This document shows positions 1 through 64,000 of a DNA stretch of 64,000 nucleotides, piece after piece (within the stretch, counting starts at the first letter, position 1; each line of letters starts with the position of its first letter). The DNA is from Pseudomonas urmiensis. Lineage in GTDB: Bacteria; Pseudomonadota; Gammaproteobacteria; Pseudomonadales; Pseudomonadaceae. The position numbers and the translations under genes are program-made. The notes beneath the pieces were generated by a model, which saw only the letters and a program-made list of their open reading frames with translations, ran no database searches and was not told the origin of the DNA. The stretch covers positions 4,965,001 to 5,029,000 of the forward strand of contig NZ_JABWRE020000001.1 of the NCBI RefSeq assembly GCF_014268815.2, in the 5' to 3' direction.

Positions 1-2
1 GT

Positions 3-509
3 CCATTTGCCGAGCGCGCCGCCTTCGATCGTTGGCTGGAGGGCAACGCGGCCAGCCGCGACCCGCTGTTCTATAGCGTCATCGACCGCACCAACGGCCA
101 GGTACAGGGGATTCTCAGCCTGATGTCGATCGTGCCCGAGCATGGCCGCATCGAGATCGGCCACATCGCCTTTGGTGCAGCCATGCAGCGCACACCGAAG
201 GGTACTGAAGCGGTGTATTTGCTGGGCAAGCTGGGTTTTGAGTTGGGCAATCGTCGCCTGGAGTGGAAGTGCAACAACGCCAACGCCCGTTCCAAGCGGG
301 CAGCAGAGCGCTTTGGCTTTACCTACGAGGGGGTGTTCCGCAATCACATGGTGATCAAGGGGCAGAACCGCGATACGGCCTGGTATTCGATTACCGATCA
401 AGAGTGGCCGGCGGTGGCGGCGGGGTTTGAACGGTGGTTGAGCGAGGACAACCAATCGGCCCAGGGGCAGGTGGAATCACTGCAAGCGTGTCGTGCACAG
501 GTGAAGTGA
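3..509 (+). CDS. GNAT-family N-acetyltransferase, 5' end cut by window edge
   Basis: The reading frame is open from base 3, so the start lies outside the window. The visible 168 residues fit the RimJ/RimL-type GNAT fold: a strand region reading VQGILSLMSI, then IEIGHIAFG, a helix, and the typical WKCNNANARSKRAAERFGF segment, in which Asn and Ser-Lys-Arg-Ala line the acetyl-CoA site, followed by YEGVFRNHMVIKGQNRDTAW. The family transfers acetyl groups from acetyl-CoA to amines or protein N-termini; the substrate here cannot be told. An internal ATG at 123 would delete the first strands and is not the start. The gene converges on pycB, with a hairpin pair between them. Confidence 0.85.
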   Translation, partial: PFAERAAFDRWLEGNAASRDPLFYSVIDRTNGQVQGILSLMSIVPEHGRIEIGHIAFGAAMQRTPKGTEAVYLLGKLGFELGNRRLEWKCNNANARSKRAAERFGFTYEGVFRNHMVIKGQNRDTAWYSITDQEWPAVAAGFERWLSEDNQSAQGQVESLQACRAQVK

Positions 510-524
510 GGCGTTGTCAGTACC

Positions 525-560
525 ACCGCTATCGCGGGTAGGCTTGCCCGCGATAGCGGT
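525..560. repeat. REP-like inverted repeat
   Basis: A perfect 14-bp inverted repeat (525-538 and 547-560) starts with ACCGCTATCGCGGG around an 8-nt loop. It belongs to the GC-rich REP hairpins scattered between Pseudomonas genes and lies between two convergent genes, so it may also stop transcription of the acetyltransferase gene. Confidence 0.7.
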
Positions 561-569
561 CAAGCACAC

Positions 570-594
570 AAAAAAAGGGGAGCTATCGCTCCCC
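570..594 (-). terminator. Rho-independent terminator of pycAB
   Basis: GGGGAGC-TATC-GCTCCCC (577-594) is a 7-bp GC-rich stem. Read on the minus strand it is followed by seven T residues, the arrangement of an intrinsic terminator. It lies about 35 bp beyond the pycB stop codon. Confidence 0.8.
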
Positions 595-628
595 AATGAG
601 GTTAACCGCTTGTAGATGAAGGCTGGGC

Positions 629-2437
629 TCAGCCTTCGATCTCGATCAGGATCTCGCCCGGGGTTACCCGGTCACCTTTAGCCACATGAATGGCGACGAC
701 TTTGCCTGCGATGGCCGCTTGCACTTCGGTCTCCATCTTCATCGCTTCGGTGATCAGTACCGCCTGACCCGCCTTGACCACATCACCTTCCTTGACCAGC
801 ACATCGACGATGTTGCCTGGCATGGTGGTGCTGACGTGGCCCGGACCACTGGCCTGCTTGCGCTTGCTGCCGCCACCGCCAACGAAGTCGTTGAGCGGTT
901 CGAACACCACTTCTTCCGGCATGCCATCGATCGACAGATAGAAGTGCCGCTTGCCTTCGGCCTTGACGCCGACACCAGTGATGTCGACGCGGTAGGTCTC
1001 GCCGTGTACGTCGATGACGAACTCGGTCGGTACGCCCTCGCCGCCCACCGACGCAGCAGCGCCCGCTTCAGGGATTGGCAGCAGCTCTTCAGGCTTGAGG
1101 CTGCCGGCTTCACGCTCTTCGAGGAACTTGCGGCCAATGTCCGGGAACATGGCGAAGGTCAGTACGTCCTCTTCGCTATGGGCCAGGGCACCGATGTCGG
1201 CACGCAGCTTGGTCATTTCTGGTTTGAGCAGATCGGCTGGGCGGACGTCGATCACCTCTTCGCTGCCGATCGCCTGACGGCGCAGCTGCTCGTTGACCAC
1301 GCCTGGCGCTTTGCCGTAACCGCCTTGCAGGTACAGCTTCACCTCGTTGGTGATGGTCTTGTAGCGCTCGCCGGCCAGCACGTTGAAGAACGCCTGGGTA
1401 CCGACGATCTGCGAAGTCGGGGTGACCAGCGGCGGGAAGCCGAGGTCTTCACGCACCCGTGGGATTTCCGCCAGCACTTCGTTCATGCGGTTGAGGGCGC
1501 CCTGCTCCTTGAGCTGGTTGGCCAGGTTGGAAATCATCCCACCAGGCACCTGGTTGACCTGCACGCGAGTGTCCACCGCAGTGAATTCGCTCTCGAACTG
1601 GTGGTACTTCTTACGCACCGCGTAGAAGTACAGGCCGATTTCCTGCAGCAGTTCCAGATCCAGACCGGTATCGAACTCGCTGCCCTTTAGCGCGGCGACC
1701 ATCGACTCGGTGCCTGGGTGGCTGGTGCCCCAGGCGAAGCTGGAGATGGCGGTGTCGATGTGGTCGGCGCCGTTTTCTACCGCCTTGAGCTGGCACATGG
1801 CTGCCAGGCCGGCGGTGTCGTGCGAGTGGATGAACACCGGCAGCGACTGCTCGGCCTTCAGCGCCTTGACCAGCTCGCCGGTGGCGTATGGGGTCAGCAG
1901 GCCGGCCATGTCCTTGATTGCCACCGAGTCGCAACCCATGGCTTCCATCTGCTTGGCCTGGGCAACGAAGGCATCGATGGTGTGCACCGGGCTGGTGGTG
2001 TAGGCGATGGTGCCCTGGGCGTGCTTGCCGGCAGCCTTGACCGCTTCGATGGCCACGCGCAGGTTACGCACGTCGTTCATCGCATCGAAGATGCGGAATA
2101 CGTCGATGCCGTTGACCGCCGCCTTGGCCACGAAGGCTTTGACCACATCATCGCTGTAGTGGCGATAGCCGAGCAGGTTCTGCCCGCGCAGGAGCATCTG
2201 CAGGCGGGTGTTGGGCAGTGCCGCACGCAGTTTGCGCAGGCGCTCCCACGGGTCTTCCTTGAGGAAGCGCACGCAGGCGTCGAAGGTGGCGCCGCCCCAC
2301 ACTTCCAGCGACCAGTAGCCGACCTTGTCGAGCTTTTCGCAGATCGGCAGCATGTCTTCGGTGCGCATGCGGGTGGCCAGCAGGGACTGGTGGGCGTCGC
2401 GCAGGATCGTGTCGGTTACGTGAATTTTCTTGGACAT
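629..2437 (-). CDS. pycB: Pyruvate carboxylase subunit B (carboxyltransferase-biotin carrier)
   Basis: This protein moves the carboxyl group from carboxybiotin to pyruvate, giving oxaloacetate (anaplerosis), and carries the biotin itself. The N-terminal carboxyltransferase barrel begins with VTDTILRDAHQSL. A PYC_OADA-type middle domain follows, and the C-terminus is a biotinyl domain with the EAMKMET lysine. A GTG at 2452 opens the frame, but ATG 2437 has GAGGAA at proper spacing and is preferred (602 aa). The frame follows pycA directly, the upstream GTG overlapping its end. The pair with a divergent LysR gene matches the oadA-pycA-pycR order of Pseudomonas. The gene may be labelled oadA in databases; no decarboxylase membrane subunits are present, which favours pyruvate carboxylase. 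Confidence 0.93.
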   Translation of the reverse strand: MSKKIHVTDTILRDAHQSLLATRMRTEDMLPICEKLDKVGYWSLEVWGGATFDACVRFLKEDPWERLRKLRAALPNTRLQMLLRGQNLLGYRHYSDDVVKAFVAKAAVNGIDVFRIFDAMNDVRNLRVAIEAVKAAGKHAQGTIAYTTSPVHTIDAFVAQAKQMEAMGCDSVAIKDMAGLLTPYATGELVKALKAEQSLPVFIHSHDTAGLAAMCQLKAVENGADHIDTAISSFAWGTSHPGTESMVAALKGSEFDTGLDLELLQEIGLYFYAVRKKYHQFESEFTAVDTRVQVNQVPGGMISNLANQLKEQGALNRMNEVLAEIPRVREDLGFPPLVTPTSQIVGTQAFFNVLAGERYKTITNEVKLYLQGGYGKAPGVVNEQLRRQAIGSEEVIDVRPADLLKPEMTKLRADIGALAHSEEDVLTFAMFPDIGRKFLEEREAGSLKPEELLPIPEAGAAASVGGEGVPTEFVIDVHGETYRVDITGVGVKAEGKRHFYLSIDGMPEEVVFEPLNDFVGGGGSKRKQASGPGHVSTTMPGNIVDVLVKEGDVVKAGQAVLITEAMKMETEVQAAIAGKVVAIHVAKGDRVTPGEILIEIEG

Positions 2438-2448
2438 TATGGGGTTCC

Positions 2449-3864
2449 TCACAGGCCTGCGTGGGCGGCGATGGCGGCGGCGATGGCCAGGGCCAGCTCT
2501 TCGGGTTTGCGCTTGATCGAGTAGTTGGTCAGTTCTGGGTGGCTTTCAACGAAGCTGGTATTGAACTGGCCGCTACGGAATTCCGGATTACGCAGAATTT
2601 CCTGGTAGTACGCGGCGGTGGTCTTGACCCCCTGTACGCGCATGTCGTCCAGGGCCCGCAGGCCGCGGTCCATGGCCTCTTCCCAGGTCAACGCCCAGAC
2701 CACCAGTTTCAGGCACATCGAGTCGTAGAACGGCGGAATGGTGTAGCCGGTATAGATCGCCGTGTCGGTACGCACGCCTGGGCCGCCCGGTGCGTAGTAA
2801 CGGGTGATCTTGCCGAAGCTGGGGAGGAAGTTGTTTTTCGGGTCTTCGGCATTGATGCGGAACTGCAATGCATAGCCGCGATGCTGGATGTCTTCCTGCT
2901 TGACCGACAGTGGCAGGCCGGAGGCGATGCGAATCTGCTCACGGACCACGTCGATGCCGGTGATTTCTTCAGTGATGGTGTGCTCCACCTGAACCCGGGT
3001 GTTCATCTCCATGAAGTACACCTCGCCATCGGCGAGCAGGAACTCCACGGTACCGGCGTTCTCGTAGTCCACCGCCTTGGCCGCACGTACCGCCAGGTCG
3101 CCGATGTAGGCGCGCTGCTCTGGAGTCAGCTGTGGGCTTGGGGCGATCTCGATGAGCTTCTGGTTGCGGCGCTGGATCGAGCAATCGCGCTCGAACAGGT
3201 GCACCACATTGCCAAAGCTGTCACCCAGGATCTGCGCCTCGATGTGCTTGGGATTGACGATGCACTTTTCCAGGAACACTTCGGCCGAACCGAACGCCTT
3301 GGTCGCTTCGGAGATCACCCGGGGGAAGGCTTGCTCGAGCTCCTCACGGCTGTTGCAGCGACGAATACCACGGCCGCCACCACCGGAGGTGGCCTTGAGC
3401 ATGACCGGGTAACCAATGCGCTCGCCTTCGCTCAAGGCTTCGTGGATATCCGCCACGTTGCCTTCGGTACCTGGGGTCACGGGCACCCCGGCCTGGATCA
3501 TGGTGCGGCGCGCTTCGGTCTTGTCGCCCATGCGGCGAATGACGTCGGCGGACGGGCCGATGAACTTGATCCCGCGCTCGGCGCAGATTTCTGCCAGTTC
3601 GGCGTTTTCCGAAAGGAAACCGTAGCCAGGATGCAAGGCATCACAGCCGGTTTCCACAGCCAGGTTGACCAGCTTGCGCGGGTTCAAATAGCCGGCCAGT
3701 GGCTCGGCACCAATGCTGTAGGCCTCGTCGGCGCGCTTGACGTGCAAGGCATGCCGGTCGGCGTCGGAAAAGATCGCCACCGAGCGAATGCCCATTTCAG
3801 CGCAGGCACGCACGATCCGAACTGCGATTTCACCCCGGTTGGCGATCAGGATTTTTTTTATCAC
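2449..3864 (-). CDS. pycA: Pyruvate carboxylase subunit A (biotin carboxylase)
   Basis: The protein carboxylates biotin with bicarbonate and ATP. The N-terminal domain starts with IKKILIANRGEIAVRI; the ATP-grasp domain carries the glycine-rich KATSGGGGRGIRR loop and the metal-site region FMEMNTRVQVEHTITE. At 471 aa it is the size of a stand-alone subunit. The start is a GTG at 3864 directly before the conserved N-terminus. It is the first gene of the pycA-pycB operon. The 190 bp to the divergent LysR gene holds the promoter region and is AT-richer than its surroundings. Confidence 0.93.
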   Translation of the reverse strand: MIKKILIANRGEIAVRIVRACAEMGIRSVAIFSDADRHALHVKRADEAYSIGAEPLAGYLNPRKLVNLAVETGCDALHPGYGFLSENAELAEICAERGIKFIGPSADVIRRMGDKTEARRTMIQAGVPVTPGTEGNVADIHEALSEGERIGYPVMLKATSGGGGRGIRRCNSREELEQAFPRVISEATKAFGSAEVFLEKCIVNPKHIEAQILGDSFGNVVHLFERDCSIQRRNQKLIEIAPSPQLTPEQRAYIGDLAVRAAKAVDYENAGTVEFLLADGEVYFMEMNTRVQVEHTITEEITGIDVVREQIRIASGLPLSVKQEDIQHRGYALQFRINAEDPKNNFLPSFGKITRYYAPGGPGVRTDTAIYTGYTIPPFYDSMCLKLVVWALTWEEAMDRGLRALDDMRVQGVKTTAAYYQEILRNPEFRSGQFNTSFVESHPELTNYSIKRKPEELALAIAAAIAAHAGL

Positions 3865-4053
3865 TGGAGTCTTCCCAAAGCCGATGGAACATACGATCCG
3901 GTTCTACCGGTCGGCGCGTGACCAGATGCAGTTGGCCAGTCGCATATTCACCCTAGCGCTGAAGGACGATAAACAAAAATCAATATTTATTAGGGGCAGC
4001 ATTAGCAAAAGCTTATAGTCACGTAACAAGGTTTTGCCGGAGCCCGGATAAAA

Positions 4054-5016
4054 ATGCGTAAGTCATTGATGCGTATGACATTGCGTCAATTGCAGATCTT
4101 CAATGAGGTGTGCGATTTGCGTTCTTACAGCCGGGCCGCCGAGGAGATGGCGCTGACGCAACCCGCCGTTAGTCTACAGATCCGCCAGCTTGAAGAGCTG
4201 GTGGGTCAGCCACTGTTCGAGTATGTCGGCAAGAAACTCTACCTCACCGAAGCGGCCGAGGCCTTGCAGCGCGCCAGCCGGGATATCTTCGGGCGGTTGG
4301 AAAACCTCGATATGCAGCTGTCGGACATGCAGGGTTCACTGCAAGGGCAGCTGAAGCTGGCGATCGAGTCCAGCGCCAAGTACTTCGTGCCACACCTGTT
4401 CGCCGCCTTCAAGCAGCGTCACCCGGAGGTCAACCTGACCCTGACGGTGGTCAACCGCGCCCAGGCCATTCGGCGCCTTTCGGATAACCGCGACGACCTG
4501 ATCATCATGTCCATGGTGCCGCAGGATATGGGTCTGGAGTTCTTGCCATTCCTGAACAATCCGATCATTGCCGTGGCGCCGCCGGATCATCCGCTGTGCA
4601 AACTTGAACAGCTGCGCCTGCAGGACCTGGAACCTCATACCCTGCTGATCCGTGAACAGGGTTCGGGTACGCGCAAGGCCTGCGAGGAGTACTTCAAGGA
4701 CAAGCGCGTGCACTTCACCCAGACCCTCGAAGTGGCCTCCGCCGATGCCCAGCGCGAATGCGTGATCGCAGGCTTGGGAGTTGCCCTGCTGACCCGCCAC
4801 GCGGTGAACATGGAATTGGCCACCGGAGTGCTCAAGGAGTTGCCGGTCGAGGAACTGCCGCTGTACCGCAGCTGGTGCGTGGTGCAGTCCAAGGCCAAGC
4901 GGCAGTCGCCGGTGGCCTTGGCATTTCTGGCGTTCATTCGCAGCGAACGTGCGATGATCAGCGCGCTTGTGGAGCGTTTTTCGGGGAAGCTGCCGCCGAT
5001 ACCTGCCACACGGTGA
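4054..5016 (+). CDS. pycR: LysR-family regulator of pyruvate carboxylase
   Basis: A 320-aa LysR-type regulator. The winged helix-turn-helix occupies about residues 8-66 (LRQLQIFNEVC, then ALTQPAVSLQIRQLEELVG) and is followed by a CbbR/CysB-type effector-binding domain. It is divergent from pycA, the usual arrangement for a LysR protein acting on its neighbour, and matches the pycR position in other pseudomonads. ATG 4054 has GGAG about 12 nt upstream; an internal ATG six codons later is possible. Control of pycAB is inferred from position and the known ortholog. Confidence 0.88.
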   Translation: MRKSLMRMTLRQLQIFNEVCDLRSYSRAAEEMALTQPAVSLQIRQLEELVGQPLFEYVGKKLYLTEAAEALQRASRDIFGRLENLDMQLSDMQGSLQGQLKLAIESSAKYFVPHLFAAFKQRHPEVNLTLTVVNRAQAIRRLSDNRDDLIIMSMVPQDMGLEFLPFLNNPIIAVAPPDHPLCKLEQLRLQDLEPHTLLIREQGSGTRKACEEYFKDKRVHFTQTLEVASADAQRECVIAGLGVALLTRHAVNMELATGVLKELPVEELPLYRSWCVVQSKAKRQSPVALAFLAFIRSERAMISALVERFSGKLPPIPATR

Positions 5017-5176
5017 TCTCCCTCAGTTCGGGATAATCGGCGATTTCGCGCAGCAATTGACGTTGCTCGGAGTAGCTTTCGATCGCGCGGCGAAACTCCA
5101 TCCGGCGCTGATCTTTCTCAGCTTGCTTGCGAGCCTTGGCGTTGGGTTGGTACGAGCCATCGAAGTCACGAGCCAT
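4958..5176 (-). CDS. Small highly charged conserved hypothetical protein
   Basis: A 72-aa protein rich in Lys, Arg, Glu and Gln (QAEKDQRRMEFRRAIE), with no signal peptide or membrane segment; most of it should be helical. Its 3' end overlaps the end of the convergent LysR gene by 59 bp. The start is supported by AGGGAGA nine bases upstream of ATG 5176. I do not recognise a function. It could be a spurious frame, but the good ribosome site and protein-like composition argue for a gene. Confidence 0.65.
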   Translation of the reverse strand: MARDFDGSYQPNAKARKQAEKDQRRMEFRRAIESYSEQRQLLREIADYPELREITVWQVSAAASPKNAPQAR

Positions 5177-5289
5177 TGCCTGTCTCCCTGATCGAGTGCG
5201 GGAGTTTCAGACTGGCTCGAAGATTTTACGATTTCGCTGCCGAAGGGTGACAGATCGATGAAATTTGCAGTGTCAGTGCCGCTCTCACC

Positions 5290-5322
5290 TGGGAGCGGGC
5301 TTGCCCCGCGATGAAACCGCCA
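5290..5322. repeat. REP element
   Basis: GGGAGCGGGCTTGCCCCGCGAT is split here into its arms GCGGGC and GCCCCGC; it is the core of the common P. putida-group REP. It lies between two minus-strand genes. Confidence 0.7.
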
Positions 5323-5335
5323 CCGGCACCCTGAA

Positions 5336-6202
5336 TCAATCGTCCATGGCCTTGATCGACTTGGGCGACAACCTCAGGCTGCGCAAGCTGCGCTTGACGC
5401 TCTTGAGGTGATTGACCAGGCTCGGCCCACGCGCCATGGCCACGCCCATGGCCAGCACGTCGATGACCACCAGGTGAGCGATGCGCGAAGTCAGCGGGGT
5501 GTAGATCTCGGTGTCTTCATGCACATCGATCGCCAGATTGACCGTGGACAACTCGGCCAACGGCGTCTGGCTCGGGCACAGGGTAATCAGGTTTGCGCCG
5601 CTCTCACGCACCAGGTTGGCCGTGATCAACAGATCCTTGGAACGCCCCGACTGAGAGATACACACCGCCACATCGCCAGGCTTCAAGGTCACCGCCGACA
5701 TCGCTTGCATGTGCGGGTCGGAATAGGCCGCCGCGCTGAGCAGCAGGCGGAAGAACTTGTGCTGGGCATCGGCAGCCACCGCACCCGACGCGCCAAAACC
5801 ATAGAACTCCACGCGCTGGGCATGGGCCATGGCCGTTACCGCCTGCTGCAGCGCGTGCGGATCGAGATGCTCGCGCACTTCCATCAAGGTGTGCAGGGTG
5901 GTGTCGAAGATCTTCAGGCTGTAGTCGGCGACCGAGTCGTCTTCATGGATCGCGAATTGGCCGAAGCTGGCGCCAGCGGCCAGGCTTTGCGCCAGCTTGA
6001 GCTTGAGGTCCTGAAACCCAGAGCAGCCAATCGCCCGGCAGAAACGCACGATGGTCGGCTCGCTGATACCGACGTTATGCGCCAGATCCGCCATGGAACT
6101 GTGCATGACGGCAGCCGGATCAAGTAGCACATGGTCAGCCACTTTCAGTTCCGATTTGCGCAGCAGATGGCGCGATTGGGCGATATGTTGCAACAGATTC
6201 AC
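5336..6202 (-). CDS. hexR: HexR, RpiR-family repressor of glucose catabolism
   Basis: The N-terminal helix-turn-helix of the RpiR family (about 1-77; SMADLAHNVGISEPTIVRF) is followed by a SIS sugar-phosphate binding domain (about 120-260; VEFYGFGASGAVAADAQHK and ISQSGRSKDLL). HexR represses zwf, edd/eda and gap genes and is released by 2-keto-3-deoxy-6-phosphogluconate. At 288 aa and divergent from zwf, it is in its usual place. The start is GTG 6202, giving the conserved NLLQHIAQSR N-terminus. A perfect HexR-type palindrome lies between it and zwf, so it probably represses itself too. Confidence 0.93.
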   Translation of the reverse strand: MNLLQHIAQSRHLLRKSELKVADHVLLDPAAVMHSSMADLAHNVGISEPTIVRFCRAIGCSGFQDLKLKLAQSLAAGASFGQFAIHEDDSVADYSLKIFDTTLHTLMEVREHLDPHALQQAVTAMAHAQRVEFYGFGASGAVAADAQHKFFRLLLSAAAYSDPHMQAMSAVTLKPGDVAVCISQSGRSKDLLITANLVRESGANLITLCPSQTPLAELSTVNLAIDVHEDTEIYTPLTSRIAHLVVIDVLAMGVAMARGPSLVNHLKSVKRSLRSLRLSPKSIKAMDD

Positions 6203-6246
6203 GGGCTGGACTCGGTTATGATCGGCTGGCCGGGATGTAGCTTTCT

Positions 6247-6261
6247 TGTAGTTATACTACA
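6247..6261. promoter_or_regulatory. HexR operator between hexR and zwf
   Basis: TGTAGTTATACTACA is a 5-5-5 palindrome that fits the published HexR consensus TGTARTNNNANTACA at every fixed position. It lies about 45 bp from both divergent start codons. Confidence 0.85.
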
Positions 6262-6305
6262 TGACCGGCGACCCGCCCAGTTAAACGAACGTGGAGAGTG
6301 GTGGC

Positions 6306-7748
6306 TTGACTATTCCTTGCGACATTCTGGTCTTCGGCGGCACGGGCGACCTGGCCCTGCACAAATTGCTGCCGGCGCTCTACCACCTGTATCGCGAGGC
6401 ACGTCTGCACAATGCGGTGCGGATCATCTCCCTGGCCCGGCGCAACCTGAGCCGTGACGACTACCTGAAACTCGCCGAGCGCCATTGCCGGGCACAGATC
6501 GCCCGCCACGATTTCGAAGAAGACGTCTGGTGGCGCTTCAGCGCCAGGCTCGACTACTTCCCCATGGACGCCTCGCAAAGCGCCGACTTCGGCCGTCTGG
6601 CGCGCTATCTCGGCGAGCCGGGAGGACTGGCGCGGATCTACTACCTGGCGACCGCGCCCAACCTGTTCGTAGCCATTGCCAACCACCTGCGCATCGCCGG
6701 GCTGGCCGATCACGAAGCCCGTATCGTGCTGGAAAAGCCCATCGGCCATTCGCTGGAGTCGGCCACCGCGATCAACGAAGCGATCGGCGCGGTGTTCGAT
6801 GAATCGCAGGTGTTTCGTATCGACCACTACCTGGGCAAGGAAACCGTACAGAACCTGATGGCGCTGCGCTTTGCCAATGCCCTGCTGGAGCCGGTGTGGC
6901 GCAATGGCCAGGTCGACCACGTGCAGATCAGCGTCTGTGAAACCCTGGGGGTGGAGAATCGCGGCGGCTACTACGACCGCGCTGGCGCCACCCGCGACAT
7001 GCTGCAAAACCACCTGCTGCAGTTGCTGTGCCTGGTGGCGATGGAGCCCCCGGCACAGTTCGACGCCGAAGCGGTGCGCGACGAGAAGGTGAAGATTTTG
7101 CGAGCGCTCAAGCCGATCACCGGCCAGGATGTGCAGGACAAGACCGTACGCGGCCAATACAGTGCCGGGCGGATCGGTGGCCAGGAAGTGCCGGCCTACT
7201 ACTTCGAAAAAGACGTCGACAATGACAGCGACACCGAGACCTTCGTTGCCGTCCAGGCGCAGATCGACAACTGGCGCTGGGCCGGCGTGCCGTTCTACCT
7301 GCGCACCGGCAAACGCATGGCACGCCGCACCTCGCAGATCGTCATCCAGTTCAAGCCGGTGCCGCATGAGCTGTTCAGCGGCGGCCAGGTCAACCAACTG
7401 CTTATCCAACTGCAACCCGACGAGCGCATCAGCCTGCGCATGATGACCAAAAGCCCAGGCAAGGGCATGCGCCTGGAACCGGTAGAACTTGACCTGAACC
7501 TGGCCCAGGTATTCGGCCAGACCCGCCGTTGGGAAGCCTACGAGCGGCTGCTGCTGGATGTGCTCGACGGCGACTCGACCTTGTTCATGCGCCGCGACGA
7601 GGTCGAGGCGGCTTGGGCCTGGATCGACCCGATGCTCAAGGGTTGGGAAGAACACTTCCAGGCACCGCGCCCCTATCACGCGGGCAGCAATGGCCCTGAG
7701 CAAGCCAATACCCTGCTCACTCGCCAGGGTAGAACCTGGCACAGCTGA
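6306..7748 (+). CDS. zwf: Glucose-6-phosphate 1-dehydrogenase
   Basis: The enzyme oxidises glucose 6-phosphate to 6-phosphogluconolactone with NAD(P)+, feeding the Entner-Doudoroff pathway. The N-terminal nucleotide-binding motif is ILVFGGTGDLALHKLLPALY, and the active-site signature RIDHYLGKETVQN is intact. The frame opens at GTG 6291, but TTG 6306 gives the family N-terminus MTIPCDILVFGG and has GGAG nine bases upstream; I prefer it (480 aa). The gene is divergent from hexR across the HexR operator. No pgl or eda follows, unlike the main zwf-pgl-eda cluster of pseudomonads, so this is probably the paralogue that stands next to pycR-hexR-like genes. Confidence 0.93.
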   Translation: MTIPCDILVFGGTGDLALHKLLPALYHLYREARLHNAVRIISLARRNLSRDDYLKLAERHCRAQIARHDFEEDVWWRFSARLDYFPMDASQSADFGRLARYLGEPGGLARIYYLATAPNLFVAIANHLRIAGLADHEARIVLEKPIGHSLESATAINEAIGAVFDESQVFRIDHYLGKETVQNLMALRFANALLEPVWRNGQVDHVQISVCETLGVENRGGYYDRAGATRDMLQNHLLQLLCLVAMEPPAQFDAEAVRDEKVKILRALKPITGQDVQDKTVRGQYSAGRIGGQEVPAYYFEKDVDNDSDTETFVAVQAQIDNWRWAGVPFYLRTGKRMARRTSQIVIQFKPVPHELFSGGQVNQLLIQLQPDERISLRMMTKSPGKGMRLEPVELDLNLAQVFGQTRRWEAYERLLLDVLDGDSTLFMRRDEVEAAWAWIDPMLKGWEEHFQAPRPYHAGSNGPEQANTLLTRQGRTWHS

Positions 7749-7752
7749 GCCA

Positions 7753-10116
7753 TTACTCCACAATCACCGGCGAGCGGGTCAGCAAGGCCTTGAACGCACA
7801 GGCGTCGATAGGCCGACTGATCAGATAGCCCTGCGCTTCGTCGCAGCCTTGCTCGCGTAGGAAGTTCAGTTGCTCCTGGGTTTCCACCCCCTCGGCCACT
7901 ACCCCCAACCCCAGGCTCTGGGCCATGACAATGATCGCGCGGGTGATGGCGGCATCCTGACTGCCCTCGTGCAGCCCGCGGATGAACGCCTGGTCGATCT
8001 TCACGTAGTCCACCGGGAAGCGCTTGAGGTAGCTCAGTGACGAGTAGCCGGTGCCGAAATCATCGATGGCCAACTTCACCCCCAGCTCATGCAGTTGCTC
8101 GAAGGTGGCGATGATGTGCTCGACGCTGTCGAGCAATTGGCTCTCGGTCAGTTCCAACTCCAGCAGATGGGGCGCCAGCCCGGTTTCCTCCAGCACCCGG
8201 CGCACCAGGCTGACTAGCTTGCCTTGACGCAGCTGATAGACCGACAGGTTCACCGACACACGAATCTGCAACCCTTCGCGCAACCACTCACAGGCTTGCC
8301 AGCAGGCTTGGCGCAGGACGAATTCGCCCATGGGTGCGATCAAGCCGGTCTCCTCGGCTAGACCAATGAATTCGCCTGGCGGGACCATGCCCCACTGCGG
8401 ATGCTGCCAGCGCACCAGGGCTTCGGCCGCGTGCAGGCGGCCAGTGCGCAGGCACAACTTGGGCTGGTAATAAACCAGCAGTTGGCCTTCATCGATGGCC
8501 TTGCGCAGTTGGTTCTCCAACTGCAGGCGTTCGACGGTACTGGCGCGCAGGCTTTCGGTATAGAACTGGAAGTTATCCCCGCCCAGATGCTTGGCATGCT
8601 GCTTGGCCATGTCGGCCTGGCTGATCAGGGTATTGCCATCGAAGCTGGCATCGGCCAGCACACTGATGCCTACCGAGGCGCTGATGACCACCTCGTGGCC
8701 ATCCAGGCGCTGCGGTACACGCAGTTTGTCCAACAGGCGGGTAGTCACCCGCACCAGGCTGGAAAGGTTGCTGTAGCCATCGAACAATACGGCGAATTCG
8801 TCACCAGACAGCCGCGCCACGGTATCGGCCTCCGGCACGGCATTGGCGATGCGCTGGGCGATTTTCTTGATCAGTTGGTCGGCCAGTTCATGACCGAGGC
8901 TTTCGTTGAGCAGCTTGAAGCGATCCAGGTCGATGTGCAGCAACGCCAGGCTACGGCCATTGACCCGCACCCGTTGGCAGGCCTCATGCAAACGCAGGCG
9001 AAATAGCGCGCGGTTGGCCAGACCGCTCAATTCGTCATAGTGGGCCAAGTAACGCAGACGCTCTTCCGATGCTCGCCGCGCCGACAGATCGGTGAAGAAG
9101 CCGACCACATTGCTCAGATTGCCGTGGGCATCGCGCACCCCAGTGAGCTGCAACCATTGTGGGTACAGCTCACCATTCTTGCGGGCCTCCACCAGTTCGC
9201 CCTGCCAGTGGCCGTGTTGGCGCAGGGCTTGATCGATGGCCAGGTTGTGACGACGCACATCGCTGCTACAAGGCAGCTCGAGCAGGTCACGCGCCAGCAG
9301 TTCGGCACGCGCGTAGCCGGTCATCTGGCAAAACGCCTGGTTGACCGCTAGCAGTGAGAATTCGGCGTTGAGGATAACGATGCCTTCATTGCACGCCTCG
9401 AACACCGTCGAGGCGAGGCGCTGCTGCTCTTCGAGGGCTTTTTGCGCATAGATACGCTGCAGGTCCTCGCTCAGCGCCTGGTTCTGGAAACGTCGCACCA
9501 GGCTGCGGTCGATCAACCGGTTGACCTGCCAGGCCACCACCATCAGCGCTGCCAGCAAGATCAGGCCAAGCCAGCCCCAGCCACGCTGGTGACCGGCCTC
9601 GAAATAGAACAAGTAGGCAATCGGCGGCAGCAGACAGGGCAAGGCAAAACTGAGAAACGCCGGCAGGCTGACGGCATAGGCGACGCTGGCCGACAACGCC
9701 GCCATCCCCAGCAAACCGAAGATCCACGCCTGTTCGGCGAAATTGTCCACAGGCACCCAAGCGATTGCGGCGCAGGCCAGGGTCAGGCCACTGAAGGCAG
9801 AGCCTGCCAGGAACATGCGCCACCAGTTAGGGCTAGCTTGGCGCTCAGCCGAGGCCCTGTCGAACGCGGCGACCTGGATCACCCGCAGGGCCACCAGCGC
9901 CAACAGCCAGACCAGCCATACGGCAACCAGCAGATAGCGCCCAGGGCTCCACAACAGCCAGGCGCAGAGCAAGCCGTTGAGCAGCATGAACAATGTTGGC
10001 AGCAGCGAGCCTTGGTAGAGCAGGCGGGTGCGCTCGATGGAGAGCTGGGTGGCAAATTGCCGTCGCACGCTCCTGGTCTGCGACGATGCGCCGATCGTCG
10101 TGCAATCCTGGGTCAT
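7753..10116 (-). CDS. Membrane PAS-GGDEF-EAL cyclic-di-GMP enzyme
   Basis: About six membrane helices occupy the first 200 residues, then a PAS domain (around 240-360), a GGDEF domain whose signature reads SGDEF (ARLSGDEFAVLFDG), and a complete EAL domain (EALVRWQHP, ELTESQLL, DDFGTGYSSLSYLKRF). EAL domains hydrolyse cyclic di-GMP. The EAL residues for metal binding are present, so phosphodiesterase activity is likely; the first glycine of GGDEF is replaced, so cyclase activity is uncertain. The frame extends to a GTG at 10176; ATG 10116 is the likelier start (787 aa) although its ribosome site is weak. It converges on zwf and is divergent from uvrD. Confidence 0.88.
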   Translation of the reverse strand: MTQDCTTIGASSQTRSVRRQFATQLSIERTRLLYQGSLLPTLFMLLNGLLCAWLLWSPGRYLLVAVWLVWLLALVALRVIQVAAFDRASAERQASPNWWRMFLAGSAFSGLTLACAAIAWVPVDNFAEQAWIFGLLGMAALSASVAYAVSLPAFLSFALPCLLPPIAYLFYFEAGHQRGWGWLGLILLAALMVVAWQVNRLIDRSLVRRFQNQALSEDLQRIYAQKALEEQQRLASTVFEACNEGIVILNAEFSLLAVNQAFCQMTGYARAELLARDLLELPCSSDVRRHNLAIDQALRQHGHWQGELVEARKNGELYPQWLQLTGVRDAHGNLSNVVGFFTDLSARRASEERLRYLAHYDELSGLANRALFRLRLHEACQRVRVNGRSLALLHIDLDRFKLLNESLGHELADQLIKKIAQRIANAVPEADTVARLSGDEFAVLFDGYSNLSSLVRVTTRLLDKLRVPQRLDGHEVVISASVGISVLADASFDGNTLISQADMAKQHAKHLGGDNFQFYTESLRASTVERLQLENQLRKAIDEGQLLVYYQPKLCLRTGRLHAAEALVRWQHPQWGMVPPGEFIGLAEETGLIAPMGEFVLRQACWQACEWLREGLQIRVSVNLSVYQLRQGKLVSLVRRVLEETGLAPHLLELELTESQLLDSVEHIIATFEQLHELGVKLAIDDFGTGYSSLSYLKRFPVDYVKIDQAFIRGLHEGSQDAAITRAIIVMAQSLGLGVVAEGVETQEQLNFLREQGCDEAQGYLISRPIDACAFKALLTRSPVIVE

Positions 10117-10260
10117 AGGGCTGGTTCTTGTTGTGTTCTTGTTAGGGATGACCGCAAACGTGCTGGGAGAATACACAAACGCTGCTTGCGGCCAAACTGC
10201 TCTAAGTCATGCCAGGCACACTGACGTATCGGTCAGCCCGATGAATGGCCAGTCTGCCAG

Positions 10261-10276
10261 GTGAATATTTATACAG
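10261..10276. promoter_or_regulatory. Candidate LexA site upstream of uvrD
   Basis: GTGAATATTTATACAG matches the SOS box CTG-N10-CAG except for the first base and has the AT-rich centre typical of LexA sites. It lies about 45 bp before the uvrD start. uvrD is an SOS gene in enterobacteria. Confidence 0.45.
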
Positions 10277-10318
10277 TAGAGGTTTGCCCGTTCCCCGACG
10301 CCGCCCTAGAATGGCCGG

Positions 10319-12502
10319 ATGCGCACAGATGACCTCTCCCTCCTGCTGAACTCTCTCAACGATGCCCAACGCCAGGCCGTAGCAGCCTCGGTGGGGCGTC
10401 AACTGGTGCTTGCCGGCGCCGGTTCCGGAAAAACCCGCGTGCTGGTGCACCGTATCGCCTGGCTGATCCAGGTCGAACAGGCCTCGCCGCACTCGATCCT
10501 GTCGGTGACCTTCACCAACAAGGCCGCAGCCGAAATGCGCCAGCGGATCGAGCAGCTGATGGGGATCAACCCCGCCGGCATGTGGGTGGGCACCTTCCAC
10601 GGCCTGGCGCACCGCCTGCTGCGGGCGCACTGGCAGGAAGCGCGGCTGGCGCAGAACTTCCAGATCCTCGACAGCGATGATCAGCAACGGCTGGTCAAAC
10701 GGGTGATCCGTGAACTGGGCCTGGACGAACAACGCTGGCCAGTCCGCCAAGCGCAGTGGTTCATCAACGGGCAGAAGGATGAAGGCCTGCGCCCGCAGCA
10801 TATCCAGCCGGGTGGCGACCTGTTCCTGGGCACCATGCGCAGCATCTATGTGGCCTACGAGCAGGCCTGTGAGCGCGCCGGAGTCATCGACTTCTCCGAG
10901 CTGCTGTTGCGCGCGCTGGACTTGTGGCGCGACAACCCAGGTCTGCTTGAGCACTACCAGCGGCGCTTCCGCCACCTGCTGGTAGACGAGTTCCAGGATA
11001 CCAACGCCGTCCAGTACGCCTGGTTGCGCCTGCTGGCCAAAGGCGGCGACAGCCTGATGGTGGTGGGCGATGACGACCAGTCGATCTATGGCTGGCGCGG
11101 CGCCAAGATCGAGAACATCCATCAGTACACCGACGACTTCCCCGACGCCGAGATGATCCGCCTGGAGCAGAACTACCGCTCCACCGGCGGCATCCTCAAG
11201 GCCGCCAACGCCCTGATCGCCAACAACAGCGATCGCCTGGGCAAGGAGCTGTGGACCGACGTCGGTGAAGGCGAGCCGCTGACGCTTTACGCCGCCTACA
11301 ACGAACACGATGAAGCGCGCTACGTGGTCGAGTCGATCGAAAGCGTGATCAAGCAAGGCAGCGCGCGTAGCGACATTGCCATCTTGTATCGCTCCAACGC
11401 CCAATCGCGGGTGCTCGAAGAGGCGTTGCTGCGCGAGCGTATTCCGTATCGTATCTATGGCGGCCAGCGCTTCTTCGAGCGCGCCGAGATCAAGAACGCG
11501 ATGGCCTACCTGCGCCTACTCGAAGGCCGTGGTAACGATGCAGCGTTGGAACGGGTGATCAACGTACCGCCACGTGGCATTGGCGAGAAAACCGTCGAGG
11601 CTATCCGCGACCACGCCCGCCACAGTCAACTGTCGATGTGGGAGGCGATGTGCCAACTACTCGCCGCCAAAGGCCTCAAGGGTCGCGCTGCCAGCGCCCT
11701 GGGCGCGTTCATCGAACTGATCGAGAACCTCGCCGCCAAAGCTGCTGAGATGCCACTGCACCTGATGACTCAAACCGTTATCGAGCAGTCCGGACTGATC
11801 ATCTATCACCAGGAAGAGAAAGGTGAAAAAGGCCAGGCGCGGGTAGAAAACCTTGAGGAACTGGTCAGCGCCGCGCGTAACTTCGAAAGCAGCGAAGAAG
11901 ACGCCGAGCTGTCCCCGCTGTCGGCGTTTCTTGGCCACGCTTCGCTGGAAGCCGGTGAATCGCAGGCGGACGAGCACGAAGACAGCATTCAGCTGATGAC
12001 CTTGCACAGCGCCAAGGGCCTGGAATTCCCCTACGTGTTCCTGGTGGGCATGGAAGAAGGGCTGTTCCCGCACAAGATGAGCCTGGAGGAGCCCGGTCGT
12101 CTGGCCGAAGAGCGCCGCCTGGCCTATGTGGGGATCACCCGCGCCATGCGCCAGCTGTACATGACCTACGCCGAAACCCGGCGCCTGTATGGCAGCGAGA
12201 CCTACAACAAGGTGTCGCGCTTCGTCCGAGAGATCCCGCCGGGGCTGGTACAGGAAGTACGCCTTTCCAACTCGGTGAGCCGCCCGTTCGGCGGTGCGCA
12301 GACACAATCGAGCAGCATCTTCGCCAATGCCAGCATTCCGCAGACAGCCTTCTCCCTCGGCCAGCGCGTGCAGCATTCGGTGTTTGGCGAGGGTGTAATC
12401 CTCAACTTCGAAGGCTCCGGCGCGCAGGCGCGAGTGCAGGTGAACTTCGCCGAGGGCAGCAAGTGGTTGATGCTGGGGTATGCCAAGCTCGAGGCAATCT
12501 GA
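10319..12502 (+). CDS. uvrD: DNA helicase II
   Basis: A 727-aa superfamily 1A helicase that unwinds 3'-to-5' in nucleotide excision and mismatch repair. Motifs in order: Q motif LNDAQRQAV, Walker A AGAGSGKTRV, motif II VDEFQDTN, GDDDQSIYGWRGA, the QNYRSTGGIL segment, TLHSAKGLEFPYVF, and motif VI YVGITRAMRQL. The C-terminal Tudor-like tail is present (GQRVQHSVFGEG). Length is the family norm. Only the N-terminal start MRTDDLSLLLNSLN fits. A LexA-like site lies just upstream. Confidence 0.96.
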   Translation: MRTDDLSLLLNSLNDAQRQAVAASVGRQLVLAGAGSGKTRVLVHRIAWLIQVEQASPHSILSVTFTNKAAAEMRQRIEQLMGINPAGMWVGTFHGLAHRLLRAHWQEARLAQNFQILDSDDQQRLVKRVIRELGLDEQRWPVRQAQWFINGQKDEGLRPQHIQPGGDLFLGTMRSIYVAYEQACERAGVIDFSELLLRALDLWRDNPGLLEHYQRRFRHLLVDEFQDTNAVQYAWLRLLAKGGDSLMVVGDDDQSIYGWRGAKIENIHQYTDDFPDAEMIRLEQNYRSTGGILKAANALIANNSDRLGKELWTDVGEGEPLTLYAAYNEHDEARYVVESIESVIKQGSARSDIAILYRSNAQSRVLEEALLRERIPYRIYGGQRFFERAEIKNAMAYLRLLEGRGNDAALERVINVPPRGIGEKTVEAIRDHARHSQLSMWEAMCQLLAAKGLKGRAASALGAFIELIENLAAKAAEMPLHLMTQTVIEQSGLIIYHQEEKGEKGQARVENLEELVSAARNFESSEEDAELSPLSAFLGHASLEAGESQADEHEDSIQLMTLHSAKGLEFPYVFLVGMEEGLFPHKMSLEEPGRLAEERRLAYVGITRAMRQLYMTYAETRRLYGSETYNKVSRFVREIPPGLVQEVRLSNSVSRPFGGAQTQSSSIFANASIPQTAFSLGQRVQHSVFGEGVILNFEGSGAQARVQVNFAEGSKWLMLGYAKLEAI

Positions 12503-12544
12503 AGCCGTACTGGCCTCATCGCAGGACGGATTTTCCCTTTCCCT

Positions 12545-12576
12545 GTAGGAGCGGGCTGGCCCGCGATGAGGCCAGA
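12545..12576. repeat. REP element
   Basis: TGTAGGAGCGGGCTGGCCCG with the following CGATGAGGCC is a REP copy between uvrD and the Tim44-domain gene. The rest of this roughly 250-bp gap shows no gene. Confidence 0.65.
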
Positions 12577-12749
12577 ACTGACATGGCACGATTTCTCTTA
12601 CAACCACGAAGCAAAAGCCCTACAACCTGTTTTCCTCTTTCCGTAGAACCATTCAGGCAAAAGCTGGAAACATTATGGCGCTAGCCATGTCTGCTCCATC
12701 GTGTGCACCATGACGCGCGTGCAATCCACAATCAGGGGATATCCCACTT

Positions 12750-13604
12750 ATGCAACGTTTTCTTAGCATCGCCCTGGCGCTGTGCGTCGGCCTGACGCTG
12801 AGCCTGGACGCCAACGCCAAACGCTTCGGCGGCGGCAAGAGCTCGGGCTCCGCGCCTATCCACCAGACTCGCCAGGCTACGCCAACCACGCCTGCTGCCG
12901 CACCGACCGCTCCAGGTCGCGCGCCGGCCGCCGCCAGCGGTGCTTCGCGCTGGCTGGGCCCACTTGCCGGCCTGGCCGCCGGTGGCCTGCTGGCCTCCAT
13001 GTTCATGGGTGACGGCTTCCAGGGCATGCAGATCATGGACTTCCTGATCATGGGCCTGATCGCCTTCCTGGTGTTCCGCTTCATCGCCGCCCGCCGTCGC
13101 CAGCAACAGGCTCACGCTGCGCCTGCCGGCCACGCGCCGTTCCAGCGCGAAGCACACACCCAGCAACCGGCTCAACCGTCGATCTTCGGTGGCGCCGCCG
13201 CACCTGCCGCCGCCGCGCCGGTGATCAACGCCCCGGCCTGGTTCAACGAGCAAAGCTTCCTGGCCGCCGCGCGCAACCACTTCCAGTCGCTGCAGCAGCA
13301 CTGGGATGCCAACGAGATGGACAAGATCGCCGAGTTCGTCACCCCGCAACTGCTCGAGTTCCTCAAGCGCGAGCGTGCTGACCTGGGTGATGGCTTCCAG
13401 TCCACCTACATCGATAACCTCGATGTGCAGCTGGAAGGCGTCGATGATCGCGCCGACAAGACCATCGCCACCCTGACCTTCCGTGGTCAGTCGAAGACCT
13501 CGCGCTTCGACCAGGGCGAAGCCTTCAGCGAAAGCTGGCACATGGAGCGCGCTCAGGGCGAAAACCAGCCTTGGCTGCTCGCCGGTATCCGCCAGAACGG
13601 CTGA
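12750..13604 (+). CDS. Tim44-domain protein with signal peptide
   Basis: A 284-aa protein. The N-terminus is a signal peptide (FLSIALALCVGLTLSL, cleavage near ANA). An Ala/Pro/Gly-rich linker, two hydrophobic segments at about 72-112 (LGPLAGLAAGGLLASM; MDFLIMGLIAFLVFRF), another Ala/Pro linker, and a C-terminal Tim44-like domain from about 160 (WFNEQSFLAAARNHFQSLQQ) follow. The domain is named from mitochondrial Tim44; the bacterial role is unknown, probably envelope-associated. A strong terminator follows directly. Homologues stand between uvrD and a SMI1/KNR4 gene in other pseudomonads, as here. Confidence 0.85.
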   Translation: MQRFLSIALALCVGLTLSLDANAKRFGGGKSSGSAPIHQTRQATPTTPAAAPTAPGRAPAAASGASRWLGPLAGLAAGGLLASMFMGDGFQGMQIMDFLIMGLIAFLVFRFIAARRRQQQAHAAPAGHAPFQREAHTQQPAQPSIFGGAAAPAAAAPVINAPAWFNEQSFLAAARNHFQSLQQHWDANEMDKIAEFVTPQLLEFLKRERADLGDGFQSTYIDNLDVQLEGVDDRADKTIATLTFRGQSKTSRFDQGEAFSESWHMERAQGENQPWLLAGIRQNG

Positions 13605-13623
13605 TCCTGACACGTTGCAACAA

Positions 13624-13651
13624 AAAAACCCCGGGCTTGCCCGGGGTTTTT
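13624..13651 (+). terminator. Rho-independent terminator
   Basis: AAAAACCCCGGGC and its perfect complement GCCCGGGGTTTTT flank a two-base loop just after the Tim44-domain gene. The A-run on one side and T-run on the other make it active in both directions. Confidence 0.9.
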
Positions 13652-13718
13652 GCTTTTGCCTCAGCGGGCTACTAGGGTATAACGCGCAGCGTTGTCATCA
13701 AGGTAGAGGATGTGAACC

Positions 13719-14126
13719 GTGGAAGAAGTGATCGAACAACTGCGTGAAGCCAATGAGCCGGTACCGGTACCCCTGGAGCTTCCTGATGAAGATCAGCTGG
13801 TTGAGGTCGAGGAGCAGCTGTTCATCAACATTCCGTTCGTGTTCAAGGAATACCTGCTGACCGTCAGCGACGTGGTCTATGGCAGCCTTGAGCCCGTGAC
13901 CGCGACCGATCCGCAGTCGCACACCTACCTGCCGGAAGTGGCGGCCAATGCCTGGGACGCTGGCGTCCCACGGGAATTGATCCCGATCTGCAAGGATGGC
14001 GACGACTACTACTGCGTCGAAGAGGACGGCACCGTGGTGCTGTGGTCCGGCGAAGAAGAGATCGTCACCGAAGAGAGCTGGGAATCGGTCTGGCATTGGG
14101 CGCGTGACGTCTGGCTGGAAAGCTGA
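13719..14126 (+). CDS. SMI1/KNR4 (SUKH) family protein
   Basis: A 135-aa acidic protein of the SUKH superfamily: PVPLELPDEDQLVEVEEQL, then IPFVFKEYLLTVSD, and a C-terminal DDYYCVEEDGTVVLW. SUKH proteins often act as immunity proteins against contact-dependent toxins, but stand-alone housekeeping members exist, and no toxin gene is adjacent. The start is GTG 13719; the nearby ATG at 13710 runs straight into a stop. The gene is part of the conserved uvrD neighbourhood, which argues for a housekeeping role. Confidence 0.8.
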   Translation: MEEVIEQLREANEPVPVPLELPDEDQLVEVEEQLFINIPFVFKEYLLTVSDVVYGSLEPVTATDPQSHTYLPEVAANAWDAGVPRELIPICKDGDDYYCVEEDGTVVLWSGEEEIVTEESWESVWHWARDVWLES

Positions 14127-14263
14127 ACGAGAGTTATCCGCACAAACTAATGGCTCTTAGCCATTAATGGCCGTAAAATCGCCAGGCTTTCTGCGCCTGG
14201 CGACTCGCTACCGTGTCATCCCCTCGGACTTCGATGAAATCTCGCGCAGAGAGCATTTCTCTG

Positions 14264-16024
14264 TCAGTGCGAGTGATCACGGTTGTTTTCCAGGGTCTCC
14301 AGCAACGCGATCTGCATGCGCGTATGCACCCGAATCAACCAGCGCCACAGCAGCGCCACGACCACTGCCGCTACCACCACTATCACCAGCAGCAACTCAT
14401 TGGTCGGCAAAATGCTCGCCGACAACGCCGACAGCAGCAGGAAGATCACCAGCAGCGACAGCAGCGGGATTACCTCGGCGATCACCCGACGCACACGCTG
14501 GGTATGCCGCCCGGCCATCTCAGGCTTCACGCCCATCTCCGCCAACAGCATCGATAGCGCCTTGAGCTTGCGATAGGCAGCGATCAGGAATGGCAACGAC
14601 AACAGCAGTGCCGCGCCCCAGATCAGCGCCTTCTGCTGGCCAATGTCGCCCACCCACTCGCTCAACCAACTACCGAGCCGTTCGGCGAAGTAACCGCCAC
14701 TGAAGAAGATCGCGATCACCAGCGCCAGATTGACCCCGACCTGCAGCAAGATGCGCCGGATCATCGCCGCCAGCATTGCCCCCTCGCCTTGCGGCTGAAT
14801 ACTGCGCAACCATTCGCCATACAGCGACAGCACCCGCGAAAGGCGGCTCGGGACAATTTTGCCAAGCTTGATCGACAGCGGATCGGCCGCACGAATCAAG
14901 TAAGGCGTGAGCAGTGTGGTGATCGCCGAGACAGCCACCGCTACCGGATAGAGGAAGTCGCTAGTGACCTGCAACGTCATGCCCAGCGCGGCAATGATGA
15001 AAGAGAACTCGCCGATCTGCGAAAGGCCCATGCCCACCCGAAGTGAAGTGCGACCGTCATTACCGGCGATAAAAGCACCCATGCCGCAAGAGAGCATCTT
15101 GCCCAGCACCACCGCCAGGGTGATCACCACGATTGGCCAGGCGTAATCGATCAGGACCTGAGGGTCGATCATCAGGCCGATGGCAACGAAGAAAATCGCA
15201 CTGAACAGGTCGCGAACCGGCTCGATCAGCCGCTCGATCTTCAGCAGTTGGCGCGACTCGGCCATGATCGCACCGATCAGGAAGGCGCCCAGCACCATGC
15301 TGTACTCAAGCTTGACCACCAGCAGGCAGAAGCCGAAACACAAGCCCAGCACGGTAATCAGCAGCATTTCGTTGCTTTCGAACTTGGCCACATAGGCCAA
15401 CAGCCTTGGCACCAGCAAGATACCAATGACCAGCGCGACGATCATGAACAGCGACAGCTTGCCGACGGTGGAGAACACTTCGCCGGAGCTGACCGAACCG
15501 CTGACTGCGATACCCGACAACAGGGCAATGATGCCAATGCCCAAGATATCTTCAACGATGAGCACGCCGAAGATCAGCTGGGCGAAGCGCTCGTTCTTCA
15601 TCTTCAGGTCGTTGAGCGCCTTGACGATGATGGTGGTCGAGGAAATCGCCAGGATCGCGCCGAGGAACAGCGAATCCATGGTGCTCCAGCCGAACCAGCG
15701 ACCGATTTCGAAACCGATCCAGATCATCAGGACGATTTCCAGGAACGCCGCGATAAATGCCGTCGCGCCGACCTTGAATAACTTGCGTAGGCTGAATTCC
15801 AGGCCCAGGCAGAACATCAGGAAGATTACCCCCAGCTCGGCCAGGGTCTTGATCGTGTCTTCGTCGTGAATCAGGCCAAACGGTGGGGTGTGCGGGCCAA
15901 TGATGAAGCCGGCAACGATATAGCCAAGCACCACAGGTTGCTTGAAGCGATGGAACAGGATGGTGACCACCCCCGCCACCAGCATGATCACTGCCAGGTC
16001 CTGAATAAAGCTGATGGCATGCAT
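14264..16024 (-). CDS. CPA2-family cation:proton antiporter
   Basis: A 586-aa membrane protein with about 12 helices forming the Na+/H+ exchanger domain (1 to about 385), with the conserved FLMFCLGLEFSLRKL, SSTTIIVKAL, and LIVEDILGIGIIAL, whose acidic pair lies in the ion-binding region. A further set of three or four C-terminal helices (LVIAIFFSGGYFAERL and IPLLSLLVIFLLLSAL) takes the place of the TrkA-N domain of KefB/YbaL. It exchanges K+ or Na+ for protons in the inner membrane; the ion cannot be told. ATG 16024 fits the short N-terminus MHAISFIQDLAVIM, with AAAGGAG upstream. Confidence 0.9.
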   Translation of the reverse strand: MHAISFIQDLAVIMLVAGVVTILFHRFKQPVVLGYIVAGFIIGPHTPPFGLIHDEDTIKTLAELGVIFLMFCLGLEFSLRKLFKVGATAFIAAFLEIVLMIWIGFEIGRWFGWSTMDSLFLGAILAISSTTIIVKALNDLKMKNERFAQLIFGVLIVEDILGIGIIALLSGIAVSGSVSSGEVFSTVGKLSLFMIVALVIGILLVPRLLAYVAKFESNEMLLITVLGLCFGFCLLVVKLEYSMVLGAFLIGAIMAESRQLLKIERLIEPVRDLFSAIFFVAIGLMIDPQVLIDYAWPIVVITLAVVLGKMLSCGMGAFIAGNDGRTSLRVGMGLSQIGEFSFIIAALGMTLQVTSDFLYPVAVAVSAITTLLTPYLIRAADPLSIKLGKIVPSRLSRVLSLYGEWLRSIQPQGEGAMLAAMIRRILLQVGVNLALVIAIFFSGGYFAERLGSWLSEWVGDIGQQKALIWGAALLLSLPFLIAAYRKLKALSMLLAEMGVKPEMAGRHTQRVRRVIAEVIPLLSLLVIFLLLSALSASILPTNELLLVIVVVAAVVVALLWRWLIRVHTRMQIALLETLENNRDHSH

Positions 16025-16119
16025 GGCGTGGTACTCCTTTTCACGTTGCCCGGGCAGACCGCTCCTCTGCCGAGGTCATCCTTAGCGAGCAGCAGATACA
16101 TACTGTGTTTAATGCAGGA

Positions 16120-16140
16120 AAGCCCATGTTGCATGGGCTT
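16120..16140. other. Hairpin upstream of the antiporter gene
   Basis: AAGCCCATG-TTG-CATGGGCTT is a perfect 9-bp stem with a three-base loop in the 270-bp gap between the divergent antiporter and thioesterase genes. There is no adjoining T-run, so it may be a leader structure or operator. Confidence 0.5.
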
Positions 16141-16295
16141 GCTCAGGTTAACATCGCGCTTCTGCGCAAAACGTTGGTGCAATATGCAGAAACATGTCGG
16201 CCGCTTCGCCTCAGCTAATGGCGCGAACCGCGTGACGATGGAGCGTCTGCCGACGTCCCGTACCAGGATGGGAAATTTCAACAGGGGACGAAGAA

Positions 16296-16832
16296 GTGTC
16301 CGAAGATGCCCGCCCCGTTTCAGCGCAACCTCACCGTGAGCACACTATGGAACCTGGAAACGCCCAGCTGACTATGACCGTCCTGATGACTCCGGACATG
16401 GCCAACTTCTCCGGCAACGTACACGGCGGCACCTTGCTCAAGTACCTCGATGAGGTGGCCTATGCGTGCGCCAGCCGCTATGCCGGCACTTACGTGGTGA
16501 CCCTGTCGGTCGATCAGGTGGTATTCCGCGAGCCGGTCCACGTCGGCGAGCTGGTCACCTTCCTGGCCTCGGTCAACTACACCGGCAACACCTCGATGGA
16601 GGTGGGCATCAAAGTGGTGACCGAGAACATTCGCGAGCGCTCGGTGCGCCACTCCAACAGCTGCTTCTTCACCATGGTTGCAGTCGATGACAATCGCCGT
16701 CCGGTCCCGGTGCCTGCGCGCCTACCGCAGAGCAGCGAAGAGAAACGCCGCTTCCTGCAAGGCAAGCAGCGCCGGCAGATCCGCCAGGAACTGGAAAAGC
16801 GTTACCAGGACCTGAAGACCGACGCCATTTAA
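16296..16832 (+). CDS. Acyl-CoA thioesterase, YciA-like hotdog fold
   Basis: A 178-aa single hotdog-domain protein. The signature is [21 protein letters not shown], split at the catalytic Asn/His-Gly-Gly and Asp; then [19 protein letters not shown], typical of hexameric YciA/BACH-type thioesterases that hydrolyse acyl-CoA to free acid and CoA. The C-terminal extension is basic and helical ([20 protein letters not shown]). GTG 16296 has AGGGG at good spacing; ATG 16347 is the alternative and would remove a poorly conserved tail. It overlaps the end of convergent pdxY by four bases. Confidence 0.87.
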
Positions 16833-17701
16833 ACCGTCAGGCGCTGTGCTTCGAAGCGCACGCGCGGATGGGCAATACGATCCTGGGCCCGTACCAGCTG
16901 CAATTCGTAGCTGGCGCTGGCCTGGGTTTCGAGCAGAACCTCGTGCACGGCGGCAGCGGTGAACTCGAACGCCTGTACCCAGCTGTCACCCAACAGCACC
17001 CGGGCCAGGAACAGCCCAGAGGTGAGGTCGCCGACGCCTACCGGCTGACGCGGGAAGCACAGCAGCGGCCGACGCAGGTGCCAGCTTTCCTCGCGGGTCA
17101 CCAACAGCATTTCAAAGGCGTCTTCAGCGCGGCCCGGGTAGCTTAGGTGCTTGACCAGGACCACTTGCGGCCCACGCTCGAGCAGGCCGCGCGCCATCGC
17201 CACACAATCTTCCAGCGACTGCGCCCGACGCCCACTGAAGCTGTCCAGTTCAAGCTGATTGGGGCAGAGGATATCGGCCTTTGAAGCCGCTTGTTCGAGC
17301 AGGAACTCACTGACTTCCTCGGGGACGATGCAGCCCTTCTCGGCATGGCCCATGACCGGATCGCACAGGTACAGCGCCTTGGGGTTGACCGCCTTGATCC
17401 GCTCGACGCCAGCGAGAATCGCCCGACCTTGCTCGGCACTGCCCAGGTAGCCGGACAACACCGCATCGCAGTGGCCCAGCTCGCCAATGTTGCAAATGCC
17501 TTCTACCAACGCAGGAATTTGCGCTGGAGCAAGCACTTCTCCCGCCCACTGGCCATACTGAGTGTGATTGGAGAATTGCACGGTATTGAGTGGCCAGACG
17601 TTGACCCCGATCCGCTGCATGGGAAACACCGCGGCGCTGTTTCCGGCGTGGCCAAAGACCACATGGGACTGGATAGCGAGCAGATGCGGTGTACGTTTCA
17701 T
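16829..17701 (-). CDS. pdxY: Pyridoxal kinase
   Basis: A 290-aa ribokinase-fold enzyme that phosphorylates pyridoxal with ATP in vitamin B6 salvage. Visible are the N-terminal [22 protein letters not shown], the [20 protein letters not shown] segment and the ATP/anion-hole region [16 protein letters not shown], whose Asp is the catalytic base. Length equals E. coli PdxY. The gene stands alone between the thioesterase and the DUF3301 gene. Confidence 0.92.
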
Positions 17702-17820
17702 GCGGAGTTTTCCAAAGACGATTCAGGATGAGAGCGTCGCGCAGTATGAACTCGATTGCCACCTGTACGACAGACCAGGGACGCAGTTAAGCTGGATCTA
17801 CTTGTTTGGAGCCTACGCAA

Positions 17821-18222
17821 ATGTTGACCCTGGAGAACCTCTTCGTCCTGATGCTGCTCGCCACGGTCGGCGCCTGGCTGTGGCACAACCATGGCCTGCG
17901 CGAGAAGGCCCTGGTACGGGTCAAGCAGCATTGCGCCAAACTCGATCTGGAGCTTTTGGACGACGCCGTCGCGCTCAAGCGCATTGCGTTCGTGCGTGAC
18001 GCCAACGGCCGCAAGCGCCTGGCGCGGATCTACAACTTCGAATTCACCGTCACCGGCGAACAGCGTCACCCGGGCACTGTCACCCAGTTCGGTGCACACA
18101 CCATGCAGATCGAGCTGGCGCCCTACCCGTTCGAGATCAAGACCCCGCCACGCAGCGATAACGTCATCGAGATGCAGCAGTGGCGCCAGGAGCACAATCG
18201 CTGGCGCAACGATCAGCGCTAA
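17821..18222 (+). CDS. DUF3301 protein, single membrane anchor
   Basis: A 133-aa protein with one N-terminal transmembrane helix (LENLFVLMLLATVGAWLW), then a soluble domain with CAKLDLELLDDAVALKRIAF and RIYNFEFTVTGEQRHPG, as in DUF3301. Function unknown. ATG 17821 has GGAG nine bases upstream; a TTG at 17806 opens the frame earlier but has no ribosome site. It converges on the COG0523 gene, whose end overlaps by four bases. Confidence 0.85.
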   Translation: MLTLENLFVLMLLATVGAWLWHNHGLREKALVRVKQHCAKLDLELLDDAVALKRIAFVRDANGRKRLARIYNFEFTVTGEQRHPGTVTQFGAHTMQIELAPYPFEIKTPPRSDNVIEMQQWRQEHNRWRNDQR

Positions 18223-19187
18223 AGGCGGCAGGCGGCCAGGGCGCTCTGCAGGGCTGGCGTGGGCTGCGGCTGAGCGAAGATCAGCTCGATGCGTGAATCC
18301 TTGCGCCATTCGCTTGAGTGCCAAGCCACGGCACTGGCCTGCAGGCCATTGAAGGATTGCCAGCCCTCTGCGCTGTGGATAACTCCCTTGGCCCTACGCC
18401 AGGGCCAAGCGCGGAGAAACGCCTGTAATCGCGACACATCGAACCGCTGGCTGGGATGCCAGCGCCAGCCGATACTCCAACCCCCTTCACCTTGTTGCGC
18501 CAGACAAATCGGCTGGGATGGATCTGTCCACAGGGCTGCAAGCGGCGCAGATGTGTTTTCCACAGGCAGCTCAATCTCCGCAGAATTGGCTATATCGCAT
18601 GTGGAAAACATTGGCAGCTGCGCCAGGGGAAACTCGCCGTGCTCGGTCCAGTAACTGGGAAGGCCAGGCAGCTGTTGAGTTATCAACAACCTCCGCTGTT
18701 CATCCACAGCTTGAGATTTGTTAAATATCAACAAGTTAGCGGCCGACAACGCCTCCTTTTGCGTCTCCGGTAATGGTTCACCTTGGGCCAGAGCAAGGGC
18801 ATCGAGCACCATGATCATGGGCTGCACATTGAGCACTCCCGTCCACGGTGCCTGCCCCAGCTGCTTGAGCAGCTGGAGTGGATGACCCAAACCAGACGGC
18901 TCTATGAACAAGCGATCAGGACGGGCTTTGCGCAGCAAGCGAGCCAAGCCGACCTGAAACGGCATGCCGTTGACGCAACACAGACATCCTCCCGCCACTT
19001 CGCCAATCGCCACGCCATCCTCGTCGCGGCTGAGCAGGGCAGCATCGAGGCCGATCTGGCCGAATTCATTGACCAGTACCGCCCAGCGCTCGGTGGCCGG
19101 ACGTTGAGCGAGCAGCTGCCGGATCAGGCTGGTCTTGCCAGCGCCCAGTGGGCCAGCGATAACGTGGGTAGGAATGTTCTGCAACAT
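18219..19187 (-). CDS. COG0523 (CobW/P47K) GTPase, metallochaperone
   Basis: A 322-aa member of the G3E GTPase family. Walker A is AGPLGAGKTSLI; the metal-binding GGCLCCVNG shows the C-x-C-C motif that defines COG0523. The C-terminal CobW domain is present (WRWHPSQRFDVSRLQAFLRAW). Family members load or supply zinc to proteins during zinc limitation. It lies behind the DUF1826 gene and the longer COG0523 gene, which start next to a Zur-type box, so joint control by Zur is likely. ATG 19187 is chosen; a TTG at 19211 with AAGG before it is the alternative. Confidence 0.85.
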   Translation of the reverse strand: MLQNIPTHVIAGPLGAGKTSLIRQLLAQRPATERWAVLVNEFGQIGLDAALLSRDEDGVAIGEVAGGCLCCVNGMPFQVGLARLLRKARPDRLFIEPSGLGHPLQLLKQLGQAPWTGVLNVQPMIMVLDALALAQGEPLPETQKEALSAANLLIFNKSQAVDEQRRLLITQQLPGLPSYWTEHGEFPLAQLPMFSTCDIANSAEIELPVENTSAPLAALWTDPSQPICLAQQGEGGWSIGWRWHPSQRFDVSRLQAFLRAWPWRRAKGVIHSAEGWQSFNGLQASAVAWHSSEWRKDSRIELIFAQPQPTPALQSALAACRL

Positions 19188-19227
19188 GGTTGGGCATCGA
19201 GACGGAATCAACCTTCACTATGCCCCG

Positions 19228-19857
19228 TCATGCCAACCAGTCAAGGCTAAGCAGCAGGCGGCGCTCGCCGGGTGCGGTCATCGGTGAGCGGTGCACCAGC
19301 CCTGCCCCTTCATTGCCCAGCCACTTCTCGCCCTTGAGTATTGCAACTTCACCGGCCTGCAAGCGCTGAATGTTATCCACAGCCGGCTGAGCGTTGTGAA
19401 GATGTCCACGGTCTATTGCCTCTTCCTTGAGCCACTCGCTGCCGGCACCGGTATAGGTGGTCAACAGTCGCAAAGGGACTTTATCCACATGGAAGCGCGG
19501 ACACATGGCGCCCTCCAGCACCCGCAAGCGCAGGCCAATCCGGCGCGCGCCCAGCAGGCAGGTGTAAGCGGCCACCAGCCAGGCCACGTCGGCGACGAAG
19601 CTCTCATAGCCATGCAGATCCGCCGCTTCCGGCAGCAGGCCTGGTAACTGCGGCGGGTGACGTTCATCCACATCGATCACCCGTTCATCTGCCAATAGCG
19701 GGTCAAGGCTGAGCAGCACTGTGGAAAAGTCTTCGACCTGCGCTGGCAAGCGTCGCTGCCAAGCCGCGAGGTTAACGCCATCCTGCAGTATTTCAGCCAA
19801 CACCTGCGGCGATTGGCCGAACACCTGGGAGATATCCACAGTGCGAGTGGTACTCAT
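19228..19857 (-). CDS. DUF1826 protein of the zinc-limitation cluster
   Basis: A 209-aa soluble protein that matches DUF1826 features: [39 protein letters not shown], the [19 protein letters not shown] segment with conserved Cys, His and Asp, and GLVHRSP near the end. These His/Asp positions recall 2-oxoglutarate oxygenase-like folds, but no activity is established. Its start overlaps the end of the upstream COG0523 gene (ATGA), so translation is coupled. Partnership with COG0523 GTPases is the usual context for this family. Confidence 0.83.
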
Positions 19858-21062
19858 GCCGCCATCTCGTCATGCCAAGCACCGAACGGATCGGGTAAAC
19901 GTAGCCAAGCCATTGGACCCGTCTCCATCTCTTCATCAGTCAACAAGCAGGCGTCCAGCTCTGTGGATAACCTGGCAAAGTCGATGTTCTGACCAATGAA
20001 TACCAGCTCCTGCCGGCAATCGCCTACCTCTGCTGTCCACTGCTTGAGAATCGCCGCAGTATTGTCTTCATCCTGTGGCCATTGCTCGCGCGGCACGAAG
20101 CGCCACCAGCGCCCGGCCAAACCATGGCGCATCATGCCGCCTGCCTGGGACCAGCTGCCGGCTTCCTGGTACTTGCTGGCCAGCCAGAAGAAGCCCTTGG
20201 AGCGCAGCAAGCGGCCATTGCCCCACGGCTTGTGGATAAAGTCGAAGAAACGCTGCGGGTGTAGCGGACGACGCGCCTGCCAGCTGCTGGCAGCGATGCC
20301 ATACTCCTCGGTCTCGGGCACGTGCTCGCCACGCAGCTCTTGCAGCCAACCCGGCGCCTGCGCCGCCTGATCGAAGTCGAACAAGCCGGTATCGAGGATT
20401 CGCGCCAGCGGCACTTGGCCCATCACCATCGGCACGATCTGCGCCCGGGCATTGAGGCTACGCAGGATCGCCGTGAGCTCTTCACGCAGGTCCTGGCTGA
20501 TCAGGTCGATCTTGCTCAGCAGCAGCACGTCGGCGAACTCGATCTGCTCGATCAGCAAGTCGCTGATCGAGCGCTCATCCTCTTCGCCCAAGGTTTCGCC
20601 GCGGCTGGCCAAGCTCTCCGCCGCTTGGTAATCGCGCAAAAAATTCAACCCGTCGACCACGGTGACCATGGTATCCAAGCGCGCCATATCGGACAGGCTA
20701 CGGCCTTGTTCATCTCGGAACGTGAACGTCTCGGCCACCGGCAGGGGTTCGGAAATACCGGTCGACTCGATCAGCAGGTAATCGAAACGCCCTTCCTCGG
20801 CGAGCCGCGCCACTTCCTCAAGCAGGTCTTCGCGCAAGGTGCAGCAGATGCAGCCATTGCTCATCTCGACCAGTTTTTCTTCAGCGCGGTTGAGGCTCAC
20901 GTTGCGCTGCACCTCGCTGGCGTCGATGTTGATTTCGCTCATGTCGTTGACGATCACAGCGACGCGCAAGCCATCACGGTTGCGCAGGATGTGATTGAGC
21001 AAGGTACTTTTGCCCGCGCCTAGAAAGCCGGACAACACGGTGACAGGGAGACGGTTGGACAT
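19854..21062 (-). CDS. zigA: COG0523 GTPase, ZigA-like zinc metallochaperone
   Basis: A 402-aa G3E GTPase with Walker [17 protein letters not shown], the zinc-binding [16 protein letters not shown] motif, Walker B region [19 protein letters not shown], NKxD-like SKIDLI, and a full CobW C-terminal domain ([20 protein letters not shown]). The frame opens further upstream, but ATG 21062 with GAGG seven bases before it gives the conserved [11 protein letters not shown]-terminus. It begins 47 bp from a Zur-type palindrome. The known ZigA family delivers zinc under zinc starvation. The symbol rests on motif pattern and context. Confidence 0.85.
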
Positions 21063-21108
21063 GGTGGACCTCTTCAGGCGGACGCATTCGAAACGATGCA
21101 TTGCACAA

Positions 21109-21123
21109 TGTTATAATATAACA
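21109..21123. promoter_or_regulatory. Zur-type operator
   Basis: TGTTATAATATAACA is a perfect palindrome around one central base and matches the core GTTATANNATAAC of proteobacterial Zur boxes. It lies between the divergent zigA-type operon and the secreted protein-folE2 genes, so one site can control both. Confidence 0.85.
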
Positions 21124-21172
21124 ATACAATTTCGCCAAGCCGTGCTGCCCAATGGCATTCCTGGAGAAGCCT

Positions 21173-21550
21173 ATGAAACTGCCCTGTGCCTTGGCGCTAT
21201 TGCTGATTGTGACGCCGGCACACCTGCTGGCGCTGCCGCAAACCAATCTGGCGCTGTGTACGCGAAGCGCCACGCTGCTTGCCTGCAAGGATGGCAACGG
21301 CAACTACTACAGTGTGCGCAGCGAAGGTAGCTCTCTATATCTGCGCGGCTTCGAAGCGGCGAGCAAAAGACTGTGGGCGCAAACCAACACCGGTTACGGC
21401 CCTACGACCTTCTATACCGGTCTGGCGAGCGACGGAGAGGCTTGGTTCGGCTACAGCCGTCGAGTTGGCTGGACCACCTTGAACCGAGTGTCCAGCTCCA
21501 GCGGACAACGCTTCAACTTGCACTGCAGCCTGATTGGCGGATGCCGCTGA
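21173..21550 (+). CDS. Small secreted protein, Zur-linked
   Basis: A 125-aa protein with a signal peptide (MKLPCALALLLIVTPAHLLA, cleavage near ALP). The mature part has four cysteines, suggesting two disulfides, and a repeated strand pattern (SLYLRGFEAASKRLW, AWFGYSRRVGW). ATG 21173 follows GGAGAAGCCT. I do not recognise the family. It is the first gene after the Zur-type box and is followed 23 bp later by folE2, so it is probably made when zinc is scarce and works in the periplasm or outside. Confidence 0.75.
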   Translation: MKLPCALALLLIVTPAHLLALPQTNLALCTRSATLLACKDGNGNYYSVRSEGSSLYLRGFEAASKRLWAQTNTGYGPTTFYTGLASDGEAWFGYSRRVGWTTLNRVSSSSGQRFNLHCSLIGGCR

Positions 21551-21573
21551 CGATATTTTTGATGGGTACCCTG

Positions 21574-22461
21574 ATGACCAGCTTGAAACTCCCCGATGTG
21601 GCAAAACAAACCACTCAGCGCACCCAGCCTTTGGATTGGGTCGGCATGCAGGGCATCGCCTTGCCCGTACAGTTTGAAGGGCGAACGCTAAGTGCTCGTG
21701 CCAGTGCAGGGGTTAACCTGGATGACGGCAAGTCGCGGGGTATTCATATGTCGCGGCTGTATCTGGCCTTGGAGAGCCTGGAGCAAAGCGAACTGAGCCC
21801 GCAGGTATTAAGGCGTTTGCTGGCGACCTTTCTCGACAGCCATGCAGGGCTTTCTTCTGCCGCTTACCTGAGCCTCACCTTCGAGCATCTGCTGAAAAGG
21901 CCTGCGTTGGTCAGCCCACTCTCCGGTTGGAAAAGCTACCCGGTGACGGTTGATGCCAGCATCAAAAATGAGATGTTCCACGTGGAACTATTTGTGCAAA
22001 TTCCCTATTCATCCACCTGCCCTTGCTCGGCGGCGCTAGCTCGGCAGCTTATTCAGCAGCAGTTTCTAGCTGACTTCAGCCATGCTGACTTGAATCGCGA
22101 GGCGCTTTTGCAATGGTTGGGTAGCAGTCAGGGAATCGTAGCCACGCCTCACAGCCAGCGCAGCGATGCACAAGTAAAAGTGCGCCTGCGTGATGCTATG
22201 CAAACGTTGCCGATTACAGGCCTGATCGATCGAGTAGAAGGCGCCTTGCGCACGGCAGTACAAACTGCGGTCAAGCGCGCCGATGAACAGGCCTTCGCAT
22301 TGGCCAATGGACAAAATCTCATGTTCTGCGAAGACGCCGCCAGGCGAGTCCACCTCGCCCTACGGGAAGTGGAATGGTCGAGCGGATTTAACGTGCGCGT
22401 GGAACATGCCGAAAGCCTGCATGCCCATGACGCTGTGGCGGTCAGCGAGTGGCAGTGGTAA
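21574..22461 (+). CDS. folE2: GTP cyclohydrolase FolE2 (type IB)
   Basis: The 295-aa enzyme makes dihydroneopterin triphosphate, the first step of folate synthesis, and unlike FolE1 does not depend on zinc. Family marks: VGMQGIALPV, GIHMSRLYLAL, SYPVTVDA, the catalytic-cysteine segment YSSTCPCSAALARQL, and C-terminal FCEDAARRVHLAL. ATG 21574 gives the usual start (TSLKLPDVA). Placement behind a Zur-type box fits its known role as the replacement enzyme under zinc limitation. Confidence 0.93.
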   Translation: MTSLKLPDVAKQTTQRTQPLDWVGMQGIALPVQFEGRTLSARASAGVNLDDGKSRGIHMSRLYLALESLEQSELSPQVLRRLLATFLDSHAGLSSAAYLSLTFEHLLKRPALVSPLSGWKSYPVTVDASIKNEMFHVELFVQIPYSSTCPCSAALARQLIQQQFLADFSHADLNREALLQWLGSSQGIVATPHSQRSDAQVKVRLRDAMQTLPITGLIDRVEGALRTAVQTAVKRADEQAFALANGQNLMFCEDAARRVHLALREVEWSSGFNVRVEHAESLHAHDAVAVSEWQW

Positions 22462-22500
22462 TTGCCGAGGGGCCGCGCTGCGACCCCAAATGACTTAACT

Positions 22501-23028
22501 TCAAGAACGTGGTTTGACTGTTCCACAGTCGTTGCCCAACCACACCGCTCGCGTATTCATGCTGCCCTGCTGTTGAACACCCGAAGCATTGAACGTGCCG
22601 TTGACCTTGGTGGTGAACTCCCGATCGCTAAGAAAAGTCGCCTCCCCGGTACCCTGCGCCTTTGGGCAGCTAAACTGAAACTTCCAGACATTGCCGCTGC
22701 GGTCGGTGATCTTTTGCGTACAGCCCGACTGCGGATCCTGCAACGGGATGTCATCAGTCTTGACCTGCTCCGGCGTCAGGCACGAACGCACTCCATTACC
22801 TGCCACGGTAATCCCCTGTTTTGCCAGCACACCTTCCATCATGGCGCGCTGCTCGGGCGGTAGGTTCTTCAACTGACCGAGCATGAAGCCCATGTCGGGC
22901 AACGGCTTGCCGTCGACCTGCATATTGCTGGTGGTCAGCTCCCACAGGCCGGGTTGCAACATCTGCGCATTGACCAGCGGGCTGGCCAGGCCCACGACCA
23001 AGGCGAAAAGTGGCAGACGAATCTTCAT
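22501..23028 (-). CDS. DUF3617 periplasmic protein
   Basis: A 175-aa protein with signal peptide (IRLPLFALVVGLASPLVNAQ) and the DUF3617 opening MLQPGLWELTTSNMQVDGK. Further marks are PEQRAMMEGVLAKQGI, SCLTPEQV and the paired cysteines of SGCTQK and FSCPKAQG. Function unknown; family members are secreted and of similar length. It stands alone, convergent with folE2 and divergent from the cardiolipin synthase gene. Confidence 0.85.
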   Translation of the reverse strand: MKIRLPLFALVVGLASPLVNAQMLQPGLWELTTSNMQVDGKPLPDMGFMLGQLKNLPPEQRAMMEGVLAKQGITVAGNGVRSCLTPEQVKTDDIPLQDPQSGCTQKITDRSGNVWKFQFSCPKAQGTGEATFLSDREFTTKVNGTFNASGVQQQGSMNTRAVWLGNDCGTVKPRS

Positions 23029-23158
23029 CGATGGATGCTCCTTAGCATTACCGGCAATCTGGCCGGACAGAGCTTAGACGTCATTTTCGTGATTGGGTTG
23101 CAAGCCAGCCCATTAACGTGGTCTGTTAGCTGAAGTGATTTCGGCAAGCAGGATGCGT

Positions 23159-24598
23159 ATGGATTACCACAGCCCCTACTTCTTCGGTTACGTGCTCGGC
23201 CTCATCCATTTGCTCGGCATCATTGCCGCGCTCCATGCAGTATTCACCGTGCGCACTGCCCAAGGTGCAATCGCCTGGGCGATGCCGCTGTTCTTCATTC
23301 CCTACCTGACCTTGATCCCCTATCTGGTTTTCGGCGCCCGCTCCTTCAATGCCTACATCCAGGCCAGGCGCCAGGCCAACCAGGAAATGCACGTGGCGAT
23401 GGCCAACCTCAACTGGCGGCCATGGGTCGAGGAAGCACTCACCGCGCGCGAGTCCGACAGTTATGCGGCGCTGCGGGCAATGCCCAAGTTGGGTCGCATG
23501 CCGTGCCTGGCCAACAACGACGTCAAACTGTTGATCGATGGACAAGCCACTTTCGATGCCATCTTCGCTGCCATCGCTCAAGCGCGGCGGGTGGTGTTGG
23601 TGCAGTTCTTCATCATCCACGACGATGCTATTGGCCGTGAGCTGCAACAGCTGCTGTTGCGCAAGGCGGCTGAAGGTGTGCAGATTTTCGTCTTGTATGA
23701 CCGGGTGGGCAGCCACGCCCTACCCGCCAGCTACAGCCAGGTATTGCGCGATGGCGGAGTACAGATCAAGGCGTTCGCAACTCGCAGTGGCTGGTTCAAT
23801 CGCTTCCAGGTCAACTTCCGCAACCATCGCAAGATCGTCGTGGTCGACGGGCTGGAGGGTTTTGTCGGCGGGCATAACGTCGGCGACGAATACCTGGGGG
23901 GCCACCCTCGGCTGTCGCCCTGGCGCGATACCCATGTGCAAATCAGTGGGCCGGTGGTGGCGTGCCTGCAAGAGTCATTCGCCGAAGATTGGTACTGGGC
24001 CACCCGCGAGCTCCCCCCTCTGATCCTTCCCGACACCTATCCGGACAACGGTGTGCTGTGCCAATTGCTCGCCAGCGGTCCGGCCGACCCGCAGGAAACC
24101 TGTTCACTGTTCTTCGTCGAGGCCATCCAATCCGCCACCCACCGGGTGTGGATCACTACCCCCTACTTCATCCCCGACGAAGCCGTGTTCGCCGCCTTGC
24201 GCCTGGCGGTCATGCGCGGAGTGGATGTGCGCATCCTGATCCCCGCTCGGCCTGACCATCGGATTGTCTATGCCGCTTCCAGCCTGTTTGCCTTCGAAGC
24301 GGTGCGTGCTGGGGTGCGTATGTTCCGCTATCAGCCGGGCTTCCTGCACCAGAAGGTGGTGCTGGTGGATGACGAGGTCAGCGCGATCGGTAGTGCCAAC
24401 TTGGACAACCGTTCGTTTCGCTTGAACTTCGAAATCACCCTGCTGACCGTAGACCGGACCTTTGCCGATCAGGTGCAAGCGATGCTGCTCAACGACTTTG
24501 ACCAAGCCAAGGAGATCACTGCCGAGGACAGCCGCGATACCCATCGCCTGCAACAACTGGGGATGCGTATCGCGCGGCTGATCTCGCCGATCCTTTGA
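23159..24598 (+). CDS. cls: Cardiolipin synthase
   Basis: A 479-aa phospholipase D-superfamily enzyme that joins two phosphatidylglycerols into cardiolipin and glycerol at the inner membrane. Two N-terminal membrane helices ([38 protein letters not shown]) precede two HKD motifs: [19 protein letters not shown] and [20 protein letters not shown]. Both catalytic His-Lys pairs are intact. ATG 23159 follows AGGATGCGT; ATG 23153 and an earlier ATG at 23135 are alternatives. Convergent with cfa. Confidence 0.93.
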
Positions 24599-24605
24599 GG
24601 GTCAA

Positions 24606-25790
24606 TTAGCGGTAGAGGTCTTCGCGGGTCCAGGGCAGGTCATGGTGACCATCCGCGTAAGGCTTCACTGCTAGAATCTGGTGCAGGTTGATCCAGCCCT
24701 TGCTGAAGGCATAGGCGCAGCCTGCCAGGTACAGACGCCAAATGCGCAGGGTCTTCTCCGGCACCAGGGCCGCCGCCCGGTGCAACTGGTGCTCGAGGTT
24801 TTCGCTCCAGTGATGCAGGGTCTTGGCGTAGTGCAGGCGCAGGCTTTCGATATCCACTACTTCCATGCCGGCTTGGCAAATGCTGCTGGTGATCATCGAC
24901 AGGTGTGGCAGCTCACCGTTGGGGAATACATAGCGGTCGATGAACTCGCCCGCCCCTCGACCCACCGGACGCCCATCGACGTGTTTGGCGGTGATGCCGT
25001 GGTTCATCACCACGCCACCTTCGCGCACAGCGCCAAACAGCCTCTGGCAATACAGGTCGAGATTGGCGTGGCCGACATGTTCGAACATGCCAACGCTGAC
25101 CACCTTGTCGAAACGTCCATCCTGCGGCAGGTCACGATAATCGAGAATCTGTAGGTCGACGCGCTTGGCCAGGCCTTCCTGTTTGACCCGCTCGCGCGCC
25201 AGCTTGAGTTGCTGCTTACTCAGGGTTATGCCGAAGACCTTGGCGCCATATTCACGCGCAGCGAACCGCGCCAGCCCTCCCCAGCCACAACCGACATCGA
25301 GCAGGTAGTCGTCCTGTTGCAGTCGAAGCTTGCGGCACAAGTGGTCGAACTTGTCCTGCTGGGCCTGATCGAGGGTGTTGTCCTGTTCCTTGAAGTAGGC
25401 GCAGGAGTAGGCCATGTCCTGATCCAGCCAGAGCTGATAGAACGCATTGGAGACATCATAGTGATAGGCGATGGACTCGGCGTCGGTACTTTTGTCATGA
25501 GCGCTGCGTACTGGCGAGACATCCTGTTCATCAGTCAGCAGGGCATCGCTGAGCTCATCGCAGACCCTTATGGCTTCACCGATATCGCCTTCCAGTTCCA
25601 GCTTGCCTTCAACAAACGCCGCTCCCAGTTGCCCCATGCTCGGATGGGTCAACTGACTGATCAGCTGAGGCTCCTTGACCAGTATCGTCACTTGCGGGCT
25701 TGGCCCCAGATCGAACTGGTTACCGTCCCAGAGCTTCAGGCGTAGTGGCAAATGCAGGCTCTGCAACGCAGGTGGAAGTTGCGCAAGCAT
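24606..25790 (-). CDS. cfa: Cyclopropane fatty acid synthase
   Basis: A 394-aa SAM-dependent enzyme that methylenates unsaturated acyl chains of membrane lipids in stationary phase. The SAM-binding core is LLDVGCGWGGLARFAAREYG; YDVSNAFYQLWLDQDMAYSC and the active-site region VSVGMFEHVG are conserved, and the C-terminal MEVVDIESLRLHYAKTLHHW is typical. The frame runs upstream to 25841, but ATG 25790 with AGGGAGGG before it gives the normal length. Confidence 0.94.
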   Translation of the reverse strand: MLAQLPPALQSLHLPLRLKLWDGNQFDLGPSPQVTILVKEPQLISQLTHPSMGQLGAAFVEGKLELEGDIGEAIRVCDELSDALLTDEQDVSPVRSAHDKSTDAESIAYHYDVSNAFYQLWLDQDMAYSCAYFKEQDNTLDQAQQDKFDHLCRKLRLQQDDYLLDVGCGWGGLARFAAREYGAKVFGITLSKQQLKLARERVKQEGLAKRVDLQILDYRDLPQDGRFDKVVSVGMFEHVGHANLDLYCQRLFGAVREGGVVMNHGITAKHVDGRPVGRGAGEFIDRYVFPNGELPHLSMITSSICQAGMEVVDIESLRLHYAKTLHHWSENLEHQLHRAAALVPEKTLRIWRLYLAGCAYAFSKGWINLHQILAVKPYADGHHDLPWTREDLYR

Positions 25791-25975
25791 GAAATGACCC
25801 TCCCTTTGAATTTCGGACGTCTGCGAAATAGGGTAGTTCATTCATGCGAAGTTTCCGTTTAACCCGACCTTGGTCTAAAACTTCCTGGCTGCCAGTAGCG
25901 CCCGAAGGATTGTATACAATCTTCGCTGCGACTAATCTTGTGCCCCTCTGCGCTTCCTCATCCTGGAGTAATCCC

Positions 25976-27376
25976 ATGAAATCTTATGATGTCGTGATCA
26001 TCGGTGGCGGCCCTGGTGGCTACAACGCAGCCATCCGCGCTGGCCAATTGGGCCTGAGCGTGGCCTGCGTCGAAGGTCGCAGTACCCTCGGTGGCACTTG
26101 CCTGAACGTAGGCTGCATGCCCTCCAAGGCATTGCTGCACGCCTCCGAGCTGTACGAAGCGGCCAGTGGTGAGGAGTTCGCTCACCTAGGCATCGAGGTC
26201 AAACCGACCTTGAACCTGGCGCAGATGATGAAGCAGAAAGACGAAAGCGTGACCGGCCTGACCAAGGGTATCGAGTACCTGTTTCGCAAGAACAAGGTCG
26301 ACTGGATCAAGGGCTGGGGCCGTCTGGATGGCGTGGGCAAAGTCATCGTCAAAGCTGAGGATGGCAACGAAACCACCCTGCAAGCCAAGGACATTGTCAT
26401 TGCCACCGGCTCCGAGCCCACTCCCCTGCCCGGCGTGACCATCGACAACCAGCGCATTATCGACTCCACTGGCGCGCTATCGCTGCCACAGGTGCCCAAG
26501 CATCTGGTAGTGATCGGCGCTGGTGTGATCGGCCTGGAGCTCGGCTCGGTTTGGCGCCGATTGGGTAGTGAAGTCACCGTGATCGAGTACCTGGATCGAA
26601 TCTGCCCCGGCACCGACGAAGAGACCGCCAAGACCTTGCAGAAGGCGTTGGCCAAACAAGGCATGCGCTTCAAGCTCGGCAGCAAGGTTACCCAGGCCAC
26701 CCCTTCAGCTGATGGCGTCAGCCTGAGCCTGGAGCCGGCAGCAGGTGGCGCCGCTGAAACCCTGCAGGCTGACTACGTGCTGGTGGCTATCGGTCGTCGT
26801 CCGTACACTCAGGGCCTCAACCTGGAAAGCGTCGGCATTCAAACCGACAAGCGCGGCATGCTCACCAACGAACATCACCGCAGCAGCGTGCCAGGCATCT
26901 GGGTGATTGGCGATGTCACCTCCGGGCCAATGCTTGCGCACAAGGCTGAGGATGAAGCGGTGTCGTGTATCGAGCGAATCGCCGGCAAGGCTCACGAGGT
27001 GAACTACAACCTCATCCCTGGGGTGATCTACACCCGTCCGGAACTGGCCAGCGTCGGCAAGACCGAAGAGCAGCTCAAGGCCGAAGGCCGCGCCTACAAG
27101 GTCGGCAAGTTCCCCTTCACTGCCAACAGCCGGGCGAAGATCAACCATGAGACCGAAGGCTTCGCCAAGGTGCTGGCCGATGCCAATACCGATGAGGTCT
27201 TGGGCGTGCATCTGGTCGGCCCGAGCGTTAGTGAAATGATCGGCGAGTTCTGTGTGGCGATGGAGTTCTCAGCGTCGGCCGAGGATATCGCCCTCACCTG
27301 CCACCCGCATCCAACCCGCTCCGAGGCCTTGCGCCAGGCGGCGATGAATGTGGATGGGATGGCGATGCAGATCTGA
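25976..27376 (+). CDS. lpd: Dihydrolipoamide dehydrogenase
   Basis: A 466-aa FAD flavoprotein disulfide reductase (E3) that reoxidises dihydrolipoyl groups with NAD+. It has the FAD motif VVIIGGGPGGYNAAIRAGQL, the redox-active pair in GGTCLNVGCMPSKALLH, the NAD site VIGAGVIGLELGSVW, and the C-terminal HPHPTRSEALRQA with the catalytic His-Glu. ATG 25976 follows GGAG at eight bases; the frame opens earlier but that part is not E3-like. It stands apart from 2-oxoacid dehydrogenase genes, like the Lpd3-type paralogue of pseudomonads. Confidence 0.93.
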   Translation: MKSYDVVIIGGGPGGYNAAIRAGQLGLSVACVEGRSTLGGTCLNVGCMPSKALLHASELYEAASGEEFAHLGIEVKPTLNLAQMMKQKDESVTGLTKGIEYLFRKNKVDWIKGWGRLDGVGKVIVKAEDGNETTLQAKDIVIATGSEPTPLPGVTIDNQRIIDSTGALSLPQVPKHLVVIGAGVIGLELGSVWRRLGSEVTVIEYLDRICPGTDEETAKTLQKALAKQGMRFKLGSKVTQATPSADGVSLSLEPAAGGAAETLQADYVLVAIGRRPYTQGLNLESVGIQTDKRGMLTNEHHRSSVPGIWVIGDVTSGPMLAHKAEDEAVSCIERIAGKAHEVNYNLIPGVIYTRPELASVGKTEEQLKAEGRAYKVGKFPFTANSRAKINHETEGFAKVLADANTDEVLGVHLVGPSVSEMIGEFCVAMEFSASAEDIALTCHPHPTRSEALRQAAMNVDGMAMQI

Positions 27377-27431
27377 TAGTGCGCAGCCCAATCGCAGCGG
27401 CGCGCCGCCGCTGCGATTTACCCGCGCGTTA

Positions 27432-28670
27432 TCACGCTGGCAACACAGGCTGCTGAAAACGAGCCGCCAAAAACGGGGTGATATCCACCGGCGATGTCTC
27501 GTTGTGGATAACCTTGTCCAATATCACCCCGGTAATCGCCGATGTCAGAATCCCGGTACGGAAATGTCCACAGGCATTTAAGTATCCCTCCACCTCATCC
27601 ACAGCCCCAAGGATCGGCAGCTCATCCGGTGATCCCGGCCGCAGCCCCGCCCAGGTCCGCTTGAGGTTCACCTGCGCCAGCTCCGGCACGCAGCGCACCG
27701 CGCCCTGCACCAGTCCACTGATTTCCGGGAAGGTGTTGTTGACATCAAAGCCCTTCTCTTCAGTAGTACTGCCAATCAGGATCTCGCCGTTGTCCTTTTG
27801 CGCCATGTAGCAATCGCTGGTGGTAATGCAGCCATCCAGCAGTTTCGGCAGGCGTTCGGTGAGCACGATCTGGCCCTTGACCGGCTTGACTGGAATAGCC
27901 GTTCCAGTCGCCCACTCGCTCAGCTCGGCAGCCCAGGCACCAGCCGCATTGAGCAGGGTATGGCAGTGGAAGTCTCCCGCTTGTTCGGTGCGCACACCCT
28001 TGATCCGCGCCCCTTGATGCATGACACCCGTGACCCGGGTATTCAGATACAAGTCGACGCCATTCTGCCGAGCCGCCTCCAGATAGGCATCGCCCAGGCG
28101 GAACGGGCTCACCTGGTGATCGCAGAGAAACTCGAGCGCTCCGGTTGCCTGCAAGGTCACTGCCGGCTCTGCTTCACGCAACGCCCTGCGATCAAGCCAA
28201 CGTACCTGCTCGGCCAGGTGGGGGATCTGCTTGACGATGTGTTCGGCGTAGAGCTGGTCCTCTTCATCCTGAATCACGTACTTCAATCCGGTACGCTCGA
28301 ACTTGAAGTCCATGCCATGGCGCTCGATCAGCTCCTGATGCAGCTGTGGATAAAGCGCGTTCGACTGCAGCGCCAGGTCGAAGAAGCACTGCGGGAGGAT
28401 ATGCGGCGTGCTCGAATCCACGGCCACCGCGGCCCCATGGGCTTCACGCTTGGCCCGCGAAGACAGCATGCGAAAGAAGATCACCCCGCAGCCCAGCCCC
28501 ACCGATTCACCAATGGCCCACAAACCTCCAGCCGACGCGCGAGTGGCATTGCCGGGGCGCTTGTCATCGATCAAGGCAATGCGCAGGTTGCCGCGCTTGG
28601 ACAGCTGATAGGCGCACGAAGCGCCGATAACGCCGCCGCCGGCAATCACGATATCGTATGTCTTGGTCAT
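27432..28670 (-). CDS. hcnC: Hydrogen cyanide synthase subunit HcnC
   Basis: A 412-aa FAD-dependent amine oxidase-type (DAO) protein: YDIVIAGGGVIGASCAYQLS, then RASAGGLWAIGESVGLGCGV, and C-terminal HFRTGILTSAITGVILD. With HcnA and HcnB it forms the membrane-bound complex that oxidises glycine to HCN and CO2. It starts two bases after the hcnB stop codon, as the last gene of hcnABC. Related octopine/nopaline oxidases exist, but the three-gene order and HcnA sequence favour cyanide synthase. Confidence 0.9.
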   Translation of the reverse strand: MTKTYDIVIAGGGVIGASCAYQLSKRGNLRIALIDDKRPGNATRASAGGLWAIGESVGLGCGVIFFRMLSSRAKREAHGAAVAVDSSTPHILPQCFFDLALQSNALYPQLHQELIERHGMDFKFERTGLKYVIQDEEDQLYAEHIVKQIPHLAEQVRWLDRRALREAEPAVTLQATGALEFLCDHQVSPFRLGDAYLEAARQNGVDLYLNTRVTGVMHQGARIKGVRTEQAGDFHCHTLLNAAGAWAAELSEWATGTAIPVKPVKGQIVLTERLPKLLDGCITTSDCYMAQKDNGEILIGSTTEEKGFDVNNTFPEISGLVQGAVRCVPELAQVNLKRTWAGLRPGSPDELPILGAVDEVEGYLNACGHFRTGILTSAITGVILDKVIHNETSPVDITPFLAARFQQPVLPA

Positions 28671-28672
28671 GC

Positions 28673-30067
28673 TCAGGCCTCCGTGGCCAGGTGCTGAAAG
28701 GCTGAGAAAGGCACCGGGTCGACCGGAAACCGGGGGCGCAGCCAGCCGACATCGGCCCGGCCGGTAGCCGCCCGAAGGCGATCAGTGCAATAGCCCACGC
28801 ACATGCGCCCTTGGCAGTCGCCCATGCTCACCCGAGTGCGCATCTTCAAACTGGCCATGTCTTGCACGCCCTGTTCGAGCGCCAGGTCGATAGCGTCGCG
28901 GGTAACCTGCTCACAGCGACAGATCAGCGTATCAGCCTGGGGCAACTCAATCTGCGCTGCGCCGCGTGCGGTAAAGCGCTCGACCCCGGAGCGAAAGCGT
29001 TGGATCGAAGCCAGCTTGCCCAAGTACAGCTCACGCCGCTCGATCGCCTGCTCGGCGCTGAGCACCGCCAACTGCTGCAATATCGATACGGCGGCTAGAC
29101 GCCCGGTCAGCATTGCCGCCTCACCCCCGCGTATACCTGCCATGTCACCCGCCAAGTGGATATGCGGCAGGCTGCTTTGCTGCCATACATTAACCTCAGG
29201 CCGCAGGTAGCCGTCGTCGCTGAAACCATGCGCCAGCCCCAGTTGCTGGCTGAGCTGAGTACGGGGAATGAAGCCGTAGCCGACGGCGAGCGTTTGCACC
29301 CGTTCCCGCTGCAGGCGAGTCAAATCCGGCTGCCAGTCCTGGGTGTAAGGCGCGACGCTCACCTCATTCAGCTCGCCGTCGCCTTGGGCAGCGACCACGC
29401 CCCAGCCATAGTGCATGGGAATTCCATTGAGCTTCATGTAGGCCAGCATGCTCAGGCCGTCGAGAAATAGCTGAGGCTTGTTCAACAGCGCCAGGCTCTC
29501 GCGCGCTATGCGGTTGAACGCGCACGCTTCGTAAACCCCCGCAACTTTGGCTCCGGCAGCGTGCAACTGGCAGGCCACCAGTGGCAGCAGTGGCCCAGTA
29601 CCGGCGATCAAAGTACTGCCCAGCGGCTTGACCACCCCACTCTTGATCTGCAGCTGCAGGCCGCCGAGCAGCATCACGCCGGGTAAAGTCCAGCCAGGGA
29701 AAGGCACGTTACGTTCATGACAACCGGCCGCCAGCAGCAGTTGGGCATAGTCGATTTCATGCAGGTGCTCGTCACCATCGAGCACCATCAAGCACTGCTC
29801 ATTGCCTCCAACCACGCGGCTGTTCAGACGCAAGTCGATATGCTCGGCACACAGGGCGAAATCTTCGTGCAGCGTATTCAACGCCTTGGCATAGCGTGCC
29901 CCCAGATAGCCGAGGTCGACGCCCGCCCGCAGCGGACCGCGATAGACCACCCCGCCTGGGCGCGAAGCCTCGTCGAACAGCAGGCTGGCGACGCCATGCT
30001 CAGCCAGCTCGATAGCTGCCGCCATGCCTGCCGAACCACCACCAACGATCACCGGACGCAGGCTCAT
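28673..30067 (-). CDS. hcnB: Hydrogen cyanide synthase subunit HcnB
   Basis: A 464-aa flavoprotein with an N-terminal FAD motif (PVIVGGGSAGMAAAIELAEH), a second nucleotide site around TLIAGTGPLLPLVACQL, and a C-terminal BFD-like iron-sulfur region with cysteines in DTLICRCEQVTRD and GDCQGRMCVGYC. HcnB is thought to pass electrons between subunits of the glycine-oxidising complex. Its start overlaps hcnA by four bases. Confidence 0.9.
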   Translation of the reverse strand: MSLRPVIVGGGSAGMAAAIELAEHGVASLLFDEASRPGGVVYRGPLRAGVDLGYLGARYAKALNTLHEDFALCAEHIDLRLNSRVVGGNEQCLMVLDGDEHLHEIDYAQLLLAAGCHERNVPFPGWTLPGVMLLGGLQLQIKSGVVKPLGSTLIAGTGPLLPLVACQLHAAGAKVAGVYEACAFNRIARESLALLNKPQLFLDGLSMLAYMKLNGIPMHYGWGVVAAQGDGELNEVSVAPYTQDWQPDLTRLQRERVQTLAVGYGFIPRTQLSQQLGLAHGFSDDGYLRPEVNVWQQSSLPHIHLAGDMAGIRGGEAAMLTGRLAAVSILQQLAVLSAEQAIERRELYLGKLASIQRFRSGVERFTARGAAQIELPQADTLICRCEQVTRDAIDLALEQGVQDMASLKMRTRVSMGDCQGRMCVGYCTDRLRAATGRADVGWLRPRFPVDPVPFSAFQHLATEA

Positions 30068-30369
30068 GAGTGCTCCTCCGGCGAGATGCGGTTGAACTGG
30101 GTTTCGATGTGCATGCCAGCGCGAACCACTGTCTGACAGGCGCGGCGTTTGGCTCGGCCATCAATGGCGACCAGGCAGCAATGGCAAACGCCCATGCCAC
30201 AAAAAGCGCCACTGACGTGGCCATGATCATTACGCGCCACTTGGCGCAGGCCAACGGCGTTCAAGACACTGAGTACGGTTTCACCCGGAGCGGCGGCAAC
30301 GGCAACGCCGTTGAGGTGGAGGGTCAGGTGATCTGCCGGAAGGGGCTGGATATCGAGGATTCTTTCCAT
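30064..30369 (-). CDS. hcnA: Hydrogen cyanide synthase subunit HcnA
   Basis: A 101-aa 2Fe-2S ferredoxin-like subunit: LHLNGVAVAAAPGETVLSVL, then the cluster-binding cysteines in GAFCGMGVCHCCLVAIDG and the fourth in RRACQTVVR. It is the first gene of hcnABC. The start ATG 30369 lies behind an A-rich leader with an RsmA-type site and an ANR-type half-site, the control expected for cyanide production (low oxygen plus Gac/Rsm). Confidence 0.92.
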   Translation of the reverse strand: MERILDIQPLPADHLTLHLNGVAVAAAPGETVLSVLNAVGLRQVARNDHGHVSGAFCGMGVCHCCLVAIDGRAKRRACQTVVRAGMHIETQFNRISPEEHS

Positions 30370-30384
30370 TGGGTATTACCTTGT

Positions 30385-30392
30385 CGTCCATG
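30385..30392 (-). promoter_or_regulatory. RsmA/CsrA-type binding site in the hcnA leader
   Basis: Read on the minus strand the leader contains CATGGACG, an exact match to the CANGGAYG motif of Rsm-controlled leaders, 16 bases before the hcnA start and beside the AAGG ribosome site. hcnA is a classical RsmA target in pseudomonads. Confidence 0.6.
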
Positions 30393-30407
30393 TTCAACAA
30401 GGGACAC

Positions 30408-30461
30408 AAGGTAATTCAACTTCGGATAGGAAATATTGATCTATGCCGTATTAAGCCTGTG
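30408..30461. repeat. hcnA leader repeat, copy A, with ANR-type site
   Basis: This 54-bp stretch matches 31,328-31,381 at about 41 of 54 positions in the same orientation. It contains TTGATCTATGCCG, whose TTGAT half is the FNR/ANR half-site; the other half is poor. It is the present upstream region of hcnA. Confidence 0.65.
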
Positions 30462-30784
30462 AGATATTTCCTATATATGTGAAGGAAAAAGTCACCTACA
30501 CATGAAGGTTAGAGATATCTATGGAAGCCTGACGGTACAGAGCTCCTGTCGTCCCTTAAACGACCGAGGCTTTAATTTCTAACTGCTCCCGCACTACTTC
30601 GTTGACAGTAAAATAGAAGACTCGTATGCTCGAATAAGGGAATGAAAACCATTCCCAACTAACGCCTTGCAATGAGTTTCCCGCTTGGATTTTCTCAATT
30701 CACCGATCAAGGTATGGGATGCGGCGAGCACTTCATAACATTCTATAACTGAATATTATTACAACTAACGAAAGGCCCCCAGTA
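30462..30784. other. AT-rich gap upstream of the HIT gene
   Basis: No open frame of note. GGGAATG-AAAAC-CATTCCC at 30,638-30,656 is a 7-bp inverted repeat that could be an operator for the HIT gene. Composition is more AT-rich than the flanking chromosome. Confidence 0.4.
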
Positions 30785-31243
30785 ATGAACTGTATTTTTT
30801 GCCAAATTGCCGAAGGGATTTCTCCATCCCATATTATCTGGGAGGACGAAAAACATTTATCGTTTTTATCAATCTACCCCAATACGCCAGGATTCACGGT
30901 CGTTATACCCAAGTCACACCATAGTAGTTACGCATTTGAACAAACTGACTTGGTTATTTCCGAGCTGGTGCTAGCAGCCAAGAACACCGCACTGTTGATT
31001 GACCGCGCCCTGCCAAACGTGGCGAGAACCGGTATGATTTTGGAGGGCTATGGCGTTGATCACCTGCACGCGAAGTTATTCCCCATGCATGGGACGGGTG
31101 AGGACAGTAAATTTAGAAAAATCAGCTCATGCGTAGACACGTATTTTGACAAGTATGAAGGTTATATTTCTTCGCATGATTCAGCCAGAGCTGATGACAG
31201 TGCCCTGTCTGAACTTGCTGCGCATATAAAATCTTTTAGTTGA
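30785..31243 (+). CDS. HIT-family hydrolase or transferase
   Basis: A 152-aa histidine-triad protein: NCIFCQIAEGISPSHIIWED with a CxxC, GFTVVIPKSHHSSYAF, and the nucleotide-phosphate site VDHLHAKLFPMHG. The triad reads H-x-H-x-K instead of H-x-H-x-H; the catalytic middle His is present and this variant occurs in a HIT subgroup. HIT enzymes hydrolyse nucleotide phosphoramidates or dinucleoside polyphosphates; the substrate is unknown. The gene is AT-rich and lies between two diverged copies of the hcnA leader, so it looks inserted into the hcn promoter region, outside the Tn7-like element. Confidence 0.85.
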   Translation: MNCIFCQIAEGISPSHIIWEDEKHLSFLSIYPNTPGFTVVIPKSHHSSYAFEQTDLVISELVLAAKNTALLIDRALPNVARTGMILEGYGVDHLHAKLFPMHGTGEDSKFRKISSCVDTYFDKYEGYISSHDSARADDSALSELAAHIKSFS

Positions 31244-31327
31244 GCGATTTATAATCCAACATGATTTCCCTATCCCCCCTAAGGTTTACGTGGATCATGG
31301 TGGCTTTCACGTAGTTGGTTACGAGGT

Positions 31328-31381
31328 AAGGTAAGGCAGCTTCGGTTGAAAAAGATTGACCTATGCCGGATTAGGGCTGCG
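31328..31381. repeat. hcnA leader repeat, copy B
   Basis: Direct imperfect copy of 30,408-30,461. It shares AAGGTAA, CTTCGG, TTGA and CTATGCCG at the same spacing. No gene follows it in the hcnA direction except across the HIT gene. Confidence 0.6.
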
Positions 31382-31390
31382 TTGCAGTCC

Positions 31391-31476
31391 ATCGCGGGAC
31401 AAGCCCGCTCCCACAGAGTGACGCTTTCTTTGGATAGGCGCCGTTTTTGTAGGAGTAGGCTTGCCCCGCGCTGGGC
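31391..31476. repeat. Facing pair of REP elements
   Basis: ATCGCGGGACAAGCCCGCTC at 31,391 and the inverted GGAGTAGGCTTGCCCCGCG near 31,451 form a REP pair of the chromosomal type. They place the left boundary of the Tn7-like element to their right. Confidence 0.7.
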
Positions 31477-31488
31477 GGCACAACGGCC

Positions 31489-31497
31489 GCCAAATCT
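31489..31497. repeat. Possible target-site duplication, left copy
   Basis: GCCAAATCT here resembles GCCAAAATCT at 56,771-56,780. The first five bases, GCCAA, are the right length for a Tn7-type duplication, but the element-side sequence does not begin with TGT. Confidence 0.4.
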
Positions 31498-31505
31498 GGA
31501 GGCTC

Positions 31506-31644
31506 ATAATATAGTTTGACACAGAGCCCCCGTAATTCGTGGCCTCCAGCGATACGACCTACCGTTTCGAACGAATTATAGTTCGACACAAGCAGATGGT
31601 TCGTCGAAAAAAGCATCCCGCTGCACATAATATAGTTTGACACA
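31506..31644. mobile_element. Left-end TnsB-type binding sites (three)
   Basis: ATAATATAGTTTGACACA occurs at 31,506-31,523 and again at 31,627-31,644; a variant, GAATTATAGTTCGACACA, lies at 31,573-31,590. They are in inverted orientation to the right-end sites and spaced 67 and 54 bp apart, as the left end of Tn7 has three spread sites. Confidence 0.8.
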
Positions 31645-31985
31645 AACAGGGACGAGTTCACTTTAAGCAACCCACCAATGCTGTAGGTCCTCCGCGCGCA
31701 CGTCGAGTTGCCCGGAGCTGATAACAGCGCGCCAGTTGAGATCGTTTGTCACAGTGCTGGTGGGAAATTGCACACCATCTGAGCAGTTGATTTCATTGCC
31801 ACTGACCAGTCATTTGTATTCGACATGACCAGGCGTTTGCGCGAGGCTTGACCGGCCTACTGCATGCCCTCAACCTGCTGAAGCCGACCCAAAGCCGCCG
31901 CTTGGGAATTGCAGCAACGGCCAATGCAGCTAAACAGTCAACTTAACCGACGTTCGCGCTTGGCTACTCCCTAACCGTTGATTCA
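31645..31985. other. Non-coding stretch inside the left end
   Basis: No convincing gene, RNA or repeat is seen in this stretch between the last left-end TnsB-type site and the 308-aa gene. Confidence 0.5.
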
Positions 31986-32912
31986 TTAAACGACAATCAG
32001 ATCACCTCCAAGGTTGTGCTCTTGGACATCCTTTTTGAATGCATCTAGGAGCAATTCGTCACGGATGAGTGCGTCAAGGGTCAGCCTTCCAGTTACGAGG
32101 TTGTAGACTACGTCATAGTATGACTGCAGCCACTCGTGGATCTCTGGAGAGACATCTCTCCCTCGTAAGATGTCTACACCAATACGAACATTGTCCCTTT
32201 CTTCTTGGTAGATAGCATTGGTCAGTTTGTAATAATCGTTTGCAAGATCGAAGTACACGAGTGGTATTTCGTAGCGGCCACGCCTGATATCCGACCTATA
32301 AATATACCGAAAGCCATCCTGGCTCACCTTGATCTGCAAGCCAGCTGGAACCCCAGCACTAGCTCCAACCTGTCTTTTCTCTATCAGCTCGGACACCAAG
32401 TCCTCGACATGCACCCAGATGATGTCGCGCTGCGTATCGCTAGGGCGATATTTGGTCGGATAAAGCCTCTCTGTGGTGTGTAACCCAGTCCCTACTGCTT
32501 TGTAGTTATCCAGCCCTCTGTGGGGGATTTTGCCCCGACGCGCATACATCGCCCAGCGCCGATTTGCAGTAGGGTTTCGGTTACACTCCCGAACGATCAG
32601 CGCCTCCGCAATCCGCCCAAGAACACGCATCACGGTCACGTGAACGTCCGGTGTCAATACAATGCGGTGCTGTAGCAACCCTTGCTCATTCACACTTACG
32701 AGGCCAAGCTCATAGGTGAGCAGCTCCAGCAGGTCCGCTCCGCTAGTGGCAACGACCAGGTCCAAACTCCTCAAGCCATTGTCCCACTCATCCTTGAATT
32801 GGATGGTCGATGAGTCGATGTTACCGTGCACATCCAACGCAGCCACAACCAGACGAGATTGCTGGACAATGGGTCTTCCGTACTGATCGAGGATGACGGT
32901 GGTTTTCTGCAT
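31986..32912 (-). CDS. Unknown 308-aa protein, possible PD-(D/E)XK nuclease
   Basis: I do not recognise the family. An N-terminal domain (1 to about 95) is strand-rich. A helix IAEALIVREC (101-110) is followed by a basic stretch, then QRDIIWVHVEDLV (161-173) and AGLQIKVSQDG (190-200). Glu103 or Glu109, Asp163 and the Gln193-x-Lys195 pair are spaced as in restriction-endonuclease-like cores, where (E/Q)xK follows the Asp. The C-terminus is helical and acidic. ATG 32912 has GAGG six bases upstream. It is 446 bp downstream of the Gabija-like pair, on the same strand, and the leftmost cargo gene. Confidence 0.7.
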   Translation of the reverse strand: MQKTTVILDQYGRPIVQQSRLVVAALDVHGNIDSSTIQFKDEWDNGLRSLDLVVATSGADLLELLTYELGLVSVNEQGLLQHRIVLTPDVHVTVMRVLGRIAEALIVRECNRNPTANRRWAMYARRGKIPHRGLDNYKAVGTGLHTTERLYPTKYRPSDTQRDIIWVHVEDLVSELIEKRQVGASAGVPAGLQIKVSQDGFRYIYRSDIRRGRYEIPLVYFDLANDYYKLTNAIYQEERDNVRIGVDILRGRDVSPEIHEWLQSYYDVVYNLVTGRLTLDALIRDELLLDAFKKDVQEHNLGGDLIVV

Positions 32913-33358
32913 GAGCGCCTCGTGGTTAACTCGCCTGCTTGGCCGTCGTGGTAGGCTCGGCTGATCTAGCGGTTTAGTATTTCACTAAGTCGAGAAAAAT
33001 CATATCGGCTACCTAACCATCTTCGTACCGTGCCACCCCTAGTTTGTGCACAGAACCTAGGACGAAAAACCGTCACTGCCAAATGTCCGCATCTGGCCGT
33101 TAGCGGCCCTTAGCGAAGGGCTGCTATGGGTCGATTGCAGCCCTTTGCAACATGTAGCAGATTGCCGACTTCTGCCGGTTAGAGTCGGACAGTGGGCTAG
33201 TCAAATCCGATGCAAACGACCGGTCAGCTCGAATGCAAATGGGTGGTCAAGTACATGCAATTACTCAGCTGGAGGCGCAAGGGAAACAACGGCACGATAA
33301 CTGTCTACATATCGTTGACCGGCCCCCACAAATCCGCCATTGCGTATACATTGCTCTG
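32913..33358. other. Long spacer with hairpin between cargo genes
   Basis: No gene is supported. AAGGGCTGC at 33,116-33,124 and GCAGCCCTT at 33,137-33,145 form a perfect 9-bp stem with a 12-nt loop. The spacer should hold the promoter of the 308-aa gene and the end of the Gabija-like transcript. Confidence 0.5.
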
Positions 33359-35269
33359 CTACAGCAAGTGGGTAATAACCCACCCCTGCGCGGCCAACGC
33401 CGCTTTACACTCTTCTGAAACCCGTTCTGCGTTGACCGCCAGGCAAAGAAAGCTGGTAGGTCGTGACATTCCGACATACAGATTGCGGTACTGAGATAGC
33501 TGACTCTCAGGCGTTTTTTTGGCTCGAGTACCGATCCCTGCAATGATGGGCAGCGCGAGCTCCAGATCGAAACGACGACTTGGATAACCTAGAGACTCCA
33601 TGACGAGGGTTGCCAAGTGCGTTTCACCTTTCATCGAGGCGAGTGTCCCGATGTGAACGTTTAAGGTGCGACCATTTTTTTCGATTGAACAAATCGATCG
33701 GTGTAGCCCGTGAATAGCCATGGTCGCTGGCCGGTGAAAAACCGGAAGCTCGCTGAATATCTGCAGTGGCATATGATCTGGGAGCAACGAGCGCAGCTTT
33801 ACGTACAGTGCATTCACTATACGGACGCGCCTTTCTTCATCTGCTTCCGCCACGTTTGCCATGCATAAATCACGCATCAGCAACCGGAAAGCCGACACGT
33901 CCTTATCAGCATCACGCAGTTTGCGAATCAGCTGATGATCAGCTTTCAAGCCTTCGACAATCTGCGCTTTGGCGGCGCGCAGCACCAGAAATAGCGCTCT
34001 GCGGATCTCTTCAAATCGTGATGAACACGATGCATTTACGGCAGGTTTAGACCCACCGAGAAGCGCCCAAAATTGCACAAGCTTGAGCCCAGGTAATTGA
34101 TCGCCTGTGGAAGCAGGCCAGTAGTCCAGTAGGGTACGGCCTGCTATCTGTTTTGCGGCATCGCCCTGTTTGCGAGCGCAAAGAGCTTTGACTTTCCCAT
34201 TGGTCAGATCGGTATCGCTGAAGCGGTCTAGTACATGCTCTCCAAACGTCGAGATCACATCTTGTACACGTTCGGTGCTGTAGACGATCAACATGGAGGC
34301 GTGACGGTCTTCGCTCTCTCCAGTTACAGCGGTACCTGTCAGCTGTGTTCTGGACACGGACTGAGCGATATGAGGACCGAAGCGTTTGCTGGAGGAGATC
34401 GGCAGCGCGTCGCCTCGTGGGAACGTCAGGTTTTCCGCTCCCTCCGAACTACCTAGGATTCGCTGATTGATATCGCCGAAGCGCTGAATGATGACGGTGT
34501 CGTCGAACATCAACTGCAACAAACGCTCTTGCTCCCAGGACGTATCCTGCATTTCGTCGATAAAGACGACAGGGAACCTGCGGGATAGTTGGGCCCGAAC
34601 CTTGGGGAATTGAGTCATCAGGCACTCCGCGTACGCGAACATGTCCGCGTGCCGGAAAACCCCCTCGGCGGCGAGGGTTTGTTTGATACCGACAATTGCC
34701 GGATAGGTTTTCGCGCTTGGCTTGGGAAGCGAGCCAGATTCACTGGCTAGGTCCAGAGATGATCCTTTGTAGACCAGCCCCTCTAGCATGGGCGCGACAC
34801 CTGGATTCATCTCCATATAGCGCCGCAAGCTGTAATTGGCATGGGCTAAACCTAATGCTCGACGGGCAAAGATGTCGTTGTCGATCACATCGACGGTCAT
34901 CCCCTTACTTCGCAGGTACGGCAGAGCCAGAAACTGATTCACCATGGCGTGAATCGTCCCTATGAAGTGAGGATGCGTGAGTAGGCGACTCCCGTCATGG
35001 CTTGTACCTAACCGGCGCTGAATTTCATCACGGGCGACATTTGTATGACTGAGCACACAAACGCCTGCGCGGCTTGAGGTCCATCTGCGGCTCAGCATCA
35101 ACAGCTTCGCTGCGAGCACTGTGGTCTTACCACTACCTGGCGCGGCGTTGATGTCACGAGACTGGTTCTCCAGTAGCACGGTACGTCGCTCGTGATCATT
35201 GAAGTTCAAGTCGGGAGTCAGGTCGTTTAGAGCCTCAAGATCTGTAGCGTCGATCACTGGGACGGTCAT
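33359..35269 (-). CDS. UvrD-like helicase, GajB-like
   Basis: A 636-aa superfamily 1 helicase: Walker A NAAPGSGKTTVLA (41-53), motif II VFIDEMQDTSWEQ (235-247), motif III FGDINQRI, a motif V-like MKGETHLATLV and motif VI NLYVGMSRP near the C-terminus. Its start overlaps the OLD-family gene by ATGA. The OLD nuclease-UvrD helicase pair is the composition of the Gabija anti-phage system, in which GajB senses DNA ends or nucleotides and activates GajA. It is longer than the roughly 500 aa of the described GajB, with extra sequence in the middle. Confidence 0.85.
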   Translation of the reverse strand: MTVPVIDATDLEALNDLTPDLNFNDHERRTVLLENQSRDINAAPGSGKTTVLAAKLLMLSRRWTSSRAGVCVLSHTNVARDEIQRRLGTSHDGSRLLTHPHFIGTIHAMVNQFLALPYLRSKGMTVDVIDNDIFARRALGLAHANYSLRRYMEMNPGVAPMLEGLVYKGSSLDLASESGSLPKPSAKTYPAIVGIKQTLAAEGVFRHADMFAYAECLMTQFPKVRAQLSRRFPVVFIDEMQDTSWEQERLLQLMFDDTVIIQRFGDINQRILGSSEGAENLTFPRGDALPISSSKRFGPHIAQSVSRTQLTGTAVTGESEDRHASMLIVYSTERVQDVISTFGEHVLDRFSDTDLTNGKVKALCARKQGDAAKQIAGRTLLDYWPASTGDQLPGLKLVQFWALLGGSKPAVNASCSSRFEEIRRALFLVLRAAKAQIVEGLKADHQLIRKLRDADKDVSAFRLLMRDLCMANVAEADEERRVRIVNALYVKLRSLLPDHMPLQIFSELPVFHRPATMAIHGLHRSICSIEKNGRTLNVHIGTLASMKGETHLATLVMESLGYPSRRFDLELALPIIAGIGTRAKKTPESQLSQYRNLYVGMSRPTSFLCLAVNAERVSEECKAALAAQGWVITHLL

Positions 35270-37185
35270 GGCTCCGTCCTGCCAGTCAGATGACGCAGCG
35301 CCCGCTGTAGGTAAGGCGGCAGATTGTTGAACAACTCATCTCCTTTCCCATAATCGCCTGTTGAAATCAGGTGAGCAGCGTATTGGGCGGTGATGGCTTT
35401 TGATGCCTGCTTCTCTACGAGCGGTTGATAGATGAGGGATGCCAGCTCCACTTTCGAATGCCCGGCATTCGAGAGTTTTTCCCAGAACGCTGCTGACTCG
35501 ACAATGGCTTTCTTTTCATCTTCCTCCGTCAGCCGTTCACCCCTCGAATTTGCCTTCTTAGCCAAATGAATCGCGTCATGCATCAACCGGGCGCATCCGT
35601 AAAAGGCGAGATCGTATTCCAATGTCCATTTGTTGGAGACACAGACAATTGTGCTGCCGCCCTGGGCGCGGTCGATCTTTGTTTTGACCAACGCCTCGGC
35701 CTCCTCCGGCGTGTAGTCTTTTTCGAATCGTTTACTTTTCTTGGGAGCGGATACGTAAGTGGCCTCGTCAGGAACGATGTCACGATCCGTGATGCATGCG
35801 ACAGGGATGGGAATAGCCGAACCATCACTCGGCTGGAGGATTCGAGCGTAGTGATAAAGCCCAACCCCGCCGACGTTTACGCAAGAGATCCCGTGTTCGT
35901 TGAAAGAGTATCCTGCGGCCGCCGCCAAGGCGGGCAAAAGCAGCGTTTCTGCTGGCCCCTCTACGATCGCAACACCTCGAGCGAAGAACAGGTTCGCTTT
36001 GGTAGCATCGATAAAACGTCTCAAGAACTCGTAGTCGCTTTTCAGCAGCTTGGTCTTCCCGTGAGCCAAGCTGAACAGCTGAGCACGGTTCACCAAGGTA
36101 AGGCTCGCGATGTCCGCGCCCGCCGCTAGGGATGGGCTGTGGGTGGTCATCACGATCTGAACAGGCCGGCTATCTTGCTCAACTGCCTTGGAGGTGCGTT
36201 CCAGAAGCTGCTGAACGCGCTCCTGCAACTGCGGGTGGAGATGGGCCTCAGGCTCCTCGATCAACAGTAATCCGAGCTCTTCACCGTCACGCAGCAGAAC
36301 CAGTTCAGTTGCCATGAACAGAGCGTTGTTATAGCCGAGCCCGCGAATGCATCGCTCACCTGGATCGATGGTAGAGGATGGTAGCAGCGCCAACTCAAAA
36401 CGCTCCAGAATGGGCTGCAGGCCCAGCTCCGGAGCGATCTGGATACGTGAGGACAGCGCATCGCCAGCAAACGCAAACTTGTTCAGGTAGTTGTCATTGA
36501 CGTCGTCCTGAACATCCTTAATGACCTGATGCTCGCCCAGATGGTGCTGAGCAAACGCCATCAACCCTACCAAGTTACTGGGGACGGTAGCTGGAGCAGC
36601 TATGTCGAAGTCATTTTTCTCCTGTCCATCAATACGCTTATGAGCGCCCAGAATTTGCGATAAGCGAGACTGACGACCCGGGCGTAGCTCAGCTTCGGCA
36701 TCTCTCAGAGGTCGCAAGTAGGTGGCCCGGATGAGTTCACGAACCGCAGTGCCGATCTCAGGCCCGGTGCCATTCGGACCTGAGCAGGTGATTGCCTCGA
36801 CTCGCCCACGCTTGTTGGCCTTGGGCGGTATCCAACGCGCTTGCAGATAGACGACCAAGCTATGAGACCCGTCCGCTTCGTGGGTCATCCATTCGAGAAC
36901 GGAAGCCTCTTGCGCTGGGTCGAGGTCCACAAGGGTGGCCTCAATGAACAAAGAGCGGGCTCGGGTCTTACCCTTGATGTGAAAATCAGTTTCGAAGAGG
37001 CGGACGAACTCGTAGCTGGTTGTCCAGAGCACGTAGCGGATCGCGTCAACCACCGAAGTCTTGCCTGAATCGTTTTCCCCAACAAGGATGTTGAGGCCGG
37101 GGGCGAGCTCCCAATCAAGTGCTGGAGCCGCCGTACCATCGCCAAATGCCCTAAAATTCGACGCCCTGATCCGCTTCAAATGCAT
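35266..37185 (-). CDS. OLD-family ATPase-TOPRIM nuclease, GajA-like
   Basis: A 639-aa OLD-family protein. The ABC-type ATPase has Walker A ILVGENDSGKTSVVDA (33-48), Walker B LLLIEEPEAHLHPQ (306-319) and the switch histidine in MTTHSPSLAAG. The TOPRIM domain follows with VAIVEGPAETLL (Glu408) and CITDRDIVPD (Asp466, Asp468), the metal-binding set of class 2 OLD nucleases. ATG 37185 has GGAG eight bases upstream. With the overlapping helicase gene it matches Gabija: DNA nicking by a GajA tetramer controlled by nucleotide levels. Some Tn and prophage OLD genes work alone or with other partners. Confidence 0.88.
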   Translation of the reverse strand: MHLKRIRASNFRAFGDGTAAPALDWELAPGLNILVGENDSGKTSVVDAIRYVLWTTSYEFVRLFETDFHIKGKTRARSLFIEATLVDLDPAQEASVLEWMTHEADGSHSLVVYLQARWIPPKANKRGRVEAITCSGPNGTGPEIGTAVRELIRATYLRPLRDAEAELRPGRQSRLSQILGAHKRIDGQEKNDFDIAAPATVPSNLVGLMAFAQHHLGEHQVIKDVQDDVNDNYLNKFAFAGDALSSRIQIAPELGLQPILERFELALLPSSTIDPGERCIRGLGYNNALFMATELVLLRDGEELGLLLIEEPEAHLHPQLQERVQQLLERTSKAVEQDSRPVQIVMTTHSPSLAAGADIASLTLVNRAQLFSLAHGKTKLLKSDYEFLRRFIDATKANLFFARGVAIVEGPAETLLLPALAAAAGYSFNEHGISCVNVGGVGLYHYARILQPSDGSAIPIPVACITDRDIVPDEATYVSAPKKSKRFEKDYTPEEAEALVKTKIDRAQGGSTIVCVSNKWTLEYDLAFYGCARLMHDAIHLAKKANSRGERLTEEDEKKAIVESAAFWEKLSNAGHSKVELASLIYQPLVEKQASKAITAQYAAHLISTGDYGKGDELFNNLPPYLQRALRHLTGRTEP

Positions 37186-37350
37186 TTTGCTTCTCCGTCC
37201 TGTTGGAAAGCCTGACCCGGATGGAGCAAGGCACTCCGTGCACTCTGTGGCTGAAATTGGCTTTTATCACGGGACAAAGCGGGTCGGAAGGGTAATTTAG
37301 TAGCAGGGAGCCATTGCCGAGCAAGGACGGCCTGAAAGCCAGCCACAAAA

Positions 37351-37374
37351 AAAACCGCCTGGACGGGCGGTTTT
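37351..37374 (-). terminator. Terminator of the hydrolase/AAA operon
   Basis: AAAACCGCC and GGCGGTTTT pair around a 6-nt loop. On the minus strand the stem runs into eight T residues, just 31 bp past the stop of the AAA-TPR gene, so that operon ends before the Gabija-like genes start. Confidence 0.9.
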
Positions 37375-37404
37375 CAGGTGCGCTACGAATGGACGTTCGT
37401 TTTG

Positions 37405-39951
37405 CTAGCTACGCCCAATCAGCGTGCACAACCCCGAACGCAAATCACCTTCTACATTCTTGAACTTTGATACTATCGGGTCTGCGTCCTTATACTTAAC
37501 GACAACCTTGTCGTTTCGCTTGAAATTCTTAAGTTGGACGCTCTTTATGCTTCGCAAGTGATCATTAGCCCCATTCAGGAAGGGCGCCAACGCTTCAAAA
37601 GCTTTACCTTTCATCTCAAGCTTTTCAGAAACAGATATTATCTTGGATGCAAACAGCGAGGAATCCTCAACATTTTTTACGTCCAAGGCGCATTGCATTT
37701 GCAGATAAAGGAAGAGCATTCCCCACTCTGGCCATTTTTCACTTGCCGTATCTTCGAATCTTCTCCACAACTCAAAACACTCAGCCAACTCGGACCGTTT
37801 ACTGCTGAATCGACCAACCATGAAGTTAGCAGCAACGATAGCATCTTGCTCACCAAGCAAGTCTGGCGGGCAATGCGCATTAAGAGTACGAAGGAATTTC
37901 ATCCCCCAAGAACCTGCAGACACATTTGACTGAGAGTTAGCCAAATGTCTATAAAGGCGGATTCGCTCAAACTCCGGAACATCGCTTGTCAAATAAGTGC
38001 TTTCAGCACGCAAAAGCAACACAGCTCCAGGGGAATTATCCTCCGTTTCCACTGCTTCTGCGAGATCAATCAGTATGGAAACAATGCTAGATGTAGGTTG
38101 GTAATACTTATCCTTAATGACTCGAACGAAACTATCGAACTGATCATCAGCGTATGTGGCCAGCCCGACCACCGCCAAACTTAAAACCAACTTAGTTAAG
38201 CCAAGTGGCGACTGAGCATCAGATATAAGCTTTAGCCTATTATCAGTTACAAGCTCAACAAACTCAGCCAGCAAGCTCTTTTTCTCATTCGCTTCATCGG
38301 AGCGCTTCAAACCTTCAACAAGTAAGAATGGCATAAACTCTAGCGGAGCTACAGACCTCGCCCTCTCCAGCGCTGCCGTTGAAAGATCTTTATTACCGTA
38401 CAAGCTATATATCAGGGATGCATTAGCAAGCGCTGTGGTCAACAAATACTTCTGATCTGGCTCGTTAATCGACTGAATTTGTTCAATTAAATCTTCACTC
38501 AAAGAGATCGCTGCAGATCTGTATTCCTGCACCTTCATCCTTGCATACGCAACTTGAAGATTAAGCTTGGCGCTTACTACGAGAGCTCTATCCGGACCAA
38601 CCAATGCAGTCTGAAGCTTATTCAGCGCTGACTGATAATTTTTCAGCGCTAGATAAGCGCCTCCAGCTTGCAAACTACAGAGCTGTCGAATTCTTTCATC
38701 TACCGTTTCAGCTTCAATAAGCTCATACTGGTCAATCGCATCATTAAAATCGCCACTATAGAACAGCGAGCTTGCATAATCAATACGCTTTGACTCAACC
38801 AATTCCTCAACATCTGCAGCAAAAACTTCAGCAAAGTATTTTTTTGCTTTAACGTAATCTTTGGCAGAAAATGCCTCGCTTGCGATAGTGAGTGCTGACG
38901 GCTCTGAGTCTTCAAGCTGTTTTATCCAGCGCTCTGAAAGTGCCCCATCAATTACTCGATTCTTTATTACAATGCCAAGTGCTCTATCTGATTTTGCAAT
39001 GCCAGCTAAATATAGTTTACCTTTAACGCGGTCATCAGCAAAGTTGCCACGATCATATCGTATCGACATGATAGCATTACGTATGCTCGCGTCGCCCTCC
39101 ACCAATGCCCTGATATGATCAACAGGGGCTCGGTCATGCTCCTGATAATAGAGCCGATCTACAATCTCATCAACCAGCAAAGGAGTTGCGTCTTTTCCTG
39201 CAGCAATCTCCAGCTCAACCTCAGAGCATATATCCCACGAAATTCTAGGGTTGCCGTCCGTCCACCAATAGATTCGATCGGAAACAGATGAGCCAACTTT
39301 AAGCTTGGCACGGCTAACAAATTCATCAAACTCTGAGCGAGTAAAATCCTCTAGATAGATCTTCTCACCTATATTAAATGGCGAAATATTCTTATCTTTA
39401 ATCAAGTCGCCTGGCTCAGCGACGCCTGACAAAACGTAGGTTAAATTATTATATATTTCATGATTCCCTCGAGAGAAATACATGCTCCTAACTTGTGCCA
39501 AAATCGAATCAGAGTATGTGCAGCCTATTAGTGAGTCAATCTCATCCAGAATAATAACAATCTTTTTGTTAGCGGACTTGAGCAACAACCGCAAATGCCT
39601 ATCGTATTCTACACTGTCCTCCAGCTCATCCCCTCGCCTTTGGCCATCTATGACTTTAGCGGCAGATTCAAATAACTCAGGACTCATCTCCAGTATAGTG
39701 TCTATTATATTCCTGAAAAACTTTCTTGCGGTCTCAAACCTATTTGATAAATCGAAATAGACCACCAAATCCATGGAGCGGTTTCGCTTCATATTTAAAA
39801 GCAGGTTTGTCTTACCCATCTGACGGGACACCAGAATGTAACCGGGGCGTCCCATCTCATCGATCACAGTTTTAAGCTGGCGATCTGCTGATCGTTCAAC
39901 ATATAGATGTGCCGGAATAATGGTAGCAGGCGCAAGGACTCGAGCAGTCAT
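37405..39951 (-). CDS. AAA-like ATPase with TPR-type helical repeats
   Basis: An 848-aa protein. The N-terminal P-loop NTPase has Walker A LVSRQMGKTNLLLN (40-53) and Walker B IVIILDEIDSLIG (131-143), the pattern of the AAA_35-type ATPases of STAND-like sensors. A winged-helix-like region (about 200-330) and a long C-terminal array of helical repeats follow (AKKYFAEVFAADVEEL; ALKNYQSALNKLQTALVG; SIYSLYGNKDLSTAAL), typical TPR-like sensing surfaces. It overlaps the upstream hydrolase-NTPase gene by four bases. The coding is AT-rich and distinct from the host. No nuclease or membrane effector is visible in it, so its partner probably carries the effector. Confidence 0.82.
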   Translation of the reverse strand: MTARVLAPATIIPAHLYVERSADRQLKTVIDEMGRPGYILVSRQMGKTNLLLNMKRNRSMDLVVYFDLSNRFETARKFFRNIIDTILEMSPELFESAAKVIDGQRRGDELEDSVEYDRHLRLLLKSANKKIVIILDEIDSLIGCTYSDSILAQVRSMYFSRGNHEIYNNLTYVLSGVAEPGDLIKDKNISPFNIGEKIYLEDFTRSEFDEFVSRAKLKVGSSVSDRIYWWTDGNPRISWDICSEVELEIAAGKDATPLLVDEIVDRLYYQEHDRAPVDHIRALVEGDASIRNAIMSIRYDRGNFADDRVKGKLYLAGIAKSDRALGIVIKNRVIDGALSERWIKQLEDSEPSALTIASEAFSAKDYVKAKKYFAEVFAADVEELVESKRIDYASSLFYSGDFNDAIDQYELIEAETVDERIRQLCSLQAGGAYLALKNYQSALNKLQTALVGPDRALVVSAKLNLQVAYARMKVQEYRSAAISLSEDLIEQIQSINEPDQKYLLTTALANASLIYSLYGNKDLSTAALERARSVAPLEFMPFLLVEGLKRSDEANEKKSLLAEFVELVTDNRLKLISDAQSPLGLTKLVLSLAVVGLATYADDQFDSFVRVIKDKYYQPTSSIVSILIDLAEAVETEDNSPGAVLLLRAESTYLTSDVPEFERIRLYRHLANSQSNVSAGSWGMKFLRTLNAHCPPDLLGEQDAIVAANFMVGRFSSKRSELAECFELWRRFEDTASEKWPEWGMLFLYLQMQCALDVKNVEDSSLFASKIISVSEKLEMKGKAFEALAPFLNGANDHLRSIKSVQLKNFKRNDKVVVKYKDADPIVSKFKNVEGDLRSGLCTLIGRS

Positions 39952-41483
39952 GTTACAACATCTCTCTTAACGTTTCCCAACAGCTCCCGCAAAGGCGCAG
40001 AACCACCGATTTCGTTTCGCGTACTCCTAAAAAGCATTTTTACAAATCGTGGTGAACCGTTACAACTTGATACAATAAGACCTACGTCCTCTGGACTAAA
40101 ACCAGTACTTAGATTGGTATTTATCATTGATATCAGCGTGGTTATGTCAGTATCTCTCCAAGCGCCAAACCCAATAAATTGTATTTTTTCATACAGCTTA
40201 GCAGTGCACTCTTTCAAATCTTTCGTAGGATCTTTAATAGACGAGAAAAGCCATATCACACGACAATTGTCATGAATGCTTTCACATTCCAAAGTCATTC
40301 TATAACAATAATCGATGAACTTATTATACTCTGCACCGCTAGCAAGTGGTATTTCTTCGACTAGTAATGCTAACGCTTGATTATTTGCAAGGCTGGCAAT
40401 AGCTTTTTTGAACGCTTTCACCAGATCACTATCTGTAAGACCTCTCGGCAGCACTTTATCTACACCTGCACTCTCGTTTAGAGCGTTACAGATTTCGCGC
40501 ATAAGATCTGCCGCCGTCACATCACGAAAGCTATCTAATATTAGGTGATGGAACTTCCATTTTTCTTTAGTAATCAACCGCTTCAGCGCAGCCGTTTTTC
40601 CGACACCTGGTGGCCCACTCAGCCAAATATTAGAGGCGTTTGCTGCAGCAGCAATTACCTGATCCTCAGCGCGCGGCACATAGAATTTTTCCACTCTTGT
40701 ACTATAAGCATCAAATAATATATCTGAAGCGCTAAAGTTATTCGGATTGAACCCAGACAGACTAGAATCGGGAGTCCACTGCGAGATGAAGTCCCGCAGG
40801 ATTTTAAACCTCAAATCCTCGGCATTATCGGGCTTTGTTATATTTATATGCCCATACTCTATCAGCGTATCAGTCGTTTGATCTCCAACATAGGGTGACG
40901 AACTTTCCCGCGAAACAACAGAATCACTACCGGCAATAACACTGCGGACCTTTATCGAGGAGGCGACATCTAAAGCAACCCACTCACCATTCATCGAGGT
41001 CAGCAAGTCTGCTTTAACTGAAAGCTGTTTAAGGTGAGGGTGTCGCCACGAAAATCTCGACGCAAGATTTGCCAACCCGGCACCTGCTAATGGAGAGGCG
41101 TACAACAACAAGCCCGTAACATAGTGGTCTCTTTTGAATTTCATAGACTCTAGTATGTAGTGCCTGGCGATTACACCGCCCAAACTATGAGCCACTATGA
41201 GGATATTTTTGCCTTTATGCTTGGATGCAATAAACGTCTTCAGGCCTTCGGAAATCTCTTGAATGCTTGACATTTTTTTGCCAAACGGCCCACGCCATAG
41301 CTGAGTTGGATACTGATAACAATCATAACCAATATGGTCCAAATCGCGATACCCTATGAGTACCTTCAGCATTTGGTCCCAAGTTCCACTTGAGCCAGAC
41401 AACCCATGGATAAAGATAATTACATCGTTCCCTCTGGTACTCCGAGTGGTTTGCAATTCAGTTTTCCTTGCCAATTGCGACAT
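39948..41483 (-). CDS. Alpha/beta-hydrolase fused to a P-loop NTPase
   Basis: A 511-aa fusion. Residues about 20-230 form a SERAC1/PGAP1-like lipase-type hydrolase: oxyanion region IIFIHGLSGSSGTW (22-35), nucleophile elbow IVAHSLGGVIARHY (Ser100), a downstream Asp (GSDSVV) and the histidine of EYGHINITKPDN (His212). From about 255 an NTPase domain follows with Walker A WLSGPPGVGKTAAL (287-300) and Walker B LALLVEEIPLA (371-381). The complete Ser-His set suggests an active esterase or phospholipase gated by the NTPase. Its stop overlaps the start of the AAA-TPR gene. AT-rich composition points to transfer. Possible two-gene abortive infection system. Confidence 0.82.
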   Translation of the reverse strand: MSQLARKTELQTTRSTRGNDVIIFIHGLSGSSGTWDQMLKVLIGYRDLDHIGYDCYQYPTQLWRGPFGKKMSSIQEISEGLKTFIASKHKGKNILIVAHSLGGVIARHYILESMKFKRDHYVTGLLLYASPLAGAGLANLASRFSWRHPHLKQLSVKADLLTSMNGEWVALDVASSIKVRSVIAGSDSVVSRESSSPYVGDQTTDTLIEYGHINITKPDNAEDLRFKILRDFISQWTPDSSLSGFNPNNFSASDILFDAYSTRVEKFYVPRAEDQVIAAAANASNIWLSGPPGVGKTAALKRLITKEKWKFHHLILDSFRDVTAADLMREICNALNESAGVDKVLPRGLTDSDLVKAFKKAIASLANNQALALLVEEIPLASGAEYNKFIDYCYRMTLECESIHDNCRVIWLFSSIKDPTKDLKECTAKLYEKIQFIGFGAWRDTDITTLISMINTNLSTGFSPEDVGLIVSSCNGSPRFVKMLFRSTRNEIGGSAPLRELLGNVKRDVVT

Positions 41484-43226
41484 CTCTTTATTTTTTCGGG
41501 CGCGATCCGCATGTACCTTTGTACAATAATGACAGATGCATTCTTACATTCTGTATCGTATTTAGCATCAACCAAGTCCTCAAATCAAGCATGTGATGGC
41601 ATGGTGCCGGTAGGTTTTGCTTTGATTCCGAACCGAGGACATCGATGCGCCTCTAGACGTCCATGGGTAATGGGTCTCTAACTGCAGTACCACGCAGATC
41701 CGAGCTCACGAAAGATGGGGTGTGATTCCTCTACCTCATTCGCACCCGCCGCCGAAATTATCCAAATAGACGCAGACCAAAACCTATCAACAAAATCGTA
41801 GGGCTGCATACAGCCATGGGGCCAATCAGATTGAGCCCGGCAGTGAGACATGCCAATAGAGCCGGCTAGAACTTTGACCTCGTACGTGTTGACCGCTTGG
41901 AACTGCATCTCGGCGAGATAGCGCAGACACTCGACCTCCTAAGCATGCATGCCGTCAATTTTCGTCGTGGAAGCGCTTGTCGCCGACGGTCTTGCCACCG
42001 TCGACAATAAGATTTTGTCCGCTGATTTCTCGATTCCCTCCAGCGCCAAGTGCGCCAAGGCTTCCTGCTGCAGGTGCTGATTTTTTATGTGGTTGTCAGT
42101 AGCCGTGTGGCGCGGCGAAGAACTGCAGGATCTGCAGCAGCCCATTGATCAGCTCGCCAACAACCTTGGCCCCGGTGATGTGGACCTGAACACTCTGCGC
42201 CTGGAAGCGCTCGTGCAGCGTCTCAAGTCATGGCGAAAGCCATTTAGTCATGGGGCTAGCCATCAGGCGTATGCTCCAGCAGCGGCACGTAGAGGATGCT
42301 CGTCCGCTGGTTGAAGGCAACCAGCTGACCGATTTCGTTGGAGCGCTCCGCCGTATGCGAGCTGTGCCTGTCACTGATGGCCGCGCTGCTGTGGGATCTC
42401 GGTGGCCGGGCCGCTGCCCAATGCTCTCGATCTGCCAATCCGTCGCAACCGCTACGCTGCCGGCCGCAATGAAACCTCTCAAGGCTGTGAACACAGGTCG
42501 CCTGCTGGACCTGTCCGTAACCCCGAATAACAACCCCTACACCGATCCGCCGCCTCTGTTGCCGAAGATCGACTACATAAACCACCAGCAGCAGGGTTGG
42601 CCAGAGATTGACGCCATGTTTCCCGTTCTGCGCAAGGAAGACCTGCGGGGTAATGACTCTTGGGCGGAGTAGCGCCTGCAGATCATTATCTACAGCGGTA
42701 CTCACATGGATGCCTCCCCAATGAGTTAGCGGGCACCACACCCACAGAGAAACAGATGGTTGCCATTGTAGAACGGTCTTTTGCTTCCCAGCCGAGCGAT
42801 TGTGCGTCGATTGGCTTTCCACATTCAGGGCAGAAAGCAGGTTGTCCGTCGGTAAGGTAAAAGCATGCGAGAAGATCCTTCCGCTGAGTCAGAGATGGGT
42901 CATGCCCCCTATCGGCATATCCAAGGTGTTGTCGTGCCGCGCATTTCACCCTGTTCAAGAAAGGTACAAATGTTCAGTGCTTTGGTTCCTTGGCGCAAAA
43001 CGAAAGAAAATCAGGCCGCAAAGCGTGATATCACTAGGCTACAATCAGCCAAAGCACACACGCTGGGCCATCACGAACCCCGATGATGCTCGGCCCGAAA
43101 TATGGATATTTCAATGCCCAGGTCTGCAGCATCTCCAATCAATCCAATTTTTTCTACCCGTCGCCGTGCAATCGCGCAACGAGCGGGCACCTTGGCGCGC
43201 GCCGCCGAAAGGAACCACGACTGCCT
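41484..43226. pseudogene. Decayed stretch without an intact gene
   Basis: Only short frames on both strands. Protein-like pieces are VDRLELHLGEIAQTLDLL (plus, near 41,890-41,945), LQDLQQPIDQLANNLGPGD (plus, near 42,130) and LLDLSVTPNNNPYTDPPP (plus, near 42,510); they are in different frames and broken by stops. A frame at 42,686-42,958 on the minus strand has one CPECGKP zinc-ribbon-like pair. I cannot name the parent genes. The stretch also holds the promoters of the two flanking divergent operons. Confidence 0.45.
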
Positions 43227-45080
43227 ATGAATTACTTCACCGATACGGCAGCCAACATCCTTGGCAATAAAAAGCTGCGTAGCCCCCAGATCGAAGCCTA
43301 CATAAAGGCTCAGGAGCATTTCGAAAACTCGAGCGAGGATGCGTTGATCGTCCTGCCAACAGGAACAGGCAAAAGCGGACTGATTTCGATTGTGCCGTTC
43401 GGCCTGGCTAAGGGTCGTGTATTGATCATCACACCGGGCCTGGTCACGAAGCAGAGCATCCGAAAGACCCAAGATCTGCTGGAGGACAATTTCTGGATCA
43501 ATTTCGATGTGATTTTCAGTGCTGAGGATCTGCCAGTCACGTGTGAGTTCACATCAGAAACGCATCAGTCCAGCTTGGAGCAGGCCCACTTCGTCTACTC
43601 GAACATCCAGCAAGTGTACAACGAGCGCGGACAGTCACTCATAAAGCGCGTGACCTCCGACTTCTTCGACCTCATCATCATCGATGAAGGACACCATGCG
43701 CCGGCGGGCAGTTGGCAGAAGACCTTGGCCCATTTCTCCAAGGCCAAGAAGATTTTCGTGACAGGCACCCCATTTCGCGGCGACAACCAGGAAGTACCAG
43801 GAAAGCTAATCCACAAGACACCGCTTTCTGAGGTGATGCGTGATCGGTACGTGAAGTGGCTGAGGAAAGAGACCGTCAGTGCTCACGAGCTGTACTTCAC
43901 AATCGCTGAACAGCCAGGCATCCGGCTATCCAAGGAACAAGTTCTCGAATACAAGGACCGGGAGTGGGTAGAGCGTAGCGTCGCCTTGTCTCCAGAATGC
44001 TCAATGGACGTCATCGACCTGAGCATTCAGAAGCTAGGAGAGCTTCGGGAAACCTCTCCAAATGTGCCGCATAAGATTCTCGCTGTTGGCTGCAGCATCA
44101 CCCATGCGGAGGACCTGCGCACCTGGTATCAGTCCAAAAACCTGAAGGCGGCTGTCGTGCACAGCTACATGGATCAGGACGATATCGCTGCAGCGTTTCG
44201 GGTCATCGACAACCATCAATGCGATGTCGTTATCTCCGTGAACATGTTGATGGAAGGCTACGACCACCGCTACCTCACAGTTCTTGCGCTTTTCCGGCCC
44301 TACCGAAGTGAAAACGCCTTTGCGCAGATCGTCGGCAGGGTCCTGCGAGCGATTCCGGAAGAGGAGATCACGGCCTTTGAGATCGATAACAATGCCGTGG
44401 TGATATATCACAAGGAAACCGGGCTGGACGCGATGTGGACGGCCTTTCAGACTGAGGTTGATCGGGCAAAACATCAGCGGACACGCGACTACACCATCAC
44501 GGATGAGGACTACACCCGCAAAGAGCAGGAGCTAGGTGGTGTTTCCACCTCCGAAGCATTCGTGAGTGATCAGGATTCCTACCTTGCAGACCTGGACTTC
44601 AACAAGATCTTCTCTGAGAAAAGGGCTGAGGTCGAATCCATCGCGACCCAAAAGGTCCAGGCGCTTACAGGTCTCGAGGGCTACGACGCGGATGTGTTAG
44701 CACAGCTCAAGAACGTGTTCCTGAACGCCGAGACGAAGAAAGCGGCTCAAATCATAGATCCCAACCTTGTCGAGAAGCGGCCCGAGATCGCCCGCAAGCA
44801 GCTTCGTGAAATTCTGACGAAGAAGGCTCAAGACGAAGTCGCGACCTTGCTCAGCGACCTGCAGATCCCAGAAAAAGCTTCTACCCTTTATCCGATATTC
44901 AAAAACCACCTGCCGATGGTGAAACCCAACACACCTAACGACGGTATACTGGTCAGCTTTATCAACACCAAGCTGGCGAAGAAATTCGGTAGGGTTGCTG
45001 ACCGCGACAATGGCTTGCTGACCAGGTCAATTGAGGACGTGGAAGTGATCATCAACGAACTGAGGAGAATGCTGAAATGA
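43227..45080 (+). CDS. DEAD/DEAH-box superfamily 2 helicase
   Basis: A 617-aa SF2 helicase resembling the helicase part of restriction enzymes. Motif I IVLPTGTGKSGLI (41-53), motif II IIIDEGHHAPAG (150-161), motif III FVTGTPFRGD, motif V VNMLMEGYDHRYL and motif VI FAQIVGRVLRAIP (365-377) are all present. The C-terminal 230 residues are helical and unrecognised. The frame is open back to 43083, but ATG 43227 with AAGGA upstream gives the conserved helicase start. It overlaps the next gene by ATGA. No methylase or nuclease domain is adjacent, so it is not a type I or III restriction subunit. Confidence 0.83.
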   Translation: MNYFTDTAANILGNKKLRSPQIEAYIKAQEHFENSSEDALIVLPTGTGKSGLISIVPFGLAKGRVLIITPGLVTKQSIRKTQDLLEDNFWINFDVIFSAEDLPVTCEFTSETHQSSLEQAHFVYSNIQQVYNERGQSLIKRVTSDFFDLIIIDEGHHAPAGSWQKTLAHFSKAKKIFVTGTPFRGDNQEVPGKLIHKTPLSEVMRDRYVKWLRKETVSAHELYFTIAEQPGIRLSKEQVLEYKDREWVERSVALSPECSMDVIDLSIQKLGELRETSPNVPHKILAVGCSITHAEDLRTWYQSKNLKAAVVHSYMDQDDIAAAFRVIDNHQCDVVISVNMLMEGYDHRYLTVLALFRPYRSENAFAQIVGRVLRAIPEEEITAFEIDNNAVVIYHKETGLDAMWTAFQTEVDRAKHQRTRDYTITDEDYTRKEQELGGVSTSEAFVSDQDSYLADLDFNKIFSEKRAEVESIATQKVQALTGLEGYDADVLAQLKNVFLNAETKKAAQIIDPNLVEKRPEIARKQLREILTKKAQDEVATLLSDLQIPEKASTLYPIFKNHLPMVKPNTPNDGILVSFINTKLAKKFGRVADRDNGLLTRSIEDVEVIINELRRMLK

Positions 45081-45505
45081 GTCTTGAATCCATCAAAATT
45101 CTGGTTGATGAGCTCTCGACTCTCCACGTAACCCATGGCGTTCAGCCAAGTGAGCTCATCGACAATCTTTTCGAGGAAGACTACGTCGAGTCCTCGGCCC
45201 GGAAAACCTCTCAGGGCCTGGTGTTCGAGCTGACCTTCCAAGAGGCAGATGATGACGGATCGTCGAGCAAGATCACCATGCGCTACACCTACGACCTCAG
45301 CCGTCATCTGGTGCTTGTGGAGCAGAAGGTCGCTGCCAAGCGCTTCGCCATTCAGTGGGATCGCACCCGCGCCGTTCAAGAACGGTTGGCCAAACTTGAA
45401 GCGCTGCTCTCTAACCGGCTGCCACAGGAGAGCGTCGCCGCGATCCTATCGACCATGCCGCAAGACTACCTTGCAATCGCTCCTCGCCTGCAGTTGGTAG
45501 CCTAA
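45077..45505 (+). CDS. Small partner protein of the helicase, unknown
   Basis: A 142-aa soluble protein whose ATG overlaps the helicase stop (ATGA), so the two are translated together. It begins with a helical segment (SIKILVDELSTLHV), has a strand-rich centre (GLVFELTFQEADDDGSSSK, TMRYTYDLSRHLVLVEQK) and ends in helices. No known motif. The strict coupling suggests a complex with the helicase. Confidence 0.75.
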   Translation: MSLESIKILVDELSTLHVTHGVQPSELIDNLFEEDYVESSARKTSQGLVFELTFQEADDDGSSSKITMRYTYDLSRHLVLVEQKVAAKRFAIQWDRTRAVQERLAKLEALLSNRLPQESVAAILSTMPQDYLAIAPRLQLVA

Positions 45506-45535
45506 CCCTCGCCTTCTCCTCACTGCGGCTGATCA

Positions 45536-45937
45536 TCAAGCAGAGATGATTTCGCCGCAGTGAATCTGCTCAATACGCCGATACGTCTCGTACAGAGAGA
45601 TCAGGTCTCCTTGGGCCATAATCTCCAGAGGCGTGCGCCCCTCAAAGAATGGATTGGCATTCTTGAACAGTGGAAAGCCCTTTACATTATCCTGATTGCT
45701 GAATGCAGCTCTCAAGAATCCGTGGATACCTATCACCAGGCCAATCCGCTGCTGCTGATCCAAATCCAGTCTTTGCCCACATTCCTGACCCCGCGCAACG
45801 CGGCGATAGGTCGATTGAGAGATCCGTAGGATGCTGCAAGCCTGCGCCGGTGTTGCTCGCCAGGCATTGATGATTCGAAGCGCGACCTTCAAGCCGACCG
45901 AACACTGCTCACCGCTGAGGCGCTGCCTGTTGATCAT
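45536..45937 (-). CDS. MbcA/ParS/Xre antitoxin-like protein, no RES toxin beside it
   Basis: A 133-aa protein with an N-terminal helix-turn-helix (ACSILRISQSTYRRVARG) and the C-terminal toxin-binding signature NPFFEGRTPLEIMAQGDLIS of the Xre/MbcA/ParS family. Such proteins normally pair with RES-domain NAD-degrading toxins, but no RES gene adjoins. ATG 45937 has AGGAG upstream. It lies 84 bp downstream of the second TniQ gene on the same strand and converges on the helicase pair. It may be a regulator of the element rather than an antitoxin. Confidence 0.82.
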   Translation of the reverse strand: MINRQRLSGEQCSVGLKVALRIINAWRATPAQACSILRISQSTYRRVARGQECGQRLDLDQQQRIGLVIGIHGFLRAAFSNQDNVKGFPLFKNANPFFEGRTPLEIMAQGDLISLYETYRRIEQIHCGEIISA

Positions 45938-46021
45938 GATTTCAACTCCTACGGTTTTTAATGAGCTTACCGCTGAGCAAGCGGGTGATCAAAGCTGCCG
46001 CCGTCCCTGTACCGGACTCGA

Positions 46022-47719
46022 TCACTCCAAATCATTCGCGTTTTCCAAAAAACCGCTCGATGGCCTATTGCGGTAGTAAGCGTTTCCACCAAGAACAACG
46101 TTGAAGCCGGGAGGTCCCTGCCAATCTCTTGATACGCCAGTGGATCTGAGTAGGGCTTCCGGTTCTACGCCATTTTTTGCGAAACCCTCCAAATCCCATT
46201 CGAAGAAGCTCACTAATACGTGAAATACCGGGTTTGCAACGCTGGAAACCACATGGAGACTGCCAGTGTTAATGGGAAGGTTAAGTCTAACCATATCGTC
46301 AACAGCACAAATCAACCTCCTCAATCGGAAGTGCCAGACCGATTCCAAGAGCAGATCAACCTGCTCTAGAGCTAGGGGAAATTTGTGCTTACGGATTGCA
46401 CAATGCCTCGGCAGATTGATCGGGAGTAGATTCTGTAAATTGCTAATGTTGACTCGCTTCTGCCCTCGCGAAATGCGATACATCTCCTCAGCCCCCTTAA
46501 TCAAGATGGCAGCAAACTCTTTGTCACGAGGGTCAGTGACGCTTTCAACCTCAATAGGCGTGAGCTTTGGCTTGCTGAGCTTCGCCATCAGCCACGACTT
46601 GTCGTTCTCGTAAAGCCATCGTGTTGCTTTATAGGCATTCTGCCAGAGATACTCTAAGTTGATGTCCGCCCGAACCGCCAGGAGTGTTTCAATTTTCTGA
46701 CGGAACTGGGCTTCTTTGCCCACGAGTGGTTTACCTTGCAGCCCGCGCAGCCTTGCACCTGCAATACTTTGAAGTAAACTCTCTTTCTTCAAGGCGCTTT
46801 CAAACGCATCAACACTGCCGAACAAGTGCAGCGCGATAATCATATGCCGTGCAAGGGGCATGTCCATTTGCCCATTGTGGGAAGTAAACCTTATCCACTG
46901 CTCATGCTTTCCCGCAGCGTAGGCGCTGCACATCTGCGACAAGGCTTGATCGCCATATGTATCACGAATGCTGTCAAACAGCTTTGCTGTTCCAGCAAAC
47001 CTTCCGTGTATGAAGCCCCGTTTTTTGCATTGTCGTAAATAGCTGGAACACAAAGCATCACTACTCATCGGCGGTAAATTACGCTGTAGTAGTTCGTGTG
47101 CGAATTGGGCAAATTTCTTTTCAAGCTGAGCACCCTGACTAACTGGCGCAGGGGTGAGCGTGCTCCAACCGCATACACACGGCTCAGAAAGGCTCGGTAG
47201 CATCCGATTCTTTCTGAAGAATGGGTGAGAGCATCTCGGGCATGCTTGCATCAACAGGTCACCGTGACGCGAACAGACGGACACACCAGGCAAGTGATGC
47301 GAGCGATGCCAGTACGCATAACCCAATTCGAGAAGGTCCTGCTGAACGCAGGTTGGACAGAGTTTTGCCTTGCAGTGGACCGTCCCCTCCCTGCGTGGAA
47401 TTCGGGCTACTCCAGTGAAGCTGAAACCTGTCGAAAGCCCTTCCGTCCCTTCACTGATCCCTAGAAATGGTCGGTAAGCGGGAAAGGTAGTGTTGGTGCA
47501 GATCAGCTCGTCAAGATTGCTTGCTGTGACACCTGGAAGCCTGGCAGCCAGCACCTCCATCTTCTTCGGAAGCATACCGACGTTGAAGGGATTCGAGCCA
47601 AACAGATCGCGGAAAGTCTCCCCTACGGTTCTGTTACCTGAAAGGAAGTGGTAGCGCGTAATACGAGAGTGCAGCATCTCGTCCGGCATCGACATAGGAA
47701 AAAATAGCAGATCAGTCAT
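46022..47719 (-). CDS. Second TniQ/TnsD-family target selector
   Basis: A 565-aa TniQ-family protein: N-terminal MPDEMLHSRITRYHFLSG, zinc site KLCPTCVQQDLLELGYAYW and HHLPGVSVCSRHGDLL (Cys121, Cys124, Cys149, His152), plus further ACPRC and CVCGW cysteines. The C-terminal half, expected to choose the target, shares no clear run with the first TniQ. Tn7-like elements with two TniQ proteins use one for a fixed chromosomal site and the other for a second type of target. It is separated from the tnsABC operon by about 2.3 kb and may be transcribed with the upstream winged-helix gene. Confidence 0.87.
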   Translation of the reverse strand: MTDLLFFPMSMPDEMLHSRITRYHFLSGNRTVGETFRDLFGSNPFNVGMLPKKMEVLAARLPGVTASNLDELICTNTTFPAYRPFLGISEGTEGLSTGFSFTGVARIPRREGTVHCKAKLCPTCVQQDLLELGYAYWHRSHHLPGVSVCSRHGDLLMQACPRCSHPFFRKNRMLPSLSEPCVCGWSTLTPAPVSQGAQLEKKFAQFAHELLQRNLPPMSSDALCSSYLRQCKKRGFIHGRFAGTAKLFDSIRDTYGDQALSQMCSAYAAGKHEQWIRFTSHNGQMDMPLARHMIIALHLFGSVDAFESALKKESLLQSIAGARLRGLQGKPLVGKEAQFRQKIETLLAVRADINLEYLWQNAYKATRWLYENDKSWLMAKLSKPKLTPIEVESVTDPRDKEFAAILIKGAEEMYRISRGQKRVNISNLQNLLPINLPRHCAIRKHKFPLALEQVDLLLESVWHFRLRRLICAVDDMVRLNLPINTGSLHVVSSVANPVFHVLVSFFEWDLEGFAKNGVEPEALLRSTGVSRDWQGPPGFNVVLGGNAYYRNRPSSGFLENANDLE

Positions 47720-48023
47720 GAGTTACCGACTTACAAGGTAGGGCTCGGAAAGGACGCACATCCAGTCATCGGCATACTTGTAACACACGAAATCCTGTAT
47801 CGGGGTCAGGACTTTTGAAAATTTACACATAGCACGCCGTCAATTAGCCTTAGCACTTGGACACATTTGCATGCTATATCCCGATCAGTATCTACCCGAT
47901 ACAAATCACGTATACATCAGCAACTACGGGGGGTACACGAAAATCCACCACCCAAGATGCCCCCACACCTTTTCGCAAAATTACGCCTGCAGAGACGTAC
48001 AATAATTCCCGAATGCATCAAGC
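47720..48023. other. AT-rich gap upstream of the second TniQ gene
   Basis: No gene is supported. The stretch is AT-rich and probably carries the promoter of the tniQ2-antitoxin-like genes. Confidence 0.4.
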
Positions 48024-48839
48024 TCAATTTCCAGCTGGTTTGACGAATGCGAGGGTGCTGGCCACGTCGACTGGCGATGGGCGCTGGCGTGCGGTACCAC
48101 TTCGGGGCGCTGACTTTTCTTCTTCCAATGCCGACCAACGTGTACCAAAGCCGCGTACCAGGTATCGGTTGGTGCGGTCGAACTCATGTTCGCTATGGAA
48201 TTCTCCCGGACGGAATGAAATCAGCCGCATGTCATAGAGTCGCGTGACCGCATCAGCGATATGGTGCCTGGGTACGCCAGTGCAAGCCGATAGGCGATCG
48301 TAGCTGATGGTTGCGATGCCTCGGCGATCCCTGGACGCCAGGATGGCGATGAAGATCTTAATGGCGTGGAACGAGAGCTGAGTGAAGTTGAACTCGCTCA
48401 GCAGCAGCATACGTCCGTGGTTACCGTCGTAGAGCCATAACTTCGGAATTTTTCCCCATCCGTAGGCATCGTTCCAGTTCTCAAGACGAATCAGCGAACC
48501 GTTCTTGAGGGCACCCGTTTCGCGCTTAATCAAACCTGCTACTTCTAAACGCTGAAGAGACCGCGCTACCACCGCCCTGGACATCACACCGAGCTTACAC
48601 AGCTCGGTGTAGGTGACCTTTGCCATTCCGGTTGAGAAGTCCGCGCGGCAGCACAACACCAGATAGAGCTTGAGTGCCGCCAAGCTCTCGTTACGCAGCT
48701 GCAGGTTGTCTGTTTCTGGAGGCCATGCAGGCAGAAATGAGTTAGTGATCCGCTTCGTCGAGCGCCCCCGGAAGGCTACAAGTCCCTCTTCGTGAACCCA
48801 CCGGATCGGCATTTTGGCCCATTCACTCTTTGCCACCAT
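48024..48839 (-). CDS. Winged-helix DNA-binding protein, replication/regulatory type
   Basis: A 271-aa protein with two similar winged-helix-like halves: LAALKLYLVLCCRADFSTGM with YTELCKLGVMSRAVVARSLQ, and ISFHAIKI-like helix FHAIKIFIAILASRD with YDRLSACTGVPRHHIADAVT. This double pattern recalls plasmid replication initiators and transcription factors, but I cannot assign it. ATG 48839 is chosen because GGGGGAAGG precedes it; the frame opens at 48905. It lies between the two TniQ genes. Confidence 0.7.
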   Translation of the reverse strand: MVAKSEWAKMPIRWVHEEGLVAFRGRSTKRITNSFLPAWPPETDNLQLRNESLAALKLYLVLCCRADFSTGMAKVTYTELCKLGVMSRAVVARSLQRLEVAGLIKRETGALKNGSLIRLENWNDAYGWGKIPKLWLYDGNHGRMLLLSEFNFTQLSFHAIKIFIAILASRDRRGIATISYDRLSACTGVPRHHIADAVTRLYDMRLISFRPGEFHSEHEFDRTNRYLVRGFGTRWSALEEEKSAPRSGTARQRPSPVDVASTLAFVKPAGN

Positions 48840-49165
48840 CAGACCTTCCCCCACGCAAGCCAGACGACGAAGAACGCCAGCGAAAGGCTGAGCATTACGC
48901 AACACAACGCAAGGTTAACTGGATTGGAAGAGAGAGCCTTCTCCAAAAAACTAATGAGGCTTTTCACCTTTGCAAGCTCCGAAAACTAATCAGGTCTCAA
49001 CGATGAAGAACCAGCGAAGCTTTATCTAGATGGAGGCAATCATATTTTCCCTCTGCAGGCCTTGGTTTCCGTGGCCTGCATGAAAATTTTATAGTTCATT
49101 TGAGCACACCTTCGAGAGGGCTAAAAGCGAGGGAATAGCCCTTCAAATCGAAAACTGTAAATCCC
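48840..49165. other. Gap upstream of the winged-helix gene
   Basis: No gene is seen. The stretch contains the promoter region of the minus-strand winged-helix gene and leads into the nested hairpins to its right. Confidence 0.4.
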
Positions 49166-49225
49166 CTAAGCAAAGCGAATCCACGCTGCGCCAGAGCACG
49201 CTCACACGTGCTCTGCTTTGCTTAG
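49166..49225. repeat. Nested perfect inverted repeats
   Basis: The outer arms CTAAGCAAAGC (49,166-49,176) and GCTTTGCTTAG (49,215-49,225) are perfect complements. Within them CAGAGCACG (49,192-49,200) and CGTGCTCTG (49,207-49,215) form a 9-bp stem with a 6-nt loop. The structure ends 13 bp before the next start codon, so it may be an operator or a leader RNA fold. Confidence 0.75.
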
Positions 49226-49238
49226 AGGCAGGATTTGA

Positions 49239-49637
49239 ATGAAGAAGAAAGCATCTCACCCTCAGCTGAACGTTACCATTCGCGTCCCACTGGGAAGCCC
49301 ATGGATAGTGCTTGTCATGTTGATTCTTGGGGTACGAGGGCCAAAAATGCTGCAGGACCACCCTGCACCCAATGCGGTAGCGAGCCCGGTGATAAACGTT
49401 TTCCAAAACAACTCCTCAGGGGGATGTCCATTGAAGCAGAGCGACCATGAATTGATCGACAAGCAGATGGCTCTATGGGAGGCGGCTTCGGTGGCATTGC
49501 GCGAATACGAAGAGTCGAAAGGTCATGCATCCCCTGAAAAGACTGAGTCGTTGCGTCTGAAAGCTGAATGGCTCGCTAAAGCGGCCAGTAGCTACCAGTT
49601 GGAAACGATGACTGGTAGAAAAGCTCCACGGCACTGA
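49239..49637 (+). CDS. Small predicted membrane protein, unknown
   Basis: A 132-aa frame with a basic N-terminus (MKKKASHPQ), one membrane segment (PWIVLVMLILGV) and a hydrophilic helical C-terminus (HELIDKQMALWEAASVAL). ATG 49239 has AGGCAGGA upstream. It is the only plus-strand frame in this part of the element and starts right behind nested hairpins. Codon use is plausible, but no family is recognised. Confidence 0.5.
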   Translation: MKKKASHPQLNVTIRVPLGSPWIVLVMLILGVRGPKMLQDHPAPNAVASPVINVFQNNSSGGCPLKQSDHELIDKQMALWEAASVALREYEESKGHASPEKTESLRLKAEWLAKAASSYQLETMTGRKAPRH

Positions 49638-49981
49638 CCTGAACGCTCAATACCGCTGACACAGGCGCGACCTCTGCGCCTGTGTCTGGATGACCTCCCT
49701 CACATTTGCCAGCGCAACTCAACCTCTGGATTTTGTCGCGAGAGCAGCACGGCTTTCGCGGCCTGGAGCTCCGCAGCAATCGAAAAACTGTCGCGCCCAA
49801 GCCAACAGATCTTGGATATGAAAGGCTCCACCAAATGGTAGGGCCTTAGGATCATCAGTGGACCGGGCAGGAGATACGCTCGGAGGGGTCAGGCGCCAAC
49901 AGCAGGCAGATGGTACCGCCCATTACCAGCACTGCTACGCACACCTGGATGCCGTAGTCACCGCGCACTCTGCACCGATTG

Positions 49982-50131
49982 CGCCAGGATCAATCGCAGG
50001 ACAAGGAGCTGCTCTATGCCAGTCGAGTGCAATGGAAAGCTGTGGGGGTAATCGTGTTGGATAGCCTCGATCCTTTGGGTGTCACAAAGGAGTCAGTTGA
50101 GCACCACACGCTTATGGTTGAACGAGAATAA
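49982..50131 (+). pseudogene. Possible gene remnant
   Basis: A plus-strand frame reads RQDQSQDKELLYASRVQWKA, then VGVIVLDSLDPLG and ESVEHHTLMVERE before a stop. It looks like the end of a protein, but a stop lies a little upstream in the same frame and no start fits. The rest of the 49,638-50,235 gap shows nothing. Confidence 0.3.
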
Positions 50132-50235
50132 CTCAGAGGTTATTCATAGGTTCTTGACCACCAAAATGGCCAAGAGCGGCATCCTTGAGCGCATTCCTGC
50201 CACCAGCTGATTTTTCGGCCATTCCTGCACTGCAG

Positions 50236-50315
50236 TGTTGTGTTGTGTTGTGTTGTGTTGTGTTGTGTTGTGTTGTGTTGTGTTGTGTTGTGTTGTGTTG
50301 TGTTGTGTTGTGTTG
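50236..50315. repeat. (TGTTG)16 microsatellite
   Basis: Sixteen uninterrupted copies of TGTTG lie 38 bp beyond the stop codon of the first TniQ gene. Five-base units do not preserve reading frame, so copy-number change would switch any frame running through it; all frames across it encode low-complexity repeats and are probably not genes. Confidence 0.97.
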
Positions 50316-50353
50316 CAAGGATGGCTTTGCCGCCTCATATGGCCCCACGCGAA

Positions 50354-52024
50354 TCAAACTCCAGGCCTGATGCACGCGGTGCGGTACAAGGCTGATCGCG
50401 TTACGTTTCGCTGTTCATGCAACAACTTCGCTTCAGCCCACAACAGGCGTCGAGTGCGAAACTGCTCGGCAGATTCGCAGACCTGATTCAGTTCTCTCCT
50501 GCAAAGAGGGAGCTTAGGTAGTTGTTTCTCGAAACGCGCCAAGACGTGCAGCTCTCTCCCAATTCTCGTACGCGAAATACGGATAGGTTTTCCGGACTCG
50601 GCACGCAGCCGCTGTGCACAGCACCTGATCTCCTCGGCAAGCTGAACGTCAAGAGCCGCAAACATGCCTGCGCTACCAGGTCGGCTTGTATAACGATTAC
50701 CGTATTCCGCGATCCAGCTTGACACCCACATTCGGTCACATCGATACAACCAGGGATAATCCCGGCATTGGTGAGCTTGCAAGCCCCCATACTCATTCTC
50801 GAATGATTCGCGTCGCCGCCGGCGCTCCCTCACAAATCTCGCTTCTTTCCATTCGCTCGGACCTCGGTTTACGGCGCGGATGGTCCGGTAAACCTGGGTC
50901 TGGGATACACCTAGCATACCGGCGATCTGCGCCGCGTCCTCCCCAGTAAGTGCCAGTTTCCAAATCGCAGCTGCTAAGCCTTTTAACCCATCAGTAACAG
51001 GCTCTCTTGCCACTGTTCGTGAGGTCCGGGTTCCAAGGTGAGATGGTCCCTCACGTTCAGGCCCCGCCGGTTTGTCGACGCAAGGTATACAAGCCAAGTC
51101 GACCCTCAAAGCGCTTGCCAGAACGAGGTACTTGAGTGGATGGTGCGTACCTCTGGGCATTCGAAGCAACTTCGTCACCCAAGTCGCAGGTAACCCTGAT
51201 GGGGCTTTGCGAAGAACCGAGTACTCCCAGTCGGCTGGAAGAAACTTAAAAAGGCTGGCCATGTGTGAAGCCAGAAGTCGTAGATCCAACCTGTGTGCAG
51301 CTCCAGATGTCAGACCTAAATCTATAGCGGCCTGCAGTAGAAATGCGCGTACCGCTGTTGCTGGAAGAGGGCCGCGCTCCAGGCCGAGCAACTGTAATGA
51401 ACCGCATGCGATCTGATGTAGCCTGGGAAGGGTATGTACACCAGCGTTGAGCTGAATCGCATGAGCCTGTACACCGTCATCGCCAGGCAGACAAAGCTGT
51501 TGTGAGTTGCGACTGTACCAACTGGGGTCCACTACTTTGAGTAACTGGCTGTGCTGGGGACATACCAGGACACCGGGTAGCTGATGAACGCGGTGCCAGT
51601 ACGCCGCCCCGAATCTAATAATGTCATCAGTTAGGCATGAGGGGCAAAATCGAACTCTTGCAGCACCTTCGATCCGGCTGGCATTTACGCCCAGCTTCAG
51701 CATCAATCCTCTGCCATCACCAGCCATTGAGGAATGGGCATACTGAAGTTGGTCATTGGTGAGAAAGGGGGCGTAGTAAGGCAAGACGCTATGACGCTTG
51801 ATTATTTGGGCCACTGAGAGATCCGTGCCGGGAGGAAGCGCCCCGACCAAATCCCCTAAACGACTAGGAAACGCTACATTCTGCGTGAAAGAGGCTGCGG
51901 CTCTCTCGCCAGCGAACGCTGCTCGGCGGCTACTTCCACCACAAAGCTGGGCATAACGAGAGAGGACACTGTGAAGTGTCTCGTCGGGAAAAGCCGCCGG
52001 GAAGAAATGGAATTTCAGCTCCAT
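50354..52024 (-). CDS. tnsD: First TniQ/TnsD-family target selector
   Basis: A 556-aa TniQ-family protein directly behind tnsC, the place of TnsD in Tn7, which binds the end of glmS and recruits TnsC. It has the N-terminal FPDETLHSVLSRYAQLCG, zinc ligands in RFCPSCLTDD (Cys127, Cys130) and LPGVLVCPQHSQLL (Cys155, His158), and a helix-turn-helix-like GMLGVSQTQVYRTIRAV in the C-terminal half. Start ATG 52024 has AAGGTGG upstream and is 15 bp past the tnsC stop. Its role at glmS is inferred from position and insertion site. Confidence 0.87.
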   Translation of the reverse strand: MELKFHFFPAAFPDETLHSVLSRYAQLCGGSSRRAAFAGERAAASFTQNVAFPSRLGDLVGALPPGTDLSVAQIIKRHSVLPYYAPFLTNDQLQYAHSSMAGDGRGLMLKLGVNASRIEGAARVRFCPSCLTDDIIRFGAAYWHRVHQLPGVLVCPQHSQLLKVVDPSWYSRNSQQLCLPGDDGVQAHAIQLNAGVHTLPRLHQIACGSLQLLGLERGPLPATAVRAFLLQAAIDLGLTSGAAHRLDLRLLASHMASLFKFLPADWEYSVLRKAPSGLPATWVTKLLRMPRGTHHPLKYLVLASALRVDLACIPCVDKPAGPEREGPSHLGTRTSRTVAREPVTDGLKGLAAAIWKLALTGEDAAQIAGMLGVSQTQVYRTIRAVNRGPSEWKEARFVRERRRRRESFENEYGGLQAHQCRDYPWLYRCDRMWVSSWIAEYGNRYTSRPGSAGMFAALDVQLAEEIRCCAQRLRAESGKPIRISRTRIGRELHVLARFEKQLPKLPLCRRELNQVCESAEQFRTRRLLWAEAKLLHEQRNVTRSALYRTACIRPGV

Positions 52025-52039
52025 TTCGCCACCTTCGAA

Positions 52040-53503
52040 TCAAGATTTGTGGTAGACCGGTGAAAACTCAAAGAGATCCGTGGTAATCCAACCCGCGGAC
52101 TTGAGCGCTGCTATGGTGTCAGGCTGATCACTGAGTGCCTTCGCTTGCGATTCCTCTACTGCAACAGCAGCAAGTGCAGCGTGAGCTGCGGGGTTGCTCG
52201 GAACTGCTGCTGAAGGTGTAGCTGCAGGCTTCGTATGCGTCTTCACAACACGGAGCAATGCAAGCCGGTCTGCTCGTGGAAGCCCATCAAACGACATCAT
52301 GTCGATCAACTGCTCCTCGATGGGAAGAAGGTCATCGAACTGTCGCATACGAGCAGGGTCTCGACTGCGCAGAGCTGAAAGAGCTGGCTTGAGGATTTGC
52401 ATCTTGGCATTGCTCACCTTGGCGATCGCCTCGGCAGTCAGGCATTCGGAGCCGCTTTGAATGGCATAGCGCTGGCACAGAACGAGTAGCTTCACCAGGA
52501 AGTCTGTTACGCCTTGGGTGTACTCGTACAACGCATCGAAGATCTCGGGGGTCAGTTCAGCAGTCTGCTTGCACCACTGATAACTCCAGAGGTTCTCAAC
52601 CAGGAACTGCCACTCCTCATCATCCTTCTCGAACCGCTTGAACTCGATAGTACTGCCGCTGCGACGGGCAACACGCATGACATCCGAGAACAAGCTGATC
52701 ATTGAATTCGTGCCTATGAACACGACAGGGATGCCAATGTTGTTCACCAAGTGTAAGAAGAAGTTCAGCATGCTTTCCTTGCCACCCGTTTTCGCCAAGT
52801 GGAGGTTTTGCAGCTCATCAATCAGCAAGGCGCCAATGAAGAACGTACTGGCTACCTGGTACATCTGCTGCAGCGCATCGTTGATGTTCCGGTGCCGATG
52901 ACGCTTGTGATAATCCTGGTCGCCGAGTGCTTGACCGACGGCGTGGAAAAACTGCTGGCAGAATCCAGCCAGCGACCCATCGCGCGGGCAGTCTAATTTG
53001 AGCCAGGTGATCTGGGTGTGGACAAATTGGTTCCCATCATAGCGCTCATGCCGAATCGTTTGGGGGTAGAGGCTCAGAATGGCGTGGAGCGCAGTCGACT
53101 TCCCAATACCACTCAGGCCTACAACGGTGAAGGAGTCAGCCGTCGATTTGAAAGACTCATGATAGCGCTGGGCCCCCGATAAGGAATGCAGGTGCCTGAC
53201 CGTGTCAGGTGAGGTTGGATTGCGTCCAACGTAACCGCGGCGGACCAACAGGGAAAACATAGACTCCAGTTCCAAATGCAGCAGGAACGGCTGCACGACT
53301 GTCTTCAGTCGCTCAATACAGTGAATCCGTGTCGCTCCGTCGAGTTCAAGCTCCTCAGGTGTTACTGGCTGGGGGAAGTTCGATATCAACTCGATGGCCG
53401 CTGCTTCCGGAAGGATCGGCGGCAAAGCCTCAATCAACGGGTTTCCTGCATATTCAGAGATGGCCTGCTTGGTATAACTCGCGAAAATTCGTGCGCCTTT
53501 CAT
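52040..53503 (-). CDS. tnsC: Transposition AAA+ regulator TnsC
   Basis: A 487-aa AAA+ ATPase: Walker A VVGLSGIGKSTALHAI (127-142) and Walker B ALLIDELQNLHLAKTG (225-240), then a sensor region (PVVFIGTNSMISLF). TnsC links the target selector to the TnsAB transposase. It overlaps tnsB by ATGA. The long C-terminal tail (Ala/Pro-rich from about 430) fits the region that contacts TnsAB in Tn7. Confidence 0.92.
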   Translation of the reverse strand: MKGARIFASYTKQAISEYAGNPLIEALPPILPEAAAIELISNFPQPVTPEELELDGATRIHCIERLKTVVQPFLLHLELESMFSLLVRRGYVGRNPTSPDTVRHLHSLSGAQRYHESFKSTADSFTVVGLSGIGKSTALHAILSLYPQTIRHERYDGNQFVHTQITWLKLDCPRDGSLAGFCQQFFHAVGQALGDQDYHKRHRHRNINDALQQMYQVASTFFIGALLIDELQNLHLAKTGGKESMLNFFLHLVNNIGIPVVFIGTNSMISLFSDVMRVARRSGSTIEFKRFEKDDEEWQFLVENLWSYQWCKQTAELTPEIFDALYEYTQGVTDFLVKLLVLCQRYAIQSGSECLTAEAIAKVSNAKMQILKPALSALRSRDPARMRQFDDLLPIEEQLIDMMSFDGLPRADRLALLRVVKTHTKPAATPSAAVPSNPAAHAALAAVAVEESQAKALSDQPDTIAALKSAGWITTDLFEFSPVYHKS

Positions 53504-55668
53504 TTACTCTGTCCTGGACGAAGTCTTCTGAGCAGATCGATGACCTGCGCGCTGCGAGGGCCCGCATACGAGTCGCGTGCAATGGAGGTCGCTTCCGCTA
53601 CGGGTTGTTCGGGCTCTGCTCGCACACCCTCTGGGACTGTGGCGTTTTTACGCTCCCGCTTGCGCTCTTCAGAACGATTTTCGCGGATGTTGGCCACCGC
53701 TTCAGATTTAGTACTCGCAGGAGGCTCAAGCTTTTGCTCGGCCGTAGCGACGCTGATGATTTGCTCCACGGTGTCGACCAAGCTCACGCGGCTCTCCAAC
53801 TCTGCCCGTTTGTGAGCGGGTGGTGTTTGCCGATACGCTTCCAGCAGATCGTAGATCTCGTCCGAGCGATAACCGGCGTACTTTGCATCCGAGCGTCGAA
53901 GGTCGCAGCGCAGAAACTGCTTGTTTTCACCCTGGATCCAGATATGAGCGGCAGAGTTCGGATCGAACCGGCAATCGATCGACCACACTCCATTGCGGCG
54001 AGCTTTGGCAAACCAGTTTTCTTGGATCGCAAACTCACACACATAGTGCATGCCGCGGAAAATCACGCCGCCCTTCTGCACCGTGGCTCGCTCACGAGGC
54101 AACAGGTGGAGATAGATTAAATCGTCAGGCCGGTTGTTGGCCTGGATCAGATCATTCTCCGAAGCCCAGGACCATATGCCCGTGGGAGTAGGCTCAACGC
54201 CATCGAGCATCATCGATTGAGTGAGGCGTTCTGGCTGTCGATGATAACGGTTGTAGTGCAAGACGCACTCAATGACGATCTGCGTGAACTCCTTCAGGTT
54301 GAGAGTGGCGTCGAGCCGATAATCGCGCTCGCCTCGCTCTTTCTCCCGCGCGGCCACACCGCCCGGAAGCCACCTGATACCGGTTAAATCATTGAGGATC
54401 CCGAACCTGCTTTCGACCATGGGCTTCCAATCTGGACGGTAAGGAGGTGCCGTGCCCATCTCGATGCCCAAACCAGTTGCCAATCCTTCCGCAGCCAAAG
54501 ACAACATCTCGCCTCGGTCGGCGTAGATTTGCTGAGGTAGGTGGTGGCAGTCCCAGTCCTCGGAATTGATAACGACGCCGTTCTGCGCGCAGAAATCCAC
54601 CTTGGAGGTGAATGCATTGAACAATGCCTGCCGCGCACCATTCCAGCTGGGCCCCTCCAGACCAACATACAGGCCAACAATCATCCCCGAGAAGCTGTCC
54701 ACCACGATGTAGACCACAGGCCTTCCAATCACCATCCGCCGGGAATAACTGTTGACCAAGTAGATATCTGCAATCGTCGCGTCAATCTCGAATTGGTGAC
54801 AAGGCCCCCGAAGCCAATCGCGGACGGTACCGGACAGCGGACGGCAGTCTTTGAGCCACTTCGTCAACCCCTTACGCCCACGATCAGTTGCTATCTCGTC
54901 AAAAAATATTTTGCCCCAATAAACGAACTGATTGTAATTAGGTATCTCGGCATCTGGAAGTAAGCGAATTCGATTTTCTGCGTTCTTCGAATAATCTTTT
55001 ACAGAATAGAATTTCTTAAGCATCTTGTCATAAGCAATGCGGATTGAGGGCGCTTTATCGTTGACATAAAGTGAGTAACCTACCCGAATACACCGCTTAT
55101 CAACAACACTGAGCAGCTTGGAAGGCGTAGTCAGAACTCCCTGAAACTTAGGCTTAGGACCGGGCCGTTTATCTTGGGTGTAGTTCCTGCTGGCAACACC
55201 CACCGCTGAATAATTTTTGAGAAGCGCATTTCTTACCTGACCATAGAACCAATATCTATACAAAAGACGATAAATAGTCTTTCGATGCATGCCCAGTTCA
55301 GCGGCGCGGTTTCCCACAAGGCGCCCCATCTCGCCACGAACGAAGATCTGTCCGGGGTAGGCCGGATCCAGAAGCGGCGCAATCACTGCCCATTTTTCAT
55401 CCCTATCGCGCTTAGTGCTTTCATCGAGATCACCTTCCAAGACCAGCAGGAATTCGGGTACTCCCGTGACGACGGATTTGGTGTCGCCAGACTCCAGCGA
55501 GAGCCTGAGTTCTTCAAGCCCCAACGGGTAGGGCTTTCTCGGCGGCTCGACGAGGTCTATCACGATCATTGCGTCGTCCTTCTCATCCAGATAAAGGACT
55601 CTGGCTAAGGTTGTGAGTACCGAGAGTTCTGTGACGGGCTCGAATACGTCATTAATTGAAATATTCAT
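53500..55668 (-). CDS. tnsB: DDE transposase TnsB
   Basis: A 722-aa integrase-fold transposase that binds the end sites and joins 3' ends to the target. The DDE triad is visible: HQFEIDATIADIY (Asp296), QIYADRGEM (Asp384) and DWKPMVESRFG (Glu419). An N-terminal winged-helix part (LGMHRKTIYRLLYRYW) and a Mu-B-type C-terminal barrel surround the core. It overlaps tnsA and tnsC by four bases each. The tail (ERKRERKNATVP, then a disordered end) is the probable TnsC contact. Confidence 0.94.
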   Translation of the reverse strand: MNISINDVFEPVTELSVLTTLARVLYLDEKDDAMIVIDLVEPPRKPYPLGLEELRLSLESGDTKSVVTGVPEFLLVLEGDLDESTKRDRDEKWAVIAPLLDPAYPGQIFVRGEMGRLVGNRAAELGMHRKTIYRLLYRYWFYGQVRNALLKNYSAVGVASRNYTQDKRPGPKPKFQGVLTTPSKLLSVVDKRCIRVGYSLYVNDKAPSIRIAYDKMLKKFYSVKDYSKNAENRIRLLPDAEIPNYNQFVYWGKIFFDEIATDRGRKGLTKWLKDCRPLSGTVRDWLRGPCHQFEIDATIADIYLVNSYSRRMVIGRPVVYIVVDSFSGMIVGLYVGLEGPSWNGARQALFNAFTSKVDFCAQNGVVINSEDWDCHHLPQQIYADRGEMLSLAAEGLATGLGIEMGTAPPYRPDWKPMVESRFGILNDLTGIRWLPGGVAAREKERGERDYRLDATLNLKEFTQIVIECVLHYNRYHRQPERLTQSMMLDGVEPTPTGIWSWASENDLIQANNRPDDLIYLHLLPRERATVQKGGVIFRGMHYVCEFAIQENWFAKARRNGVWSIDCRFDPNSAAHIWIQGENKQFLRCDLRRSDAKYAGYRSDEIYDLLEAYRQTPPAHKRAELESRVSLVDTVEQIISVATAEQKLEPPASTKSEAVANIRENRSEERKRERKNATVPEGVRAEPEQPVAEATSIARDSYAGPRSAQVIDLLRRLRPGQSK

Positions 55669-56516
55669 AACGATCTCTCACTCAATGCGCCCAGGTCAGA
55701 AGAGTAAATAATCTTGAAATCAGGTAGTGGCGATTTCAGGTGCAACGGAGCGCTACTCAAATCAATCTGAATTACTTTTCGCCAGATCAGATGGTAGAAA
55801 ATATCTCTAGCATCGCCGTACGCTATTCCCAATCGTGCAGCAATTCTTCTAAGACATTCAGACGTGGCCCAAGGGTAAGCTTTGCTTGATTCTAAAAGTT
55901 CAAGGAATTCAGAGTGAAGTGACGAAGTCATAAGCGCACAGGGTAGTTGAGAATACCGCCTAAGGAGCCCGAGATTCTTTATAAGGTCTGGCGTAAACAT
56001 TTCCTCAGTAACAATGGCCCAGTCCACTCCCAGGCTCATCCAGAAGCGCCTCTCGACTTCTAACTTTTCCAAAGTCCGAAGAGAACCCTGTTTGAGGTCT
56101 TGCTGATACTTAATTGTCCTAGCTACCGACTTAAAATCTCCGTTTGGCTGCCTAACAGTCAAGAGAAAGTCTGTCGTCATTACCAGCGGCAGGGCAGTAG
56201 ATTTGTATCTGGGGTAACGGACGCCAATAGCCTTTGCGATTGCTAGAGTGCTTTCCACAGGCAGCAACGGGTATTGCTCGCGGATGTCGACTACGTCCTC
56301 AGAAAACTCGCAGACCAGGAGATAGGCACGTTCGAGATCGGACAAAAGATGATGTATGCGCTCGACTTTAACGCCTGGGATTTTGTGGGAGCGCCCCATC
56401 GAAGGGACATCCTGCACACGTAACCAAGGCACGTAACCGACTCCGGCGCCGGATCCAAATCCGTTGGCGATGTGCCGTTCAATATCCTGCTTTGAAGCAA
56501 ACCTACGACCGCGCAA
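55665..56516 (-). CDS. tnsA: TnsA endonuclease
   Basis: A 283-aa restriction-endonuclease-fold protein that cuts the 5' ends, giving cut-and-paste movement. The catalytic set is visible as DIREQYPL (Glu80), TTDFLLTV (Asp116) and RTIKYQQD (Lys136). A C-terminal winged-helix part contacts TnsB. The start is a TTG at 56516 directly behind GAGGAGGTAGGAG, an unusually strong ribosome site. First gene of tnsABC-tnsD, nearest to the right end. Confidence 0.92.
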   Translation of the reverse strand: MRGRRFASKQDIERHIANGFGSGAGVGYVPWLRVQDVPSMGRSHKIPGVKVERIHHLLSDLERAYLLVCEFSEDVVDIREQYPLLPVESTLAIAKAIGVRYPRYKSTALPLVMTTDFLLTVRQPNGDFKSVARTIKYQQDLKQGSLRTLEKLEVERRFWMSLGVDWAIVTEEMFTPDLIKNLGLLRRYSQLPCALMTSSLHSEFLELLESSKAYPWATSECLRRIAARLGIAYGDARDIFYHLIWRKVIQIDLSSAPLHLKSPLPDFKIIYSSDLGALSERSL

Positions 56517-56677
56517 CTCCTACCTCCTCAGTCCTACCGGAGTGCTTCACCTGATCCGCAAAAAATAGTCATAGGAAAATATGGACCTTCCGGCGGTCTC
56601 GTCGAAGGCATTCCTAGACTACTCCCGCTGCCAAGCGAAGCGGTTAATCCGGACCAACGGCTAAGCCCAGAAACGGA

Positions 56678-56701
56678 AAACCCCCGTAGATACGGGGGTT
56701 T
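56678..56701. terminator. Terminator inside the right end
   Basis: AAACCCCCGT-AGAT-ACGGGGGTTT is a perfect 10-bp stem. On the minus strand it would stop transcripts leaving glmS before they enter tnsA. Confidence 0.8.
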
Positions 56702-56707
56702 GCTCGT

Positions 56708-56763
56708 TGTGTCAAACTTTAATAGTGTGTGTCAGACTTTAACCTTCTGTGTCAATCTTTAAT
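56708..56763. mobile_element. Right-end TnsB-type binding sites (three)
   Basis: TGTGTCAAACTTTAAT (56,708), TGTGTCAGACTTTAAC (56,728) and TGTGTCAATCTTTAAT (56,748) repeat at exactly 20-bp spacing; the terminus TGT (complement of ACA, 56,768-56,770) is seven bases further out. Close-packed right-end sites and spread left-end sites are the Tn7 pattern. Confidence 0.88.
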
Positions 56764-56770
56764 CCCAACA

Positions 56771-56780
56771 GCCAAAATCT
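56771..56780. repeat. Possible target-site duplication, right copy
   Basis: GCCAAAATCT directly follows the right terminus; the first five bases recur at 31,489-31,493. Position 26-30 bp after the glmS stop fits Tn7-type insertion. Confidence 0.5.
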
Positions 56781-56800
56781 AGACTGCACAGTGCACTAGA

Positions 56801-58636
56801 TCACTCCACGGTAACCGACTTAGCCAGGTTACGCGGCTGGTCTACGTCGGTGCCCTTGAGCACCGCAACGTAGTACGACAGCAGTTGCAGCGGGATGGTG
56901 TAGAGAATCGGCGACAGCGCATCGCTAACGTGCGGCACCTTGACCACGTGGGTGCCTTCGCCATTGCTCATGCCCGACTGTTCGTCAGCGAACACCACCA
57001 GCTCGCCACCGCGGGCACGAACTTCCTGCAGGTTGGACTTGAGCTTCTCCAGCAGTTCGTTGTTCGGGGCCACGGTAACCACCGGCATGTCGCTGTCGAC
57101 CAGCGCCAGCGGGCCATGCTTGAGCTCGCCGGCCGGGTAGGCTTCGGCGTGGATGTAGGAGATTTCCTTGAGCTTGAGCGCGCCTTCCATTGCCACCGGG
57201 TACTGCGCGCCACGGCCGAGGAACAGGGTGTGGTGCTTGTCGGCAAACAGCTCGGCGATCTTCTCGACCGTGCCGTCCATGGCCAGGGCTTCACCCAGGC
57301 GAGTCGGCAAGCGACGCAGTTCTTCGACCAACTCAGCTTCGACGCCTGCCTCCAGGGTGCCGCGAACCTGGCCCAATGCCAGGGTCAGCAGCATCAGCGA
57401 GACCAGCTGGGTGGTGAAGGCTTTGGTCGAGGCCACGCCGATTTCTGGGCCGGCCAGGGTCAGCAGGGTCAGATCGGATTCGCGAACCAGCGAGCTGATG
57501 CCCACGTTGCAGATCGCCAGGCTGCCGAGGAAGCCCAGCTCCTTGGCATTGCGCAGGGCCGCCAAGGTATCGGCGGTTTCACCCGACTGGGAAATCGAGA
57601 CGAACAGGGTGTCTGGCTGCACCACTACCTTGCGATAGCGGAACTCGCTGGCCACTTCGACCTGGCACGGAATGCCAGCCAGGCCTTCGAGCCAGTAACG
57701 GGCGACCATACCGGCGTGGTAGCTGGTGCCGCAGGCGACGATCTGCACGTTACGCACTTTGCCAAACAGCTCGGCTGCCTGTGGGCCAAATGCTTGAACC
57801 AACACGTGATCACTGCCCAGGCGACCTTCCAGGGTGCGCTGAACGACGGTTGGCTGCTCGTGGATCTCTTTGAGCATGAAGTGGCGATAAGCGCCCTTGT
57901 CCGCCGCCTCGGCACCTTCGTGGTACTGCACTGCCTCGCGCTGGACTTTGTTGCCAGCCTGATCCCAGATGTTGATCTGGTCACGGCGGATCTCGGCGAT
58001 ATCGCCCTCTTCGAGGTACATGAAGCGGTCGGTGACCTGGCGCAGGGCCAACTGGTCGGAAGCGAGGAAGTTTTCCCCATGGCCCAGGCCGATTACCAGC
58101 GGGCTACCGCTACGCGCTGCAACCAGGCGGTCTGGCTGTTTGACGCTGATCAGCGCCAAGCCATATGCGCCGTGCAGGCGTTTGACCGCTACCTTGAGGG
58201 CGTCGGCCAGATCTGGCGTGCTCTTGAGGGTGTGGTGAATCAGGTGGACGATCACTTCGGTGTCGGTTTGCGAAACAAACGGGTAGCCCAGCGCTTTGAG
58301 CTCTTCACGCAGGGCTTCGTGGTTTTCGATGATGCCGTTGTGCACCACTGCCACTTCGTGGCCGGAGAAATGCGGGTGAGCATTGGTCTCGGTAGGTGCA
58401 CCGTGGGTAGCCCAGCGGGTGTGGGCGATGCCCAGTTGGCCCGCCAGCGGCTCGGCGGCAACAGCGGCTTCCAATTCGCTGACCTTGCCGATCCGGCGAC
58501 GACGCTCAAGGGTACCGTCTTGGGTATAGACGGCCAGCCCTGCGCTGTCATAGCCACGGTATTCCAGGCGCTTGAGGCCTTCGATCAGGATGGTAGTAAT
58601 GTTGCGCTCGGCTACGGCACCGACGATTCCACACAT
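56801..58636 (-). CDS. glmS: Glutamine-fructose-6-phosphate aminotransferase
   Basis: The 611-aa enzyme makes glucosamine 6-phosphate, the first step to UDP-GlcNAc. The glutaminase domain starts with [12 protein letters not shown] (catalytic Cys1 after Met removal) and has [14 protein letters not shown]; two SIS domains follow ([34 protein letters not shown]). The C-terminus [13 protein letters not shown] is the region recognised by TnsD in Tn7, and the transposon sits just past the stop. It starts two bases after glmR. Confidence 0.97.
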
Positions 58637-58638
58637 AA

Positions 58639-59415
58639 TTAATGCTCCTGGCTGATCGCGGCGCAGATCAGGTTAATGCCGCGGGCTTTGAATTCTTCGC
58701 GTGCCGCTGCTGGCAGGCGGTCATCTGTAATCAGGGTGTTGATGCTGCTCCACGGCAGCTCAAGGTTGGGAATCTTGCGCCCGACCTTGTCTGACTCGAC
58801 CATCACGATCACTTCGCGGGCCACCTCCGCCATCACCCGGCTCAGGCCGAGCAATTCATTGAAGGTGGTGGTGCCACGTTCGAGGTCGATGCCATCGGCA
58901 CCGATGAACAGCTGGTCGAAATCGTATGAGCGTAGTACCTGCTCGGCGACCTGGCCCTGGAACGACTCGGAGTGCGGATCCCAGGTGCCGCCCGTCATCA
59001 ACAGTACTGGCTCATGTTCGAGCTCGCTGATGGCACGGGCGACGTTCAACGAGTTGGTCATTACTACCAGACCCGGCTGGCGGCCCAGTTCAGGGATCAT
59101 GGCGGCGGTGGTGCTGCCACTGTCGATGATGATCCGCGCATGTTCGCGAATCCGGGCAACGGCGGCGCGGGCGATCGCTTGCTTGTAGCGCGACACCGGC
59201 TGCACGGCTTCGCCGAGCAACTCCTGGGGCACCGGGACAGCGCCGCCATAACGGCGCAGTAGCAGGCCGTTGGCTTCAAGCGCAGCGAGGTCTTTGCGGA
59301 TGGTCACTTCCGAAGTTTCGAAACGCTTGGCCAAGTTATCCACACTCACTTCACCCTGCTCGGTGAGCAAGGCCAGGATATTGTGACGGCGCTGGGGCGT
59401 GTTTCGTTTCGACAT
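58639..59415 (-). CDS. glmR: DeoR-family regulator next to glmS
   Basis: A 258-aa DeoR-family protein: N-terminal helix-turn-helix ([20 protein letters not shown]) and a sugar-phosphate-binding DeoR sensor domain ([30 protein letters not shown]). It lies between glmU and glmS and is co-oriented, so it probably adjusts amino-sugar synthesis to a phosphosugar signal. Position and family match GlmR of other pseudomonads. Confidence 0.87.
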
Positions 59416-59508
59416 GACAGGTTAAGTTTCGATTCGAAAGATAATGATTGCAATCAAAACCTAAGACGAAGGCTTCGTCAATGCCTAAATAGCTCTGTGG
59501 ATAAAAAA

Positions 59509-59582
59509 ATCGCGGGGCAAGCCCGCCCCCACGCCTAGCTCCGGATGTGGAGTCCAACGTGGGAGCGGGCTTGCCCCGCGAT
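59509..59582. repeat. Facing pair of REP elements
   Basis: ATCGCGGGGCAAGCCCGC (59,509-59,526) and its perfect 18-bp complement (59,565-59,582) form a REP pair between glmU and glmR, which can pair across 38 bp. Confidence 0.85.
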
Positions 59583-59612
59583 AGGGTCTGTGGATAACCC
59601 TCGGTGAAGCAA

Positions 59613-60980
59613 TCAGCTCTTCTTGATCTTCTCTGGACGTTTCCAGCCTTCAATGTTGCGTTGGCGCGCACGGCCCACGGCCAATTGCTTGTCTTCAACG
59701 GTCTGGGTGATGGTAGAACCCGCCGCCGTAGTAGCGCCGTCCTTGATTTCAACAGGGGCTACCAGCGAGTTGTTCGAGCCGATGAACACATCCTCGCCCA
59801 TCACTGTCTTGAACTTGTTGGCGCCATCATAGTTGCAGGTAATGGTGCCGGCACCGATGTTGGTGCGGGCGCCGACCTCGGCGTCACCCAGGTAAGTCAG
59901 GTGACCGGCCTTGGCGCCCTCGCCCAAGTGGGCATTCTTCAGCTCGACGAAGTTACCCACATGGGCCTTGGCATCCAGCACGCTACCCGGACGCAGGCGC
60001 GCGAACGGGCCAGCATCGCTGCCCTCGCCCAACACCGCACCATCAAGGTGGCTGTTGGCTTTGACTACTGCGCCTTTGCGCAGGGTGCTGTCCTTGATGA
60101 CGCAGTTCGGACCGATCTGTACGTCATCCTCGATCACCACCTTGCCTTCGAGAATCACGTTAACGTCGATCAGCACATCGCGACCAACGGTCACCTCACC
60201 TCGGACATCGAAGCGCGCTGGATCGCGCAGGGTTACGCCCTGGGCCATCAACCGACGGCCCTCGCGCAGCTGGTAGTGACGCTCAAGCTCAGACAGCTGC
60301 CGGCGATCATTGGCGCCCTGCACTTCCATCGGATCATGCGGCTGTTCGGTGGCGACCACCAGGCCATCGGCAACGGCCATGGCGATCACGTCGGTGAGGT
60401 AGTACTCACCCTGGGCGTTGTTGTTGGACAGCCGCCCCATCCAGTCGGCCAGGCGCGCGGCGGGCATGGCGAGGATGCCGGTGTTGCCTTCCTTGATCGC
60501 TTTCTGCGCGTCGCTGGCGTCCTTGTGCTCGACGATTGCCGCGACCTGGCCCTGGGCATCACGCACGATGCGGCCGTAGCCGGTCGGATCTTCAAGATTG
60601 ACGGTGAGCAGGCCCAACTGCTGCTGGTTGGCCTTGGCCAGCAAGCGCTGCAGGGTTTCTACTTCAATCAGCGGCACGTCGCCGTACAGCACCAGCACGG
60701 TGTCGGCGGTGAGTGCTGGAATCGCCTGGGCGACGGCGTGGCCGGTGCCCAGCTGCTTGTCTTGCAGGACGAAGTTCAGGTCATCCGCGGCTAGCCGCTC
60801 GCGCACCAGCTCGGCACCATGGCCAATGACCACATGGATACCGCTAGGCTTCAGCTGGCGCGCGCTGTGGATAACGTGACCGAGCATGGAGTTGCCAGCC
60901 ACCGGATGCAGCACCTTGGGCAATGCCGAACGCATGCGGGTGCCTTGGCCGGCGGCGAGAATAACGATATCGAGGGACAT
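59613..60980 (-). CDS. glmU: Bifunctional GlcNAc-1-P uridyltransferase/GlcN-1-P acetyltransferase
   Basis: A 455-aa enzyme that acetylates glucosamine 1-phosphate and then attaches UMP to give UDP-GlcNAc. N-terminal uridyltransferase motif [20 protein letters not shown]; left-handed beta-helix acetyltransferase with hexapeptide repeats ([19 protein letters not shown]). Same pathway as glmS downstream. Confidence 0.97.
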
Positions 60981-61041
60981 TGACTGGCTACCAATCCTGG
61001 GCGGTCAGCAATGTGACCGATGAGGGAAATTCGGAAAAAGA

Positions 61042-61067
61042 AAAAGGGTAGCCGAGGCTACCCTTTT
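61042..61067 (-). terminator. Terminator of the atp operon
   Basis: AAAAGGGTAGCC and GGCTACCCTTTT pair perfectly over 12 bp around a two-base loop. On the minus strand a T-rich tail follows. It lies between atpC and glmU. Confidence 0.95.
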
Positions 61068-61104
61068 ACTCAATCGCAACAGCAGTGATCTGGCCGGGGC
61101 CGGA

Positions 61105-61524
61105 TTACTTGCCTCTGCGCATTTGCTGGACGGTACGCAGCTGAGCTGCGGCCTCGGCCAGACGTGCGGCAGCGGCGCCGTAGTCGAAATCAGCGCTTTT
61201 GCTGTGCAGGGCGTTCTCAGCAGCCTTGAGGGCTTCCTGAGCCTGAGCCTCGTCCAGGTCAGCAGCACGTTGCACGGTATCGGCAAGCACCTTGACCATG
61301 TTCGGCTGAACCTCGAGGAAACCACCAGAGATGTAGAACACCTCTTGGGCGCCACCCTGCTTGGTCAGCGTGATCGGACCAGGCTTGAGATTGGTGATCA
61401 GCGGCGCGTGGCCTGGAGCGATACCAAGATCACCCAGGTTACCGTGCGCAACTACCATCTCGACCAGGCCGGAGAAAATCTCTCCTTCCGCGCTGACGAT
61501 ATCGCAATGGACTGTCATAGCCAT
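61105..61524 (-). CDS. atpC: ATP synthase F1 epsilon subunit
   Basis: A 139-aa F1 subunit: N-terminal beta-sandwich ([37 protein letters not shown]) and a C-terminal helix pair. It couples rotor movement and inhibits ATP hydrolysis. Last gene of the atp operon, followed by the terminator. Confidence 0.96.
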
Positions 61525-61544
61525 CTGCTTGCCTCAACCTGATA

Positions 61545-61562
61545 GCGCCCCTTGCGGGGCGC
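61545..61562. other. Intergenic hairpin atpD-atpC
   Basis: GCGCCCC-TTGC-GGGGCGC is a perfect 7-bp stem between atpD and atpC, perhaps affecting message stability or the lower output of atpC. Confidence 0.6.
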
Positions 61563-61567
61563 AGGAA

Positions 61568-62971
<1,404 letters not shown>

Positions 62972-63832
62972 TTAAACCGCGGCAGCGCCGCCGACGATTT
63001 CCGAGATCTCCTGGGTGATCGCAGCCTGACGCGCCTTGTTGTAGATCAACTGAAGCTCTTTGATCAAATCACCGGCGTTGTCTGTGGCGTTCTTCATGGC
63101 GATCATCCGGGCCGCTTGTTCAGCAGCGTTGTTCTCGACCACCGCCTGGTATACCTGCGACTCCACGTAACGCACCATCAAGCCGTCCAGCAGCTCTTTT
63201 GCGTCGGGTTCGTACAGGTAATCCCAGTGATGCTTGAGATCCTGATCCGGGGTTGCCACCAACGGTACCAATTGCTCGACCGTCGGTTTTTGGGTCATGG
63301 TGTTGATGAACTTGTTCGAAACCACCGAAAGGCGATCGATACGGCCATCCAGGTAGGCGTCCAGCATCACTTTGACAGAGCCGATCAGATCGTTGATCGA
63401 TGGCTCTTCGCCCAAGTGGCTGATCGCTGCTACGACGTTGCCGCCAAAGATGCGGAAGAAAGTTGCACCCTTGCTGCCGATCACGCACAGGTCGATTTCC
63501 ACGCCCTGTTCGCGGTTTGCGTTCATGTCCTTGACCAGGGCCTTGAACAGGTTGGTGTTCAAGCCACCGCACAGACCACGGTCACTGCTCACCACGATAT
63601 AACCGGTGCGCTTTACAGGGCGCTCGATCATGAATGGGTGGCGGTATTCCGGGTTGGCGTTGGCCAGATGACCGATCACCTGGCGGATACGCTCCGCGTA
63701 AGGACGGCTAGCAGCCATGCGCATTTGTGCCTTGCGCATCTTGCTTACCGCCACTTTCTCCATGGCGCTGGTAATTTTTTGCGTGCTTTTGATGCTCGCA
63801 ATCTTACTGCGAATCTCTTTTGCGCCTGCCAT
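62972..63832 (-). CDS. atpG: ATP synthase F1 gamma subunit
   Basis: A 286-aa central stalk subunit: N-terminal [20 protein letters not shown], the middle domain [17 protein letters not shown] and the C-terminal signature [20 protein letters not shown]. Normal length and place between atpA and atpD. Confidence 0.97.
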
Positions 63833-63853
63833 GTATCACCTATCAGGTTAGCA

Positions 63854-63875
63854 AGCGGGGGCCTGGGCCCCCGCT
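63854..63875. other. Intergenic hairpin atpA-atpG
   Basis: AGCGGGGGCC-TG-GGCCCCCGCT is a perfect 10-bp stem between atpA and atpG without a T-run, so it is more likely to affect processing or partial readthrough than to end transcription. Confidence 0.65.
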
Positions 63876-63880
63876 GCGGC

Positions 63881-64000
63881 TTACCAGGTCTGGGTGGCCT
63901 TGAACTTCTCGATGCCGGCTTTCAGGCCTGCGTCGATTTCGTCGTTGAAGTCACCCTTCACGTTGATCTTCGCCATCAGTTCAGCGTGATCACGGTTGAA
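63881..64000 (-). CDS. atpA: ATP synthase F1 alpha subunit, C-terminal end only
   Basis: The last 39 codons of the alpha subunit, ending [11 protein letters not shown] before TAA, continue beyond the window edge. It precedes atpG in the operon, as usual. Confidence 0.93.

What the first reader, a model, noticed from the sequence alone, without database searches (positions are those of the whole stretch)
39948..41483. Hydrolase-NTPase fusion coupled to an AAA-TPR ATPase: candidate undescribed two-gene defence system
Seen: a SERAC1/PGAP1-like hydrolase with intact Ser100 and His212 is fused to a P-loop NTPase, and its stop overlaps (ATGA) the start of an 848-aa ATPase with a TPR-like tail (37,405-39,951). 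A terminator closes the operon. Known: STAND-type NTPases with repeat sensors and lipase or nuclease effectors act in abortive infection. Inference: the TPR protein senses a phage cue and the hydrolase attacks membranes or another ester. I know of no named system with this exact pair.
Basis: partly seen in the sequence, partly recalled or inferred. Interest (0 to 1): 0.75.

Follow-up and report, generated by a model that had tools for sequence, protein, structure and literature searches.

The report
Paired-ATPase defence with swappable effectors
Two neighbouring bacterial genes form a conserved pair of related ATPases, one with a protein-binding sensor tail and the other with a killing enzyme that differs from species to species, which looks like an undescribed anti-virus system built from exchangeable parts.

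Summary
In detail: an alpha/beta-hydrolase-NTPase gene (39948-41483) overlaps by ATGA an AAA_35-TPR ATPase gene (37405-39951), closed by a terminator-like hairpin. In 57 of 58 assessable loci (59 named-genome hits), a gene with the same NTPase domain sits directly upstream of the AAA_35-TPR gene. The hydrolase is only one of several effectors in that slot: PNP-type nucleosidase 27, alpha/beta hydrolase 13, Mrr-like nuclease 8, trypsin 7, one amyloid-like relay, one unassigned. Sister loci L046/L047 share 62% and 59% identity in the two ATPases but carry unrelated effectors, so the effector is swapped at the domain junction. All 7 trypsin loci have an adjacent metallo-beta-lactamase gene, the cassette shown to be antiviral in Avs and Hachiman (PMC12799240). 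The two ATPases look distantly paralogous. The window's pair rides a Tn7-like element at glmS, beside Gabija. No named system matched it as a whole (PADLOC 2023, NCBIfam 2026, ten paper searches). Best reading: a modular, split STAND/NLR-like abortive-infection system, sensor ATPase plus effector ATPase. Defence activity, phage cue and membrane damage are inferred; structure predictions were submitted but never returned.

The parts
39948..41483 (-). Gene 1: effector-NTPase fusion, 511 aa (alpha/beta hydrolase + STAND/Cdc6-like P-loop NTPase)
40764..41429 (-). alpha/beta hydrolase effector domain, about aa 19-240; Ser100 codon 41184-41186, Asp187 40923-40925, His212 40848-40850
   Evidence: Ser and His invariant in 71 of 71 rows
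39999..40718 (-). NTPase domain shared by all effector classes, about aa 256-495: YVxRxxD, Walker A GPPGVGKT, Glu376-377, GSPRFVK
   Evidence: Walker A Gly/Lys kept in 55-56 of 56 sequences, Glu377 in 56 of 56
37405..39951 (-). Gene 2: AAA_35 ATPase + TPR array + conserved C-terminal tail, 848 aa
38917..39936 (-). AAA_35 STAND-like ATPase domain, about aa 6-345 (RQMGKT, LDEID, GNPR)
   Evidence: mean column entropy 0.45-1.72 bits
37582..38898 (-). TPR superhelix, about aa 352-790, fast-evolving; proposed sensor
   Evidence: (entropy 2.56-3.01)
37408..37527 (-). conserved C-terminal tail, aa 809-848 (KVVVKY....KFKNVEGDLRSGLC)
   Evidence: (entropy 1.98)
39948..39951 (-). ATGA stop/start overlap coupling gene 1 to gene 2
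37351..37374 (-). intrinsic-terminator-like hairpin with T run after gene 2
   Evidence: read from the sequence; not listed by the scanner
35266..37185 (-). GajA of a Gabija system next to the pair (cargo neighbour, not part of the pair)
   Evidence: PADLOC GajA 1e-218
33359..35269 (-). GajB of the same Gabija system (cargo neighbour)
   Evidence: PADLOC GajB 8.4e-222
50354..56516 (-). TnsA-TnsB-TnsC-TniQ/TnsD transposition genes of the Tn7-like element carrying the pair
31510..31644 (-). three TnsB-site-like repeats at one end of the element
   Evidence: 6 sites in all, 0 of 100 shuffles as many; the pattern was read off these repeats
56708..56761 (+). three TnsB-site-like repeats at the other end, next to glmS

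Best explanation
The pair is one version of a modular two-gene immune system made of two distantly related STAND-type ATPases. Gene 2 (AAA_35-TPR) is the sensor: its fast-evolving TPR superhelix binds a cue of infection and releases its ATPase domain. Gene 1 (effector-NTPase) is the executor: its NTPase co-assembles with, or on, the activated sensor ATPase and so clusters the fused effector, which switches on. In this copy the effector is a lipase-like serine hydrolase that most probably cuts a lipid or other ester of the host, stopping growth before phages are released. Elsewhere the same chassis carries a PNP nucleosidase, an Mrr-like nuclease, a trypsin that would cut a pro-nuclease encoded next door, or an amyloid-like relay to a separate small protein. 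Shown here: the gene pair, its conservation, effector exchange, intact ATPase motifs and conserved catalytic-site residues, likely distant paralogy of the two ATPases, mobile and defence context. Inferred: phage cue, ATP-dependent assembly, effector activation, abortive outcome, hydrolase substrate.
For: Fixed order: NTPase gene directly upstream of AAA_35-TPR in 57 of 58 assessable loci, overlapping or within 10 bases in 56 of these 57. The effector varies: PNP 27, hydrolase 13, Mrr 8, trypsin 7, amyloid-type 1, unassigned 1. L046 and L047: gene 2 proteins 62% identical, partner NTPases 58.8%, effectors without similarity; sisters at full support in both trees, and each tree needs 7 effector changes where 4 is the minimum. 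Conserved catalytic-site residues in each class. All 7 trypsin loci have an adjacent metallo-beta-lactamase gene: 6 by Pfam directly upstream on the same strand, L047 by motif on the opposite strand; the cassette is shown antiviral in Avs and Hachiman. NTPase and AAA_35 align by profile from YVxRxxD to GxPR, E 4.4e-05. Correlated divergence, r 0.85 over 55 loci, 0 of 1000 permutations as high. The TPR region evolves faster than the AAA domain. Context: Tn7-like element with Gabija; flanking restriction and Septu genes (control).
Against: No experiment and no structure model. hhalign probability for the paralogy is only 69%, although the E-value is low. Correlated divergence could partly reflect shared ancestry of the carriers. 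The NTPase scores nSTAND6 and nSTAND3 below the Pfam cut-off, so the STAND label is by motif and architecture. The acid of the hydrolase triad is kept in at least 90% of A3 but did not reach the 92% threshold among the 13 more diverse hydrolase loci. One effector-NTPase (L011) has a weak LmuB match, 19.9 bits. Flanking enrichment is modest: families, not genes, were counted, and the Avs1a match among the flanks may be L047's own cassette. Nothing shows which phage or cue is sensed.
Confidence: 0.68

Rival explanations
1. Guard or toxin-antitoxin logic: the AAA_35-TPR protein holds the effector-NTPase inactive, and loss or phage inhibition of gene 2 frees the effector.
For: Tight coupling and fixed order. 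The effector is encoded first, as in some toxin-first pairs (recalled).
Against: An inhibitor need not have an intact ATPase, a long TPR array, or a partner NTPase domain conserved independently of the effector. The effector domain changes while the ATPase pair stays, so inhibition would have to act through the NTPase.
Confidence: 0.17
2. A conserved conflict or stress module not aimed at phages (plasmid exclusion, transposon competition, or response to DNA damage or envelope stress).
For: No phage trigger is known. The pair rides a transposon in this window and occurs on 2 contigs classed as viral.
Against: The trypsin versions carry the nuclease-protease cassette of proven antiphage systems, and restriction and Septu families occur among the flanking genes. 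Patchy: 4 of 298 genomes of the genus, own included.
Confidence: 0.12
3. Accessory part of the Tn7-like element: the ATPases help transposition, like TnsC (also AAA_22) and TniQ.
For: AAA_22 similarity is shared with TnsC; location inside the element.
Against: The pair is found in several phyla with enzyme domains typical of defence effectors. The element has TnsA, TnsB, TnsC and TniQ/TnsD proteins of its own. GC of the pair is 43.8% against 51.9% for the element. Whether tns genes lie near the other loci was not checked.
Confidence: 0.03

Closest known systems
Avs / AVAST (types 1 and 2), antiviral STAND ATPases
   Same: STAND-type ATPase with swappable N-terminal effectors, including trypsin with a metallo-beta-lactamase partner, and Mrr-like nuclease
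   Different: Avs is one long STAND protein (the PADLOC Avs1b and Avs2 models span 1498-1924 positions); here effector-NTPase and repeat-bearing ATPase are two separate, likely paralogous proteins. The Avs matches above 1e-10 cover the trypsin part of L047 and L051; a weak one (0.021) covers the Mrr part of L030
Lamassu (LmuA effector + LmuB SMC-like ATPase)
   Same: Effector gene beside an ATPase gene, overlapping effector pool
   Different: No LmuB match for the window's gene 2 or the six other gene 2 proteins scanned; LmuA matches vanish when the effector domain is removed. Against this: a weak LmuB match, 19.9 bits, in the NTPase half of L011's gene 1
nSTAND2 two-gene operon (Kaur et al. 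2021, PMC8195603, section 15)
   Same: Two adjacent genes each encoding a STAND ATPase, one fused to variable effectors; closest conceptual precedent found
   Different: There the effector-bearing STAND is described as inactive and fused mostly to GT4 or HEPN; here Walker A is intact in the effector NTPase, the partner is AAA_35-TPR, and effectors are PNP, hydrolase, Mrr, trypsin
Bacterial and fungal NLRs with amyloid signalling motifs (BASS/BELL, PMC7889193)
   Same: L037 has matched amyloid-like motifs at the C-end of a small upstream protein and the N-end of the NTPase; hydrolase and PNP effectors recur in fungal NLRs (recalled)
   Different: Sensor repeats are on a second protein; no BASS model was run, and the small protein has no Pfam match
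Nuclease-protease cassettes of Hachiman, Avs, Lamassu, DRT (Tuck et al. 2025, PMC12799240)
   Same: Metallo-beta-lactamase gene next to a trypsin fused to the N-end of a defence enzyme
   Different: The AAA_35-TPR chassis is not among the four systems named in the passages seen; its supplement was not seen. In L047 the nuclease-like gene is on the opposite strand

Membership tests
STAND/NLR-like signalling ATPase | P-loop ATPase with intact Walker A and acidic Walker B | tested here: met
STAND/NLR-like signalling ATPase | effector domain + NTPase + C-terminal repeats in one polypeptide | tested here: not met
   repeats lie on the second protein
STAND/NLR-like signalling ATPase | above curated cut-off for a STAND Pfam family | tested here: not met
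   nSTAND6 17.4 bits against 27.7, nSTAND3 14.5 against 27.2
STAND/NLR-like signalling ATPase | signal-induced oligomerisation | not testable with these tools
   needs biochemistry or cryo-EM
Lamassu | SMC-like LmuB gene as the partner | tested here: not met
   no LmuB match for seven gene 2 proteins scanned: window, L003, L030, L014, L049, L057, L058
Lamassu | LmuA outside its effector domain | tested here: not met
   C-terminal NTPase pieces of 6 members give no LmuA match at E 1
AVAST type 1 | metallo-beta-lactamase + trypsin cassette | tested here: met
   only in the trypsin class, 7 of 7 genome loci: 6 by Pfam, L047 by motif and divergent; not in the window
AVAST type 1 | long single-chain Avs ATPase | tested here: not met
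   intact fused partners are 437-581 aa; gene 2 proteins match no Avs model
nSTAND2 two-gene operon | effector-bearing STAND with eroded nucleotide-binding motifs, GT4 or HEPN effectors | tested here: not met
   Walker A Gly/Lys kept in 55-56 of 56; effectors differ; description read
nSTAND2 two-gene operon | nSTAND2 profile match | not tested
   no nSTAND2 model was identified in the libraries used
BASS amyloid signalling | matched motif in adjacent genes, N-end of the NTPase and C-end of the effector | tested here: inconclusive
   L037 only; 10 of 20 positions identical, 3 of 2000 shuffles as good
alpha/beta hydrolase (PGAP1/DUF676-like) | nucleophile, acid and histidine of the triad | tested here: met
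   Ser100, Asp187, His212 in the window; Ser and His in 71 of 71, Asp in at least 90%. In the 13 hydrolase loci Ser and His are 13 of 13, the acid is below the 92% threshold
alpha/beta hydrolase (PGAP1/DUF676-like) | predicted or solved fold | tested here: inconclusive

The most novel reading that the evidence does not exclude
A bacterial counterpart of the plant sensor/helper NLR pair: two ancient paralogous STAND ATPases in one operon, one holding the sensor repeats and the other holding an exchangeable executor, which co-assemble into a mixed ring. Because the executor is joined to the helper ATPase at a clean junction, evolution plugs in lipases, nucleosidases, nucleases, protease-nuclease cassettes or amyloid relays without touching the sensor.
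Probability: 0.42. Interest if true: 0.87.

Novelty: new variant of a known kind. Interest (0 to 1): 0.74.

Why it matters
It would add a chassis, found in several phyla, to the immune systems known to borrow the same small pool of effectors, and it separates sensing from killing onto two linked ATPases. That makes questions about NLR-like immunity directly testable in bacteria: how a sensor ATPase hands activation to a helper ATPase, and whether effectors can be swapped at the junction without loss of sensing. Natural sister pairs such as L046/L047 are ready-made swap experiments.

Tried and rejected
Lamassu was considered because LmuA models matched; set aside because the matches came only from the effector domain and the gene 2 proteins scanned match no LmuB. 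A search of the trypsin-type LmuA model in 17 genomes behind loci and in 296 Bacteroidota genomes did not show what that model was built from. Phage records hold no relative of gene 2 at E 1e-10; E. coli genomes were searched only for near-identical DNA, no match. Of 39 plasmid records with a match, one is a good relative (Sphingobium, 41% over 69%) and 38 match over 14-44% of the protein. Loci from the genome search mostly re-find loci: six of the eight have identical scores, one is the window itself, only L110 looks new, so they were not added to the counts. The Mycoplasmataceae MAG locus L010 nests with a Bacteroidales locus, so it may be a binning error; it was kept in the counts.

L058 was dropped from the trees: its AAA_35 gene is remote (105.8 bits) and its neighbour is a different STAND-like protein. 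L020 could not be assessed (the contig starts inside the gene). L024's upstream gene is cut short and was left unassigned and out of the trees. L025's PNP-NTPase gene is split; its two pieces were read apart, and L025 is in the gene 2 tree but not in the NTPase tree. A comparison of contig lengths between the two protein lists gave 21 of 34, but on a hand-picked part of the list; it is not used as evidence.

The flanking-gene test used the nearest ORF of at least 150 aa on each side, 100 ORFs from 55 loci, against 100 ORFs drawn at random from 186 in 20 stretches of 14 of the same genomes. At least two of the 100 case ORFs (L002, L029) are probably tail pieces of gene 2 itself, and the one Avs1a match may be L047's cassette gene.

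Two structure jobs were polled until and did not finish; no fold comparison was possible. Paper searches on the Pfam name (225 papers, 20 listed, none relevant), its accession (none) and the product name (1, a cyanobacterial genome) gave nothing. Two papers wanted were not held.
Full report
What is there. The window's gene 1 (39948-41483, - strand, 511 aa) is an alpha/beta hydrolase fused to a P-loop NTPase, and gene 2 (37405-39951, - strand, 848 aa) is an AAA_35 ATPase with a TPR array. They overlap by ATGA, and a hairpin with a T run follows gene 2 at 37351-37374, read from the sequence; the consensus scanner did not list it. The hydrolase triad is Ser100, Asp187, His212; Ser and His are invariant in all 71 aligned homologues, Asp in at least 90%. 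By sequence profile the hydrolase is nearest to solved lipases and phospholipases (7x2p 1.9e-11, 6zth 2.5e-09), and the NTPase to Cdc6 (1.4e-04).

Where it sits. The pair lies between Gabija (GajA 35266-37185, GajB 33359-35269) and a helicase gene, inside a Tn7-like element. TnsA, TnsB, TnsC and a TniQ/TnsD protein lie at 50354-56516, and a glmS-like gene at 56801-58636 (SIS and glutamine amidotransferase domains). Six TnsB-site-like repeats stand in opposite orientation at 31510-31644 and 56708-56761; none of 100 shuffles gave as many, though the pattern was read off the repeats themselves. The pair has 43.8% GC against 51.9% for the element and about 60% for the host, so it is probably a recent import. 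Relatives of gene 2 are rare: 4 of 398 genomes of the phylum and 4 of 298 of the genus (own genome counted in both), and 2 of 395 Bacteroidota (the known centre genome counted).

The pair is conserved. A scan of named genomes with the gene 2 alignment gave 59 loci. Of these, 58 have an open reading frame upstream, L020 starting inside gene 2. In 57 of the 58 that frame carries the same NTPase domain by an iterated profile built on the same set; the exception, L058, is remote. The distance is between -77 and +32 bases (earliest possible starts), and in 56 of the 57 the genes overlap or lie within 10 bases.

The effector is exchanged. Only the NTPase half is constant. The N-terminal half falls into clusters: PNP-type nucleosidase in 26 loci plus the split gene of L025, alpha/beta hydrolase in 13, Mrr-like nuclease in 8, trypsin in 7 (L047 clusters apart from the other six). 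L037 has no fused enzyme but an amyloid-like motif, and L024 is cut short. Not every member was scanned with Pfam: classes rest on clustering plus scans of representatives. L046 (Mrr) gave no Mrr match of its own, and L014 (trypsin) no trypsin match in Pfam but a full-length match to the trypsin-type LmuA model (6.6e-44). Residues recalled as catalytic are conserved: the PNP GEMEG and Asp motifs in 26 of 26, hydrolase Ser and His in 13 of 13, Mrr GDGGID and QCK in 8 of 8, trypsin His, Asp, Ser in 7 of 7. The hydrolase acid did not reach the 92% threshold in the 13 loci.

Proof of exchange. Trees of gene 2 (57 rows, quick method) and of the NTPase domain (56 rows, careful method) each need 7 changes of effector where 4 is the minimum. 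L046 and L047, both Hymenobacter, are sisters with full support in both. Their gene 2 proteins are 62% identical and their NTPases 58.8%, but one carries an Mrr-like nuclease and the other a trypsin with no similarity between them, and homology begins just before the NTPase. L030 (Mrr) and L037 (amyloid-type) are sisters in the gene 2 tree; in the NTPase tree L037 stands beside the Mrr group instead.

Links to proven defence. Six of the 7 trypsin loci (L014, L049-L053) have a metallo-beta-lactamase gene directly upstream by Pfam. In L047 the neighbouring gene on the opposite strand also reads as a metallo-beta-lactamase by motif (THIDADH, LSHHGS; motifs recalled). Viral contig L112 has the same upstream gene; its trypsin-like N-end is read by eye, since Pfam found only the NTPase there. 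Abstract and passages of Tuck et al. 2025 (PMC12799240) describe the arrangement in Avs, Lamassu, Hachiman and DRT, and show in Hachiman and Avs that the protease activates the pro-nuclease against phage. In L037 a 137-aa upstream protein ends with a motif that recurs at the start of the NTPase, 10 of 20 positions identical, 3 of 2000 shuffles as good. This resembles the BASS arrangement of bacterial NLRs described in PMC7889193 (passages), though no BASS model was run.

Flanking genes. The nearest ORFs of at least 150 aa on each side (100 ORFs, 55 loci) match 59 PADLOC families at E 1e-30; the 25 shown include type I, II and IV restriction, Septu PtuA, Avs1a and LmuA. One hundred control ORFs, drawn from 186 in 14 of the same genomes, match 16 families: DpdF, RtcR types, PsyrT, DEDDh, C3a193 and two candidate (PDC) models. 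The tool counts families, not genes, so the enrichment is qualitative. The Avs1a match may be L047's own cassette gene, and at least two case ORFs are probably pieces of gene 2.

How it probably works. The two ATPase domains align by profile across 204 columns, from the shared YVxRxxD motif to GxPR (E 4.4e-05, probability 69%), so they look paralogous. Their divergences are correlated (r 0.85 with the AAA domain, 0.80 with the TPR part, 55 loci). In gene 2 the ATPase is strongly conserved, the TPR region is not, and the last 40 residues are again more conserved. I read this as a sensor ATPase whose TPR tail follows a changing cue, and an effector ATPase that assembles with it and clusters the fused enzyme. 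In the window copy that enzyme is a lipase-like serine hydrolase, so host lipids or another ester are the likely target. These steps are inferred; no structure model was obtained (jobs, last polled).

Comparison with the known. PADLOC gives no match for the window's gene 2 at E 0.1, and for gene 1 an LmuA match over the hydrolase (8e-09) and a marginal MkoA match over the P-loop (0.047). In the relatives the strong matches are to effector domains; LmuA matches vanish when the NTPase is scanned alone. Against this, L011's NTPase half has a weak LmuB match (19.9 bits), and weak matches to candidate models (PDC-S01, S27, S59) occur. No NCBIfam model passes its cut-off for the window pair. The nearest idea in print that I found is the nSTAND2 two-gene operon (PMC8195603, passages and section 15), where the effector-bearing partner is inactive and carries mostly GT4 or HEPN; PMC7159879 (passages and section 33) describes other two-gene systems. 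Novelty is limited to these libraries and to the paper searches, all confined to openly licensed PMC papers; supplements were not readable and DefenseFinder was not available.

Noticed in passing
window 31510-56761: Tn7-like element downstream of a glmS-like gene with TnsABC, two TniQ/TnsD proteins (46022-47719, 50354-52024), Gabija, the pair and a helicase; ends marked by three TnsB-site-like repeats each.
   Followed up: partly
window 43083-45937: ResIII/RadD-like helicase (665 aa), a small overlapping ORF (142 aa) and, on the other strand, an Xre-like HTH protein; possibly a further uncharacterised defence cargo.
   Followed up: no
window 31986-32912: 308-aa ORF with no Pfam match inside the element, next to Gabija.
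   Followed up: no
L037 8680-10001: Three-gene version: a small 137-aa protein and the NTPase share an amyloid-like motif, suggesting an effector recruited in trans.
   Followed up: partly
L047 7066-8286: Divergent gene beside the trypsin version reads as a metallo-beta-lactamase by motif, so the nuclease-protease cassette can be split between strands.
   Followed up: partly
L058 7938-13847: Anaerolineales locus with a remote AAA_35 gene directly after a 686-aa nSTAND1-like protein (below cut-off): perhaps another kind of paired STAND system.
   Followed up: no
L034 12794-14557: A second, weaker AAA_35-TPR-like gene (52 bits) on the opposite strand right after the pair.
   Followed up: no
L113 5713-7167 and L111 4436-8550: The hydrolase version of the pair lies on a 48-kb contig classed as viral (IMG/VR), so it may also travel on phages or prophages.
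   Followed up: partly
plasmids: Many cyanobacterial plasmids carry remote AAA_35-like proteins, some under features annotated as WD-repeat, kinase or CHASE2; the AAA_35 family looks like an under-studied STAND clade.
   Followed up: no
L025 8354-9993: PNP-NTPase gene split into two ORFs ahead of an intact gene 2 (Fibrisoma limi); decay or assembly error.
   Followed up: no
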